Below, piece by piece: positions 1 to 47,668 of a DNA stretch of 47,668 bases. Source of the stretch: Sphaerochaeta sp. (GTDB lineage Bacteria; Spirochaetota; Spirochaetia; Sphaerochaetales; Sphaerochaetaceae); assembly GCA_018399495.1 (NCBI GenBank), contig JAGYOG010000020.1, positions 1 through 47,668 on the forward strand, read 5' to 3'. A program made the position numbers and the translations under genes. Positions within the stretch are counted from its first letter, which is position 1, and the number at the start of each line of letters is the position of its first letter. The notes under the pieces are model-generated. The model did not search any database. It was not told where the DNA came from and saw only the letters and a list, made by a program, of their open reading frames with translations.

Positions 1-2503
1 CCAGGAGAGACTTTCTCTCTTCCGGTTCTCTCCCACATTTCTTATACAGCTGGTCGAGCTCGTAGAGCAGACGGTCGTCAGCAGAATTCAGAGAGAAAGC
101 ACGCTCAAGTGCCAGTCTTGCTCTCTCTTGGTCTCCTTCCTGGTTGAAATACACCAAGGAGAGACAGCGAAGCGTCTTCGCATGTTCTGTGTTGCTTTTG
201 TTGGCTTGTTCCCATGATTCTTTTGCTCGCTCGTGTTCCCGTTTATCATACCAGTACGTACCGAGGAGATAATGCACCTTCCAAAGGTTCTTATGGGTAC
301 TTGCGAGTGATGTAAGGATCTTCAAGTCATCAAGGGTGTTCGGGAAGTATGTACTATCCTCCAAGGATTCAGCTTGTGCCAGTAGGCTCTCTGTTTCCTT
401 GGGGTCTGTGCTGTAGTGGGCCTTGGAGTAGAGCACCATGGGGTTGGTAACTCCTTCTTGTGGGAGGAGGGCGAAGGCCTTCTCATACATCCCAATCTCC
501 GCGTATAAGCCAGCGAGGACTAAGAGACGATAGCTGCCAAGGGAGCAAACGTCATGCACGCTTGTGTTGTCTTGCCTATCTGTTTCTCCATCAGCTAGCA
601 GATCGTGCGCAAGCGTATCAAACGGATCGATCTCAAGTGTCTCTCTGATGAGCTCTTCGGCCCTCTCTCTGTTTCCTTGCTGCAATTCTGCCAGGGCAAG
701 GTAATCACGTGTTTTCAGGTTATGGCTGTTTCTGATGAGTGATTTCTCCAGGAAGGCTGCTGCCTCGCTATAGTGTTTCTTTCTCAGTTCCAGGATGCCT
801 AGGTAGAGAAACCCCTGCTCCTGCTGCTTTCCGTCCCAGATAGCCTTGTAGAAGGCATCATAAGCTTCCTCAAAGCGTTCTTGGTGGAACAGACTGAGGC
901 CGAGAAGCGTGTATGCCTTGCTGTCGATTGGATTGGGGCTGTGCTTGGTTGCCCTCTCAATGGCCGATCTAAAGAGGCTTTCGCTTTTCTCAAATAAACC
1001 TCTTTTTAGTAGCAGTTCACCATACCCAGTAGTACATCGGTAGTCCTTCGGATCACGCTTGAGTGCTTCCTGATAGTAGGGTTCACTTCTGAAGGTAGCG
1101 TGTCGATACTGCTCCAGGTGCACTGCGGCCAGGTACAGCTCCTCAACGGTATCAATGTTCTTGGGAGTAGGGATTGCTTTCGCTGGATCGGGAATATCGT
1201 AGGCTTCCTCGGTATTTTGAATGTTTGATAAAAGTAATCTTTCTCCATCGTAAGTAGAGAGAGAGATGGTGTGGGCTGCTTCTGGCAACGTTGTTTCAAA
1301 GCACTCTGCAACCTGGAGTTTAATCTGCTTATCTACGAGCACATCCTCAGAAGAAGATGTTACAGTAAGGCGGAGAGAAGCTGCACTGCTCGCATACAGA
1401 GCGAGCTTTCTTTGTTCATCCAGGGAGAGCACCAGGTCCTTGTTTGCATTGATGACCCTGGGAGCCTGCTTGTAGGGGAGGAAGTACTGGGTGAAGGTTT
1501 TCTCTTCTCCTGGTTCGAGGAATGTGAAGTCAGGCTGGTTATCGGTGAAGACACCAGTCATCAACTCGATATAAGGGCCATTCTCATCAGTGAGATTCCT
1601 GTCCCATGCCTTGCCGAAGTCCCCGCTTCCCCATGTCCACTGTTTCTTACCAGGAGAGATGTGGTGGTCGGCAACGTGGAGAATGCCTGTCTGCTTCTGG
1701 TGGTCGTAGCTTCCCACGAAGTCATAATCACTATGGTATGCCATGTAGGAGGTAGGGACCGGGATGTTCTTGTAGCGAGAGATGTCGACACCGTCACTAT
1801 AATCATGCTTGTAGTAGATGCCTGTGGCTATTGGGAAGGTCGATACATCCCGCTTGCCATGATCCATGACAGCATGCACATCAGGAGGGAATATGGACTG
1901 GGTATGGTCATTCACCGCAATGGCTGGGTTCGCCCACCAGAGGAAGGTCTGTGGAAACTGGGTGGGGTTGTACAACTGGCCGGTGATCTCCACATATGCC
2001 TTGTCATCATACAGGGAGATGGTGGCGGTGGATTTGGTGCCATGCATTCTGTCTATGTCATGTAGCTGGATGCTGACTGAGTGGTTGGAGGTATCTTCCT
2101 TGGTGCGGTAATCAACCGGCATGAAGGTGGTCGGGCGGTGATGCTGGGGCCAGTTGAACTCGATGCCCCCACTGATCCAAGGGCCTAGAAGTCCTACCAA
2201 CGCAGGTTTTATTACCTCATTGTAGTAGACAGCATCCTCACCGGTGGTTTTATCCAGGATTCGGTGAATCCTTCCTCCGAGTTCAGGTAGCACCATGACT
2301 TTCAGATAATCGTTCTCCAGGAAGATGGCGGTATAAGGTTGGTCTGTCTTGGTATCTCCGACCGTCTCAATGATTGGGTAGGGGTATACTCTCCCACTAC
2401 TGCCCTGATAGACCCTGTTCTCAAAGAACATAGGGTTTGCATTGGGCTCTCCAGTTGTATAGGTGGGTATTGTTACCATTTCTTCCCAGATTCTTGCGTG
2501 CAT
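1..2503 (-). CDS. DUF5107 domain protein with C-terminal TPR repeats (partial, 3' end outside window)
   Basis: Translated by hand from the minus strand. The ATG at 2503-2501 follows an AGGAGG box by about 8 bases, and the frame stays open for over 830 codons to the left edge, where the C-terminus is cut off. The first roughly 350 residues match the DUF5107 type: a beta-sandwich-like domain rich in aromatic residues, including ELGGRIHRI and GGIEFNWPQHH, that resembles sugar-mutarotase or glycosidase accessory folds. The rest is helical with repeated A-x-LxxAL patterns typical of tetratricopeptide repeats, for example GLSLFHQERFEEAYDAFYKA. No signal peptide is visible, so it is probably cytoplasmic. 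It is divergent from the AraC pair and GH2 operon, which suggests a role in the same glycoside pathway. The precise activity is unknown. Confidence 0.85.
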   Translation of the reverse strand, partial: MHARIWEEMVTIPTYTTGEPNANPMFFENRVYQGSSGRVYPYPIIETVGDTKTDQPYTAIFLENDYLKVMVLPELGGRIHRILDKTTGEDAVYYNEVIKPALVGLLGPWISGGIEFNWPQHHRPTTFMPVDYRTKEDTSNHSVSIQLHDIDRMHGTKSTATISLYDDKAYVEITGQLYNPTQFPQTFLWWANPAIAVNDHTQSIFPPDVHAVMDHGKRDVSTFPIATGIYYKHDYSDGVDISRYKNIPVPTSYMAYHSDYDFVGSYDHQKQTGILHVADHHISPGKKQWTWGSGDFGKAWDRNLTDENGPYIELMTGVFTDNQPDFTFLEPGEEKTFTQYFLPYKQAPRVINANKDLVLSLDEQRKLALYASSAASLRLTVTSSSEDVLVDKQIKLQVAECFETTLPEAAHTISLSTYDGERLLLSNIQNTEEAYDIPDPAKAIPTPKNIDTVEELYLAAVHLEQYRHATFRSEPYYQEALKRDPKDYRCTTGYGELLLKRGLFEKSESLFRSAIERATKHSPNPIDSKAYTLLGLSLFHQERFEEAYDAFYKAIWDGKQQEQGFLYLGILELRKKHYSEAAAFLEKSLIRNSHNLKTRDYLALAELQQGNRERAEELIRETLEIDPFDTLAHDLLADGETDRQDNTSVHDVCSLGSYRLLVLAGLYAEIGMYEKAFALLPQEGVTNPMVLYSKAHYSTDPKETESLLAQAESLEDSTYFPNTLDDLKILTSLASTHKNLWKVHYLLGTYWYDKREHERAKESWEQANKSNTEHAKTLRCLSLVYFNQEGDQERARLALERAFSLNSADDRLLYELDQLYKKCGREPEERKSLL

Positions 2504-2674
2504 GCGAGTATCCTCCTGCTTGCCATTGTAGCAGGGAATAGTGGTTACGTATTAAGGAAAATTGCTCATTGATTTTGATTTCTTGCTCTTTTTTCTAGCA
2601 TTGTGTTTCTTGTAAACATGGACTATTATCATATATGAAGTATCGGATAAAATATATTTAGTTAGGTTGTAACA

Positions 2675-3541
2675 ATGAATTACCATAGCCCTGGAGTATT
2701 AGAACCTTCAAAAATTTTTCTTTATAGTGCCAGCAGTCGCGCTCGATCCCTTTTCTATTACTTGCTCTGCATTGGACACTACCATTGCAGCGCTGAATAT
2801 CTCGTAGCACGACAACGCTACGATAGTTTCCTGTTGATTTACACCCTCTCCGGTTCTGGGTATGTACTGCAAGGGGGCGAATACAGATCGGTGGGGACAG
2901 GCAGCATTGCCTTGCTTGACTGTTATCAATCCCATACGTACAAAGCTTCAGAGGAAGGATGGGAGATCCTCTGGATGCATATTGATGGTCCAATTTTGAG
3001 AAGTTGGTTTTCAGCACTCTCCCAGGGAGGGGAGCCTGTGATACAGTTGCTTCCATCCGCGTATGTGGTTGAGCGTAACCTTTATCAGATATTCTCTGTA
3101 TTTGACAAGCAGGAAGTGGTCAGTGAAGCGCGTATTTCCCAGTTGATCACAAACGTACTGACAGAACTCTACCTTGCCCGATTTGCAGGTGAGAAAACTA
3201 CCAGTGTGGATGCCATTGAGGAAGTACTTACCTATATATCGATGCATATCGAACAATCGTTGAGTGTCGAGGACCTTGCCAGGCGTGCAAACCTCAGTCC
3301 CTACTACTTCTCCCGGCTCTTCAAGCAGAGTACCGGGTTTTCCCCGCATGAATACATGCTCAACCACCGGGTGGCAAATGCCAAGTACCTCTTGCGTACC
3401 ACTGATTTCCCGATCAAGAAGGTTGCTTCCTGCTGTGGGTTTTCAACAGCGAGTTCTTTTTGTACGAACTTCAAGAAACGGGTAGGATCGAGTCCTCTGC
3501 AGTATCGAGAGGGGGAGAAACGTAATGGCAAGAATTCGTGA
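2675..3541 (+). CDS. AraC family transcriptional regulator
   Basis: A 288-residue protein with an N-terminal cupin-like ligand-binding half (about residues 35-130, with the SGSGYVLQGGEYRSVGTGSI strand pattern). A C-terminal AraC double helix-turn-helix lies at about residues 185-280, with LSVEDLARRANLSPYYFSRL and then FPIKKVASCCGFSTASSF. It is the first gene of the rightward glycoside operon and divergent from the DUF5107 gene. The natural inference is sugar-responsive activation of one or both directions. Its 3' end overlaps the next AraC gene by 17 bases, so the two are probably co-translated. The Shine-Dalgarno sequence before ATG 2675 is weak. Confidence 0.9.
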   Translation: MNYHSPGVLEPSKIFLYSASSRARSLFYYLLCIGHYHCSAEYLVARQRYDSFLLIYTLSGSGYVLQGGEYRSVGTGSIALLDCYQSHTYKASEEGWEILWMHIDGPILRSWFSALSQGGEPVIQLLPSAYVVERNLYQIFSVFDKQEVVSEARISQLITNVLTELYLARFAGEKTTSVDAIEEVLTYISMHIEQSLSVEDLARRANLSPYYFSRLFKQSTGFSPHEYMLNHRVANAKYLLRTTDFPIKKVASCCGFSTASSFCTNFKKRVGSSPLQYREGEKRNGKNS

Positions 3542-4415
3542 GAAGGGAGAGGGCTTTCCCAAGGAGAAACTCTATGTGATTCCCCGCAGCATGTTGGATG
3601 CATTTAATGCCAATCCAGCTCTCCGTGGGTTCGTTATCACGGATGCAGGGTATTTCCCTCGTGCTCGTTACCACCTCCGTCAGCGGCTGCATGGGTGTGA
3701 GCAGAACATCTTCATCTACTGTGAGGAGGGGGAGGGGTTTGTGAGCATTGATGGAACAGTGAGCCATTTATCCAAGGGGCAAGCCATTACCATTCCAGAG
3801 AGAACCGCCCATCTCTATGGGGCAAGCAAGGACCACCCTTGGTCAATTTATTGGTTTCACTTTGCTGGCGATTTTTCCCCGACCTATGTCCCGAGAGCCC
3901 TCTCAGGGAGAGGGGTCAAGATTCCCCATGCCTCCCAGACAGTTATCCTGGGGTTGTTCACACAGGTATTCACTCCGCTCTCTAGAGGGTACACCCATCG
4001 CTACCTGCTTGCAGCAAGCAGCGCTGCCGCCTTGATCCTCTCTCTCTCCTATGAGCAGGAGTATTTCACTACCGATACATTGAATGTTCCCGGGGTGCGG
4101 GTTATTGAGGACCTGATCGCCTATGCCCAGAGTCATTTGACCGAGGAGATAACCCTTGAAACGTTTATCTCACGTTCCCAGTACAGTCCCAGCAGGATCA
4201 TCCAACTATTCAAGGAGGTGACCGGCTACTCTCCGATGGCTTTTGTGCAGCACCTAAGGATGCAGCGGGCTTGTTACTATCTCGATGCCACCCCTGAGCC
4301 AATCAACCGCATTGCAGAGTATGTAGGATTTACTGACCAGTTCTATTTTTCTCGCGTTTTTAAGAAGATAGTTGGGGTGCCACCTCGTGAATATAGAAAG
4401 ATTGCACATACATAA
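3525..4415 (+). CDS. AraC family transcriptional regulator (second of tandem pair)
   Basis: A 296-residue AraC regulator whose start lies inside the end of the preceding AraC gene. GAGGGGGAG just upstream of ATG 3525 is a good ribosome binding site. The N-terminal sensor (residues about 25-130) has cupin strands, including the EEGEGFVSIDGTVSHLSKGQ pattern. The C-terminal HTH region (about 195-295) includes ITLETFISRSQYSPSRIIQL and INRIAEYVGFTDQFYFSRVF, the usual AraC second-helix signature. The two neighbours are clearly different proteins rather than a recent duplication. The binding-protein gene follows after about 157 bases, which probably hold the promoter they act on. Confidence 0.9.
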   Translation: MARIREKGEGFPKEKLYVIPRSMLDAFNANPALRGFVITDAGYFPRARYHLRQRLHGCEQNIFIYCEEGEGFVSIDGTVSHLSKGQAITIPERTAHLYGASKDHPWSIYWFHFAGDFSPTYVPRALSGRGVKIPHASQTVILGLFTQVFTPLSRGYTHRYLLAASSAAALILSLSYEQEYFTTDTLNVPGVRVIEDLIAYAQSHLTEEITLETFISRSQYSPSRIIQLFKEVTGYSPMAFVQHLRMQRACYYLDATPEPINRIAEYVGFTDQFYFSRVFKKIVGVPPREYRKIAHT

Positions 4416-4572
4416 ACCGATTTAAAAGAACGAATAATATGCATTATGTTGGTCATAATTGATTTATTCTCAGTTCGGTATATGATTATCATTTTGTCCA
4501 TAAATTTCTAAAGAGCTCCATAGACAGTTCGCATAACCGCTCCTAGACTGGATGCAAAGGAGTAGTAAAACT

Positions 4573-5883
4573 ATGAAGAAATGCTTATCAGTATTACTTG
4601 TTTTGGTTGTAGGCGCTTCACTGCTAATGGCAGGTGGAGCGAAAGAAGAATCCATAACCCCAAAGAAGGGGGAGACTGTAACGATCAAGATGTGGACACA
4701 TGATGATCTCTATCGTCAATTCTTCCAGAAGCGTATCGACATGATGAATGAGAACAATCCTGACTACCAGATTGCACTCGATGCACAGATCATGCCGAAC
4801 ACGATTACCAGCTTGATCACCGCATCTGTTGCTGGGGAGGAGATGCCTGACTTGATCGGTGTTGAGCAGGGCTGGTTCCCCACCTTGATGGAGGACAGCA
4901 ATGTAGAGTCCTTCCTGGTTGACCTGACCGACAAGATCGGGGACCGCTACGATGACTATGTTCAGGGCCGTTGGGCACTGTACACCCATGAAGGGAAGAT
5001 CTACGGACTTGAGAGTGCGCTGACCGCTTCAGTGTATTACTATCAGCCGGCTATCTTTGAGAAATATGGTGTTGCCATTCCTACAACTTGGGAAGAATAC
5101 ATCGCAGCCGGAAAAGAGTTGGCTGAGCATGGAGTCAAGATTGGTGTCATGGACAATGATGCCTCCGGTATTTTCTCCCTGATGTTCCTTCAGCGTGGTG
5201 GACAGTTCTTTGACCAGGATGGAAACCTTGTCCTTGGTGAAGGAAAGAACAGGGAAGCAGCAATCAAGGTGCTGGACATGCTGCGAGAAGCACTCGATGC
5301 CAAGGCCCTACAGGTTGTATTGGGTAATGAGTTCTGGGGTTCCACAATCCCAACTGCATTCTCAACCGGCAAGGTAGCCGGTATGGTAGCACCTGACTGG
5401 TACAATACCTCGGTATTGCAACCTGGTGTTGAGAGCATGGCAGGAGATTGGAGTGTTGCACCGATGCCGGTCTGGGAAGATGGAAGTGGTTTCCGCACCA
5501 GTGTCTGGGGTGGTACCGGGTTTGCCATTACCAAGAGTTCAAAGATCAAGGACATCGTGTGGGATGTGCTGGATGATGCATACATGTCCCTCGATGGTCA
5601 GCTGGATCGCTACAAGACCATTGGATTCTATCCTACGATGTATGAAGCTCTCGATTCCCCAGCGATAACCGAGGAAGAACATCCGTTCTTTGGTGGTCAG
5701 AAGATTGGTGCTGTATTTGCTGATGTGGCGTTGGAAACTCCTCCACTCTGGCAGAGCCCGGCTCGTCCGTTCCTCTTGCAGGCAATGGTGGACAACCTTC
5801 CACTGTTCATCGAAGGCAAGCTTTCATCCAGTGAGTTGGTTGATACATTGGTTGAAATTACCGAGCGCGATGCACAGTTGTAA
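4573..5883 (+). CDS. Carbohydrate ABC transporter substrate-binding protein (family 1)
   Basis: A 436-residue extracytoplasmic binding protein of the MalE/UgpB type. I chose ATG 4573 because AAGGAG lies 10 bases upstream and it gives a clean leader (MKKCLSVLLVLVVGASLLMAGGAKEE, split here as Lys-rich start, hydrophobic core, AGGAKEE end). An in-frame ATG at 4552 would add seven residues with no ribosome site. No lipobox cysteine is present, so export to the periplasm with ordinary cleavage is likely. The mature part shows family motifs such as TIKMWTHDD and GKIYGLESALTASVYYYQPA. It is first in the transporter block, ahead of two permeases and a GH2 enzyme, so the ligand is probably an oligosaccharide or glycoside. 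The ATPase is not encoded here; such systems often share a distant MsmK/UgpC-like ATPase. Confidence 0.92.
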   Translation: MKKCLSVLLVLVVGASLLMAGGAKEESITPKKGETVTIKMWTHDDLYRQFFQKRIDMMNENNPDYQIALDAQIMPNTITSLITASVAGEEMPDLIGVEQGWFPTLMEDSNVESFLVDLTDKIGDRYDDYVQGRWALYTHEGKIYGLESALTASVYYYQPAIFEKYGVAIPTTWEEYIAAGKELAEHGVKIGVMDNDASGIFSLMFLQRGGQFFDQDGNLVLGEGKNREAAIKVLDMLREALDAKALQVVLGNEFWGSTIPTAFSTGKVAGMVAPDWYNTSVLQPGVESMAGDWSVAPMPVWEDGSGFRTSVWGGTGFAITKSSKIKDIVWDVLDDAYMSLDGQLDRYKTIGFYPTMYEALDSPAITEEEHPFFGGQKIGAVFADVALETPPLWQSPARPFLLQAMVDNLPLFIEGKLSSSELVDTLVEITERDAQL

Positions 5884-5900
5884 GAATTACTTGTCTAGGT

Positions 5901-5924
5901 GGGGGAGAAGATGGCTTCTCCCCC
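5901..5924 (+). terminator. Intercistronic stem-loop after binding-protein gene
   Basis: A 10-bp perfect stem, GGGGGAGAAG pairing with CTTCTCCCCC across an ATGG loop, lies between the binding-protein and first permease genes. The following T-run is weak (TTGCTCTCTATTTT), so partial termination or 3'-end mRNA protection of the binding-protein message is more likely than full termination. Confidence 0.7.
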
Positions 5925-5952
5925 TTGCTCTCTATTTTGCTAGGAGGAGGTG

Positions 5953-6813
5953 ATGATGCGCACGACGATGTACAAGAAGACACCCTATTTCTTTATTCTT
6001 CCCGCCTATGTGGTGTTCCTGGTCTTTATGTTCGGCCCGATGATATTTTCTCTGATAGTCAGTTTTTTCAACTGGACCGGGATCAAGAGCCCTGAGTTCA
6101 ATGGGTTGGATAATCTGAAGGGGATTGCTACCGATTCTGTGTTCTGGCTTTCAGTCAGGAACACCTTGCTCTACAGTGCGGTAAGTCTCTTCGTCGTGGT
6201 GCCGCTCTCTCTTCTGCTAGCCCTTGCACTTGATTCTCCCCACCTTCGTGGACGCCTGGTGGTCAGGGCAATCTACTTCGCGCCTATCGTGACCTCTACG
6301 GTGGCAATCTCACAGACATTCATGATGTTGTTCAATACAAATTTTGGTTTGATCAACCGCATGCTTGGTGTTCCCATTGACTGGTTGGGCTCCCGTACGC
6401 TTGCCTTGGTTCCTGTCATCGTGGTAATCATCTGGCGCTGGCTGGGATTGACCAGTATCTACTTCTTGGCAGGACTGCAGGGAATTGACCGGGAGCTCTA
6501 TGATGCGGCGAAGGTTGATGGAGCAACCACCATGCAGCGATTTTTTTCGGTAACACTCCCACAGCTCCGTCCGATAACATTCTTTGTTTCCATGATTATT
6601 CTCATCGGTTCCATGCAGATCTTCGATGAACCACAGATACTTACCGGGGGTGGCCCTTCCAATGCGACCAGGTCGGTGGTGCAGTATCTCTACCTGAGAG
6701 GGTTCACACAGTTCCGCTTTGGTTATGCATCGGCGATCGGACTTGTGTTATTCATTGCAATTGCCTCCTTCTCTGCAGTGCAGATGAGGCTGAGGAAGGA
6801 GAGTGACTTATGA
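5953..6813 (+). CDS. Carbohydrate ABC transporter permease (MalF/UgpA type)
   Basis: An inner-membrane permease of about 286 residues with roughly six hydrophobic segments. The binding-protein-dependent transport EAA loop reads LYDAAKVDGATTMQRFFSVT near residue 190. AGGAGGAGG precedes a GTG-ATG-ATG start cluster at 5950-5958. I chose an ATG; 5956 would also be acceptable. It pairs with the downstream permease, overlapping it by four bases (ATGA), so the two are translationally coupled. Confidence 0.92.
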   Translation: MMRTTMYKKTPYFFILPAYVVFLVFMFGPMIFSLIVSFFNWTGIKSPEFNGLDNLKGIATDSVFWLSVRNTLLYSAVSLFVVVPLSLLLALALDSPHLRGRLVVRAIYFAPIVTSTVAISQTFMMLFNTNFGLINRMLGVPIDWLGSRTLALVPVIVVIIWRWLGLTSIYFLAGLQGIDRELYDAAKVDGATTMQRFFSVTLPQLRPITFFVSMIILIGSMQIFDEPQILTGGGPSNATRSVVQYLYLRGFTQFRFGYASAIGLVLFIAIASFSAVQMRLRKESDL

Positions 6814-7652
6814 GAAAACTGAGTCGTCTTTCGGCCGGTGCCTGGGTGATGAACATTGTGGTTTGGGTTGGTGGCGCATTCATGCTGCTTCCTTTTATCT
6901 GGATGGTCAGCTCTTCATTCAAGACAACCGAGGAGATTTTCCAGCCGGCTACATTCTTGCCAAAGAGTCTGGACGGTGGAAACTATGCAAGGTTGTTTTC
7001 CTCGTGGCCGTTCTCCCGCTGGATTATCAACAGCTTGATTGTTGCATTGTTTACCACATTGTTGGCATTGATGATCACAAGCCTTGCAGGCTACGCGTTT
7101 GCAAAGTTTCGATTCAAGGGACGGGGAAAATTGTTTGCGGTACTGCTTTCCTCAACCATGATTCCTTTCCCCATACTGGTGGTTCCCTTGTTTGTGATCA
7201 CCAGTAGGCTTGGAATGACCAATTCACTGATTTCCTTGATGCTTCCATTCATCGCTCCCCCCATTGGGATTTTCCTGATGAATCAGTACGCATCTTATGT
7301 CCCAAATGCGCTGTTGGATTCAGCAAAGATAGATGGGGCCGGGGACCTGAGGATTTTCTTCCAGATTGCCTTGCCGATCATGGTGCCTGCATTGGCGAGC
7401 TTGGGAATTATTACGTTCATTAACAGCTGGAACAACTTTCTTTGGCCCTTGATCGCCATACGCCAGGAGTTGTCCATGACCCTTCCCATTGGTATGGCAA
7501 ACATGCTTACCGGGGTGTCGGCAGGGTCAGCTCCGCCTTATGGGCCGGCAATGGCTGCCTCGACGTTGGTTTGCATCCCGACAGTTGCAATCTTCCTCGC
7601 AGTGCAGAAATATTATATACAAGGCCTGACTGCAGGTGCGGTCAAGCAATAA
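6810..7652 (+). CDS. Carbohydrate ABC transporter permease (MalG/UgpE type)
   Basis: A 280-residue partner permease with about six membrane segments. Its EAA loop reads LLDSAKIDGAGDLRIFFQIA, followed by the conserved SWNNFLWPL stretch typical of MalG-type proteins. It starts in the ATGA overlap with the previous gene and is followed by the GH2 gene after ten bases. It completes the membrane part of the importer fed by the binding protein at 4573. Confidence 0.93.
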   Translation: MRKLSRLSAGAWVMNIVVWVGGAFMLLPFIWMVSSSFKTTEEIFQPATFLPKSLDGGNYARLFSSWPFSRWIINSLIVALFTTLLALMITSLAGYAFAKFRFKGRGKLFAVLLSSTMIPFPILVVPLFVITSRLGMTNSLISLMLPFIAPPIGIFLMNQYASYVPNALLDSAKIDGAGDLRIFFQIALPIMVPALASLGIITFINSWNNFLWPLIAIRQELSMTLPIGMANMLTGVSAGSAPPYGPAMAASTLVCIPTVAIFLAVQKYYIQGLTAGAVKQ

Positions 7653-7662
7653 GGATAAATTC

Positions 7663-10407
7663 ATGAGAGATAAGATAGATGTACGTGGCAGGTGGCAGGT
7701 GTTCCTTGATGAAGAGGACAGGGGACTTTCCGAGAAGTGGTATGAACCGGCCTCCTTGGAAGGGAAGCATGCCCATTCGATATCGCTTCCTGGCAGTCTT
7801 GAACTTGCCGGTATCGGGAGCCCCATAACCAGCAAGACTGAGTGGGTAGGTTCCCAGTTTGGTAGTGAGTTCCTGGAAGACCCGCTCTATGAGCCATACA
7901 GAGGGGATGATGCCTTTCGCTTCCCCTACTGGCTACAACCCGAAACACGGTATATCGGCCCAGCGTGGTATGTAAAGCATATTACCATTCCAAAGCATAA
8001 CAATAATTCCTGGCAGTTGGTCCTCGAGCGTCCACACTGGGAGACTCGTGTATGGGTGAATGGGGTATTTGTTGGTTCCTGTGACAGCCTGTGTGTTCCA
8101 CACCGCTATGACCTTCCTTCATTGGAAGACGAAGAAATAGTGTTGGTCATTCGTGTTGATAACCGAATGATACACGAGGTAGGGCCCAACGCTCATAGCA
8201 TTTCCGACCAGACCCAAGGACCGTGGAATGGTATTGTTGGGCAATTGGCCCTCCTGCCTGTATCCTCTCTGTCTTTGGGGGAGATCAGTGTAAATTCGAA
8301 CACAAAACGTAATGCTGCACTCTGTACGGTTGGTGTGGAGAATCATGGAAAGCAAGAGGCTTCCGCCACCTTGCAGATAGCGAGAGCAGGAAGAGAATCT
8401 GTTTCCCTCGTAATAAGTGTAAGGCCGGGGATACATACATTCCATATGGAGCTCACTGAGATGCCGCTTTGGGATGAGTACGCGCCAAATCTTGAGGATG
8501 TTCAGGTCCTGCTTTCAGTAGGGGATGCTGTACTTGATGAGAAGTCCTTTCAGATTGGCCTCAGAAGTGTAGAAACAAAAGGAAAACAGATATTTGTAAA
8601 TGGCAAGCAGGTATTCCTCCGTGGAACGGTGGAGTGCTGTGTATTCCCAAAGACCGGACATCCTCCAATGGAGGAGGAGTATTGGGAGTACCTCTTCTCC
8701 CAGAGCAAGGCATATGGGTTGAACCATGTCCGTTTCCACTCCTGGTGCCCACCTGAGGCAGCTTTCAGGGTTGCAGACCGTATGGGATTCTACTTGCAGG
8801 TGGAGTGCCCGATCTGGAAGAACCAGGGAGTGGCTTATGATGAGAACAAGGCATTTGATGATTGGCTCTTTTCTGAGTCAGAAAGGATTGTAGCTGAGTA
8901 TGGAAACCATCCCTCATTCCTCTTCTTTGCCAGTGGGAATGAGCCTGATGGCCGTGATAAGGAAGTACTGGGACTTTGGGCAGCAACATGGAATAAGAAG
9001 GATGCAAGAAGACTGCATACCTCTGCTTCTGGATGGCCTGCCTTGGAAGAGAATGCATATCAGGTAGTACCTGAACCCCGTATACAGGCATGGGGTGAGG
9101 GACTAGATTCCAGAATTAACGCAAAGGCACCTGATACCTGTAGTGATTACACAGCCATCTGTGAGAAGTATCCTGGACCCGTGGTGACCCATGAGATGGG
9201 ACAGTGGTGCGTATTTCCTGACTTCTCTGAGATGAAGGAGTATACGGGGTATTTGAAGCCACGCAATTTTGAGGTTTTTGCCGATATTCTTGCTCGGCGT
9301 GGGCTTACTGACCAAGCAGAGCAGTTTCTGCAAGCCTCCGGGTTCCATCAGGTGCTGTGCTACAAGGAAGAGATGGAAGCAGCCCTGAGGACAGGGAACC
9401 TTGCCGGGGTCCAGTTGTTGGCCCTTACTGACTTCCCTGGGCAGGGAACTGCCCTGGAAGGTGTGTTGAATGCTTTCTGGCAGGAGAAGGGTTACTGTAG
9501 TGGTGAGCAGTTCAGAAGATTCTGTGATGATATTGTCTTGCTTGCCAGACTTCCCAGGCGGTACTATACCGCAGGTGAAACACTGGAGGCAGAGATTGAG
9601 CTGGCAAACTTCGGTCGTGCTTCCCTCGAGCAACCGAAGGTAACTTGGAGCTTAGACGATGAAAAAGGAAACCAGGTACAACGTGGGACCTTCTCCACTG
9701 AGCAAGCTGTAGGTAGGGGATTGCAGCACCTCGCAACCCTCTCTCTGTCCATTCCCGAACTTGTTGCTGCTCAAAAGCTGACTCTCTCTGTTACGTTGGA
9801 GGATCCAAGAAAGGAAAACTCTTGGGATATCTGGGTGTTCCCGAAAGAGGTGGAACTTGAGACAGGGGATGTACTGATAACAGATTGTCTGGATGAGAAG
9901 TGCCGTAAGGCGCTTCTTGAGGGAGGAAAGGTTCTGTTGTTGACATCGGGAGAGTCTAAAGTGGCTTTAGGTTTCTCCTCTGCGTTCTGGAATACCTCTT
10001 GGACTGGTGGGCAGGCACCCCATACCCTTGGGATGGTTGTGGATGCTGGGCATCCAGTTTTTTCCGAATTCCCAACAGAAGACCATAGTGATTGGCAGTG
10101 GTGGGAGCTGGTGCATGGCAGCCGTGCCATGGTCCTTGATGATCTTCCCCATGAGCTGTCTCCCCTGGTCCAGCCGATCGACACGTGGTTCAGGAGTCAC
10201 AAGCTTGGATTGCTGTTTGAGTGCATGATTGGTCCGGGTAAGTTGATGGTCTGTAGTATGGATGTGACCTCTGATCTGGAGCATCGGAGAGTTGCCCGGC
10301 AGATGTACCATGCAATTCTTTCATACATGCAGAGTGGCCAGTTTGCTCCCAAGTGTAATCTTACGCTCGAAGAAATTGCTTCATTGGCACGGAATGAGGA
10401 GAAATGA
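7663..10407 (+). CDS. Glycoside hydrolase family 2 (beta-galactosidase/beta-glucuronidase-like), cytoplasmic
   Basis: A 914-residue GH2 enzyme. ATG 7663 is chosen because AAGGA lies seven bases upstream; an upstream in-frame start at 7636 would sit inside the permease gene. Domains in order are: jelly-roll sugar-binding domain (about 1-200, with GPAWYVKHI and ETRVWVNGVFVG), Ig-like domain (about 200-290), TIM barrel (about 300-600) and an accessory beta region to the end. The likely acid/base is Glu427 in GNEPDG and the likely nucleophile is Glu511 in THEMGQW. There is no signal peptide, so it acts inside the cell on sugars delivered by the adjacent ABC importer. Exact glycosidic specificity (galactoside, glucuronide, mannoside) cannot be read from the sequence. 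Confidence 0.9.
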   Translation: MRDKIDVRGRWQVFLDEEDRGLSEKWYEPASLEGKHAHSISLPGSLELAGIGSPITSKTEWVGSQFGSEFLEDPLYEPYRGDDAFRFPYWLQPETRYIGPAWYVKHITIPKHNNNSWQLVLERPHWETRVWVNGVFVGSCDSLCVPHRYDLPSLEDEEIVLVIRVDNRMIHEVGPNAHSISDQTQGPWNGIVGQLALLPVSSLSLGEISVNSNTKRNAALCTVGVENHGKQEASATLQIARAGRESVSLVISVRPGIHTFHMELTEMPLWDEYAPNLEDVQVLLSVGDAVLDEKSFQIGLRSVETKGKQIFVNGKQVFLRGTVECCVFPKTGHPPMEEEYWEYLFSQSKAYGLNHVRFHSWCPPEAAFRVADRMGFYLQVECPIWKNQGVAYDENKAFDDWLFSESERIVAEYGNHPSFLFFASGNEPDGRDKEVLGLWAATWNKKDARRLHTSASGWPALEENAYQVVPEPRIQAWGEGLDSRINAKAPDTCSDYTAICEKYPGPVVTHEMGQWCVFPDFSEMKEYTGYLKPRNFEVFADILARRGLTDQAEQFLQASGFHQVLCYKEEMEAALRTGNLAGVQLLALTDFPGQGTALEGVLNAFWQEKGYCSGEQFRRFCDDIVLLARLPRRYYTAGETLEAEIELANFGRASLEQPKVTWSLDDEKGNQVQRGTFSTEQAVGRGLQHLATLSLSIPELVAAQKLTLSVTLEDPRKENSWDIWVFPKEVELETGDVLITDCLDEKCRKALLEGGKVLLLTSGESKVALGFSSAFWNTSWTGGQAPHTLGMVVDAGHPVFSEFPTEDHSDWQWWELVHGSRAMVLDDLPHELSPLVQPIDTWFRSHKLGLLFECMIGPGKLMVCSMDVTSDLEHRRVARQMYHAILSYMQSGQFAPKCNLTLEEIASLARNEEK

Positions 10408-10408
10408 G

Positions 10409-11428
10409 ATGATGAAGGCAGCAGTTCTCTACGGAAAAAAAGACTTACGTCTGGAACAGGTTCCTGTACCAGAACGGAAAGAACATGAGGTCCTGGTCCA
10501 GATCCTGGCCAATGGCCTTTGTGGATCGGACATCCACTTCTTTACTGAGGGAAAACTTGGCCCCTTTGTGGTTGACGAGCCGTATATACCAGGCCACGAA
10601 GCAGTAGGAAAGGTGGTGGAAGGCCCTGGGTTTTCTGTAGGTGAGCTGGTGGTTATCGAGCCAGGTATTCCCTGTGGGAAGTGTGAGTTCTGTCGTAGTG
10701 GTCGCTATAACCTTTGCCCTGATGTGGTGTTTCTTTCTGCTCCTCCTGTCAATGGGACATTCGCTGAATATGTTGCCATCGATGGTTCCCTGTTGCACAG
10801 GCTCCCTGACGGGGTGTCGTTGGAAGAGGGTGCGTTGGTTGAGCCCTTGTCGGTTGGCATGCAGGCCTGTAACCGTGCTGGGTTAAGGCCGGGCTCTTCT
10901 GTGGCCATCGTGGGTTCCGGCCCGATTGGTTTGATCACTATGCTGGTTGCCCGTTCTTTTGGGGCAAGCAAGGTATACATGATTGATGTGTTCGATTCTA
11001 GACTGACAAAAGCGAAGGAACTGGGGGCCGATGGTGTGATTCATGCAGGGAAGGAATCAACAACTGAACAGATTCATTCCTTAACCCATGGAAGAGGTGT
11101 TGATGTAGTGTTCGATACCTCAGGCTCCAGCAAGGGAGCCTCCTCCACGCCGTTTTTAGCTAAACGGGGTGGAGTGGTTGTCCTGGTCGGTTGGCCAGAG
11201 GTAGCCTCATTCCCGTTTTCAATGGAGACAGTCATCGAGAAAGAGCTGGATGTCAGGGGAGTGAACCGATACTGCAATACTTTTGGCCCAGTACTGTCTC
11301 TCTTGGCTTCCAAGGCTTTCTCAGTTGAAGGTATCATCTCCCACCGATTCCCCTTCGACCAGGTAGTGGAGGCTTTTATCTTCGCCTCTGAGCATAGGGA
11401 GAGGTCAACAAGTGTGGTGATTGGGTAA
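10409..11428 (+). CDS. Zinc-dependent medium-chain alcohol/polyol dehydrogenase
   Basis: A 339-residue MDR protein of the sorbitol/threonine dehydrogenase type. I chose ATG 10409, with GAGGA eight bases upstream; ATG 10412 is the alternative. Catalytic zinc motifs GLCGSDIHFF and GHEAVGKVV are present, as is the structural zinc cluster C-x2-C-x2-C-x7-C (CGKCEFCRSGRYNLC). A Rossmann motif reads VGSGPIGLITMLVARSFGAS. It follows the GH2 gene by one base, so it is in the same operon. It probably oxidises or reduces the sugar or polyol released by the glycosidase using NAD(P). The substrate is unknown. Confidence 0.9.
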   Translation: MMKAAVLYGKKDLRLEQVPVPERKEHEVLVQILANGLCGSDIHFFTEGKLGPFVVDEPYIPGHEAVGKVVEGPGFSVGELVVIEPGIPCGKCEFCRSGRYNLCPDVVFLSAPPVNGTFAEYVAIDGSLLHRLPDGVSLEEGALVEPLSVGMQACNRAGLRPGSSVAIVGSGPIGLITMLVARSFGASKVYMIDVFDSRLTKAKELGADGVIHAGKESTTEQIHSLTHGRGVDVVFDTSGSSKGASSTPFLAKRGGVVVLVGWPEVASFPFSMETVIEKELDVRGVNRYCNTFGPVLSLLASKAFSVEGIISHRFPFDQVVEAFIFASEHRERSTSVVIG

Positions 11429-11548
11429 CAATATAACCATCATGATAAAATTAGGAGTAATTTGAATCTCTGATTGCAATTTATAGGGTAGCATCACAGA
11501 AAGTCCAACTTTTTCGTCCGCACCCCCGTGGGAAAGTTTAGACTGACT

Positions 11549-11571
11549 CTAACACCCTTTATGGGTGTTAG
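11549..11571 (+). terminator. Stem-loop downstream of the glycoside operon
   Basis: A perfect 9-bp stem, CTAACACCC and GGGTGTTAG around TTTAT, lies 120 bases after the dehydrogenase stop. No T-run follows. It may be a weak terminator or an edge feature of the decayed island that begins here. A shorter AACTTT/AAAGTT pair flanks 11508-11538. Confidence 0.4.
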
Positions 11572-11600
11572 CTTGTGCAAACAACGCTCATCAATTATAC

Positions 11601-11940
11601 CTAATTGAATCTCAGCTTTATAGCGACAATAATATCCATGTTCAAGCCCCAGATCATATCAGTAGCTCGTTCTCCCTCATGATATACTTTCCCATGTTTG
11701 CGATAAAATTGTTTAAGGTTGTTTCCATTTCCTTCACGGGGTATTGCTTGGTTTGGAGCTTCTAGATAGTTGATACCTTCCATATCATAGAAGAAGTCTT
11801 CAATCATAGCACGAGGCCAAATCAATAACCTCCACGTTCTTTCCCTTTAATTTTCTTCGTAACCTTGATGTCTCCTTCATGGAATTTTGTAATATCTTCA
11901 TGCGGAGAGTCTGTGTCCTCCAACTAAAAAGGCTGATCCA
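11601..11940 (-). pseudogene. Unrecognised decayed coding remnant
   Basis: On the minus strand a 74-codon frame (11825-11601) ends in LNMDIIVAIKLRFN. A different upstream frame, reading about DSPHEDITKFHEGDIKV, appears to join it through a frameshift near 11830. The composition looks protein-like, but I do not recognise the family. No ribosome site or complete frame is visible. It sits at the left edge of the IS relic region and is probably a fragment of a lost gene. The rest of 11830-12206 holds nothing else I can support. Confidence 0.3.
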
Positions 11941-12206
11941 TTTTGATACCAGAATGCTTTTTCTTACAACACCTTCTTAGAAAATTAGGTTAACGAAAGT
12001 ATCAGAAAACCTATTTCCCTGACTGTTTTCCAAGCAAATCATCCTGCCCTCTCTCAAAATCTGGTCCAGCCAGGTTTCCTGCTTTCTCCAACCAAAACCC
12101 CATTTTTATACCAAAAATCCTGTTTCCGTCTGTTTTCTTGCCAAAAGCCAGCTATCTCCTGTGCCATAATTAGGTATACGGTAGGTAACGAAACAGGAGG
12201 GAGTTT

Positions 12207-13703
12207 ATGAGCATATTCCAGTTCCCTGAGGACATCAGGGCTCTCAAGCCGAAAGGCACCATGGTGAAGGCTATCCAAGAATGGGTTACTATGTACACCT
12301 GCACCAACCTGAAGGGTGAGGATGGCAGAGTGGCGCCTCAAGATGGGAAGTGTCTGTATCAACGGCATCAGGAGGTCGGCTTCATCCCGAACGACAACTT
12401 CTGCACCGAGGAGAAGATCTCTGTCGTCAGTATGGCCAGTATGCGATTGCCTATATGAGGCATCGAAGTGTGTGCTTGCGGAACTGAAGGTGTTCTTCAA
12501 CCCCTGGACGCCACCCGGATATACTCGCTGTCCCTGCTCTTCATGGTCAACACACAGGCCTGAAGAACATCAGCGAGATATTCCTCCAGAGCTACCTTTC
12601 TGTCGGGTACCCGACAGGTCTCGATGAGCTATGGTATCCTTTCGTCTCTCCCTCGATGCGCTTGGGAGGAGGGAGGATGAGCGCTGCAGTACCAGCAGCA
12701 CCTGTTGGACAAGTCCTACAAGATAGCCATAGACGGGCATTGCATCGAGTCCCTATTCACATGAGAACGACCTTGCCCAGTACGGTAACAAGTACAGGAC
12801 GACAGGGAGATGCAGATCAATGTCCTCATGGCTTACGACTAGGCACTTACAAGCCTGTGCTCGCGAGGATGTATCCGGGGAAGCACTGGTCAGCTAAGAC
12901 CGGCAATGAAGGACCGATGGGTTCCTTTGTATTCAAGGGGAAGCTGATCATCGCAGACAGGGGCTTCTATTCCCTCGAGAACCTGGCTCTGTTCACCGGC
13001 AACGGCAACCAGTACATCCCTCTCGAGAACCTCCTTGAATACAAGGCAGTCAAAGACAACCTCGACTACAAGAGGAGCTTCATCTACCGCACCAATAAGA
13101 AGATGCACCCCATCTTCTACTGGGGGCCCGGAAACTGCAGGGGAAGACGGATCCAGGGTCATCTGTACAAGGACATGGTGGGTCTGCGGAAGAGGGAGGC
13201 ATTGGGAAGAGGATCGGGACATCCAAGAAGTACGCCCGAACGGCTTGAGGCACTGAAAGTCTCCTTCGGGGTTTTATCCTCAAGACCTCCTTGCCAATGA
13301 CACTGCCAAAGGGAATCCTATGCCTCTACAAGCAAAGATGGGGCATTGAGAGCTATTTTGACCTTGTGAAGAACAAGGGATGGGACAGGCCTTGTGTTTC
13401 AGGACTACTATGGGCCAGGGACTCGCCTTCATCATCTCATCACAGGGCAAATTGAGCAGGCCTTCAGGTCTGCATGCCCTAGATACCGGCAAGACACCGG
13501 ATGACATCCTCTTGGAAGCTAGGGGAGTGAAGATTAAGAAGAAGAACGCGATATCTGGGAAGCCGCCAATTACAACAAAACTCATCGAACTTTTCACACT
13601 CTTCAAGTGCCCTCTTGTTGGCGATTTACAGCTCGTTACACTAATTTTCTCAATTGTTATGTTACAAGAATTATTGAACCAATCAGCTGAGTGTGCTACC
13701 TAA
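12207..13703 (+). pseudogene. IS4-superfamily transposase relic (multiply frameshifted)
   Basis: Starts at ATG 12207 after GGAGGG, with MSIFQFPEDIRALKPKGTMV, then breaks into several frames. Recognisable pieces in order are an AIDGH segment near 12730 (first catalytic Asp), KLIIADRGFYSLENLALFTG near 12940 (second Asp), and LYKQRWGIESYFDLVKNK near 13330. The last matches the IS4 signature Y-x2-R-x3-E-x6-K. A C-terminal piece (GVKIKKKNAISGKPPITTKL) lies near 13530. Full-length relatives are about 500-550 residues. At least three frame breaks make it dead. I could not find terminal inverted repeats. The right end abuts or truncates the minus-strand relic at 13700-13912. Confidence 0.8.
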
Positions 13704-13912
13704 TTATTGTTTTAACGGAATTCATACGAATGATTACAGAATGGGAATCAGAAATTGACTCTGAAATTAACTCGTTGACTTCATCATCAAAGCTGACTGA
13801 GAATGAAAATTCTGGGTGTTTTCCGCTAAATTGGCTGATAAGAATCTCATAAAATGTTTATTCAGTATCTCCTTCGAAGATGAACGCAACACCACTTGTA
13901 TAAGGATTTCAT
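13700..13912 (-). pseudogene. TOPRIM/RloB-like partner of the AAA ATPase, remnant
   Basis: From a minus-strand ATG at 13912 (after AAGGAAC), one frameshift after MKSLYK and one in-frame stop interrupt a readable chain: GVAFIFEGDTE, stop, TFYEILISQFSGKHPEF, then FSVSFDDEVNELISESISD. The hydrophobic-FEGxTExxFY pattern resembles the start of TOPRIM or RloB-type nuclease partners that follow OLD-like ATPases. Only about 70 codons survive before a stop at 13700, next to the transposase relic, which probably cut it off. The family call is inference. Confidence 0.45.
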
Positions 13913-13919
13913 GTTCCTT

Positions 13920-15181
13920 AACCCTTGATATATTTTGAGGATGTAATTGGACTTGGAATCGCCAGACATCAAGTCAAACAGATACTCACCTATTGAGAGT
14001 CAAGATCTTGGGATATTGACTAACGACTTGCTCTGGTCTTGGCAATGCTCTGGAGAGAAGCAAGCCCTGTGTCGTCAGGAATGCCAATATGAATATTTCT
14101 CCAATTTTACGTATTGGACAAGATAGGGAGAGTGGCTTGTGATAATCAAAGAAATGTCTCCTAGATACTCGTTTAGTTCCAGGGTTTGCTTCATGAGTCT
14201 TGGATGGATACTGGTCTCCAGTTCTTCAATGCCTATAACGTGAGTAGTCGAATTGCTGGAGAATAGGATGAGCCATAATCCAGAATAGCCGCTTTGTCCC
14301 TGCTGACAACATAGTGATATCAAGTGGTTGATTCATATGCTTGTACGTTACAAAGATTTTCTGAATCTCATTCTTCCATTTGGAGGGTGACTGCATTGGT
14401 AGTATACTTCACTTCGTTTTCCATTGCATGCATTTTCAAACAACTCATCAGTGGATCAAATTTTTCACCTCGATATCATCTTATTTCAGATCAAGTGTAA
14501 CGTACTCTTTTTTTAAAATAATGCAAATCTATCACATGTGGAAGGCATTGAAGTAATTGGATATATTTATGTCAGAGAGGGAGTCATATGAATCACTCAT
14601 TTCAAGTGACTATCCATATCAGGAATACCAGTAATAAGGAGAATGTTTTATCCAAGCTGAGCGCTGAGGCATAGGCAATGTCATCAATAGAGGACAAGGT
14701 ATCAACAACAAGCTGATATGGAAAGCCTAAAATGATATTTCTAAAAGCATTTGTGGATTTCGCTTTTCGATAACGTCCTTCATTTCTCTTCAGGTATTTT
14801 GTATATTTTACGCTCTCGGTTTCTCTCATTTCCAACCATTCATCGACAATCCGTTGCCCAGAAGCATCATGCGGAACCGGGTGAAGAAAATCCATACCGT
14901 ACATGTATTGATACTCACCCAAAGAAGGTTCATGGAACTCAACCTCAAATAGAAAAGGGTCGGCTGCAGGAATACGGATTCAGAGGTATTCCTTTTACCC
15001 ATGATGTCATCTTCTTACGGCTTTTCTCACCAGCCTCCAAGAATGATAAAGCAAGTCAATTCCTTGGAGGATATTGGACTTGCCATAATTATTCGGAGAA
15101 ATCAGCGCTGTTATACGATTAAACTCAGTCGTGTCTGTTTAGATTTTTAAATCCTCCAATGTATGCTTTTATTTTCATCAT
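13920..15181 (-). pseudogene. AAA/OLD-type ATPase relic 1
   Basis: Starts at ATG 15181 after AGGAAG. It reads MMKIKAYIGGFKNLNRHD, then a frame break, then ALISPNNYGKSNILQGIDLL, a Walker A region like the N-terminus of AAA_15/AAA_21 SMC-like ATPases. Later pieces near 14240-14100 give IGIEELETSIHPRLMKQ (Walker B and signature) and LIITSHSPYLVQYV (H-loop). A C-terminal segment near 13960 reads GEYLFDL. Multiple frameshifts separate them, so the gene is dead. Such ATPases are paired with nucleases in phage-defence cassettes. Here the following remnant could be that partner. Confidence 0.75.
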
Positions 15182-15189
15182 TATCTTCC

Positions 15190-15480
15190 TTATTGCAATC
15201 GTATTGAACCATTTAGTGTGAATATATTTAAAAAATAACAATATATCTCGAGCAAAAAACATATCCAAAAAGCATTAAAAAGATATAACTTGAGAATATT
15301 CTGAGTATCAGATACTTCGCCTATTGTACCATGCTTGTGTTGTAGTACTACAAGCTTTTTAACAGTGAAAGATTCTGTGATCGAGCAGATTGTTTCCTTT
15401 GCTACCCCAGTGCCATTTCTTGGCTGGAACAATCTCTGTAGAAGGGACTCACTCTTGCCATCATGCTGTTTCTTACTCAT
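15190..15480 (-). CDS. Small unrecognised ORF between ATPase relics, probably also a fragment
   Basis: A 96-codon minus-strand frame starts MSKKQHDGKSESLLQRLFQP, directly behind the end of ATPase relic 2 and nine bases before relic 1. The position is where an RloB-like or other partner gene is often found, and the basic start with KETICSITE is faintly compatible. The C-terminal third is low-complexity and hydrophobic and may be out of the original frame. I do not recognise the product. It is more likely a gene fragment than a working gene. Confidence 0.3.
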   Translation of the reverse strand: MSKKQHDGKSESLLQRLFQPRNGTGVAKETICSITESFTVKKLVVLQHKHGTIGEVSDTQNILKLYLFNAFWICFLLEIYCYFLNIFTLNGSIRLQ

Positions 15481-15489
15481 AGGGGCTGA

Positions 15490-16760
15490 TTCCCCTCAGC
15501 CACCTTGAAATCGGAAAGATTATCTTGATTGCTATTCCAACGATGGAATGGCACCATATTTCCCGAGGAGATAATTCTTTTCATAATGCTCACATCTTTA
15601 CGAATCTTGGTGCCGCATCCGGTTTGAAGTCCGCGAGAGAGTAGAGATTTTCTCCCACTGTGCTTTTGCAGTAAACCAGATCGTCATGGGCTCTTGTTTG
15701 AAAGATGCCACGTATCATGTGTTGTGAAGATTAACTGAGCATGATTTGGATTGGTGCTGAATCTAGAAATAATCGCGAGATACGGACAAGAAGCAATGGA
15801 TGTAATCTGGAATTTAATTCATCGACAAAGAGAACCGTCCCATGTTCCAAAACATTCATGAGAACAGGGTAGAGAGAAAACATTTTAATGGTACCAACGC
15901 TCTCCTGTTGTAGCCCGATTCCGATTAAATCATCACTATCAACTGCTTGGTGTAATGATTCAATATGAATACGTTTTGGAGAGTCATCTTCTTCTGAAGG
16001 AAGTTCTTCAATTTTGAACCCTTTTATTGATTCATCGAATGAGGCAAAGAATTGTAGTACTCGATCTTGGATTTCCTTTCTCTAAAGTTGATTGGGAGTC
16101 TGGCAAAGGAAAAGTTTTCGCCAGGGTCTCCATAGTCAGTGGTTTCACATAGGTAGAACCATTGTGCGATTGTTTAACGCTCTTCACCTTTAGTTTATTA
16201 CCCAAAGTGACCAATGCCTCTGGCTCTAACGCTGTAAGCAAGTTGTTTGTATCAGTCTTTGTAAGTCCGGAGAAATCATTTTCTTTCTCTATTCACCTTC
16301 TTATCTATAGAGAACAATCTTGCTTTTCTTGCAGTCTTAGCCTTCTCGTTCAACCACTCTTCAACGATCCCTTTTCGTCAACTGAAAAGCCGTAGTTGTA
16401 GGTTTTTAAGGTACTGGGAATAATACAATATACTTCAAAGGTAACAGGCTCCATATTCTGTGTAGTCCAGGCAAAACGAGGAGGTTGTGGGAAATTTGAG
16501 GACTCATCAGATGTTTCGCTGTATCAGAAGACCCCCATATTGAAAGAACTAACTATAAGGTGTCGCATATAGGAAAAGGCTTTGGCCACATTTGATTTCC
16601 ACTTGCGTTTGCCCAAATATTGCACTTTAACAAGGTATGCTTCTCATCTGCCAGTTACACACATGGTGTGAAAGTTCAAGCCAGTAGCTGAAAGATCAAG
16701 AAAGCGTAGCACCTCTTTGTGAAAAGATTTATAATTAGAGAAGTGAATTGTAATAACATT
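15490..16760 (-). pseudogene. AAA (AAA_21/AbiLi-like) ATPase relic 2
   Basis: Minus-strand pieces in several frames line up in the order expected of an AAA_21 ATPase. They are ITIHFSNYKSFHKEVLRFLD near 16750, KSNVAKAFSYMRHLIVSSFN near 16580, GTIKMFSLYPVLMNVLEHGT near 15880, VLFVDELNSRLHPLLL near 15820 (Walker B) and LIFTTHDTWHL near 15730. The Walker A segment just before KSNVAKAF has decayed (YLGKRKWKS), and stops and frameshifts are frequent. No start codon survives at the expected position. It is non-functional and is the first gene of a minus-strand array that also contains relic 1. Confidence 0.7.
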
Positions 16761-16959
16761 GTGGTAGTTCCTCCATGTATGTACTATGCACCCAAATAGT
16801 GTATAAATCAACATAAAATTGAGAATATATCTCAAATATTTGTGTATTATGTTTGAAGTGAGGTAAAACAGCTGATGCTTTCCATCTTGCTGAAAACCCA
16901 AATTCCAAGTTTTGTAGCTTATGAGGCTGAGGAATCAGTCTCGAACGGATCCTCATCCC

Positions 16960-18558
16960 CTACATTCATCAGCTTGCCTTTCCATGAATACTCTTGCTGA
17001 ACAGATCGAAGATGAGCCGCTGAGCCTTCGTGGGGACGGTATACACATCCTTGTATTTCCCCCGGTAGTGAATCTTCAGTGAATTATTCCACCTTGTCCC
17101 AGGATCTCACGGTGGTTCCAGTATTTCCGCTGTTTCGCGGGGATCAGCGATTCGTTCCTTCAGGGCAGTCAGGATGATCAGTGTGACGAAAATTGATGAA
17201 AAGCCTGCCTTTCATCACCTGCTCGGTATGCACCCTCAATCTGTTGCGGTCGATGATGTTCTTCATGTCGTCGAACAGCAGTTCGATGTCATTTCTGCCG
17301 GTAGCCATACAATGCTTCAGCTGGATCCTTCTCGGCATTGGTGTACAGAACCCAGTACCCGCTCTGCCCATCGATGTACGACTGGACACTTCATCCTTGA
17401 GAAAGCACCTTCCTTCCCCTTTTCCGGGGTCTCTTTCACCTCGAAGTACCGGTCGTAGTACGACTGGTTGTTCTTAATCGGGTTGCTGTAATTCAAGCTC
17501 AACCATGCATTGCTGCAGCTTTCTCATGAGACGGGCGACGTCCCGCTCCTTTCTCGCTGCATCGAAGTATATGTGAGCCCACATCCTTCCTTGTTCGGTC
17601 TTCCTGATGTTCTTCAGGCCATAGATGATGGCATCCTTGTCATCGGTCGGGATGAGTACCAGGCCGCTGGATCACATGGCGGTGCTTCTCGATAGTTCCC
17701 GTGCCCATGTGACGTTTGAGGAACAGGGATGAGAACTGTGGCCGTGGTCAGTAAGTTGTGCGATGTTGTCGACAGAGCAGAATGCCCTGTCCCTATGATC
17801 ACCGAGGAGGGGACCTCCAGTTTCTTCAGCTGCTCGAGCACCTGCTGCAGGACGATCGAATCCATTCATGCTTCCCGGCAGCTCTGAGAACCATAGGGGA
17901 AGATGGGTGGCATACAGGCTGAGCAGGCTATATTGATCTGGGGCTTCCTTCTCCTTTGTCACGGTTGTAGCCCCACTCGACATGTTTGTCCTTCGCATGG
18001 CTGGAAATACTGCTGATGTCGAACAGAAGGTTCTTCTTCTCCCTGTTCCTCTCTATCACGAAAGAAGAAGGTATTCTGGGCATCCTTGTCCGAGCCTCCT
18101 CAGCAGTTCAGTGATCCGCTGGGGAGCAAAGCTGGGACCCATCCAAAATCTCTCTCATCAAGCCAGGACTCTGCACTTAACTGAGAGGCTTCCCGGTGCA
18201 CACCGAGTATTTTGCAAGTTCCAGGACATACGCAGCATCCTTGGTCCCAGGAACCTTGGTGAGAACCTTCCCCAGCCCAGTACGGCAATGATGGGGTCAA
18301 GGATGAGATTCTGGCCAAGGAGCGTCGTCCTGGAAACAACAGGAAGCGGATGTTCGGACCCGGGATGCTTCCTGACGGGAAAGGTAATACTCGTTGTAGA
18401 TGATCTTGCCCCAGGTCCCCTCTTGCCGATACACTTGCGGCGGTGCCGCCCCTTGTTTCTTCTCACTATCCCAGTAAGCGGTATCCTCATAGACGTATGT
18501 TACACCTGCATTCTTGTTGAAAACTTCAACGATCTTGGCTGTGTTCCTGCTTTTTCAT
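16960..18558 (-). pseudogene. IS4/IS1634-type transposase relic, different from the one at 12207
   Basis: Minus strand from ATG 18558 (MKKQEHSQDR, then stop). Fragments across frames spell a transposase: KIIYNEYYLSRQEAS near 18390, GTKDAAYVLELAKYSVCTGK near 18220, REKKNLLFDISSISSHAKDK near 18020, DRAFCSVDNIAQL near 17780 (DRGF-like second Asp region), and NDIELLFDDMKNIIDRNRLR near 17280, which carries the catalytic Glu. The tail KYKDVYTVPTKAQRLIFDLF reaches about 16980. At least six frame breaks or stops occur. It does not look like a copy of the 12207 element. The two relics bracket the dead ATPase array. Confidence 0.75.
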
Positions 18559-18699
18559 AGCTTTTACTATTGTAGCTATGTTTTGAGCAAGAGTCAATTC
18601 CTTGGCATGATATATCTTTACAACTATTCCAGAGAATTATTGGTATTATAGTTATAATTTAGCAGGGAATTTGGGCTGAAAAGCCTTTCTTGTAGAAAA

Positions 18700-18729
18700 G
18701 GCAGGTACGTGCGATGGAACGTACCTGCC
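18700..18729 (-). terminator. Rho-independent terminator of the radical SAM locus
   Basis: A perfect 11-bp stem, GGCAGGTACGT and ACGTACCTGCC around an 8-base loop, lies 30 bases beyond the decayed 3' end of the radical SAM gene. On the minus strand it is followed by TTTTCT. A second small GCCTTT/AAAGGC pair follows at 18682-18701. The remaining 18560-18700 holds no gene. Confidence 0.65.
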
Positions 18730-18758
18730 AAGAGATGAGAGAGAGGGTTATTGGGTGT

Positions 18759-20089
18759 CTATCTCTGGTATTCCTCCCAGAGCTCATCAGCAACTGGCTT
18801 CCATTTGTCAGCCACGATCGGCTTGCAAGCTTGTATAGAGCTGTTCTACTGATTCTGAGTCGATAGGTTGGGTGCTTTGTGCCCCCGACTGGTTGACCAT
18901 ATCTACCAACAACTCGGATTAGTAAACATAGAGCAGGGGCGGAACATGTTTATTGATACAGCTGATGATCCCGATATGCTGGCCAGACATTAGTTCTTAG
19001 AGCTTCCAAGGGTTTGTCATGAATGGATTCACAGGCATAGTGAATGAACGCACATGGCTCCATGTCACCATTGGCATTGATGTGCAGGTATCGTCTTCCT
19101 GCGATGCATCCCATTCACATAGTTGCCATCATTCCAGAAGTCCAGGACAAGAGCGGATTATGCGTGCGTCATTTCCCTCACACGCTTGGTATAAGCTCGT
19201 TGGGAGGTGGAGGCAACCAAGTCGGGGGCGGCACCTGCTTCACGGGAATATAGGTGAAGTACCATCCAAAGAGTGCCCCTTTTGCTTCCATAAACTCAAT
19301 GAACTCATCAGAACCCACGTACTCTGTATTATGTGCGTGGTAGCAGGTAGAGAATCCAAAGGGCAAGCTCCGTTCACGTAAGATGTCCATTGCCTGGATA
19401 CATTTCTTCCAAACCCCACTTCCCCTTCTTGCGTCGGTCATTTCCTGTGTTCCCTCGATGCTGATTATTGGGATGAAGTTTTTCACACTCAGTAGGTCTT
19501 CCGCAAATTCAGGGTCGATCAATGTTGCATTGGTAAAGGCAGCAAAGATTGCGTCGTTGTGTTTGCGGGCAAGCTTTATCAGGTCATGTTTACGAATCAA
19601 TGGTTCACCACCGGAGAAGAGATATGCATAGATGCCCAGGTTCTTTCCTTCAGTAATGATGCGATCCAAGGTCTGGAAGGAGAGCGCATCAGTTTTCTTG
19701 TACTCGGCAGCCCAGCATCCTGTACAGGAAAGGTTGCAGCTAGATGTCGGATCCATCAGGATTGCCCAAGGGATATTCATATCCATCTCTGTGCGGTTTT
19801 TCTCCAACTGTTCAGCTCCGAACCAAGCAGCATTGAAAACAAAGTTCATGACTATTTTCTCTAGCACCTCGTGGTCTGTCTGGTGGATGATCCTCATGAT
19901 CAAGCCGTATCCCCCTGATGAGGGGTCTTGTGTGATGCGTTTGATCATCTTCCATTGGTTTTCTTGTATTCTTCCCGTTGCTGCTGCTATGGGCTGTGCC
20001 CAGTTCACCAGTTTGGGAAGATTTTTCTCTGGGTCTGCATATACAAGTCGCAGGCCTGCTCTCAGTACGTTCTCGGGAATTGATTTCAT
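18759..20089 (-). pseudogene. Radical SAM protein, C-terminal third broken by frameshifts
   Basis: Residues 1-303 are intact from ATG 20089. The 4Fe-4S/SAM motif C-x3-C-x2-C is Cys118, Cys122, Cys125 (SCNLSCTGC), followed by AYLFSGGEPL and PIISIEGT, all normal for the family. The frame closes at 19178, but homologous-looking sequence continues in other frames: VLDFWNDGNYVNG near 19130, HMEPCAFIHYA-like residues near 19040, QPIDSESVE near 18860 and IVADKWKPVADELWEEYQR ending at TAG 18759. The full protein would be about 440 residues. The lost part normally holds extra cluster cysteines, so activity is unlikely. The role of the family member is unknown. Confidence 0.8.
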
Positions 20090-20164
20090 GGATTTTTCCT
20101 AGGTGGAGAGAAAACCAGTAAATTGGCTTTCTCTCCTGTGTTTCATACTAGTTGTTCGTGAATG

Positions 20165-20482
20165 CTACGCAATCGTCTTTATCGTTTTTGCCTCTAGGAG
20201 AAGCATGATGATGGACACGATGCGAAGGTTCCATGCTGCCCATCCAGCGATGGAAGAAATCCAGGGGACGATGAACAACAATACGCTCGCCACGATGAGA
20301 ATCCATTGAACTGGCTTTGAGTCAGGAACTGACAACGCGATCACTGCACATACCAGAATTGCAATTGCAATCGCGACACTGAAACCAGAATTGCCTGAGT
20401 AGGCGTAGAAGAGCGGAGAAAATGCCGCATACAATCCCAGAACTGCAATTACCCAATCTTGGGTCCGTTTAAATTTGTCCAT
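20165..20482 (-). CDS. SPW repeat membrane protein
   Basis: A 105-residue protein. ATG 20482 follows TTGGAGG; an upstream TTG in frame would fall inside the ribosome site. It has four hydrophobic segments and two copies of an SPW-like repeat (WVIAVLGLYAAFSPLFY and LLFIVPWISSIAGWAAWN), the pattern of the SPW family. It is an inner-membrane protein of unknown function. It is divergent from the LuxR regulator gene, sharing the GTACAGT-rich intergenic region, so it is a plausible target of that regulator. Confidence 0.8.
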   Translation of the reverse strand: MDKFKRTQDWVIAVLGLYAAFSPLFYAYSGNSGFSVAIAIAILVCAVIALSVPDSKPVQWILIVASVLLFIVPWISSIAGWAAWNLRIVSIIMLLLEAKTIKTIA

Positions 20483-20549
20483 GTGTACCTCCAAGTACGT
20501 TTGGTCTTGTTTTGTGCTTGAAACGTATCATTGAGAGCCTTATCGAGGT

Positions 20550-20578
20550 ACTGTACGAAGGTACAGTTGTGGTACAGT
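20550..20578. promoter_or_regulatory. Candidate operator: inverted plus direct GTACAGT repeats
   Basis: ACTGTAC-GAAG-GTACAGT (20550-20567) is a perfect inverted repeat, and a third GTACAGT lies at 20572-20578. The cluster sits between the divergent SPW and LuxR genes. The spacing of adjacent half-sites would suit a multimeric MalT/LuxR-type activator. Binding is inference. Confidence 0.55.
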
Positions 20579-20626
20579 AACGGTTTGTTGCCACAACAGA
20601 GGTTTCAAACTATACTTACATACCAT

Positions 20627-23059
20627 ATGAAAGAGAATGAATCGACCAAAGCAACACGCTCTTCAGTCTCACGAAGCGCTTTGGTGGAAAGACCTCGATT
20701 GGATGAGAAGCTTGCGCTCTCCCTGCATTACCAGACTACTCTGGTTCATGCACCCCATGGGTATGGAAAAACAACAGCAATAGCCCGATTCCTTGCTTCA
20801 GGGGCATGCAGTTATGCATACATACAATGCACTCCAGAAGATAATAATCCTAAAGCATTTGCCTCCCGTGTGAACCAGATGCTTATTTCCCTGCTTCCAC
20901 ATGTTACAGAGAGTGATGAACCAGCTGATGTCCAGATCAGCCGAATGGTTGAGCTTCTGGGTGGAATCAGTGAACCACGGTACCTTGTATTTGATGCTGT
21001 TGAGTTTCTGAACCATAAGCACATTACTTCCTGGTTATCCTTTCTTGCAGCCTATCTTCCTGAAACGGTGCATCTTATACTTATTGGAACAGATGTTGCT
21101 GTTTTTCCAAAAGCCTCAATGCATCGCGATGCAGTGTTGCAAATCACCAGGGATGATCTTGCCTTCACGCAGGAGGAAGGAAGACGTTTAGCTGCATACT
21201 TTGCAGATGATATCGATGACGAGGCTCTTGCGCTCATGATTGAGAACACTTGGGGATCCCCACTGTTGCTCAATGCCTGTTTTGCCAAAGGGGCGATTCA
21301 ACACTGTGCACAGGTGGAAGGGAGAATCCGTGAGCTTGATTCGTATTTCCTCCCCATATGGGATGAGGTTCCAAAGAAAGCGGAGACAGCACTCGCGTAT
21401 GCTGCCTTGCTTGGAGCTTTTTTTCTTGGGAAGGAACAAGAGAACCTCAAGACAGGGGTAATGCTTCTAGTCGAGAAATCTCTTTTTGTCGAAATGACAG
21501 GTGTTGGAGAGGTTCTCATTCACCCTCTTTTCCGTTCCTTTGTGCTCAATCGCTTGAAAGCAGGGAAGAACAGAAGAATTGAGCATGCCGTGGCACAGGC
21601 AGTTGCAGATCTTCTTGCAACATCATTATATCGGGAAGCGATAGCGATGGCCCTTGGAATTGAAGACTATGACTTGGTAGCCAGTCTTCTCGATGAATAC
21701 TGTGCAACATTGTTGTCAAATGGGTATCTGGATTTCGTCACCGATGCAATTGAGCAACTACCCCAAGCTGCTGTAGAGCAGTATGCATCATTGTTGTTGC
21801 TAGAGATTCTCAGTGGAATCCGCAAGGGATGGACTGCAAAGCATGTGATGGACAGAATTGCCAGGATACAGTCATCCAAGCTAAGGAAGAAAATGCAGGA
21901 GGTTGACCTTCTGTCCATCCTTGATGGGATAGACTTCTTGCTCCAACGCGATTTCTATCATGCTGAAAAACTGTTGAGCAAGCTTCCTGATGAACTGACG
22001 TATCTCCGTCCACTTATCAGCGTATTCATCGCTTCCTTGCCTCTTGGGCCGGAGGAAGATCTTGAACAAGTCTATCACCATCTACAGGAGACGCTACGAA
22101 CCATTGGGGTCAAGCAATACGATGCACTTTCCATCGTGTTGCTTGGGCAAATAGGATCCATCCAACTCGAACTCTTGTTGTTTGAACAAGCAAGGCAATC
22201 CTTTGATGAAGCGCTGAGATTAGGATTTGAAGAGAAAGCAGGGTATGCCACTTCCTGCAGCATGGCTTGGATAGGTAAGGGGTTGCTCTCTCTTTATTCA
22301 GGGATGAGAGAGGATGCAGAGGAGTATCTGTTACGAGGACTTGCCTCTGCAAAGGGATATTCATTCTATCTCTCTCTCCATGCACAACTTGCACTTGTTG
22401 AGTTCTATATAGTGAGTAGTCGTCATGAGGAAGCAGTGCGGCTGCTTCGCGATGCAGGTAAGCAAGCCTATGAGTACGATGTCACTTCTATAGATGACCG
22501 TTTCATAGAGGTGATGTATGCCATGGCACAGAGACGTGTTGGTGACATTCCTGCGTTGGAAATGTGGGTACATAAGCACCAGGAGAAGGAAGTACAACAG
22601 GATACCCTTTTTGACCTCTTTGTGTTGGAAGAACGACAAGTGCTTGGGTACTACCAGATTACCGGACAACAGGAGAAAGCTGTGGCTCTCTATGCTTCCT
22701 TGCAATCAGAACTCAAGAAGAAGCATCGTTTGTTGCTCTCGATGATCCTCTCAATCGAATTTGGTGTCTATGAATCTCAACAAGTGGATCTTTCAAGAAG
22801 CCAGATCAATGAGAAGCATATTTCTGTCTTGCAGGAATTATATGGAGTCAAACAAGAAGCAAAGGAGCAACTCCTGACTGACCGTGAGCAAGAGGTCCTG
22901 GAGCTGATCGGAAAGGGCTATATGAACAAGGAGATAGCAGGGATGATGCACATAACCGAACGAACAGTGAAGTGGCATGCCTCCAAGATCTATGAAAAGT
23001 TGCAGGTAAGCACTCGAACGGAAGCGGTTGCCGAGGCCCAGAATCTAGGAATTTTATAG
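20627..23059 (+). CDS. LuxR family regulator with MalT-like STAND ATPase
   Basis: An 810-residue protein from ATG 20627; in-frame upstream codons exist, but they run through the operator region. The Walker A motif APHGYGKTT lies at residues 42-50, followed by an AAA/STAND region with LVFDAVEF as a likely Walker B, then a long helical TPR-like sensor (about 330-720). The C-terminal LuxR HTH (LTDREQEVLELIGKGYMNKE onward, with ERTVKWHASKIYEKL) ends the protein. This is the MalT/LAL architecture. It is divergent from the SPW gene. No sugar operon is attached directly, so the inducer is unknown. The ribosome site is weak. Confidence 0.88.
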   Translation: MKENESTKATRSSVSRSALVERPRLDEKLALSLHYQTTLVHAPHGYGKTTAIARFLASGACSYAYIQCTPEDNNPKAFASRVNQMLISLLPHVTESDEPADVQISRMVELLGGISEPRYLVFDAVEFLNHKHITSWLSFLAAYLPETVHLILIGTDVAVFPKASMHRDAVLQITRDDLAFTQEEGRRLAAYFADDIDDEALALMIENTWGSPLLLNACFAKGAIQHCAQVEGRIRELDSYFLPIWDEVPKKAETALAYAALLGAFFLGKEQENLKTGVMLLVEKSLFVEMTGVGEVLIHPLFRSFVLNRLKAGKNRRIEHAVAQAVADLLATSLYREAIAMALGIEDYDLVASLLDEYCATLLSNGYLDFVTDAIEQLPQAAVEQYASLLLLEILSGIRKGWTAKHVMDRIARIQSSKLRKKMQEVDLLSILDGIDFLLQRDFYHAEKLLSKLPDELTYLRPLISVFIASLPLGPEEDLEQVYHHLQETLRTIGVKQYDALSIVLLGQIGSIQLELLLFEQARQSFDEALRLGFEEKAGYATSCSMAWIGKGLLSLYSGMREDAEEYLLRGLASAKGYSFYLSLHAQLALVEFYIVSSRHEEAVRLLRDAGKQAYEYDVTSIDDRFIEVMYAMAQRRVGDIPALEMWVHKHQEKEVQQDTLFDLFVLEERQVLGYYQITGQQEKAVALYASLQSELKKKHRLLLSMILSIEFGVYESQQVDLSRSQINEKHISVLQELYGVKQEAKEQLLTDREQEVLELIGKGYMNKEIAGMMHITERTVKWHASKIYEKLQVSTRTEAVAEAQNLGIL

Positions 23060-23110
23060 TAGCTCTGATTGGTAAGGTAGCAAATGTCTCATGAGGTGGA
23101 ATCTATTTGG

Positions 23111-23155
23111 CTTTCTTTTCTTTCTGCTTATAATGGAAAGTAAGAAAGAAAGAAA
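23111..23155 (+). promoter_or_regulatory. Promoter with TATAAT inside a pyrimidine/purine inverted repeat
   Basis: TATAAT at 23129-23134 is a perfect -10 box ahead of the AlbA_2 gene. It lies in the loop between a CTTTCTTTTCTTTC tract and a GAAAGTAAGAAAGAAAG tract that can pair, the latter including a short GAAA tandem repeat. This could affect promoter opening or vary in length. Confidence 0.45.
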
Positions 23156-23167
23156 GGAAGTGCAAGC

Positions 23168-24516
23168 ATGACTACCATTGAAAATATTGATATTGAATCC
23201 AAAGAACTTGATAGGGGATCCCAGAGAATCCCTCCTTCAGTTGTTAAACATTGGTTGCCTTTCTTAATACCGAGGGCGGTGATCTCTTTATTGGGATACA
23301 AGACAATGGAAATGTCTGTGGTGTTCATGATGCAGATGATACATCCAAGCGTTTGTCCAGCTTGATTCATGATGCCATTCTTCCCGATGCATCTCCATTT
23401 ATATCTCTCAGGATAGTCACGTTGGAAGAGAGACGGGTTGTCAGGGCATCCGTACTGGTAGGAACTGAACGCCCGTACTATCTTGCTAGAATTGGTCTCA
23501 AGCCAGGTGGTGTCTACACCCGGCTCGGTAATGCATGTGTTCCTATGAATGAAAGTGGTATTCGAAGTCTGCTTCTGGAGACATCAGGAACTTCGTTTGA
23601 AGCATGCAGAAGCTTGGAACAAGATTTAACATTCATAACTTTGAAAGAGGAGATGGATAAGCGACAAATTGCCTTTGGTTCAGCCCAGATGGAAACCCTG
23701 AAAATGATAGGCTCGGATAAACTTTTTACCAATCTTGCTATGTTGCTTTCCGATCAATGTTCGTATACCTGTAAGGTGGCTGTATTTCAGGGTCGGGATT
23801 CTGCAGTCTTTCGCGATAGGAAAGAATTTTCTGGATCTGTTCTGAAACAGCTTTCAGATGTGTATAGATTTCTTGCTACTTACAATAAAACAAAAGCACG
23901 ATTCAACGGGCTATTGCGAGAAGATACCTTAGATTATCCACAAGAAGCTATTCGTGAAGCACTATTGAACAGCATTATTCATCGTGACTATCTTTTTTCA
24001 GGAAGTACGATTATCAACGTATTTGATGATCGTATTGAATTTATTTCTCTTGGAGGTTTGGTGAGAGGCCTCTCCATGGAGGCAATAACAATGGGAGTTT
24101 CTCAGTCGAGAAACCCGAATTTGGCTTCAGTTTTTTATCGTCTACAGTTAGTGGAAAGTTATGGGACAGGTATCCGAAAGATCATGCATCTGTATAAGGA
24201 ATATCTAAGAAAACCCGAATTTAAAGCTGCTGAAGGTGCATTCTCCTGTGTCCTCCCAAATAGCAATGAAGAAGGCACGTATACCCAGAAACATGAATAT
24301 CATGAGGATAGCGTTGGAGAGTCTCTGAATGCGGAGAAGGCATCCATTCTCTACCATGCTAAAGCAAGAGGTTCCATTTCCAGGAAAGAAGTGGAGGACC
24401 TTGTCGGGCTGAAGACAACAAAAGCATTTAGGCTGCTCAAGGAGCTATGTGCTGAAGGACAACTCACGCAACAGAATTGTGGGAAATTCACTCGATATAT
24501 TCCCCTTGGGGAGTAA
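23168..24516 (+). pseudogene. AlbA_2 (Schlafen-like) ATP-binding transcription regulator, broken by one-base deletion
   Basis: The authentic start is ATG 23168 (AAGGAAG seven bases upstream), giving MTTIENIDIESKELDRGSQR then IPPSVVK. The frame must then shift at about 23245 to continue as LVAFLNTEGGDLFIGIQDNG, the AlbA_2 core. Adding one A in GTTAAACATTGG would restore VVKTLVAFLNTEGG. Downstream is intact: ALLNSIIHRDYLF (HATPase_c_4 region) and a C-terminal winged helix (SRKEVEDLVGLKTTKAFRLL), ending at 24516. The 421-codon downstream frame could be translated from TTG 23251, but it would lack the start of the domain. It is a recent pseudogene or a sequencing error. Confidence 0.75.
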
Positions 24517-24572
24517 AGGCCAACACAAAGAGACGGTTATTGGCAAGATTGCCCACTCCTCCTTGCGTTAAT

Positions 24573-24608
24573 TCAGCCCCTTCTGCATGCAGGCCGGGAA
24601 GGGGCTGA
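24573..24608. terminator. Bidirectional-type terminator stem-loop between convergent genes
   Basis: A perfect 11-bp stem, TCAGCCCCTTC and GAAGGGGCTGA, with a 14-base loop lies between the converging AlbA_2 and rhamnulokinase genes. No strong T-run occurs on either side, so efficiency is uncertain. Confidence 0.55.
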
Positions 24609-24662
24609 GTGTGGATACAAAGCAAAAGGAATGTGGGATAGTTGCAGGTGAAACTTGTTCTG

Positions 24663-26099
24663 CTACGCCTTTTCCTTTTGCCTTGGCTTGAACGTTCCAA
24701 TCTGCACAGAATTGCTGATGATACGCCTCATATCCTTCAGTGTCAGTTCACTGTGGTCATGCAAGACCTGCATGGCAATCACCCCGAGGCTTGTTGCCTC
24801 CTCCGGGCCGCTGAATACCGTCTTCCCCGTAAGATCTGCTGTCATCTGGTTGAGATGGTCGTTTCGTGAGCCACCCCCTATGATGTGGATGCTTTTGTAG
24901 GTTTTCCCGGTGATCTTCTGCAGGTCTTCAATCGCTTGCTTGTAGCTCACCGCCAATGAACGATATGCGGATGCCAGCAGCTCTCCGATATCCTCAATCC
25001 CGGTGAGTTGCTTGATTGCATTAATCATCGATTCAGGATGATACAACAGGTCTGCATTCACATCGAAGATAGGTACATTCCCCCTCTCAAGGGCGGGCAT
25101 CGAAAGCTGTACAATTTCATTCCATGTGTAGTGCCGGTTTCCATTGAATTCCATTTCTCGCTTCACATTGTGAAGAATATGCATCCCACAGGAATTCTTC
25201 AGGAAGGTGACTGTGTCAAAGACTCCTCCCTCATTGGAGAAACCTGCCTCTGCAACCATCTCATTGATGATCGGCTCAGCCTTCTCCGTACCGATGAGCG
25301 ACCAGGTACCGCTGCTGATAAAAGCAAAGTCTTCTTCTTGTGAGGGTACCGATACCACCGCTGATGCAGTATCGTGGGAAGGAACGGAGATAGCTGTGAG
25401 TCTGGGAATATGATACAGCTCAGCTATCTCCTTGGAAATTCTTCCCCTTGGCTTCGTATGGGCAATGAGCGGGACGAACAACTGTTTATTGATGTCTGTC
25501 ATGGTGAACACTGCATCGCAATAGGTGCGTGTTCTCATGTCCAGCAACTGTGTCGTGCTTGCAATGGAGACCTCACTGTTCATCTCTCCGGTAAACAGGT
25601 AGTTTAGGAGATCAGGGATCAAGAGGAGTGTTCTTGCCTCTTCATAGTACTCAGGGAGGGATTGCCTGATGCCCAGCAGTTGGTAGAGGCTGTTCATGGG
25701 GAGGTTGAGGATCCCGGTGGCATGGAACAGTTTCCAAAGCTCTTCCTTTGTCCTGCTGGCTAGTCCTTCTGATCCCAGAATATTCCTATAGCACAGTGGG
25801 TTTCCCAGGAGCTCCTTTGACTTCCCCAGCAACCCAAAGTCGATCCCCCAGGTTGAGATTCCGAAAGAGTAGATTTCCTCATAGGTATCGCACGCCAGTT
25901 TCAAGCCCTTCAACATCTCATGGAATATGGAAAGGATATCCCAGTGCTCGTACTTGATCCCCTTGAACTCCCTGTTTGGTACCTGGCTGATCACTTCCAA
26001 GGAGATATGGGACCCATCAAAGGTACCTACCACTGTTCTCACTGATGAGTTTCCGCAATCAAAACCTACATAACGTTGTATCTTCTTGTTCATCGTCAT
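24663..26099 (-). CDS. rhaB: Rhamnulokinase (FGGY family)
   Basis: A 478-residue cytoplasmic sugar kinase that phosphorylates L-rhamnulose to L-rhamnulose 1-phosphate. FGGY features are the N-terminal ATPase loop VGFDCGNSSVRTVVG (residues 11-25), STWGIDFGLL (82-91), the tract around NSLYQLLGIRQ (136-146), and the RhaB-like SHDTASAV with probable catalytic base Asp243, followed by FISSGTWSLIG. The length matches RhaB. It overlaps the upstream permease gene by four bases (ATGA) and is last in the operon. No rhamnose isomerase gene is present in the window. Confidence 0.88.
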   Translation of the reverse strand: MTMNKKIQRYVGFDCGNSSVRTVVGTFDGSHISLEVISQVPNREFKGIKYEHWDILSIFHEMLKGLKLACDTYEEIYSFGISTWGIDFGLLGKSKELLGNPLCYRNILGSEGLASRTKEELWKLFHATGILNLPMNSLYQLLGIRQSLPEYYEEARTLLLIPDLLNYLFTGEMNSEVSIASTTQLLDMRTRTYCDAVFTMTDINKQLFVPLIAHTKPRGRISKEIAELYHIPRLTAISVPSHDTASAVVSVPSQEEDFAFISSGTWSLIGTEKAEPIINEMVAEAGFSNEGGVFDTVTFLKNSCGMHILHNVKREMEFNGNRHYTWNEIVQLSMPALERGNVPIFDVNADLLYHPESMINAIKQLTGIEDIGELLASAYRSLAVSYKQAIEDLQKITGKTYKSIHIIGGGSRNDHLNQMTADLTGKTVFSGPEEATSLGVIAMQVLHDHSELTLKDMRRIISNSVQIGTFKPRQKEKA

Positions 26100-27061
26100 A
26101 CCCGTTTCACTTTTGTATCGATGATGTTGTTGATGATCATGACGGTAATCATGACAAAACCCCAGATGGCTGTTGTAAGGAAAGAACTGACCCGAAGTAG
26201 ATTGAATCCACTGGAGAGGAGCTGTAATGTAACCAGGGAGACAACAACCCCGGAGACCCTGCCGAACCCCCCGTCACTGCTTACCCCGCCCAGTACTGCC
26301 GCCAGGATGGTAACCAGCAGGTATGAGTTTCCATACCCTGATTTTGCTGAGTTGAATCGGCTGATCATGACCAATGCTGCAACTCCGGAGCATAGGCCTG
26401 AGACCAGATAGGTTCGCATCAATACCGCATTGTTGTGAATTCCGGAGAATTTTGTTGCCATGGAATTTGAGCCAATCATATACATACTGAAGCCCGTCCG
26501 GGTTTTTCTCAGCAGTACTGACATTGCAATTGCACAGCCTATGAATATCAGCAAGGGGAAGGGGATTCCCCATACGCTCCCATTTCCGATGAAGAGGACA
26601 GCAGGGGAAAATCCCGAGATTACATAGCCCTCGGTGACCACGATTGCAACGCCATTGAACAGTGTCATAGTGCCTAGCGTGGCAAGTATCGGAGTGATGC
26701 CTACATAGGCAACCAGAAATCCGTTGAAGAGGCCGATACTTCCCGAGACGAGGAGGCAAACCAGCATTGCAGTGAGAATGCCCATGGTAGGGGATCCCTC
26801 CATTGCTTTGAGGATCAAGGCAGCACTTATACCCGCCATGTTGGCCGTTGCAATGATGGAGAGGTTGATGCCTCCAGTGATCATGACCACCATCATGCCC
26901 AAGGTCAGGATTCCAAGTTCAGGAAGCTGGAATGCCATACCCTTGAGATTGTTGTAGGTAAGGAACATGCCAGAATTCATCACAATCATGATCAAGGCAA
27001 CCAGGACCATTATGACAAGTAATACGGTTGTTTCATTCTTCTTTATCCTTGGTAGCTTCAT
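26096..27061 (-). CDS. Sugar ABC transporter permease (RbsC/RhaQ type), second
   Basis: A 321-residue permease of the BPD_transp_2 family with eight to ten hydrophobic segments and the typical GGVSSDGGFGRVSG motif near the C-terminus. GGGAGG precedes ATG 27061. It overlaps the end of the other permease gene and the start of rhaB, so it is tightly coupled to both. It presumably forms a heterodimer with its neighbour to import rhamnose or a related deoxyhexose. Confidence 0.9.
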   Translation of the reverse strand: MKLPRIKKNETTVLLVIMVLVALIMIVMNSGMFLTYNNLKGMAFQLPELGILTLGMMVVMITGGINLSIIATANMAGISAALILKAMEGSPTMGILTAMLVCLLVSGSIGLFNGFLVAYVGITPILATLGTMTLFNGVAIVVTEGYVISGFSPAVLFIGNGSVWGIPFPLLIFIGCAIAMSVLLRKTRTGFSMYMIGSNSMATKFSGIHNNAVLMRTYLVSGLCSGVAALVMISRFNSAKSGYGNSYLLVTILAAVLGGVSSDGGFGRVSGVVVSLVTLQLLSSGFNLLRVSSFLTTAIWGFVMITVMIINNIIDTKVKRV

Positions 27062-28095
27062 GAGATGCCTCCCTGTACACTCAGTTTTTCTTGTGGTGAT
27101 TGTTCCTGTACATCGATGAGGGAGGTGACCTTGCTCTTTTTAGCCTTCCAGGAACTGAATCCAACGCTTATGATGATGACCAATCCCACAAACACATCGT
27201 ACCAGACAGCTGGAATCTTCATGAGTGTCATGCCGTTCTGTACGATGGCTAGGAGCATGACCCCGAGGAACATGCCAAACACAGTGCCGACACCTCCCGC
27301 GAGACTCGCTCCTCCCAGTACTACGGCAGCTATGACGTTCAGTTCTTTTCCCACGATTGAGTTCGGGGCAACAGTCTGGACCAGAAGCGCCTGGACAATC
27401 CCTGCGATGGCTGCCATCGCACCCATGAATGCATATACGAATATACGCATGAAACGGACACGGATGCCGACCCGCTGTGCGGAGATTACATCCCCTCCGA
27501 TGGCGTAGATGCTCCTTCCAAGTCTTGTATAGATCAAAAGGAGGCTTGCAAGCACCATGAGAGCGAACCAGATGACCGTGATGATGGAGATTCCGTAGGG
27601 CAGACCGTCCTTCGTGTAAAGGGTCAGGACACGGATGTCGGCAAAGGAGCGGAAATATGGGGGCAAGGTATAGAGCCACTTCCCCTTGGAGAAGACGATA
27701 AGGAGACCATAGTAGAGATTCATGGTCGCGATGGTCGTGATGATTGGGGGGATGGAGAAACGGTCTATCAAATATCCGTTGATCGCTCCGAGCAAGATTC
27801 CGATAAAGATAGCCATGAGGAATGCGAATATCATAGATCCACCGATCTTCAGGCAGACAATCACCGTCAGGTATTCAGCGATTGTAGCGGTCGCGGCGAA
27901 GGAGATGTCGATTCCCCCGGATATGAGGACAAAGAGAACCCCGATCGCCAAGATCCCAATGAATGCATTGCTCTTGAGCAGGTCAAACATATTCTCAAGT
28001 GTCAGGAAGTTTGGGTTGATACTGGTAATAATGAGACTAAATATGATTATGATAGCCAATACATAGGTCTCATGCCGCTTAAGCAATTGTTTCAT
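27058..28095 (-). CDS. Sugar ABC transporter permease (RbsC/RhaP type), first
   Basis: A 345-residue permease of the same family, with multiple membrane segments and the conserved VVLGGASLAGGVGTVFGMFL region near residue 280. GAGGTGA lies ahead of ATG 28095. It follows the ATPase gene by 12 bases. A hydrophilic C-terminal tail after residue 318 is unusual in length but otherwise unremarkable. Confidence 0.9.
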   Translation of the reverse strand: MKQLLKRHETYVLAIIIIFSLIITSINPNFLTLENMFDLLKSNAFIGILAIGVLFVLISGGIDISFAATATIAEYLTVIVCLKIGGSMIFAFLMAIFIGILLGAINGYLIDRFSIPPIITTIATMNLYYGLLIVFSKGKWLYTLPPYFRSFADIRVLTLYTKDGLPYGISIITVIWFALMVLASLLLIYTRLGRSIYAIGGDVISAQRVGIRVRFMRIFVYAFMGAMAAIAGIVQALLVQTVAPNSIVGKELNVIAAVVLGGASLAGGVGTVFGMFLGVMLLAIVQNGMTLMKIPAVWYDVFVGLVIIISVGFSSWKAKKSKVTSLIDVQEQSPQEKLSVQGGIS

Positions 28096-28107
28096 AGCTT
28101 CACCTCA

Positions 28108-29610
28108 TCATACAGCATGGGAGTCGATGAACGATTGCATCTCGTCCTCCGTCGTCCTGGATGATTCGAATTCCCCGATGATTCGACCCCGATTCATAAC
28201 CAATACGCGGTTGCAGTTGTAGAGAACCTCCGGTATCTCATCACTGATTATCATGATTCCCATACCATCTCTTGCAAGCTCCTTGATAATGGTGTGGATG
28301 CTCGACTTTGCCGCAACATCGATCCCTACCGTTGGATTGTCCAGGATGAACAGCTTGGGAGCGGTAGCGATCCATTTTGCGAGAACTACACGCTGCTGGT
28401 TTCCCCCTGAGAGGGTCCTCACAGCAGACTCGGCAGAAGGGATTTTTATGCCAAGCTCATCGACCAGCGCTGCCACGCTCTCTTGCAGTCTTTTCTCATC
28501 CAGAAGACCAAACTTTGTGAGATGGTCATCCAGGATGGTCATCACTATGTTCTTTGCGATGGATTGTTCAAGGATCAATCCTTCGACTAGGCGGTTCTCT
28601 GGAACGTAGGCCACTCCCGCATCCACCACATCCCCCACTGAGTTCAGGTTGAGTTTTTTTCCGTTCAGGTAACACGTTCCACTGGTCGGGGGATTCAAGC
28701 CGAACAGGGCCAAGGCAAGTTCGGTTCGGCCGGATCCCAGGAGGCCGGTAATACCGACTATCTCTCCTGGGTACACCGTCAGGTCTATATCTGCAAAGTT
28801 ATGCTCTTTCTGTAGCTGAGAGCACTGCAGTAGAGGTTGCCCTGATGAGGCGAGTGATACATGGTAGGGTGTATAGGAGGTATTTGCTCCAGTCATGTGG
28901 AACTCGATCTTTTTGTCATCGAGCTCAGAGCTGGGGAAACACCCTGTTTTTTCCCCATCACGAAGTATGGTTACCCGGTCTGCTACCTCGATCAGTTCAT
29001 TGAGTTTATGGCTGATGAACAGAGTGGCAATCCCTTTCTTTTTCAGGTCCTTGATCACCGCAAGCAGTGCATTAACCTCTTTCTTGGTGAGAGCCGTGGT
29101 TGGTTCATCGAGTATCAGCAAGCGTACATCCCGGGTCAAGGCCCTGCTGATAGCAACCAGTTGCTGGTCAGCCATGGTAAGATCGGCCACCGTGGTATCC
29201 AGGGGGAGTGTGACGCCGATTTTTTTCATTGCATTGAGGGCGATCTCATGGTTTCCCTTCCAAGAGATGAAATGACTCTTTGCCGCCATAGTCTCCCCCA
29301 TGGAAATATTTTCCTTGACGGAGAGGTTCGGGAACAGAGACAGATCTTGGTAGATTACCTGAATTCCATAGCGAAGTGCATCCATCCTTGAAAGATGATG
29401 GCATGCATTCCCGTCAATGGTGATTAGAGAACCCTCATCAGGTTGCTCTACACCGCTAATGATTTTCACCAGTGTGGACTTGCCCGATCCGTTGGTGCCT
29501 GCCAAGCAATGTATCTCTCCTTCCCTGATGGAGAAGTCTATATCATGCAAGGCCTGTACCCCCGCGTAGCGTTTATTGATGTGCTGCATTGAGAGAAACT
29601 GATTTTCCAT
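28108..29610 (-). CDS. Sugar ABC transporter ATP-binding protein with two NBDs (RbsA/RhaT type)
   Basis: A 500-residue tandem ATPase. I chose the ATG at 29610; in-frame ATGs at 29622 and 29646 are possible but less family-like. NBD1 has Walker A GTNGSGKST (38-46), signature LTMADQQLVAISRAL and Walker B LLILDEPT. NBD2 has the degenerate Walker A ITGLLGSGRTEL usual in this family, signature LSGGNQQRVVLAKW, and ILDNPTVGIDV, where Asn replaces the usual catalytic Glu. It energises the two permeases encoded next to it. Confidence 0.9.
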   Translation of the reverse strand: MENQFLSMQHINKRYAGVQALHDIDFSIREGEIHCLAGTNGSGKSTLVKIISGVEQPDEGSLITIDGNACHHLSRMDALRYGIQVIYQDLSLFPNLSVKENISMGETMAAKSHFISWKGNHEIALNAMKKIGVTLPLDTTVADLTMADQQLVAISRALTRDVRLLILDEPTTALTKKEVNALLAVIKDLKKKGIATLFISHKLNELIEVADRVTILRDGEKTGCFPSSELDDKKIEFHMTGANTSYTPYHVSLASSGQPLLQCSQLQKEHNFADIDLTVYPGEIVGITGLLGSGRTELALALFGLNPPTSGTCYLNGKKLNLNSVGDVVDAGVAYVPENRLVEGLILEQSIAKNIVMTILDDHLTKFGLLDEKRLQESVAALVDELGIKIPSAESAVRTLSGGNQQRVVLAKWIATAPKLFILDNPTVGIDVAAKSSIHTIIKELARDGMGIMIISDEIPEVLYNCNRVLVMNRGRIIGEFESSRTTEDEMQSFIDSHAV

Positions 29611-29650
29611 AATCCCACTCATTTGTTGGTCTAGCCATTCATACAAAGAA

Positions 29651-29686
29651 AGCTCCGGAACACCACTTTCATACTATTCCGGAGCT
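29651..29686 (-). terminator. Intercistronic stem-loop after binding-protein gene
   Basis: A perfect 10-bp stem, AGCTCCGGAA and TTCCGGAGCT with a 16-base loop, lies just after the binding-protein stop and before the ATPase gene. On the minus strand TTCTTTGTAT follows. It is a likely partial terminator or mRNA-stabilising element that sets binding protein above ATPase. Confidence 0.7.
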
Positions 29687-29701
29687 GTGAAAAACTATAG
29701 G

Positions 29702-30700
29702 TTAGAATCCATAACTATCGACATTATCCTTGGTAATATCCACCATGGCATTCACCATGATCACATCACCCTCAACAGCAACAGCTCCGATACCAGGTAT
29801 TTCCTTTAAATCAGCCAGCTTATTTCCCTCGAGAAGGTACTTTGCCACCCAATTCAATGCGAAACCTGCATCCTTTGGATCCCAGAGGATGCCCTTTGTG
29901 AGTGATCCTTCCTTGAGATAGGGTGCTGCATGCCCAGGAATGACGGTACCGACAACGGTAACCTTTCCTGCCAATCCTTTTTCCTTCAGTGCCTGCGCTG
30001 CTCCCGGAGGTCCCAAGCTTCCAAATCCAACGATACCATCAAGGTCGGGATAGGTCTTGAGCAACTCCAGAGTTTTCTGTTTGGCCAGTTCCTGGTCTTC
30101 TCCACAGGGAATCCTGCTGGTTACCAATTCCAGGTCGGGGTATTTTTCCTGTGCGTACTTAATACCTTCATCAGCCCAAAGATTGTGCAATGGTACGGTG
30201 AGCCCGCCGACGAAGATTGCATACTTCCCAGATGTTCCCATTCCTTCTACCAGCATATCCCAGGTCCTTCGGGCAAAGGCAATGTTGTCGATCAATTCAA
30301 TATCGACATCCTTGCCTGCCTGGTCAGGGGATTCATGGGTGAGGATCAGAATTCCCTGGTCCCTTGCTTTCTTGAACACGGGTTCAAGTGCCGTTGCATC
30401 ATTTGGTGTGATACAGATGGCATCTACATTCTTGCTGATCAGGTCCTCGACCATCTTCACCTGCTGTGCAGGGTCAGCGTCAGAGGGGCCAATCTGGTAT
30501 GCATTCAAGCCTAATTCCTCCTTGGCTTGCACTACACCCTCTTCCAGTCGGTTGAACCAAGGTATTCCTGTGATTTTCACGACTGTTACCACTTCAAATG
30601 CATCATCCGCTACAGCTTTCTGTCCTTGCGAAAATGCCATTGGAGTAGCGAAGAGTACTACCAGAACGACTAGGATCCCCAGTCTCATACTCTTGTACAT
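29702..30700 (-). CDS. Rhamnose-type ABC transporter substrate-binding protein (Peripla_BP_4)
   Basis: A 332-residue periplasmic protein. ATG 30700 follows AAGGAGGA and gives a leader, MYKSMRLGILVVLVVLFATP then MAFSQGQ. Upstream in-frame codons to 30778 lie in the aldolase gene and are ignored. The mature part has type I binding-protein features: ITGIPWFNRLEEGVVQAKEE near the start, LISKNVDAICITPND, and VVGTVIPGHAAPYLKEG. It resembles RhaS/LsrB proteins. The kinase and aldolase nearby make rhamnose a better guess than autoinducer-2. Confidence 0.88.
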   Translation of the reverse strand: MYKSMRLGILVVLVVLFATPMAFSQGQKAVADDAFEVVTVVKITGIPWFNRLEEGVVQAKEELGLNAYQIGPSDADPAQQVKMVEDLISKNVDAICITPNDATALEPVFKKARDQGILILTHESPDQAGKDVDIELIDNIAFARRTWDMLVEGMGTSGKYAIFVGGLTVPLHNLWADEGIKYAQEKYPDLELVTSRIPCGEDQELAKQKTLELLKTYPDLDGIVGFGSLGPPGAAQALKEKGLAGKVTVVGTVIPGHAAPYLKEGSLTKGILWDPKDAGFALNWVAKYLLEGNKLADLKEIPGIGAVAVEGDVIMVNAMVDITKDNVDSYGF

Positions 30701-30746
30701 ACATATCCTCCTTATTGTTTCCCAGCATATGCCGGGACAATCTCCG

Positions 30747-31409
30747 TTACTTGTCCTGCCCGTAGTGGTTGCGTGCAAAGTCTTGCATTGCCCGCATATC
30801 CTCGGTACTGATAACCTGAGGGTCGCCCAGAATCTTGGCCAGGATGAAGGTATGGGCTGATTTTTCTACCACGTGGCATACTTTCAGAGCCATGGGTATG
30901 TCTGTCCCTACGCAGATGGTGCCATGGTTTGGAACCAGTACGGCATTTCTGTCCCCCAATGCCTTCACCACGTTGCCGGCAAGTTCCGGGGTGCCGGGTA
31001 GTGAGTAGTCTGCATTGATGATCTTGTCACCAACCAGTTGGACAAAATCCTCACTGATTCCCGGAATATCCTGCCTGGTGACCCCGAAGGCACTTGAGTA
31101 GACAGGGTGGGTGTGGATGACGGCGTTCACATCGCTTCGTGCGTTCATAATGCTGATGTGGAAGTGGTACTCGATGGAGGGTTTTCTATGTCCCCATACA
31201 ATCTCCATGTTCTTGTTCATGACCACTATGTCATCTTCTTGTATCTGGTTATACGGCATGCCGCTGGGTTTGATGTATATCAGTCCTGTCTCCGTGTCGC
31301 GGACACTGATGTTTCCCCATGTCCCCACGGTAAGGCCCATTGCCACCATGGTATTCCCTGCGTCGACAACCATCTGCTTGTATGACTTCTTGATTCTGCT
31401 ATCTTCCAT
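30747..31409 (-). CDS. Class II aldolase (L-rhamnulose/L-fuculose 1-phosphate aldolase type)
   Basis: A 220-residue zinc aldolase, predicted to split the ketose 1-phosphate made by the kinase into dihydroxyacetone phosphate and L-lactaldehyde. Zinc ligands His99, His101 (IHTHP) and His162 (NHGTICVG) and catalytic Glu80 (KPSIEYHFH) are all present. Their spacing is the same as in E. coli FucA (73, 92, 94, 155). Its length is also closer to FucA than to the larger E. coli RhaD, so specificity rests on the rhaB context. AAGGGGA precedes ATG 31409. It is first in the operon and divergent from the DeoR gene. Confidence 0.87.
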   Translation of the reverse strand: MEDSRIKKSYKQMVVDAGNTMVAMGLTVGTWGNISVRDTETGLIYIKPSGMPYNQIQEDDIVVMNKNMEIVWGHRKPSIEYHFHISIMNARSDVNAVIHTHPVYSSAFGVTRQDIPGISEDFVQLVGDKIINADYSLPGTPELAGNVVKALGDRNAVLVPNHGTICVGTDIPMALKVCHVVEKSAHTFILAKILGDPQVISTEDMRAMQDFARNHYGQDK

Positions 31410-31441
31410 TAAGGTCCCCTTTGGGTGAAACTAATTTGAAA

Positions 31442-31487
31442 TGTTAAATAATTAACAATTATGTTAATATTATACCTAGTATTAACA
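31442..31487. promoter_or_regulatory. Operator palindromes for the DeoR regulator
   Basis: In the AT-rich 250-base divergent region, TGTTAA-ATAA-TTAACA (31442-31457) and TGTTAATA-10 bases-TATTAACA (31462-31487) are perfect inverted repeats. A lone TTAACATTAA lies at 31600-31609, near the DeoR side. The shared TGTTAA half-site suggests one regulator controls both directions. No other gene lies in this gap. Confidence 0.65.
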
Positions 31488-31659
31488 TTTGTCAATAAAT
31501 TTAAAAAATATTTAACTACTTTATATATATAGAATAAATAATTTACTTCAAAAATAACCATATGAGTTACCAATATTAATTGAGAAAAATGTCGCACAAT
31601 TAACATTAATTTGATATTATAGTACCAAGTAGTGGACACACACAAAGGAGATGCATGGG

Positions 31660-32433
31660 ATGACGCGAGATGAACGGATGAAAAAAATGCAAGCATTTGT
31701 CCGCATGCACAAGTCTTCAACAATCCAAGAGATTGCAGATATGTTGGGTGTCTCCCATATGACAGTACGTAGGGATTTGAACACACTCTCTGAGTTCGAT
31801 TCCTTGAGGGTGATTCATGGTGGTGTGATTTATAGAGAGGAAGAGACCGAACACTCCGACAGGTACAGTATCGGGCAGGCGAAGACCACCATGTACGCTG
31901 AGAAGCTACGAATTGCACAGAAAGCGGTCTCATTGATAGAATCTGATGACATCATTATCATAGACGCAGGGTCAACCGGTGAGTTGATCGCTGAGCTCTT
32001 ACCTGAAGATATTCCCCTTACTGTCATCTGCTATGCGCTGAATATCGCTACTGTTGTATCGAGCAAGAAGAATTGCTCATTGATTGTAACTGGTGGGTAT
32101 TTCCATCAGAGTTCCATGGTACTGGAGAGTAACGAAGGGTTGCAACTTTTGAAACAGAACCGGGCAAACAAGACCTTCATCACCGCCAGCGGTGTCAATG
32201 TCGAGCTTGGGGTGACCTGTTCCAACTTCTTCGAGCGGACAACCAAGCAGACGGCGTTGCACTCTGCAAGTATGCGTATCCTTGTAGCCGACTCCTCGAA
32301 GTTCGGGGTGGTGAGGACCGGACACTACGCGGATGTTGAGGATTTCGACATCATCATCACTGATACAGGCGTACAGGAAGAGGAGCTTAATCCGTTGAGA
32401 CATATTGAGCATCTCACCGTGTACCGAGTATAA
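31660..32433 (+). CDS. DeoR family transcriptional regulator
   Basis: A 257-residue protein. ATG 31660 is preferred because AAAGGAG ends nine bases upstream; ATG 31651 would overlap the ribosome site. The N-terminal HTH_DeoR (SSTIQEIADMLGVSHMTVRR) is followed by a DeoRC sensor with IIDAGSTGELIAELL and FITASGVNVELGVTCSNFFE, typical of regulators that sense phosphorylated sugars. It is divergent from the rhamnose operon and is most likely its repressor, induced by rhamnulose 1-phosphate or a similar intermediate. Confidence 0.92.
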   Translation: MTRDERMKKMQAFVRMHKSSTIQEIADMLGVSHMTVRRDLNTLSEFDSLRVIHGGVIYREEETEHSDRYSIGQAKTTMYAEKLRIAQKAVSLIESDDIIIIDAGSTGELIAELLPEDIPLTVICYALNIATVVSSKKNCSLIVTGGYFHQSSMVLESNEGLQLLKQNRANKTFITASGVNVELGVTCSNFFERTTKQTALHSASMRILVADSSKFGVVRTGHYADVEDFDIIITDTGVQEEELNPLRHIEHLTVYRV

Positions 32434-32439
32434 TTGTTG

Positions 32440-32702
32440 TTCTCCGTCTCTCCTGTAGCAATGAAGAAGGCACGTATACCCAGAACATGAATATCATGAG
32501 GATAGCGATGGGGAGTCTCTGAATGCGGAGAAGTGCGCATTCTCACCATGCTAAAGCAAGGTTCCATTTGTGCTGGAGGAATCGTCGGGCTGAAGACAAC
32601 AAAAGATTAGCCGCCCAAGGTGCTAGGCTAGTTGACAACTCACGCAACAGACTTGTGGGAAATTCACCCGATATATTCCCCTTGGGGAGTAAGGATCAAC
32701 AT
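32440..32702 (+). pseudogene. Relic of the 3' end of an AlbA_2 gene (copy of 24250-24530)
   Basis: Just after the DeoR stop, the sequence runs parallel to the 3' end of the AlbA_2 gene. Both have GCAATGAAGAAGGCACGTAT, GAATGCGGAGAAG, GCTAAAGCAAG, GGGCTGAAGACAACAAAAG, ACTCACGCAACAGA and GATATATTCCCCTTGGGGAG in the same order. Small deletions and substitutions destroy the frame. This is a dead fragment of a paralogue or of a duplication. It fills most of the 360-base gap before the cupin gene. Confidence 0.85.
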
Positions 32703-32793
32703 AGTTCTTCAAGCATTCTCTCGTAATAAGATGACCTAATCATAGTTGCATTCACTGTATTGCTCCAGCATACTAGCAAGAAAGGAGTCAATT

Positions 32794-33111
32794 ATGAGTT
32801 CAAAACAAAATACATTTGAAGTAGTTGCCGAGGGGGTGAAGCGGAAGATTCTCTCCTACAATGAGACAATCATGGCAGTGGAAGTCCACTTTGAAGCAGG
32901 TGGAGTTGGTTCCGTTCACTCCCATCCCCATACCCAGTTGACCTATGTATTAGATGGCTCTTTCACCTTTACCATTGATGGAAAGCCTGTAGAGGTTTCA
33001 AAGGGAGATACCCTTGTCTTTGAACCAAATGTAAAGCATGGGACCACCTGCCTGGAGAAGGGATTGGTTCTGGATGTATTCACTCCATACAGGGAAGATT
33101 TTGTGGGGTGA
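32794..33111 (+). CDS. KdgF-like cupin protein
   Basis: A 105-residue single-domain cupin. ATG 32794 has AAAGGAG upstream; earlier in-frame codons are rejected. Metal ligands are likely His42, His44 or His46, Gln48 (SVHSHPHTQL) and His82 (VKHG). The C-terminal LDVFTPYREDFV is typical of KdgF-type cupins, which linearise unsaturated uronates from pectin or alginate. It stands alone between the DeoR gene and the converging dehydrogenase gene, so its pathway here is uncertain. A remnant of a near relative lies at 42017-42083. Confidence 0.82.
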   Translation: MSSKQNTFEVVAEGVKRKILSYNETIMAVEVHFEAGGVGSVHSHPHTQLTYVLDGSFTFTIDGKPVEVSKGDTLVFEPNVKHGTTCLEKGLVLDVFTPYREDFVG

Positions 33112-33142
33112 GTTTTTCTTCAGAAAAACCACCGCACTGTAC

Positions 33143-33180
33143 AAAAAAATGGAGAGCATAACATGTGTTGCACTCTCCAT
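33143..33180 (-). terminator. Rho-independent terminator of the Tct/transketolase operon
   Basis: On the minus strand the stem ATGGAGAG...CTCTCCAT, with partial inner pairing, is followed by seven T residues, 20 bases after the dehydrogenase stop. A short GTTTTTC/GAAAAAC hairpin at 33112-33129 may serve the converging cupin gene. Confidence 0.85.
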
Positions 33181-33199
33181 GATGTTGTACTGTGATTGA

Positions 33200-34159
33200 C
33201 TATGATACGATATTCTTCGGATTGCCTTCCATGAATGCCTTTAGATTATCTGCAGCCAGACCCATCAGACGTTTTCTTGCACTTTCTGTTGCCCAGGAAA
33301 TATGGGGAGTGATGTAGCAGTTCTTTGCCGTAAGCAATGGATTGTTTGCCTTGATTGGCTCTGTCGAAACCACATCCAAACCAGCACCAGCGATATGTCC
33401 GCTATTGAGTGCATCAGCCAGATCCTGTTCACAAACAAGAGGGCCTCTGCTGGTATTGATTAAGAAACTACCTTGTTTCATGATCGAAATTTTCTCTTTG
33501 TTCAGAAACTCCTTGTTTTGCTCTGTAAGTGGGCAGTGTAAGCTGATGACATCCGAGGACGAAAGCAATGTATCGAGATCAACAAAATCAACACCTGTTT
33601 CTTCATCTGGTGCAGAGATGAATGGATCATAGGATACAACATGCATCCCGAAAGAGCGGGCTATCTGTGCTGTTGCTTTCCCGATTCTTCCGTAGCCAAC
33701 AAGGCCCAATGTCTTGCCCTCTAGTTCTATGAGGGGGTACTCCCAGTAGCAGAAATCAGGGCATGCCTGCCATTTGCCCTTCGCAACACCCTCAGCATGT
33801 TCAGCAACATGCTGGGTGAGATGCAATAGGTGGGCAAATACCATCTGGGCCACTGAACGGGTGCCATAGGTAGGAATATTAGTGACAGTAATTCCTCTCT
33901 CAGCAGCAGCTTGTACGTCAACAACATTAAAACCTGTTGCCAGAACACCGATGTACTTCAGTGAAGGAAGTTTATCAAGTGTTTTAGCCGTGATAGGGGT
34001 TTTATTGGTGAGTAAATAAGTAGCGTCTTGTGCTCTCTCGACGATGCAATCTTCGTCAGTTCTTTCATACACACAAAGTTGCCCCAGATCCTCAAATGCT
34101 TCCCAGCTCATATCTCCTGGATTCAAGGTAAATCCATCCAAAACCACAATTTTTTCCAT
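33200..34159 (-). CDS. D-2-hydroxyacid dehydrogenase (hydroxypyruvate/glyoxylate reductase type)
   Basis: A 319-residue NAD(P)-dependent enzyme. The Rossmann motif GYGRIG lies at 155-160 with Asp178 (SYDPF) near the cofactor ribose, favouring NADH. Catalytic Arg238 (NTSRGPLV), Glu267 (DVVSTEP) and His286 (TPHISW) are all present. AGAGAGGA precedes the ATG. It is last in the operon. In this family the usual substrates are hydroxypyruvate, glyoxylate or related 2-oxoacids, so it may reduce the 2-oxoacid left after the transketolase and isomerase steps. That role is inference. Confidence 0.9.
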   Translation of the reverse strand: MEKIVVLDGFTLNPGDMSWEAFEDLGQLCVYERTDEDCIVERAQDATYLLTNKTPITAKTLDKLPSLKYIGVLATGFNVVDVQAAAERGITVTNIPTYGTRSVAQMVFAHLLHLTQHVAEHAEGVAKGKWQACPDFCYWEYPLIELEGKTLGLVGYGRIGKATAQIARSFGMHVVSYDPFISAPDEETGVDFVDLDTLLSSSDVISLHCPLTEQNKEFLNKEKISIMKQGSFLINTSRGPLVCEQDLADALNSGHIAGAGLDVVSTEPIKANNPLLTAKNCYITPHISWATESARKRLMGLAADNLKAFMEGNPKNIVS

Positions 34160-34201
34160 ACGTATCCTCTCTATCTTGATTAGACTTTGCCTGTATACAC
34201 T

Positions 34202-35710
34202 CTATTTCTTTGAAAACTTCTCTTTTACTTTTGCGAACATCCCCGTACTACTGAGAATAGTAGCAACGATAACCAAGAAGAGGATAAGCGCTACAGGTCG
34301 CTGGAAAATTGGAGCAAAGCTTCCCTGTGATACCATCAAAGCACGTCTTAGGTTCTCATCACACATGGGGCCAAGTATTACACCAATTACCAAGGGAGCG
34401 ATAGGATATCCCTGTTCTGTAAGAATATATGCAATAACACCTACGATGAGCATCAAGTAAAGATTGAACTCATTCAAGCCTATTGCGTAGGAGCCAATAA
34501 TGCAGAGAAGTCCAATAATCGGCATAAAAATCGAGGTTGGGATTCTCAGTACTTTTACAAACTGCTTGGCAAGCAGCATTCCACATATCCACATAGCTAC
34601 TGATGCAAGCAAAAGAATAGCGGTGATGTTGGGTATGAATTCTGGGTTTTCAAAGGTAAGCATGGGGCCAGGGTTAACACCATGAAGCATCAAGGCTCCA
34701 AGGAGCATTGCTGCAGGTGGACTTCCAGGGACACCAAGGCTCAGCAAGGGAATCATCGCTCCACCAATACATGCATTATTTGCTGTTTCCGTACAGATAA
34801 CTGCTTCTACCGATCCGTTACCATATTCCTCAGGATGTTTTGAGGCTCTTTTCGCTGTTCCATAAGAGACCCAACCTGCAATATCCTCGCCAATTCCCGG
34901 TACAGATCCGATTCCAACACCGATCAAGCTTGACCGGAGAATAACGGGTATATGCTTGAAGATGGTCTTGAAGTCCGGAAGGATCTTTCCGATGCTTTTC
35001 ATCCCGGTAACTGAAAAATTGTCCTTGAGAACGCTCATGATTTGAGGTATTCCAAATGCACCTATAAGCACAGGTACTACTTCAATACCACTATCAAGTT
35101 GAGAAATGCCAAAGGTGAATCTTGGGTACACTTGCAGACTGTCACGTCCAATTACTGATAGAAACAATCCAAGGAATCCTGCTATCCATCCCTTGTAGAC
35201 AAGATCAGGGCTTGTGAGTGACCCACTGATGATAATGCCGAAAAGTGCAAGAAGGAAAAACTCAAAGGAAGTGAACTGCAGTGCCAGCTCAGAGATTACC
35301 GGAGACAGGGTGATCACAAAGAACATGCCGATGAATGTTCCAATGGCTGAGGCAGTGGTAGTGAGTCCCAAGGCTCTTCCTGCAAACCCTTTGCAAGCTA
35401 ATGGATACCCATCCATTGCTGTAGCCGCCGAAGCAGCTGTACCCGGGATATTTACCAAGATTGCCGTGTATGATCCACCGTAGACACCTCCAACATAGAT
35501 ACCCATCAAGGCAATCATGGCCGTTGAGGTGTTCATGCCATAGGTGAGCGTGGTCAATAGTGCAACACCAAGGGTGGCCGTTAGTCCTGGGGTAGCACCA
35601 AATATGATACCCATGATCACCGACCCGAAGAGGACGAGTAAACCAATAGGATCTGTCAGCAAATAGCCAATATGTACTAAAAAAGAAAGCAATGATTCCA
35701 ACATTTGCAT
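34202..35710 (-). CDS. tctA: Tripartite tricarboxylate transporter, large permease TctA
   Basis: A 502-residue protein with about 11-12 membrane segments and the TctA glycine-rich motifs (VIMGIIFGATPGLTATLGVA near residue 35, SVPGIGEDIAGW near 270, and SLGVPGSPPAAMLLGALMLH near 330). GGAG precedes ATG 35710. It forms the ion-coupled import channel with TctB, fed by TctC. This transporter type takes carboxylates, so the operon substrate is probably an acid rather than a neutral sugar. Confidence 0.93.
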   Translation of the reverse strand: MQMLESLLSFLVHIGYLLTDPIGLLVLFGSVIMGIIFGATPGLTATLGVALLTTLTYGMNTSTAMIALMGIYVGGVYGGSYTAILVNIPGTAASAATAMDGYPLACKGFAGRALGLTTTASAIGTFIGMFFVITLSPVISELALQFTSFEFFLLALFGIIISGSLTSPDLVYKGWIAGFLGLFLSVIGRDSLQVYPRFTFGISQLDSGIEVVPVLIGAFGIPQIMSVLKDNFSVTGMKSIGKILPDFKTIFKHIPVILRSSLIGVGIGSVPGIGEDIAGWVSYGTAKRASKHPEEYGNGSVEAVICTETANNACIGGAMIPLLSLGVPGSPPAAMLLGALMLHGVNPGPMLTFENPEFIPNITAILLLASVAMWICGMLLAKQFVKVLRIPTSIFMPIIGLLCIIGSYAIGLNEFNLYLMLIVGVIAYILTEQGYPIAPLVIGVILGPMCDENLRRALMVSQGSFAPIFQRPVALILFLVIVATILSSTGMFAKVKEKFSKK

Positions 35711-35719
35711 ACCATACTC

Positions 35720-36529
35720 CTATCTCAATGCGTAGTAGATTGAATTGCAGATTCTGTCAAAGAATAGTCCTTCTACCGGTAGAGGAACGAGAAGTGCATA
35801 TCTGAACACTGCAGTTACGATAACAGGAACCGCAATTGATAGCAGCAGTACAATCCGTAATTTTTTCTTGGTCTCTGTATCTTTTATCGCTTCTTTCCGC
35901 AACACGATGTAGATGGATACAGTCATAACGAACACAATAATGTCGAGAGAAAATTCAAAAGCCTGTACAAGGAGTATGTCAAGATTGCTCCAAGCAATAC
36001 TACAGAGTACCAGTGTCCATGCAATAAGGAGTCTTCCCGCTTTTCTAAAGAGGGTGGCCTGATTTAAATAAAACATACCCATGATGCTCAACAAGAAGAA
36101 GATTAACGAGATGAGAAAATCAACTCGAGGGATGAGCAAGAAGATCAGAATGAAAAATACCAGAACAACGATGGATACCCGGAATTGGGATATCTGTCTT
36201 GCCAGTTTCTTTGAAACCTCTACGCTGTCAGAGGTTGATGTAGTATGACTGTTTTTCTTTGATACGAATGCAACCACATCATCTATGACTCCTCTTGCAC
36301 CCTTGCTTACGATTGAGTTGATGAGAAGAATGCAGCTGAGGATCAGCAAACCAATGCCGATGATTATTGGGAGAAGGGCTGGTGAGACATACCACACATT
36401 TTGGACTCCCCCATAATTACCTTTCATAGGCATACGGGAAGCTCCAATCAAAATTCCAATAGAAGCACAAATTAGAATCAAGCTGGTGATGAAATCTCGC
36501 TTTCGCATGGTAACTTTGTCTTCAATCAT
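35720..36529 (-). CDS. tctB: Tripartite tricarboxylate transporter, small permease TctB
   Basis: A 269-residue membrane protein, longer than the roughly 150-170 of typical TctB. It has one segment near residue 15, another at about 50-70, a hydrophilic loop at about 75-110, and then several further segments. The start AAGGAAAA-spaced ATG 36529 is reasonable; ATG 36508 is an alternative. It lies nine bases before tctA. Identification rests mainly on size, topology and position between TctC and TctA genes. Confidence 0.8.
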   Translation of the reverse strand: MIEDKVTMRKRDFITSLILICASIGILIGASRMPMKGNYGGVQNVWYVSPALLPIIIGIGLLILSCILLINSIVSKGARGVIDDVVAFVSKKNSHTTSTSDSVEVSKKLARQISQFRVSIVVLVFFILIFLLIPRVDFLISLIFFLLSIMGMFYLNQATLFRKAGRLLIAWTLVLCSIAWSNLDILLVQAFEFSLDIIVFVMTVSIYIVLRKEAIKDTETKKKLRIVLLLSIAVPVIVTAVFRYALLVPLPVEGLFFDRICNSIYYALR

Positions 36530-36560
36530 AGATTGTTTTCCTTACGTCTGGATTTCAATA

Positions 36561-36582
36561 GCAGGGGTAAAGATACCCCTGC
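36561..36582 (-). other. Stem-loop upstream of tctB
   Basis: GCAGGGGTA and TACCCCTGC pair across four bases in the tctC-tctB gap. No T-run follows. It may help set tctB translation or protect the mRNA 5' end left by termination just upstream. Confidence 0.45.
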
Positions 36583-36596
36583 GTTTCGGATTCAAG

Positions 36597-36640
36597 AAAA
36601 AAGCCATGGGCAAGGTTCGAAAACATTCTGCTCCATGGCT
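36597..36640 (-). terminator. Internal terminator/attenuator after tctC
   Basis: On the minus strand AGCCATGG and CCATGGCT pair around a 23-base loop and are followed by TTTTTT, ten bases after the tctC stop. It is a good intrinsic-terminator form and probably lowers expression of tctB, tctA and the dehydrogenase relative to tctC. Confidence 0.75.
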
Positions 36641-36649
36641 CTTTATAGA

Positions 36650-37663
36650 CTATGGTCTCACAATACCCAATGTTTCTGGGTCGACAGTTGCAGACCCCAG
36701 ATCTTTCAGCGTATAACCGAAGACTGCTTCAAGATTCTTGAAGATTGCATTCGCCTCTGGTCCTCTTTTACCTGAAAGCACATAGAAGTTCTTCTTCCCG
36801 AATTCTTTTACCGCTTCGGACTGCATTGCCTTGTCAAATGCTGCATACAACGTATCTTTCACATTCTGTGGTGCTTCAGCTTTTACTGCAAACCCAATTG
36901 CCTGTGAAAGAGGAAGATAGTTGCCGAGAGAAGGGAAGGCATCAAATGTAGATACCAAAGAACGGCCATCAAGATCAAATGCGTCCTCAACAAGAACTCC
37001 CAGAGGTCTCAGTTTTCCAGCCATGATTAGCTGAGCTTGTTCAGCAACAGAGGTGATGACAACATCAACTTCCCCAGTCATTGCTGCATTCTGTGATGGT
37101 GCAGAGCCTGGATAAGGAATGAAGTTGAATTCAATTTCTGTTCCTTGCTCAAAAGCAAGCAAATTCAAATGGTGTATTGATCCTGCTCCACCTGCGGCAG
37201 CCTTGATCGCTTGAGGATTGGCCTTAGCTGCAGCTACAAGTTCTTCAATTGTCTGGTAAGGAGTATCAGGAGTGACAGAGATTACATCTGGGGAGCCTCC
37301 AATAATGAAGATATCCCAAACGTCCATTTTGTTTTCCCAGCCACCCATTACACCTGCTGTAACATTTGACTCTGAAAGACCGCAAAGCGTATAACCATCA
37401 GCTTTCTTGGAAAATGCATCGAGCATTCCAATCGATCCCGAGACCCCACCGGTCTTGTTCACTACATTGACGTTTACGCCCAATTCTTTTGACATCTCTG
37501 CCATAACCACTCGGTTACAGACATCTGTACCACCACCTGCGCCCCAGACAACCACTGTTGTGATGTCACGTTCAGGATAGGCTACTTCACCTTGTCCTTG
37601 TGCAATCAATGGGAAAATCATTACCATTGAAACAATAAGTACCGAAACAATCATTTTTTTCAT
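36650..37663 (-). CDS. tctC: Tripartite tricarboxylate transporter binding protein TctC
   Basis: A 337-residue periplasmic protein with the leader MKKMIVSVLIVSMVMIFPLI followed by AQGQG. The mature start YPERDITTVVVWGAGGGTDV matches the carboxylate-binding loop region of the Bug/TctC family. AAAGGAGAGG precedes the ATG. It captures the carboxylate for TctAB. Specificity cannot be read directly. Its operon mates, a transketolase and a TIM-barrel isomerase, point to a sugar acid rather than citrate. Confidence 0.92.
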   Translation of the reverse strand: MKKMIVSVLIVSMVMIFPLIAQGQGEVAYPERDITTVVVWGAGGGTDVCNRVVMAEMSKELGVNVNVVNKTGGVSGSIGMLDAFSKKADGYTLCGLSESNVTAGVMGGWENKMDVWDIFIIGGSPDVISVTPDTPYQTIEELVAAAKANPQAIKAAAGGAGSIHHLNLLAFEQGTEIEFNFIPYPGSAPSQNAAMTGEVDVVITSVAEQAQLIMAGKLRPLGVLVEDAFDLDGRSLVSTFDAFPSLGNYLPLSQAIGFAVKAEAPQNVKDTLYAAFDKAMQSEAVKEFGKKNFYVLSGKRGPEANAIFKNLEAVFGYTLKDLGSATVDPETLGIVRP

Positions 37664-37714
37664 TTTGTTCCTCTCCTTTTAATTTCTCATGAAACGCTTG
37701 TTTTTCATAGGGAA

Positions 37715-38692
37715 TCAACAATCTCTCAACAAGAATTGTTCTTCAATGAATTTCCACGTTTTCATGTAGTTTCCTTCATTCATAAGCTGTGCAAGCAAAT
37801 TCCGATCACAGTCTGCAACAAGATTCCAGATTTTATTTGTCCACCTTGCATTAGCTGCGAAGGTTTCTTTCGGATCCATTCTGGTGGGAGACGTGTCAGA
37901 GGTGAGGTAATCGGAGTATCCGAATTCCTGCAGATAATAGATGAATTCGATATATTCCAGGAAATGTTTTGATGCCACCATGTAGTCCCAGTCCCATGTC
38001 CCATCATTGTCATTAATATGTACGTAGTAGGAGAACCTGCTGGATGCGATGAGGCTCAATGCCTCAGCTGGATTCTCTTTTCCATACATGGAATGGCCAA
38101 AATCGAGCGTAATACCAATGTTTTCATTTCCAATTTTCTCCAAAAGGTAAAGGGCTTTTGAAGCGGAGTCGATATAGCATTTACCTCTCACTTCATTAGG
38201 CTTGTATTCAATGAAGAGTGGCATCTCTGGTTTGTATGCTCCTGCTTCAGCGAAGCCTTCCAACAGATAATTCCATGCTTTTCTATAATCCTGTTGGAAA
38301 CTAAATTCATAGCCATCACCAAGAGGACAACACTGAACTTTGTTGGCTCCAACCTGTTCTGCATAGTCCTTGGCATCACAGATCATTGATACAGCTTTTT
38401 TCCTGATATTCGGATCTTCGGACGTGAGTCCACCCAGAATGAACTCAGGCTCATTCTTTACATTGACATTAATGGCAGCAATATTCAGAGAATATTTTGC
38501 TAGAAGGGCCTTTAATTCATCACTTGAGGGAACCTCATAAGGATAGACTACCTCAACACCATCAATATTTTCGATCGTGGAAAGCAATGCAAACTTTTCT
38601 TCTAAGGTTTTCGGGGTGTTGTATGATCGGAATCGATCAGTTGTCTTTCCCAGAAAACCAGTAATTACTGCGCTCTTTACTACCTTGTTCAT
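37715..38692 (-). CDS. Xylose isomerase-like TIM barrel (sugar isomerase/epimerase or decarboxylase superfamily)
   Basis: A 325-residue AP-endonuclease-2 fold protein. Probable metal site residues are Glu162 (FIEYKP), Asp197 with His200 (TLDFGHS), His225 (YVHINDNDG) and Asp266 (TSDTSP). The last is usually Glu in ketose 3-epimerases. Start ATG 38692 overlaps the previous stop by one base (TAATG) and has AAAGGAG upstream. It lies between the transketolase and transporter genes, so it probably prepares the imported compound for ketol transfer. Isomerase, epimerase and decarboxylase activities all occur in this fold, and I cannot choose between them. Confidence 0.8.
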   Translation of the reverse strand: MNKVVKSAVITGFLGKTTDRFRSYNTPKTLEEKFALLSTIENIDGVEVVYPYEVPSSDELKALLAKYSLNIAAINVNVKNEPEFILGGLTSEDPNIRKKAVSMICDAKDYAEQVGANKVQCCPLGDGYEFSFQQDYRKAWNYLLEGFAEAGAYKPEMPLFIEYKPNEVRGKCYIDSASKALYLLEKIGNENIGITLDFGHSMYGKENPAEALSLIASSRFSYYVHINDNDGTWDWDYMVASKHFLEYIEFIYYLQEFGYSDYLTSDTSPTRMDPKETFAANARWTNKIWNLVADCDRNLLAQLMNEGNYMKTWKFIEEQFLLRDC

Positions 38693-39651
38693 TATGTTAG
38701 CTCCTTTTTCTTTCTGGCTAGAGTGCTCTCAATAGCTTTCGTGATGCATCGTGCTGAAAGGCCGTATGCGTCCAATACCTGTAAATAGTCTCCACTTTCT
38801 GCAAAGGTATCGTCCAACCCTATATGGGAGAACGGGACTGAACAATCGATTTTTGCGAGGTAATGAGGGACGGCATATCCCAAACCATTTTTCTTCTGGT
38901 GGTTTTCAGCAACCACAACTGCACCGGTCTTTTTCACTGAGGCAAGAAGAGTCTCTTTATCAATTGGCTTGATGCTGTACATGTCGATTACCTCGACAGA
39001 GATTCCTTTTTCTTCCAGGAGGGAAGCCGCTTCCAAAGATTGAAAAACCATATCCCCATAGGTTACTAGGGTTATATCGCTTCCTTGTCTAACCACATGG
39101 CTACCGCCAATCTTGAAGGTGTATGAATCATCATAGATTTCATAGAGGGGATCTCGCATGAGGCGTACAAAGACAGGACCGGGAGTCTCCAAGGAAAGAT
39201 CTAGGATTTTTGCCGCAGAGACAGAGTCTGCCGGACAGAGTACTTTCATGTTGGGAAACGATGACACAATCGCCATATCTTCAGTAGCTTGGTGCGTTGC
39301 CCCATCAATGGCTGCTGTTACTCCACCATGAGAGGAGAGAAATTTTACATTCAAGTTTGGATAGCATACATAGGTGCGCATCGACTCAACTGCTCTCATG
39401 GAAAGGAATACTCCGTATGAGCTTACGATCACCGGCCTTCCATCAGCTGCCAAACCTGCTGCTGTACTGACCATATTTGCTTCGGCAATTCCCATATTGA
39501 AGTATCTACTAGGAAATGCTTTTCCAAAGAGGTGCGTGTAGGTGGAATACCCGATATCTGCTTCTAGGACGACAAAGTCTGTGTGGTCTTTCCCATATTC
39601 CACCATCCGCTCACTAAATGCCTTTCTTGTCGGCTTTGTTGCTTTTTTCAT
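38692..39651 (-). CDS. Transketolase C-terminal subunit (Pyr plus C-terminal domains)
   Basis: A 319-residue half-transketolase. The Pyr domain has the catalytic Glu57 that activates thiamine diphosphate (FNMGIAEANM) and the conserved SSHGGVTAAIDGATHQATED stretch. The Transketolase_C domain follows from about 190. It starts two bases after the N-terminal subunit stop and must work with it as a complex. Split transketolases that sit in catabolic operons often act on special ketoses rather than in the general pentose phosphate pathway. The surrounding transporter fits that. Confidence 0.92.
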   Translation of the reverse strand: MKKATKPTRKAFSERMVEYGKDHTDFVVLEADIGYSTYTHLFGKAFPSRYFNMGIAEANMVSTAAGLAADGRPVIVSSYGVFLSMRAVESMRTYVCYPNLNVKFLSSHGGVTAAIDGATHQATEDMAIVSSFPNMKVLCPADSVSAAKILDLSLETPGPVFVRLMRDPLYEIYDDSYTFKIGGSHVVRQGSDITLVTYGDMVFQSLEAASLLEEKGISVEVIDMYSIKPIDKETLLASVKKTGAVVVAENHQKKNGLGYAVPHYLAKIDCSVPFSHIGLDDTFAESGDYLQVLDAYGLSARCITKAIESTLARKKKELT

Positions 39652-39653
39652 GA

Positions 39654-40508
39654 TTATGCCTCAGTTCCTTTGATTTCAAGAATTGCTTGTTTGTACTCCT
39701 GTTCATTTGGAGCCTTTCCATGCCACTGGCGGATATTTTCCATAAAACTGACACCTTTTCCCTTTATTGTCTGTGCCACAATACATATGGGTTTATTTCC
39801 TTGTATCAGCCTTGCTTTCTCAAGTGTCAGGACAATATCCAGCATGTTGTGGCCATCCATTTCCAAGACATCCCAGCCAAATGATCTAAACTTGTCGCTG
39901 ATTGATCCCATTGGCATAATCTCATCAGTAAAGCCGTCCATCTGCAGTCGGTTTCTGTCAATAATTGCAATAAGGTTGTGCAAGGAGAACTTTGCCGCTG
40001 CGGCAGCCGCTTCCCAGTTTTGTCCTTCATTGAGTTCCCCATCACCAATTAATACATAGGTAAAGAAGTCTTTTTGGGTTAGTCTTCCTTCCAGAGCCAT
40101 TCCTACTCCAATACTGAGTCCATGCCCCAGTGATCCTGTGGTCATGTCAATACCTGGTGTTTTCTGTTTTACTGGATGACCTTGGAGGATGCTGTCAAAT
40201 TTTCTCAATGTATCGAGCTCTGCTATAGGGAAATACCCTTTCAATGCCAAGGATGCATACTGTACAGGACACGCATGACCCTTCGAGAGTACAAATCGAT
40301 CTCGATCTTTCCAGGATGGATTGTTGGGATCTATACGCATAAAATCAAAATAGAGCGCAGTGACTATATCGGTAGCGGAGAGAGCTCCTCCTGGATGACC
40401 TGATTGTGCTTTGTAAATCATATCTACAATGTGGAATCTGACGTTTTTAGCTTCAGCTTCCAATCTTTCTATTCGGCTGTTCATTGGTTCGTTGGAGATT
40501 TGTCTCAT
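39654..40508 (-). CDS. Transketolase N-terminal subunit (thiamine diphosphate-binding)
   Basis: A 284-residue subunit. ATG 40508 is chosen because AGAGGA lies just upstream; the in-frame ATG 40523 overlaps that ribosome site. GHPGG (37-41), SKGHACP (75-81), GDGELNEG (155-162) and a downstream Asn in IIDRNRLQMDG form the thiamine diphosphate/Mg site. It is the first gene of the minus-strand operon, divergent from the GntR pair across GTATAC operators. It transfers a two-carbon ketol unit together with the C-terminal subunit. Confidence 0.92.
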   Translation of the reverse strand: MRQISNEPMNSRIERLEAEAKNVRFHIVDMIYKAQSGHPGGALSATDIVTALYFDFMRIDPNNPSWKDRDRFVLSKGHACPVQYASLALKGYFPIAELDTLRKFDSILQGHPVKQKTPGIDMTTGSLGHGLSIGVGMALEGRLTQKDFFTYVLIGDGELNEGQNWEAAAAAAKFSLHNLIAIIDRNRLQMDGFTDEIMPMGSISDKFRSFGWDVLEMDGHNMLDIVLTLEKARLIQGNKPICIVAQTIKGKGVSFMENIRQWHGKAPNEQEYKQAILEIKGTEA

Positions 40509-40549
40509 GCCATTCCTCTTCATATTTCAATTGTTCCAACTGAAATTAT

Positions 40550-40648
40550 TTTGTCTACACAGTTTTGTATACAAAAGTATGGTCACATGGTTTTCCCCTG
40601 CTGTCAACAAAATTCTGAAATAATGTATAAAAAATTTTGTATACATAA
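40550..40648. promoter_or_regulatory. GTATAC operator cluster in the divergent promoter region
   Basis: TTTTGTATACAAAA (40563-40576) is a perfect 14-base palindrome. TTTTGTATACATAA (40635-40648) matches it at 13 of 14 bases and pairs further with ATGTATA at 40624-40630. A weaker TTTTGTCTACA lies at 40550-40560. The form fits FCD-type GntR regulators, and two such genes follow immediately. Confidence 0.7.
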
Positions 40649-40679
40649 TAAAGAAAACAATTGAACTCGTTTCCAATAT

Positions 40680-40691
40680 ACACTATAGTGT
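40680..40691. promoter_or_regulatory. Palindrome overlapping the GntR start region
   Basis: ACACTATAGTGT is a perfect 12-base palindrome ending four bases before ATG 40696, where the ribosome site would be. No Shine-Dalgarno sequence is evident. It could be an operator of different specificity from the GTATAC sites, or a short mRNA element controlling translation. Confidence 0.45.
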
Positions 40692-40695
40692 CTCT

Positions 40696-41349
40696 ATGTA
40701 TAAAGTAATTGCTGAAGACTTGAACCAACAAGTGTATGAATCACTAAGGTATATGATCCTTAGTGGAGAATTGGTCCCTGACCAGAAGCTTGTACAAGAA
40801 GAGCTTGCACAACGTCTGCAAGTGTCAAGGACACCTCTTCTTTCAGCTTTTGCTAAGCTTGAACGAGAAATGTTGCTCACCTCTATTCCAAGAAGAGGGT
40901 ATTATGTCCGCTCGGTCAATCTGAATGAATTATTGCAGATTTATGAAATACGTCTACGTCTGGAACCCTTGGGGGCATACGAAGCAGCGTCTAATATCAA
41001 TGAAGAAGAGATTGAAAAGTTAATGATAAAGACTGAGGCCTTGGGATTATTGGATGATGAGAAGTTGAATAGTCAATTTCGTTCGTATGATTATGCTTTT
41101 CACTCAACTATCATGCAAATGAGCAATAATCCATTCTTGGAAAAAATGGTTTCTTCCTTCAATCTAGTGACTCTTGGAAATCTAACAGGAATGTTACGAA
41201 ATGTGCGAGATAGTCTTGCTGAGCATACTGTCATTCTGCGTTCAATCTTGACGCATGATTCTGAAAAGGCCGAACAAGCAATGTTCAAACATGTTGAAGT
41301 TGCAAAGAAGCGAATTGAACAGTATATTCTGGAAAAGGATTGTTCATGA
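40696..41349 (+). CDS. GntR family regulator, FCD type (first of pair)
   Basis: A 217-residue protein. The winged HTH occupies about residues 10-70 (YESLRYMILSGELVPDQKLV, then QRLQVSRTPLLSAFAKLERE). An all-helical FCD ligand domain follows (about 80-215), with metal-site-like Asp and His residues in RSYDYAFHSTIMQM. It is divergent from the Tct/transketolase operon and is the likely ligand-responsive repressor. FCD regulators commonly bind organic acids or sugar acids, consistent with a TctC substrate. Its stop overlaps the start of the next GntR gene. Confidence 0.92.
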   Translation: MYKVIAEDLNQQVYESLRYMILSGELVPDQKLVQEELAQRLQVSRTPLLSAFAKLEREMLLTSIPRRGYYVRSVNLNELLQIYEIRLRLEPLGAYEAASNINEEEIEKLMIKTEALGLLDDEKLNSQFRSYDYAFHSTIMQMSNNPFLEKMVSSFNLVTLGNLTGMLRNVRDSLAEHTVILRSILTHDSEKAEQAMFKHVEVAKKRIEQYILEKDCS

Positions 41350-41978
41350 TTCCTGTAAAGAAAAGCTCACTGAAAGATCTTGTATATCAACAGATCAAGT
41401 TAATGATTTCAAACAAGGACTTATTGCCTGGTGATAAAGTCAATAGGAAGCAGCTGGCTCAGCTTTTAGGGGTCAGCCAAACCCCTGTACAAGATGCCAT
41501 CGTAAGGCTGATTCAGGAAGGGTTGTTTGAGGATAAGAAATCCAATGGGATTTATGTAAGAGTTTTTACTAATAAAGATATGCAAGATATTTTTGCCTTA
41601 CGCGCAGGCATTGAAGGAATTGCATTACGTCTCTGTATATCCAAAGGATGTGAAGAGATTGAAGACCTCTTCAAGTTGTTCGATTCCTTTACTGTCCCCA
41701 TGACTGATTCTGAAGAGATTGCAAGATACCAGAAAATAGATAGAATGTTTCATGAGCAAATCATTACAAGATCAGGAAATGAATTGATGAAGAATTTCGT
41801 GAAAGATTTTAGCTTTATATTACGATGTTATCACAAGGGGTTATTGAGACATCCTAATGAAACATTGCCAGAACATCTTGCGATTATCCAAGCTGCCCGG
41901 GAAAAAAATCCCGAGAAGGCTCAAAATCTCTTGATCGCTCATCATATGGCTTCCTATGAGAGGCTATCTGACCTCTAA
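41346..41978 (+). CDS. GntR family regulator, FCD type (second of pair)
   Basis: A 210-residue regulator from ATG 41346 in an ATGA overlap with the preceding gene; AAAGGA lies seven bases upstream. The HTH is at about 5-70 (LLGVSQTPVQDAIVRLIQEG). The FCD domain at about 80-205 includes YQKIDRMFHEQIITRSGNEL and EHLAIIQAAREKN. It differs clearly in sequence from its neighbour, so it is not a recent tandem copy. Together the two could form a heteromer or respond to two ligands. Confidence 0.92.
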   Translation: MIPVKKSSLKDLVYQQIKLMISNKDLLPGDKVNRKQLAQLLGVSQTPVQDAIVRLIQEGLFEDKKSNGIYVRVFTNKDMQDIFALRAGIEGIALRLCISKGCEEIEDLFKLFDSFTVPMTDSEEIARYQKIDRMFHEQIITRSGNELMKNFVKDFSFILRCYHKGLLRHPNETLPEHLAIIQAAREKNPEKAQNLLIAHHMASYERLSDL

Positions 41979-42016
41979 GAAGAGATAAAGGTCCATACTA
42001 TGCTCACTTTCCCAAG

Positions 42017-42083
42017 CCACCTGCCTGGAGAAGGGAGTGGTCCTGGATGTATTCACTCCTTACAGGGAAGATTTTGTAGTGTG
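42017..42083 (+). pseudogene. 3'-end relic of a KdgF-like cupin gene
   Basis: The sequence encodes the last 21 residues of a cupin (TCLEKGVVLDVFTPYREDFV plus stop) and matches 33044-33111 at most positions, with mainly silent changes. No upstream portion of the gene survives. It lies in the 120-base gap between the second GntR gene and the converging ArsR gene. It is a deletion scar or a transferred fragment. Confidence 0.8.
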
Positions 42084-42098
42084 ATTATGTAGCCCACA

Positions 42099-43025
42099 CT
42101 ATTGAACATGTACGATGAGCTTTAGTTCCTGATCATGGTTCCCAAAGTTCTTTCCGAAGATATTGACCCCTCCTCGGTGTACTGCGTTCTCTTCTACCCC
42201 TATGCGTACCGCCATGTATTCAAATGTGTGGAGGGATAGGTCCTCGATGGTGGTCGATGAGATTTTCTTGTGGTCAATCCAAGACCCGGCAGCATCGACA
42301 ATCCAGGTAGTAAGGTACCCATATTGGGTGGAGTTGAGATCCCACCAATCGGGGGTCAACTTCCCTTTCCTCCCTCCTAGGTCCCCTGGGCTTGTCCAGG
42401 TACCAATCTCCATGCCATTTATCCAAAGCGTAATATCAGAAGGCCACTGGTCATTGTGACCAGGGTACTCTGAGCAAAGTTCCGCTGAAAATATCAGCTT
42501 GGTAATTTTAGCATCGGGTGAAAAGTTCTTGGGAAAACGATAATCAAGAAACCCATAGGAGAACCAGATCAGGCCAGCACTGGCCCGCTCTGGTGAGAGG
42601 AATGAGGAGACATTGTCATATAACCCTATAACAGACTTTGCACTGTTCAACCCACATGGAGGGTTTACCATAGCATCAGTAAAGAGTCCAATCGGCATAT
42701 CAGTTTCAATCGCACTGACCCCTTTCTCATCCCTAAATGAAGGGAACAAGGGAAGCAATACCTTGCCGTACTTCAATGAGCAGATCTTTTGGACACCACG
42801 GGGAGATGCCGGCACCAGTTTTGTCTCTATAAGGTTGGCCTTCTCCAGTATCTGGATATTGGTGGTGCAGGTGGATTGGGGAATTTCCAATAGTGATTGG
42901 ATTCGGGAAATATTCATGGGCGAGTCACTCAAAAGCCGGAGAATTTCACAGCGCACCGGACTGTCGAGAGCTCGTGCAATGAGGGAAATATCTTCGAAAG
43001 TAGCAAAGTAAATATTCTGATTCAT
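42099..43025 (-). CDS. ArsR-type winged-helix regulator with large C-terminal sensor domain
   Basis: A 308-residue protein. The ArsR HTH (about 15-85) reads ALDSPVRCEILRLLSDSPMN and SLLEIPQSTCTTNIQILEKA. The remaining 200 residues are beta-rich with many Trp and Gly (DITLWINGMEIGTWTSPGDL, PDWWDLNSTQYGYLTTW), suggesting a carbohydrate-sensing domain rather than a metal sensor. GGTGGAG precedes the ATG. It is divergent from the second ABC/GH2 operon and is probably its regulator. The sensor family name is unknown to me. Confidence 0.82.
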   Translation of the reverse strand: MNQNIYFATFEDISLIARALDSPVRCEILRLLSDSPMNISRIQSLLEIPQSTCTTNIQILEKANLIETKLVPASPRGVQKICSLKYGKVLLPLFPSFRDEKGVSAIETDMPIGLFTDAMVNPPCGLNSAKSVIGLYDNVSSFLSPERASAGLIWFSYGFLDYRFPKNFSPDAKITKLIFSAELCSEYPGHNDQWPSDITLWINGMEIGTWTSPGDLGGRKGKLTPDWWDLNSTQYGYLTTWIVDAAGSWIDHKKISSTTIEDLSLHTFEYMAVRIGVEENAVHRGGVNIFGKNFGNHDQELKLIVHVQ

Positions 43026-43165
43026 AACTCCACCATATCACTTAAATACGATATGTACTAGCAAACAGAAACATATTTTTTGCCAGTTTTATCGATTCTA
43101 TCGTCATTCGCTAGGGATAGAACCTATGAACTCTGGCAAGTCTCTCTATGTCTGTAATTACACTT

Positions 43166-43187
43166 TTTGTACAATCTTTGTACAATC
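43166..43187. promoter_or_regulatory. Tandem 11-base direct repeat upstream of the second ABC operon
   Basis: TTTGTACAATC is repeated twice head to tail at 43166-43176 and 43177-43187, with a looser TTTGGACAATT following at 43191-43201. It lies in the AT-rich 358-base gap between the ArsR gene and the binding-protein gene. It is a candidate operator or activator site. Nothing else gene-like is in the gap. Confidence 0.5.
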
Positions 43188-43383
43188 TTTTTTGGACAAT
43201 TGCATTCCGTGGATATAATACATATCAAAAATAATAGATATGAAAAAAGTATGAAAATATGATAAATAATTAATATATAAGAAAATAAAATATTTCAATT
43301 TTGTTTGACTGTTTATATATATCATGTTAAAACAATATGTAGATGGAGGAAGTATTTCCTCGTTATTGAAAAAGGAGGCGACT

Positions 43384-44712
43384 ATGAAACGTGTATTGTA
43401 TGTCCTATTGGCACTTTTGCTCTGTTCTTCCATGGCTTTTGCTGGTGGAGAGAAAGAGAGTGCAGCTGCTGAATCGGTAGCCGTGGATATCAATGAGGAT
43501 GGAACTGTAAACAATCCAGAAGCAGTGGTTGTAGATAAGGACAAGCTGGTATTTTGGTCCTTGTTCAGTGGTGGTGATGGTGGATTCATGGACGAGATTG
43601 TCAGTGAATACAACAAGACCAATCCTCCCAAGCAAGTACAATCAATCATGCTGGTCTGGGCTGACTACTACACCAAGCTGATGACTGCTGTTGCAGCAGG
43701 GAAAGGCCCCGATATTGGTGTCTCTCACATCTCAAAACTTCCTGAGTTGGTTGACCAGAGCGTAATAATCAATATCGATGACTATGCAAAGCGTGTCGGT
43801 ACTGATTGGAATGTATTTACTCCAGGCATGAATGAAGGGGTTAGCTTTGACAGCGCCCACTATGCAATGCCTCTTGATACCCATGCTGAGATCATGTACT
43901 TCAATCGTGACTGGCTGAAGAAAGCAGGGATCAGCCTGAACAGTGATGACCAGCTCAGTATTGCTTCTACTGATGACTTCATGGCAATCCTGAAGAAGTT
44001 GCAGGCAGTTACCTCTGATGGTCAGTCAGCGCTCTCTCTCACCCAGAAAGGTGATGACCCCTATCGTGTTTGGTGGGCAACCTACTTCCAGATGGGTGGA
44101 ACACCGCTTACCAATGAGGCAGGGGACAAGGTAACCATGGATAAGGCAACTGCAGTAAAGGCAGCAGCCTTTATCAAGGGATTGTACGAGAGTGGGTACG
44201 TCCTTTCCGGTATTGAGGATCACCAGCGCTTCTTCCAGGGCGGCAATGCAGGATTGCTCTTTGGTGGTACCTGGGCAACCGGTGCTTTCGAGCAGACCGA
44301 GGAGCTGAACTTTGGTGCACAGCCGTTCCCGCAGTTGTTTGCAAATCCTTCTTGCTGGGCAGATGCACATACGTTCATCATCCCAGTGAAGAAAGACAGA
44401 AGCGATGCTGATACCGAAGCTGCAGTGCACTTCATCAACTATGTATCTTCCAAGGCCTCAGCGCTCTGGGCAAAGAGTGGTCAGATTCCTTCCGACCTTA
44501 CGGTTCAGCAGTCTGATGAGTATCTTGCAATGCCCTATCGCAGTGACTACATGGAAGCTGCTTCCACAGCAGTCCTGCCTTCCAAGAATCCAAACTTCTA
44601 CACCATGAAGGATGCGATGATCAGAAACCTGGATACCATTTGGGCCGATCAGGTTACGATTGAGAAAGGTATTGAGAACTTGGCACTCGAGTTGGAAGAA
44701 GCAATTCTCTAA
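43384..44712 (+). CDS. Carbohydrate ABC transporter substrate-binding protein (family 1)
   Basis: A 443-residue binding protein. ATG 43384 follows AAAGGAGG and gives the leader MKRVLYVLLALLLCSSMAFA then GGEKES. The mature part shows LVFWSLFSGGDGGFMDEIVS near the start and HTFIIPVKK later, typical of UgpB-like sugar binders. It begins an operon with two permeases and a GH2 enzyme, mirroring the layout at 4573-10407 but with different sequences. The ATPase is encoded elsewhere. Confidence 0.92.
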   Translation: MKRVLYVLLALLLCSSMAFAGGEKESAAAESVAVDINEDGTVNNPEAVVVDKDKLVFWSLFSGGDGGFMDEIVSEYNKTNPPKQVQSIMLVWADYYTKLMTAVAAGKGPDIGVSHISKLPELVDQSVIINIDDYAKRVGTDWNVFTPGMNEGVSFDSAHYAMPLDTHAEIMYFNRDWLKKAGISLNSDDQLSIASTDDFMAILKKLQAVTSDGQSALSLTQKGDDPYRVWWATYFQMGGTPLTNEAGDKVTMDKATAVKAAAFIKGLYESGYVLSGIEDHQRFFQGGNAGLLFGGTWATGAFEQTEELNFGAQPFPQLFANPSCWADAHTFIIPVKKDRSDADTEAAVHFINYVSSKASALWAKSGQIPSDLTVQQSDEYLAMPYRSDYMEAASTAVLPSKNPNFYTMKDAMIRNLDTIWADQVTIEKGIENLALELEEAIL

Positions 44713-44730
44713 CAACAAAATGCTTGGCAA

Positions 44731-44750
44731 CCTGGGGCATATGCCCCAGG
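44731..44750 (+). terminator. Intercistronic palindrome after binding-protein gene
   Basis: CCTGGGGCATATGCCCCAGG is a perfect 20-base palindrome between the binding-protein stop and the first permease ribosome site. There is no T-run beyond CTGTCTTTC. It probably stabilises the upstream mRNA or terminates part of transcription. Confidence 0.65.
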
Positions 44751-44771
44751 CTGTCTTTCAAGGAGCGCTGC

Positions 44772-45668
44772 ATGACTAAGAAAACGTTTCATCAAAACGG
44801 TGGACGAACGTGGTTCATCGTTTTCTGGTTTATTCTCCCCTTTACCGTGCTCTATTCGGCATTCACCATTTGGCCGGTTATCCAGGGAGTGATTGTGAGC
44901 TTCCACCGGTGGGGTCTGATGGGAAAGCAAGGTTGGGTAGGATTGGAAAACTACCAGAAATTTCTTGGCGATCGCTTCTTCTGGCAAGCAATGCAGAATA
45001 CAACACTGTTTGTAGTCATGACCGTGCCTCTGTTGGTGGTAAGTGCCTTCTTCCTTGCTGTGCTGGCAAATCGTCCATCACGAGCAAAACGGTTTCTCCG
45101 TGCAAGCTACTATCTCCCTTCAATCCTTTCAGTCTCTGTAGTCTCCTTTATCACAATCTATATGGCATCTCCCTATATGGGGTTCTTGAACCAACTGCTC
45201 CATAGCCTCCATATTATACCGGCTGAAGTGGAACCCATGTGGCTCAGCAAGACAGCCTTGGTGAGGCTTACCTTGGTAGTGACCACGGTTTGGTGGACTC
45301 TCGGTTTCAGCATGTTGTTGTTCCTCTCAGCCCTGCAGGATATCCCCGAGCAGCTCTATGAAGCTGCAAAAATTGATGGGGCGCCCTCTTGGCGGGTACT
45401 CTTATCTATTACAATTCCCATCCTGGGTCCCACATTTGCATTGGTGACATTCCTTCAGATCATTGCATCGTTCAAGGTGTTTGGTCAGATTTACCTGATC
45501 AGTGGTGGTGGACCGGGAACGGTTACACGCCCAATCATCCAATACATCTACACAACAGCCTTTACGAAGAACAATCTAGGGTATGCTTCAGCAATGTCCT
45601 ATGCATTGTTCCTAATTCTGATTGTGTTTTCCTTGATCCAGCTGCGAATCCAAAACAAGAAGGATTGA
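44772..45668 (+). CDS. Carbohydrate ABC transporter permease (MalF/UgpA type)
   Basis: A 298-residue permease from ATG 44772, with AAGGAG eight bases upstream; an in-frame ATG at 44724 runs through the palindrome and is rejected. It has about six hydrophobic segments. The EAA loop reads LYEAAKIDGAPSWRVLLSIT near residue 200. Three bases separate it from the next permease. It works with that partner and the binding protein encoded upstream. Confidence 0.92.
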   Translation: MTKKTFHQNGGRTWFIVFWFILPFTVLYSAFTIWPVIQGVIVSFHRWGLMGKQGWVGLENYQKFLGDRFFWQAMQNTTLFVVMTVPLLVVSAFFLAVLANRPSRAKRFLRASYYLPSILSVSVVSFITIYMASPYMGFLNQLLHSLHIIPAEVEPMWLSKTALVRLTLVVTTVWWTLGFSMLLFLSALQDIPEQLYEAAKIDGAPSWRVLLSITIPILGPTFALVTFLQIIASFKVFGQIYLISGGGPGTVTRPIIQYIYTTAFTKNNLGYASAMSYALFLILIVFSLIQLRIQNKKD

Positions 45669-45671
45669 CCT

Positions 45672-46505
45672 ATGAAGCGTACAAAACCCATCAAACTCAG
45701 TGACATTGTATTGACGGCGCTATCAATTCTTATAGCAATTCTTTTCCTTACCCCAATTGTCTGGTCTTTGGCCTGTTCGCTCAAGACAGAGGGGATGAAG
45801 ATTACTACTGCTTTCGATTGGTTCGCCCCACCATATACCTTTGAGAACTACCCCTCGGTCATCTTCGGCTCGAGTGTCTCCACTTGGCTTGTGAACAGTA
45901 TGTTCAATGCAGCCATGAGTGTACTGCTGACCATTGTTGTGACCTCTCTTGCAGCTTATCCAATTGCAAAGTTGGAGTTCAAGGGGAAGTCATGGTTGTT
46001 CCTGTTCTTCACCATAGGACTCATTGTTCCAGGGGAAGCAACCATCGTTCCCCTGTTCATTACGACGAACCAGCTGGGATTGCTCGATTCCTATGCCGGA
46101 ATGATACTGCCCTCTGTTGCGGTATCCATGAACCTGATCATCATATCCGCATTCTTCAAGGGCATTCCCAATGAGATGATTGAGGCAGCGAAGATTGATG
46201 GAGCAAACCACTGGATTATATATTCGCATATCATTATCCCATTGGCGAAAACAGTATTGGTGACCGTGAGTATTTTCGCCTTCATGGCTAGCTGGAATAA
46301 CTATCTATGGCCCTTGCTGTGTGCAATCAACGATTCCATGTTCACACTCCCTGTTGGTATTCCGACATTTGCTGGAACCTATACCGTTGATTATGTGCGA
46401 CCAATGACTGCAAATATGGTTGCCTCGATTCCGGCAATTATTCTGTATCTCATATTTGAAAAACGAATCGTGAAGGGAGTAACCCTTTCAGGTATTAAAG
46501 GATAA
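45672..46505 (+). CDS. Carbohydrate ABC transporter permease (MalG/UgpE type)
   Basis: A 277-residue permease with about six membrane segments, the EAA loop EMIEAAKIDGANHWIIYSHI, and MASWNNYLWPLL after it, as in MalG-type proteins. GAAGGA precedes ATG 45672. The GH2 gene follows 25 bases later, so the imported oligosaccharide is probably handed directly to that enzyme. Confidence 0.93.
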   Translation: MKRTKPIKLSDIVLTALSILIAILFLTPIVWSLACSLKTEGMKITTAFDWFAPPYTFENYPSVIFGSSVSTWLVNSMFNAAMSVLLTIVVTSLAAYPIAKLEFKGKSWLFLFFTIGLIVPGEATIVPLFITTNQLGLLDSYAGMILPSVAVSMNLIIISAFFKGIPNEMIEAAKIDGANHWIIYSHIIIPLAKTVLVTVSIFAFMASWNNYLWPLLCAINDSMFTLPVGIPTFAGTYTVDYVRPMTANMVASIPAIILYLIFEKRIVKGVTLSGIKG

Positions 46506-46530
46506 AATAATTATGAATAAGGAGCACTAC

Positions 46531-47668
46531 ATGATGCATGCACTAAGGGGATACCCGAGACCTCAATTCGTACGTGAAGGGTGGACAGACCTCAATGGAC
46601 TCTGGGGTTTTTCGTTTGACGACGCTGATGAAGGTCTTTCCCTTGGTTGGAATAATGGATTTGTGAGCCAGAAAGAGATTTTGGTGCCCTTTACTTATGA
46701 AACAGAGAAGAGTGGTATTGCTGACACCTCATTTCATTCCATCATATGGTACCAAAGGAGCGTCACATTCACCGAGAAGCAATGTGAGGAAAATCTCTAC
46801 ATCCATTTTGAAGGGAGTGACTATGAGACAAAGGTGTTTCTCGATGGGCAGATGGTAGGAACCCATGAAGGTGGATATGCGAGATTTAGTATCGACCTTA
46901 CCGACTATGCCACAGAGGGAACACACCTGCTCGTTGTCCGTGTGGAAGACTCTATCTCTATGGAACAGCTACGTGGCAAGCAACGGTGGAAGGATGAGAA
47001 TTTTGGCTGTTGGTATATCCAAACCACTGGTATCTGGAAACCTGTTTGGCTGGAACGTACGAATAGGAGTCACCTTGTTTCGGCTAAGCTCACTCCTGAT
47101 ATGCAGACATTCACGATTCATGTGGAGGCTGAGGTAGCAACCAACGAGCCAGATGCCAAACTTCGAGTTGAAATTCTGTTTGACGACATCCTGGTGGTTG
47201 ATGCCTTGCAGTCCCTGGACCAGATGGGGAAGGTGGACACCACCTACTCCATATATAATACCGATGTTTCGGAGTGGGGTATGAAGACCTGGAGCCCACA
47301 GCGCCCGAATCTCTATATCATCCGCTACTCAGTTTGGATAGGGGACGAGTGTGTTGATACAGTTGAATCTTATTTCGGAATGCGGGAGATACGCATCGAG
47401 GGGCAGAAAATCCTCCTCAATGGTACGGAACTCTATCAGCGCCTTATTCTGGACCAAGCATACTGGGATGAGAGTCATCTCACCTGTCCAAGCGAGGAGG
47501 CCATGTTGGAGGATATCGATAAGATTCTCGCACTTGGCTACAATGGGGTGAGAGTCCATCAGAAGGTAGAGGACCAGCGATTCTACCACTACTGTGACCT
47601 AAAGGGACTGCTGGTGTGGTGTGAAGCTCCTTCCCCGTATCGCTTTGGGGATACCATGGTTGCAAATT
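46531..47668 (+). CDS. Glycoside hydrolase family 2 enzyme (partial, 3' end outside window)
   Basis: Translated by hand: ATG 46531 (alternative 46534) follows AAGGAG, and 379 codons are open to the right edge. The N-terminal jelly-roll domain shows FVREGWTDLNGLWGFSFDDA, YQRSVTFTEKQ, and YETKVFLDGQMVGTHEGGYA, a typical GH2 sugar-binding signature. An Ig-like domain follows (about 190-280). The beginning of the TIM barrel ends near ILALGYNGVRVHQKVEDQRF. The catalytic Glu pair lies beyond the window. There is no signal peptide. Many relatives are annotated beta-galactosidase, but specificity is open. Confidence 0.88.
   Translation, partial: MMHALRGYPRPQFVREGWTDLNGLWGFSFDDADEGLSLGWNNGFVSQKEILVPFTYETEKSGIADTSFHSIIWYQRSVTFTEKQCEENLYIHFEGSDYETKVFLDGQMVGTHEGGYARFSIDLTDYATEGTHLLVVRVEDSISMEQLRGKQRWKDENFGCWYIQTTGIWKPVWLERTNRSHLVSAKLTPDMQTFTIHVEAEVATNEPDAKLRVEILFDDILVVDALQSLDQMGKVDTTYSIYNTDVSEWGMKTWSPQRPNLYIIRYSVWIGDECVDTVESYFGMREIRIEGQKILLNGTELYQRLILDQAYWDESHLTCPSEEAMLEDIDKILALGYNGVRVHQKVEDQRFYHYCDLKGLLVWCEAPSPYRFGDTMVAN

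Follow-up and report, generated by a model that had tools for sequence, protein, structure and literature searches.

A candidate kinase-free operon for a carboxylated sugar, with a split transketolase and a TctABC importer, in Sphaerochaeta

Gene content and surroundings of the operon

The window (the whole 47,668-nucleotide stretch analysed, from contig JAGYOG010000020.1 of Sphaerochaeta sp.) contains seven closely packed ORFs on the minus strand, all seven (7/7) present in its ORF listing between 33200 and 40523 and separated by intergenic gaps of 2, -1, 51, 120, 9 and 42 nt (Table 1). The number, orientation, tight spacing and families of these genes had been proposed by a sequence-only reading and were borne out by Pfam for all seven proteins, and by NCBIfam as well except for TctABC, for which the NCBIfam scan gave nothing useful. 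That reading placed the operon at 33200-40508; the start stands, whereas the end lies 15 nt inside the longest frame of the transketolase N-terminal half. The joint presence of TctA, TctB and TctC in the Pfam results identifies a tripartite tricarboxylate transporter (TTT), the ThDP half and the pyrimidine and C half encoded by adjacent genes constitute a split transketolase (TK), and the dehydrogenase possesses both the catalytic and the NAD domains of D-2-hydroxyacid dehydrogenases (2HADH). As already stated from the sequence, the operon encodes neither a sugar kinase nor a phosphatase or aldolase. A neighbouring operon includes an FGGY kinase and a class II aldolase, for which the flanks of the block in two relatives (5-6 kb retrieved per side) gave no match.

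Table 1. Position and family matches of the operon genes and of the features surrounding them
Feature	Position	Strand	Match
TKn, transketolase N-terminal half (ThDP domain), 289 aa	39654..40523	-	PF00456, 213 bits
TKc, transketolase C-terminal half (pyrimidine + C domains), 319 aa	38692..39651	-	PF02779, PF02780
TIM barrel, xylose-isomerase-type, 325 aa	37715..38692	-	PF01261
TctC solute-binding protein	36650..37663	-	PF03401, 97.9 bits
TctB small membrane subunit	35720..36529	-	PF07331, 43.4 bits
TctA large membrane subunit	34202..35710	-	PF01970, 445 bits
D-2-hydroxyacid dehydrogenase (2HADH)	33200..34159	-	PF02826, PF00389
Divergent GntR-family regulator 1	40696..41349	+	NCBIfam matches to GntR-type regulators
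Divergent GntR-family regulator 2, overlapping regulator 1	41340..41978	+	PF00392, PF07729
KdgF-family cupin, convergent with the operon end	32794..33111	+	7zyb (BeKdgF), 99.7 bits
Detached repeat of the cupin gene's final 68 nt, opposite end of the block	42017..42084	+	direct repeat
FGGY kinase, neighbouring operon	24663-26099		
Class II aldolase, neighbouring operon	30747-31409		

Comparison of genome neighbourhoods, a check that the sequence-only reading had proposed, revealed the block intact in L037 and L042, two further genomes of the genus, with ten genes in the same order and 91-99% protein identity, and its core recurs in dozens of loci of other phyla; the gene set is therefore not a product of chance. 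In agreement with the sequence-only reading, which matched the gene set to no described pathway, no recognisable description was retrieved within open-access literature searched by titles and abstract starts, with subscription journals outside the scope. The scan for promoters and terminators performed no better than shuffled sequences, and the PHROGs scan was uninformative.

Three features had been passed over earlier: the pair of divergent GntR genes, the cupin of the KdgF family at the end of the operon and, in other phyla, lower modules that replace one another. Both regulators are kept in L037, L042 and many of the wider loci. The cupin, which adjoins the block in three genomes, is identical to BeKdgF at 45 of 100 aligned residues (counted from the printed alignment) and retains its Asp/Phe/Arg catalytic set (Asp102, Phe104 and Arg108), placing it in the KdgF family with a predicted ring opening of an unsaturated uronate. 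The detached copy of its 3' end is 93% identical to 33044-33111 at a spacing of 8973, and equivalent repeats of 61 and 68 nt (85 and 88%) are present in L037 and L042, respectively. As the cupin gene converges on the operon and both ends of the block carry its 3' end sequence, this adjacency may mark an insertion site. Used as a reference, the cupin was the top match for none of the ORFs in the 80 wider loci (E 1e-6).

Predicted functions of the transketolase, isomerase and dehydrogenase

The 2.6-Mb genome harbors five TK-N genes, all above the Pfam cut-off, which excludes the window pair as the only, housekeeping transketolase and agrees with the earlier view of a dedicated enzyme. Among solved structures, the best relative of TKc is 6yaj, a split TK chain. 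TKc displays R, S, H and R at four positions of sugar-phosphate binding (R9, S36, H108 and an R further on); the RAFDR motif is absent, the F being left out of this comparison, and assignment as a sulfo-TK was rejected. With such ordinary phosphate-binding residues, the TK sequence does not call for a non-phosphorylated donor, a point against the route proposed below. The remark that such a ketol donor would be unusual was only half right, since the sulfo-TK pathway uses one according to PMC11659671.

The solved structure nearest to the TIM barrel is 3ktc (25% identity), which we take to be the D-apiose isomerase ApsI, and the structure model (pLDDT 93.6) agrees by its match with a two-metal xylose-isomerase-type assignment. 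Seven of the eight positions forming the metal sites and the catalytic lysine are identical in 82/82 sequences of the family, and H200 in 81/82. Because this full set is kept, the protein is probably an aldose-ketose isomerase, predicted to act on an acid sugar, rather than a decarboxylase or a one-metal epimerase; of the two activities proposed initially, isomerisation is thus supported and decarboxylation disfavoured. Its pocket residues are K79/C122 as compared with Y79/W122 in two proteins labelled ApsI-like from their gene context, a change at two residues that is shared, among the relatives compared, only with those adjoining carboxylate importers. These ApsI-like proteins fall outside the 82-member family and differ in the pocket and, together with the low identity to 3ktc, this led us to reject the TIM barrel as an ApsI orthologue. 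A search without positive control found no second TIM barrel of the type present in some TKc loci in the window genome; the second TIM barrel of another locus, L063, gave a model with a TM of about 0.7 to ketose 3-epimerases.

From its sequence, the 2HADH is assigned to the class holding hydroxypyruvate and glyoxylate reductases, with scores below the NCBIfam equivalog cut-offs (PRK06487, 325 of 448 bits; glyoxylate reductase, 227 of 455) and a solved relative, 5tx7, whose function is not named there.

Distribution of the isomerase family and its alternative lower modules

The TIM family was retrieved in 80 loci, 56-73% identical and spread over about twelve phyla by label, where it is paired with three alternative lower modules: TK, an acid-sugar kinase with PanB, or DhaK/DhaL/RpiB. 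Co-occurrence was counted over 76/80 loci (no TIM ORF being called in L060, L079, L086 and L094); many contigs are short, and 46/76 loci have >=3 kb on both sides. The 2HADH occurs in 22/34 TKc loci and in 0/42 others, or 18/25 and 0/21 in the 46-locus subset, and is absent within 7 kb in 12/34 TKc loci, some of them on short contigs; the 2HADH gene set (n=23) includes L060 and L079, both outside the 76. As it is found only beside TK, the enzyme most likely reduces the TK product, and a role as upstream oxidase of the imported acid is disfavoured. The placement of a reductase after TK, already proposed from the sequence, thus gains comparative support, which is weakened by relatedness: the Fisher values for module co-occurrence ignore it, and independent pairs provide 5 contrasts for the 2HADH-TK link, not significant.

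In the 46-locus subset, which contains just one DhaK locus, PanB is present in 1/25 TKc loci and 15/21 others. The PanB module forms nearly one clade, with 2 changes on a tree in which 68/82 members have a module label, making a single origin possible; PanB copies were counted in 12/19 PanB-locus genomes. One apparent TK locus, L125, has a weak TKc match (27%) on the opposite strand and was excluded from the TKc tree. Among the 76 loci, 44 encode TctA and 9 a TRAP large subunit, and 13/34 TKc loci have a second TIM barrel. BKACE or a second TIM barrel as a required step was rejected for the window, neither being found in its genome, although an assembly of this quality (~89% complete, 92 contigs) may have missed them and the TIM barrel search had no positive control.

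The DUF1537, BKACE and AKR proteins of these loci are at most 21-29% identical to those of rhizobial oiaX-annotated loci, a level at which orthology was rejected, and most DUF1537 proteins gave no match to their rhizobial counterparts; of the DUF1537 kinases, two were scanned, and both scored closest to models of four-carbon acid kinases. No ORF of the 80 loci had the FGGY kinase of the window as its best match, and no FGGY-like cluster recurred in at least 3 of them. Glycerate kinase, present in 23/26 genomes of the genus, was rejected as a discriminator; another glycerate kinase family occurs in 1/26 genomes and is absent from that of the window.

A putative route for a carboxylated sugar and its relation to known systems

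From the gene set, protein families, catalytic residues and co-occurrence read in the sequences, we infer every reaction, the acceptor and the substrate of a self-contained, kinase-free route for a carboxylated aldose, running from the TIM barrel to TK and 2HADH, with a probability of about 0.45. The acid sugar would be imported by TctABC, its ring form possibly opened by the KdgF-like cupin, and a hydride shift between C2 and C1 in the TIM barrel would generate a terminal ketose acid (HOCH2-CO-...). The TK pair would then pass C1 and C2 as a glycolaldehyde unit to a phosphorylated sugar, probably glyceraldehyde 3-phosphate, and the resulting xylulose 5-phosphate would enter central metabolism. 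The leftover 2-oxo acid would be reduced by the 2HADH with regeneration of NAD+, and the hydroxy acid phosphorylated elsewhere or excreted. This retains the earlier scheme of isomerisation, ketol transfer by a dedicated TK and 2-oxo acid reduction, and drops its decarboxylation alternative.

The most likely ketose acid is a branched beta-keto acid with five carbons (C5), of the same type as 3-oxo-isoapionate; TK would split off hydroxypyruvate from it, and the 2HADH would reduce this to D-glycerate. Such a substrate would fit most of the modules, whereas the adjacent KdgF-family gene favours an unsaturated uronate, and the choice is unsettled. We know of no natural source of a C3-carboxylated tetrose. 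A broader proposal, which we regard as doubtful, is that of a widespread route where an acid aldose would be isomerised by a new acid-sugar branch of xylose isomerases, TK would cleave the free branched carboxylated ketose (3-oxo-isoapionate type) into hydroxypyruvate and xylulose 5-phosphate, and elsewhere a catabolic PanB would pass a hydroxymethyl from the same intermediate to tetrahydrofolate.

Alternatively, though this seems unlikely, TctABC would import a 4,5-unsaturated uronate from pectin or alginate, the cupin would form the DEH/DKI keto-aldehyde, the TIM barrel would replace KduI in producing 2,5-diketo-3-deoxygluconate, and TK would take the C5-C6 ketol, leaving 2,4-dioxobutanoate for the 2HADH. 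The similarity of the cupin to BeKdgF, its conserved catalytic residues and its position beside the block in three genomes point in this direction, as does a precedent in PMC13390454, where a TTT importer is involved in alginate oligosaccharide uptake in Vibrio; moreover, the isomerisation would be a true aldose-ketose one and the TK product directly a 2-oxo acid. However, the cupin is convergent, with a duplicated 3' end that is maybe an insertion-site mark, and is the best match for none of the ORFs of the wider loci; the three genomes carrying it also contain KduI-family and KDPG-aldolase-family genes; and this route gives little reason for the PanB and DhaK modules and no clear fate for the product.

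A carboxylate analogue of the sulfo-TK series appears improbable to a similar degree. A hexuronate would be converted to a ketouronate, shortened by TK to a C4 aldehyde acid, isomerised to 3-oxotetronate by the first isomerase or a different one, and shortened again to glyoxylate, which the 2HADH would reduce to glycolate for excretion, a step-by-step parallel with the conversion of sulfofructose through sulfoerythrose, sulfoerythrulose and sulfoacetaldehyde to isethionate outlined in PMC11659671. The second TIM barrels of TKc loci and the four-carbon acid kinase affinity of the two DUF1537 proteins are in line with it, and the 2HADH of L105, the only one of the commoner class scanned, is best matched by the glyoxylate reductase model (234 bits vs a cut-off of 455). 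Conversely, as no second TIM isomerase was found in the window genome (no positive control), one enzyme would have to isomerise both the C6 and the C4 acid; no uronate genes were noticed among the neighbours inspected, which is short of an all-family scan, and PanB is left unexplained.

That the TIM barrel is a decarboxylase, yielding erythrulose to be cleaved by TK to glycolaldehyde, is very unlikely. A xylose-isomerase-family decarboxylase acts in D-apionate degradation, and the DhaK/DhaL/RpiB loci would suit an erythrulose intermediate, but the complete two-metal hydride-shift site and lysine argue against it, an unstable beta-keto acid would need to be imported with no relative of the putative L157 apionate oxidoisomerase in the loci, and a glycolaldehyde product would need no 2HADH. 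Least probable is an ordinary apiose-type pathway with a kinase encoded elsewhere (e.g. the FGGY kinase) and TctABC and 2HADH as unrelated neighbours, consistent with the proximity of the TIM barrel to 3ktc, the identity of the TK halves to AptA and AptB (42% and 31%) and one plasmid shared by a TIM relative, a TK pair, an FGGY kinase and pectin genes, but opposed by the absence of recurrent FGGY kinases, the frequency of TctA and TRAP subunits, A-T-N-R in AptB where TKc has R-S-H-R, and the K79/C122 pocket.

If true, the kinase-free route would join sulfosugars and apulose phosphate as a third case of split transketolases with a catabolic role instead of one in carbon shuffling, and would indicate a way for spirochaetes and sulfate reducers to use an acid sugar without a priming kinase. 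As the TIM family is coherent and common, the function of one enzyme would explain dozens of unassigned operons and the extra PanB copies of sulfate reducers.

With 4,5-unsaturated uronate catabolism (KdgF, KduI, KduD, KdgK, Eda), the locus shares a KdgF-family cupin beside the operon and the need for aldose-ketose isomerisation of an acid sugar. This step is carried out by KduI, from another family than the TIM barrel, and the operon lacks the reductase, kinase and aldolase set, for which TK would stand in.

The D-apionate scheme involves OiaK, OiaX or OiaC, LerK, LerI and DerI, and was reportedly described by Carter et al. in 2018 together with that of apiose. It has in common with other TIM-family loci a DUF1537 kinase, DhaK, DhaL and RpiB, but the proteins of these loci resemble their rhizobial counterparts only distantly, apart from RpiB (45-49% to that of L157), and no match to OiaX, the L157 TpiA or the putative L157 apionate oxidoisomerase (an identity guessed from gene position) was found in the 80 loci. 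The D-apiose route (ApsI, AplK, AptAB) likewise combines a xylose-isomerase-family TIM barrel, closest to 3ktc, with a split TK; in contrast, the operon has a carboxylate importer and a 2HADH, differs in the TIM pocket and in the modest identity of its TK halves, and has no AplK-type FGGY kinase, which is not recurrent in the wider loci either. Background on apiose and apionate degradation is also given in PMC13001218 and PMC11747546, and further background in PMC11968277, PMC11381880 and PMC5812351.

By analogy, the operon would operate in the manner of both the sulfo-TK and the apulose-phosphate TK pathways, yet it departs from each of them in defining features. Like the sulfo-TK pathway (SqwGH, SqwI and a reductase), it is proposed to use an isomerase, a split TK whose ketose substrate is non-phosphorylated and has an anionic end, and reduction of the leftover, without kinase. 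Its seven genes include no isomerase of the type of SqwI, which is akin to RpiB, and no sulfoquinovosidase or sulfoquinovose isomerase; a 2-hydroxyacid dehydrogenase replaces the sulfoacetaldehyde reductase, and TctABC the ABC importer. The R-S-H-R of its TK likewise differs from the sulfo-TK motif RAFDR given in PMC11659671. Within the Sphaerochaetaceae, the sulfo-TK route is already documented (PMC13219744).

Organisation and flanks of the operon

The window is one complete contig of a 2.6-Mb genome, which the nearest named relatives of its TIM barrel mark as probably spirochaetal. The seven-gene operon proposed by the sequence-only reading is real: from the N-terminal transketolase half (TKn) to the D-2-hydroxyacid dehydrogenase (2HADH) the intergenic gaps are 2, -1, 51, 120, 9 and 42 nt, and the same ten-gene block occurs in identical order, with 91-99% protein identity and different outer flanks, in two further genomes of the genus (L037 and L042). 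In all three genomes, the cupin gene stands intact on one side of the operon, and its 3'-terminal 61-68 nt recur as a separate fragment on the other side, at the opposite boundary of the block. The arrangement resembles an insertion scar, but none of the genes within the block was identified as a recombinase. The adjoining operon (rhamnulokinase-like kinase, sugar ABC importer with RhaS-like binding protein, class II aldolase), next to a DeoR regulator, looks like a separate deoxy-sugar pathway.

Coordinates of the features in the window and at other loci
Feature	Location	Orientation	Remarks
Seven-gene operon	40523 down to 33200	minus	TKn, TKc, TIM barrel, TctC, TctB, TctA, 2HADH
Two GntR genes	40696-41978	divergent, upstream of operon	overlapping
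Cupin gene	32794-33111	convergent with operon end	
Cupin 3'-end repeat pair	33044-33111 and 42017-42084		
Adjoining operon	24663-31409		
Region of the second split transketolase of the genome with its neighbours (L038)	contig C56, 4121-8787		
Region of the third split transketolase of the genome with its neighbours (L039)	contig C12, 3768-10598		
PanB in an example locus (L101)	13286-14134		

The TIM-barrel family and its lower modules

We interpret the xylose-isomerase-type TIM barrel (TIM) as a member of an acid-sugar branch of its family. It is probably an isomerase rather than a decarboxylase, which sharpens the earlier reading that a carboxylated sugar is isomerised or decarboxylated. When one genome per species was scanned, 121 relatives emerged, and the best 80 were kept (56-73% identity to the window TIM). 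They are labelled Spirochaetota, Thermodesulfobacteriota, Planctomycetota, Bacteroidota, Kiritimatiellota, Verrucomicrobiota, Atribacterota, Gemmatimonadota and others, in genomes that are mostly MAGs and whose single labels may be wrong. Among these best 80, 76 loci had a called TIM gene, and within eight genes of it were found GntR (45/76), TctA (44), transketolase (TK, 37), the acid-sugar kinase DUF1537 (27), 2HADH (22), a second TIM barrel (21), PanB (19), a lyxose-isomerase-like cupin (17) and BKACE (13), family names resting on one or two examples each, by profile or structure search. Other importers were rarer than TctA (DctM-like TRAP in 9 loci, MFS in 8). In a sister family (five loci), a TIM barrel of this kind is accompanied by another TIM-like protein and by an importer, either TctABC or TRAP, with an aldose epimerase as well in Roseibium; no TK was found near these barrels.

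Within 7 kb of TIM at the same 76 loci (best 80 of 121 relatives), PanB occurred in 1 of 34 loci with the C-terminal transketolase half (TKc) vs 18 of 42 without it, and 2HADH in 22 of 34 vs none of 42; DUF1537 accompanied PanB in 19/19 loci, and the six DhaK loci all had RpiB and never TKc. The modules require 7 changes on the best tree of TIM, and its well-supported branches by themselves force 3 for TK and 1 for each other module. Since the PanB module is nearly confined to one clade, mainly Thermodesulfobacteriota, its exclusion from TK loci represents one or two events. Phylogenetic pairs gave 5 contrasts, too few for significance; on average 1.6 of them had 2HADH and TK varying together, and none had them opposed. 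The TKc proteins of these loci separate into a number of supported clades (22 rows, counting the genome's own paralogue on contig C56, then 8, 11 and 2), and TKc loci use two dissimilar 2HADH classes, suggesting that the same chemistry was recruited repeatedly. In our reading, TIM produces a common intermediate disposed of by three lower modules (TK; DUF1537 with PanB; DhaK, DhaL and RpiB), and 2HADH, as part of the TK route, would act on the TK product, which agrees with the earlier placing of 2-oxoacid reduction after ketol transfer, not before.

PanB lies 2-3 genes behind TIM, after the DUF1537 kinase, in 19 loci. At least one further PanB copy exists in 11 of the 12 PanB-locus genomes tested, the exception (G147) having a single copy; G150, possibly a mixed MAG, has five full copies.

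Transketolase specificity

TKc, whose closest solved protein is the split TK of Carboxydothermus, keeps the ordinary phosphate residues (R9, S36, H108 and a later R), so an ordinary sugar phosphate is the probable acceptor; the TK sequence does not specify the donor. The aligned positions read A-T-N-R in E. coli AptB of the apiose pathway (locus named in PMC13001218), with which pathway's enzymes the two TK halves share 42% (AptA) and 31% (AptB) identity. The motif of sulfofructose TK is RAFDR (PMC11659671). The genome's four other TK pairs have R-S-H-R (one), R-V-N-R (one) and R-A-D-R (two, contigs C6 and C40, resembling RAFDR), a ribulokinase-like gene adjoining one of the latter two. The second split TK, with a TKc of the window clade, stands directly behind three genes that by eye resemble a TRAP carboxylate importer; the third is possibly another acid-sugar TK route, its neighbours being a GntR gene, three genes that look TRAP-like by eye, a cupin 30% identical to that of the window and a transaldolase-like protein. 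Elsewhere, a TK pair and an ApsI-like TIM barrel are encoded on plasmids (L152, L153 and L155) that also carry pectin-type genes, annotated as such in Croceibacterium and judged by eye in Streptomyces; in Croceibacterium an FGGY kinase is present and the TIM gene is ~23 kb from the TK genes.

Candidate intermediates and known pathways

In the best model, TIM would convert a carboxylated aldose into a ketose acid, from which TK would move two carbons, leaving a 2-oxo acid for 2HADH. The intermediate is constrained to bear a terminal HOCH2-CO group, being the product of an aldose-ketose isomerase as well as the donor for TK, and to leave, once cut, something reducible by 2HADH. A third constraint is PanB, which moves hydroxymethyl groups and is mostly present in extra copy; as a fourth, DhaK, DhaL and RpiB (the last 45-49% identical to RpiB of the rhizobial oiaX locus L157) point to a small ketose formed after CO2 loss. 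On paper, all four would suit a branched C5 acid of 3-oxo-isoapionate type: TK would release hydroxypyruvate from it, decarboxylation would give erythrulose, and hydroxymethyl loss would give 3-oxotetronate, a substrate for the acid kinase. Against it, we know of no natural source for its aldose form, and the kinase, BKACE and AKR of TIM loci are distant from their oiaX counterparts. The nearest plasmid relatives of the DUF1537 kinases (38-43% identity) neighbour GarR-type dehydrogenases and gluconate permeases, or class II aldolases, settings of linear four-carbon acids that also argue against the branched acid.

Derivation of the TIM substrate from an unsaturated uronate is less likely than the branched acid. 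It is supported by the KdgF-family cupin beside the operon (BeKdgF identity from PMC11381880) and by a TTT importer that serves alginate oligosaccharides in Vibrio (PMC13390454), but the cupin was found only in the window's genus. About as likely as the unsaturated uronate is a hexuronate processed by a carboxylate copy of the sulfo-TK pathway (PMC11659671). Here one enzyme would have to perform two isomerisations, as a search of the window genome found no further TIM barrel of that isomerase type.

The sequence-only reading could not match the gene set to a described pathway, and a literature search confined to open-access papers found no description of it. Because the defining features tested for each were absent, the operon is filed under neither the sulfo-TK nor the apulose-phosphate TK pathway, although it works similarly to both.
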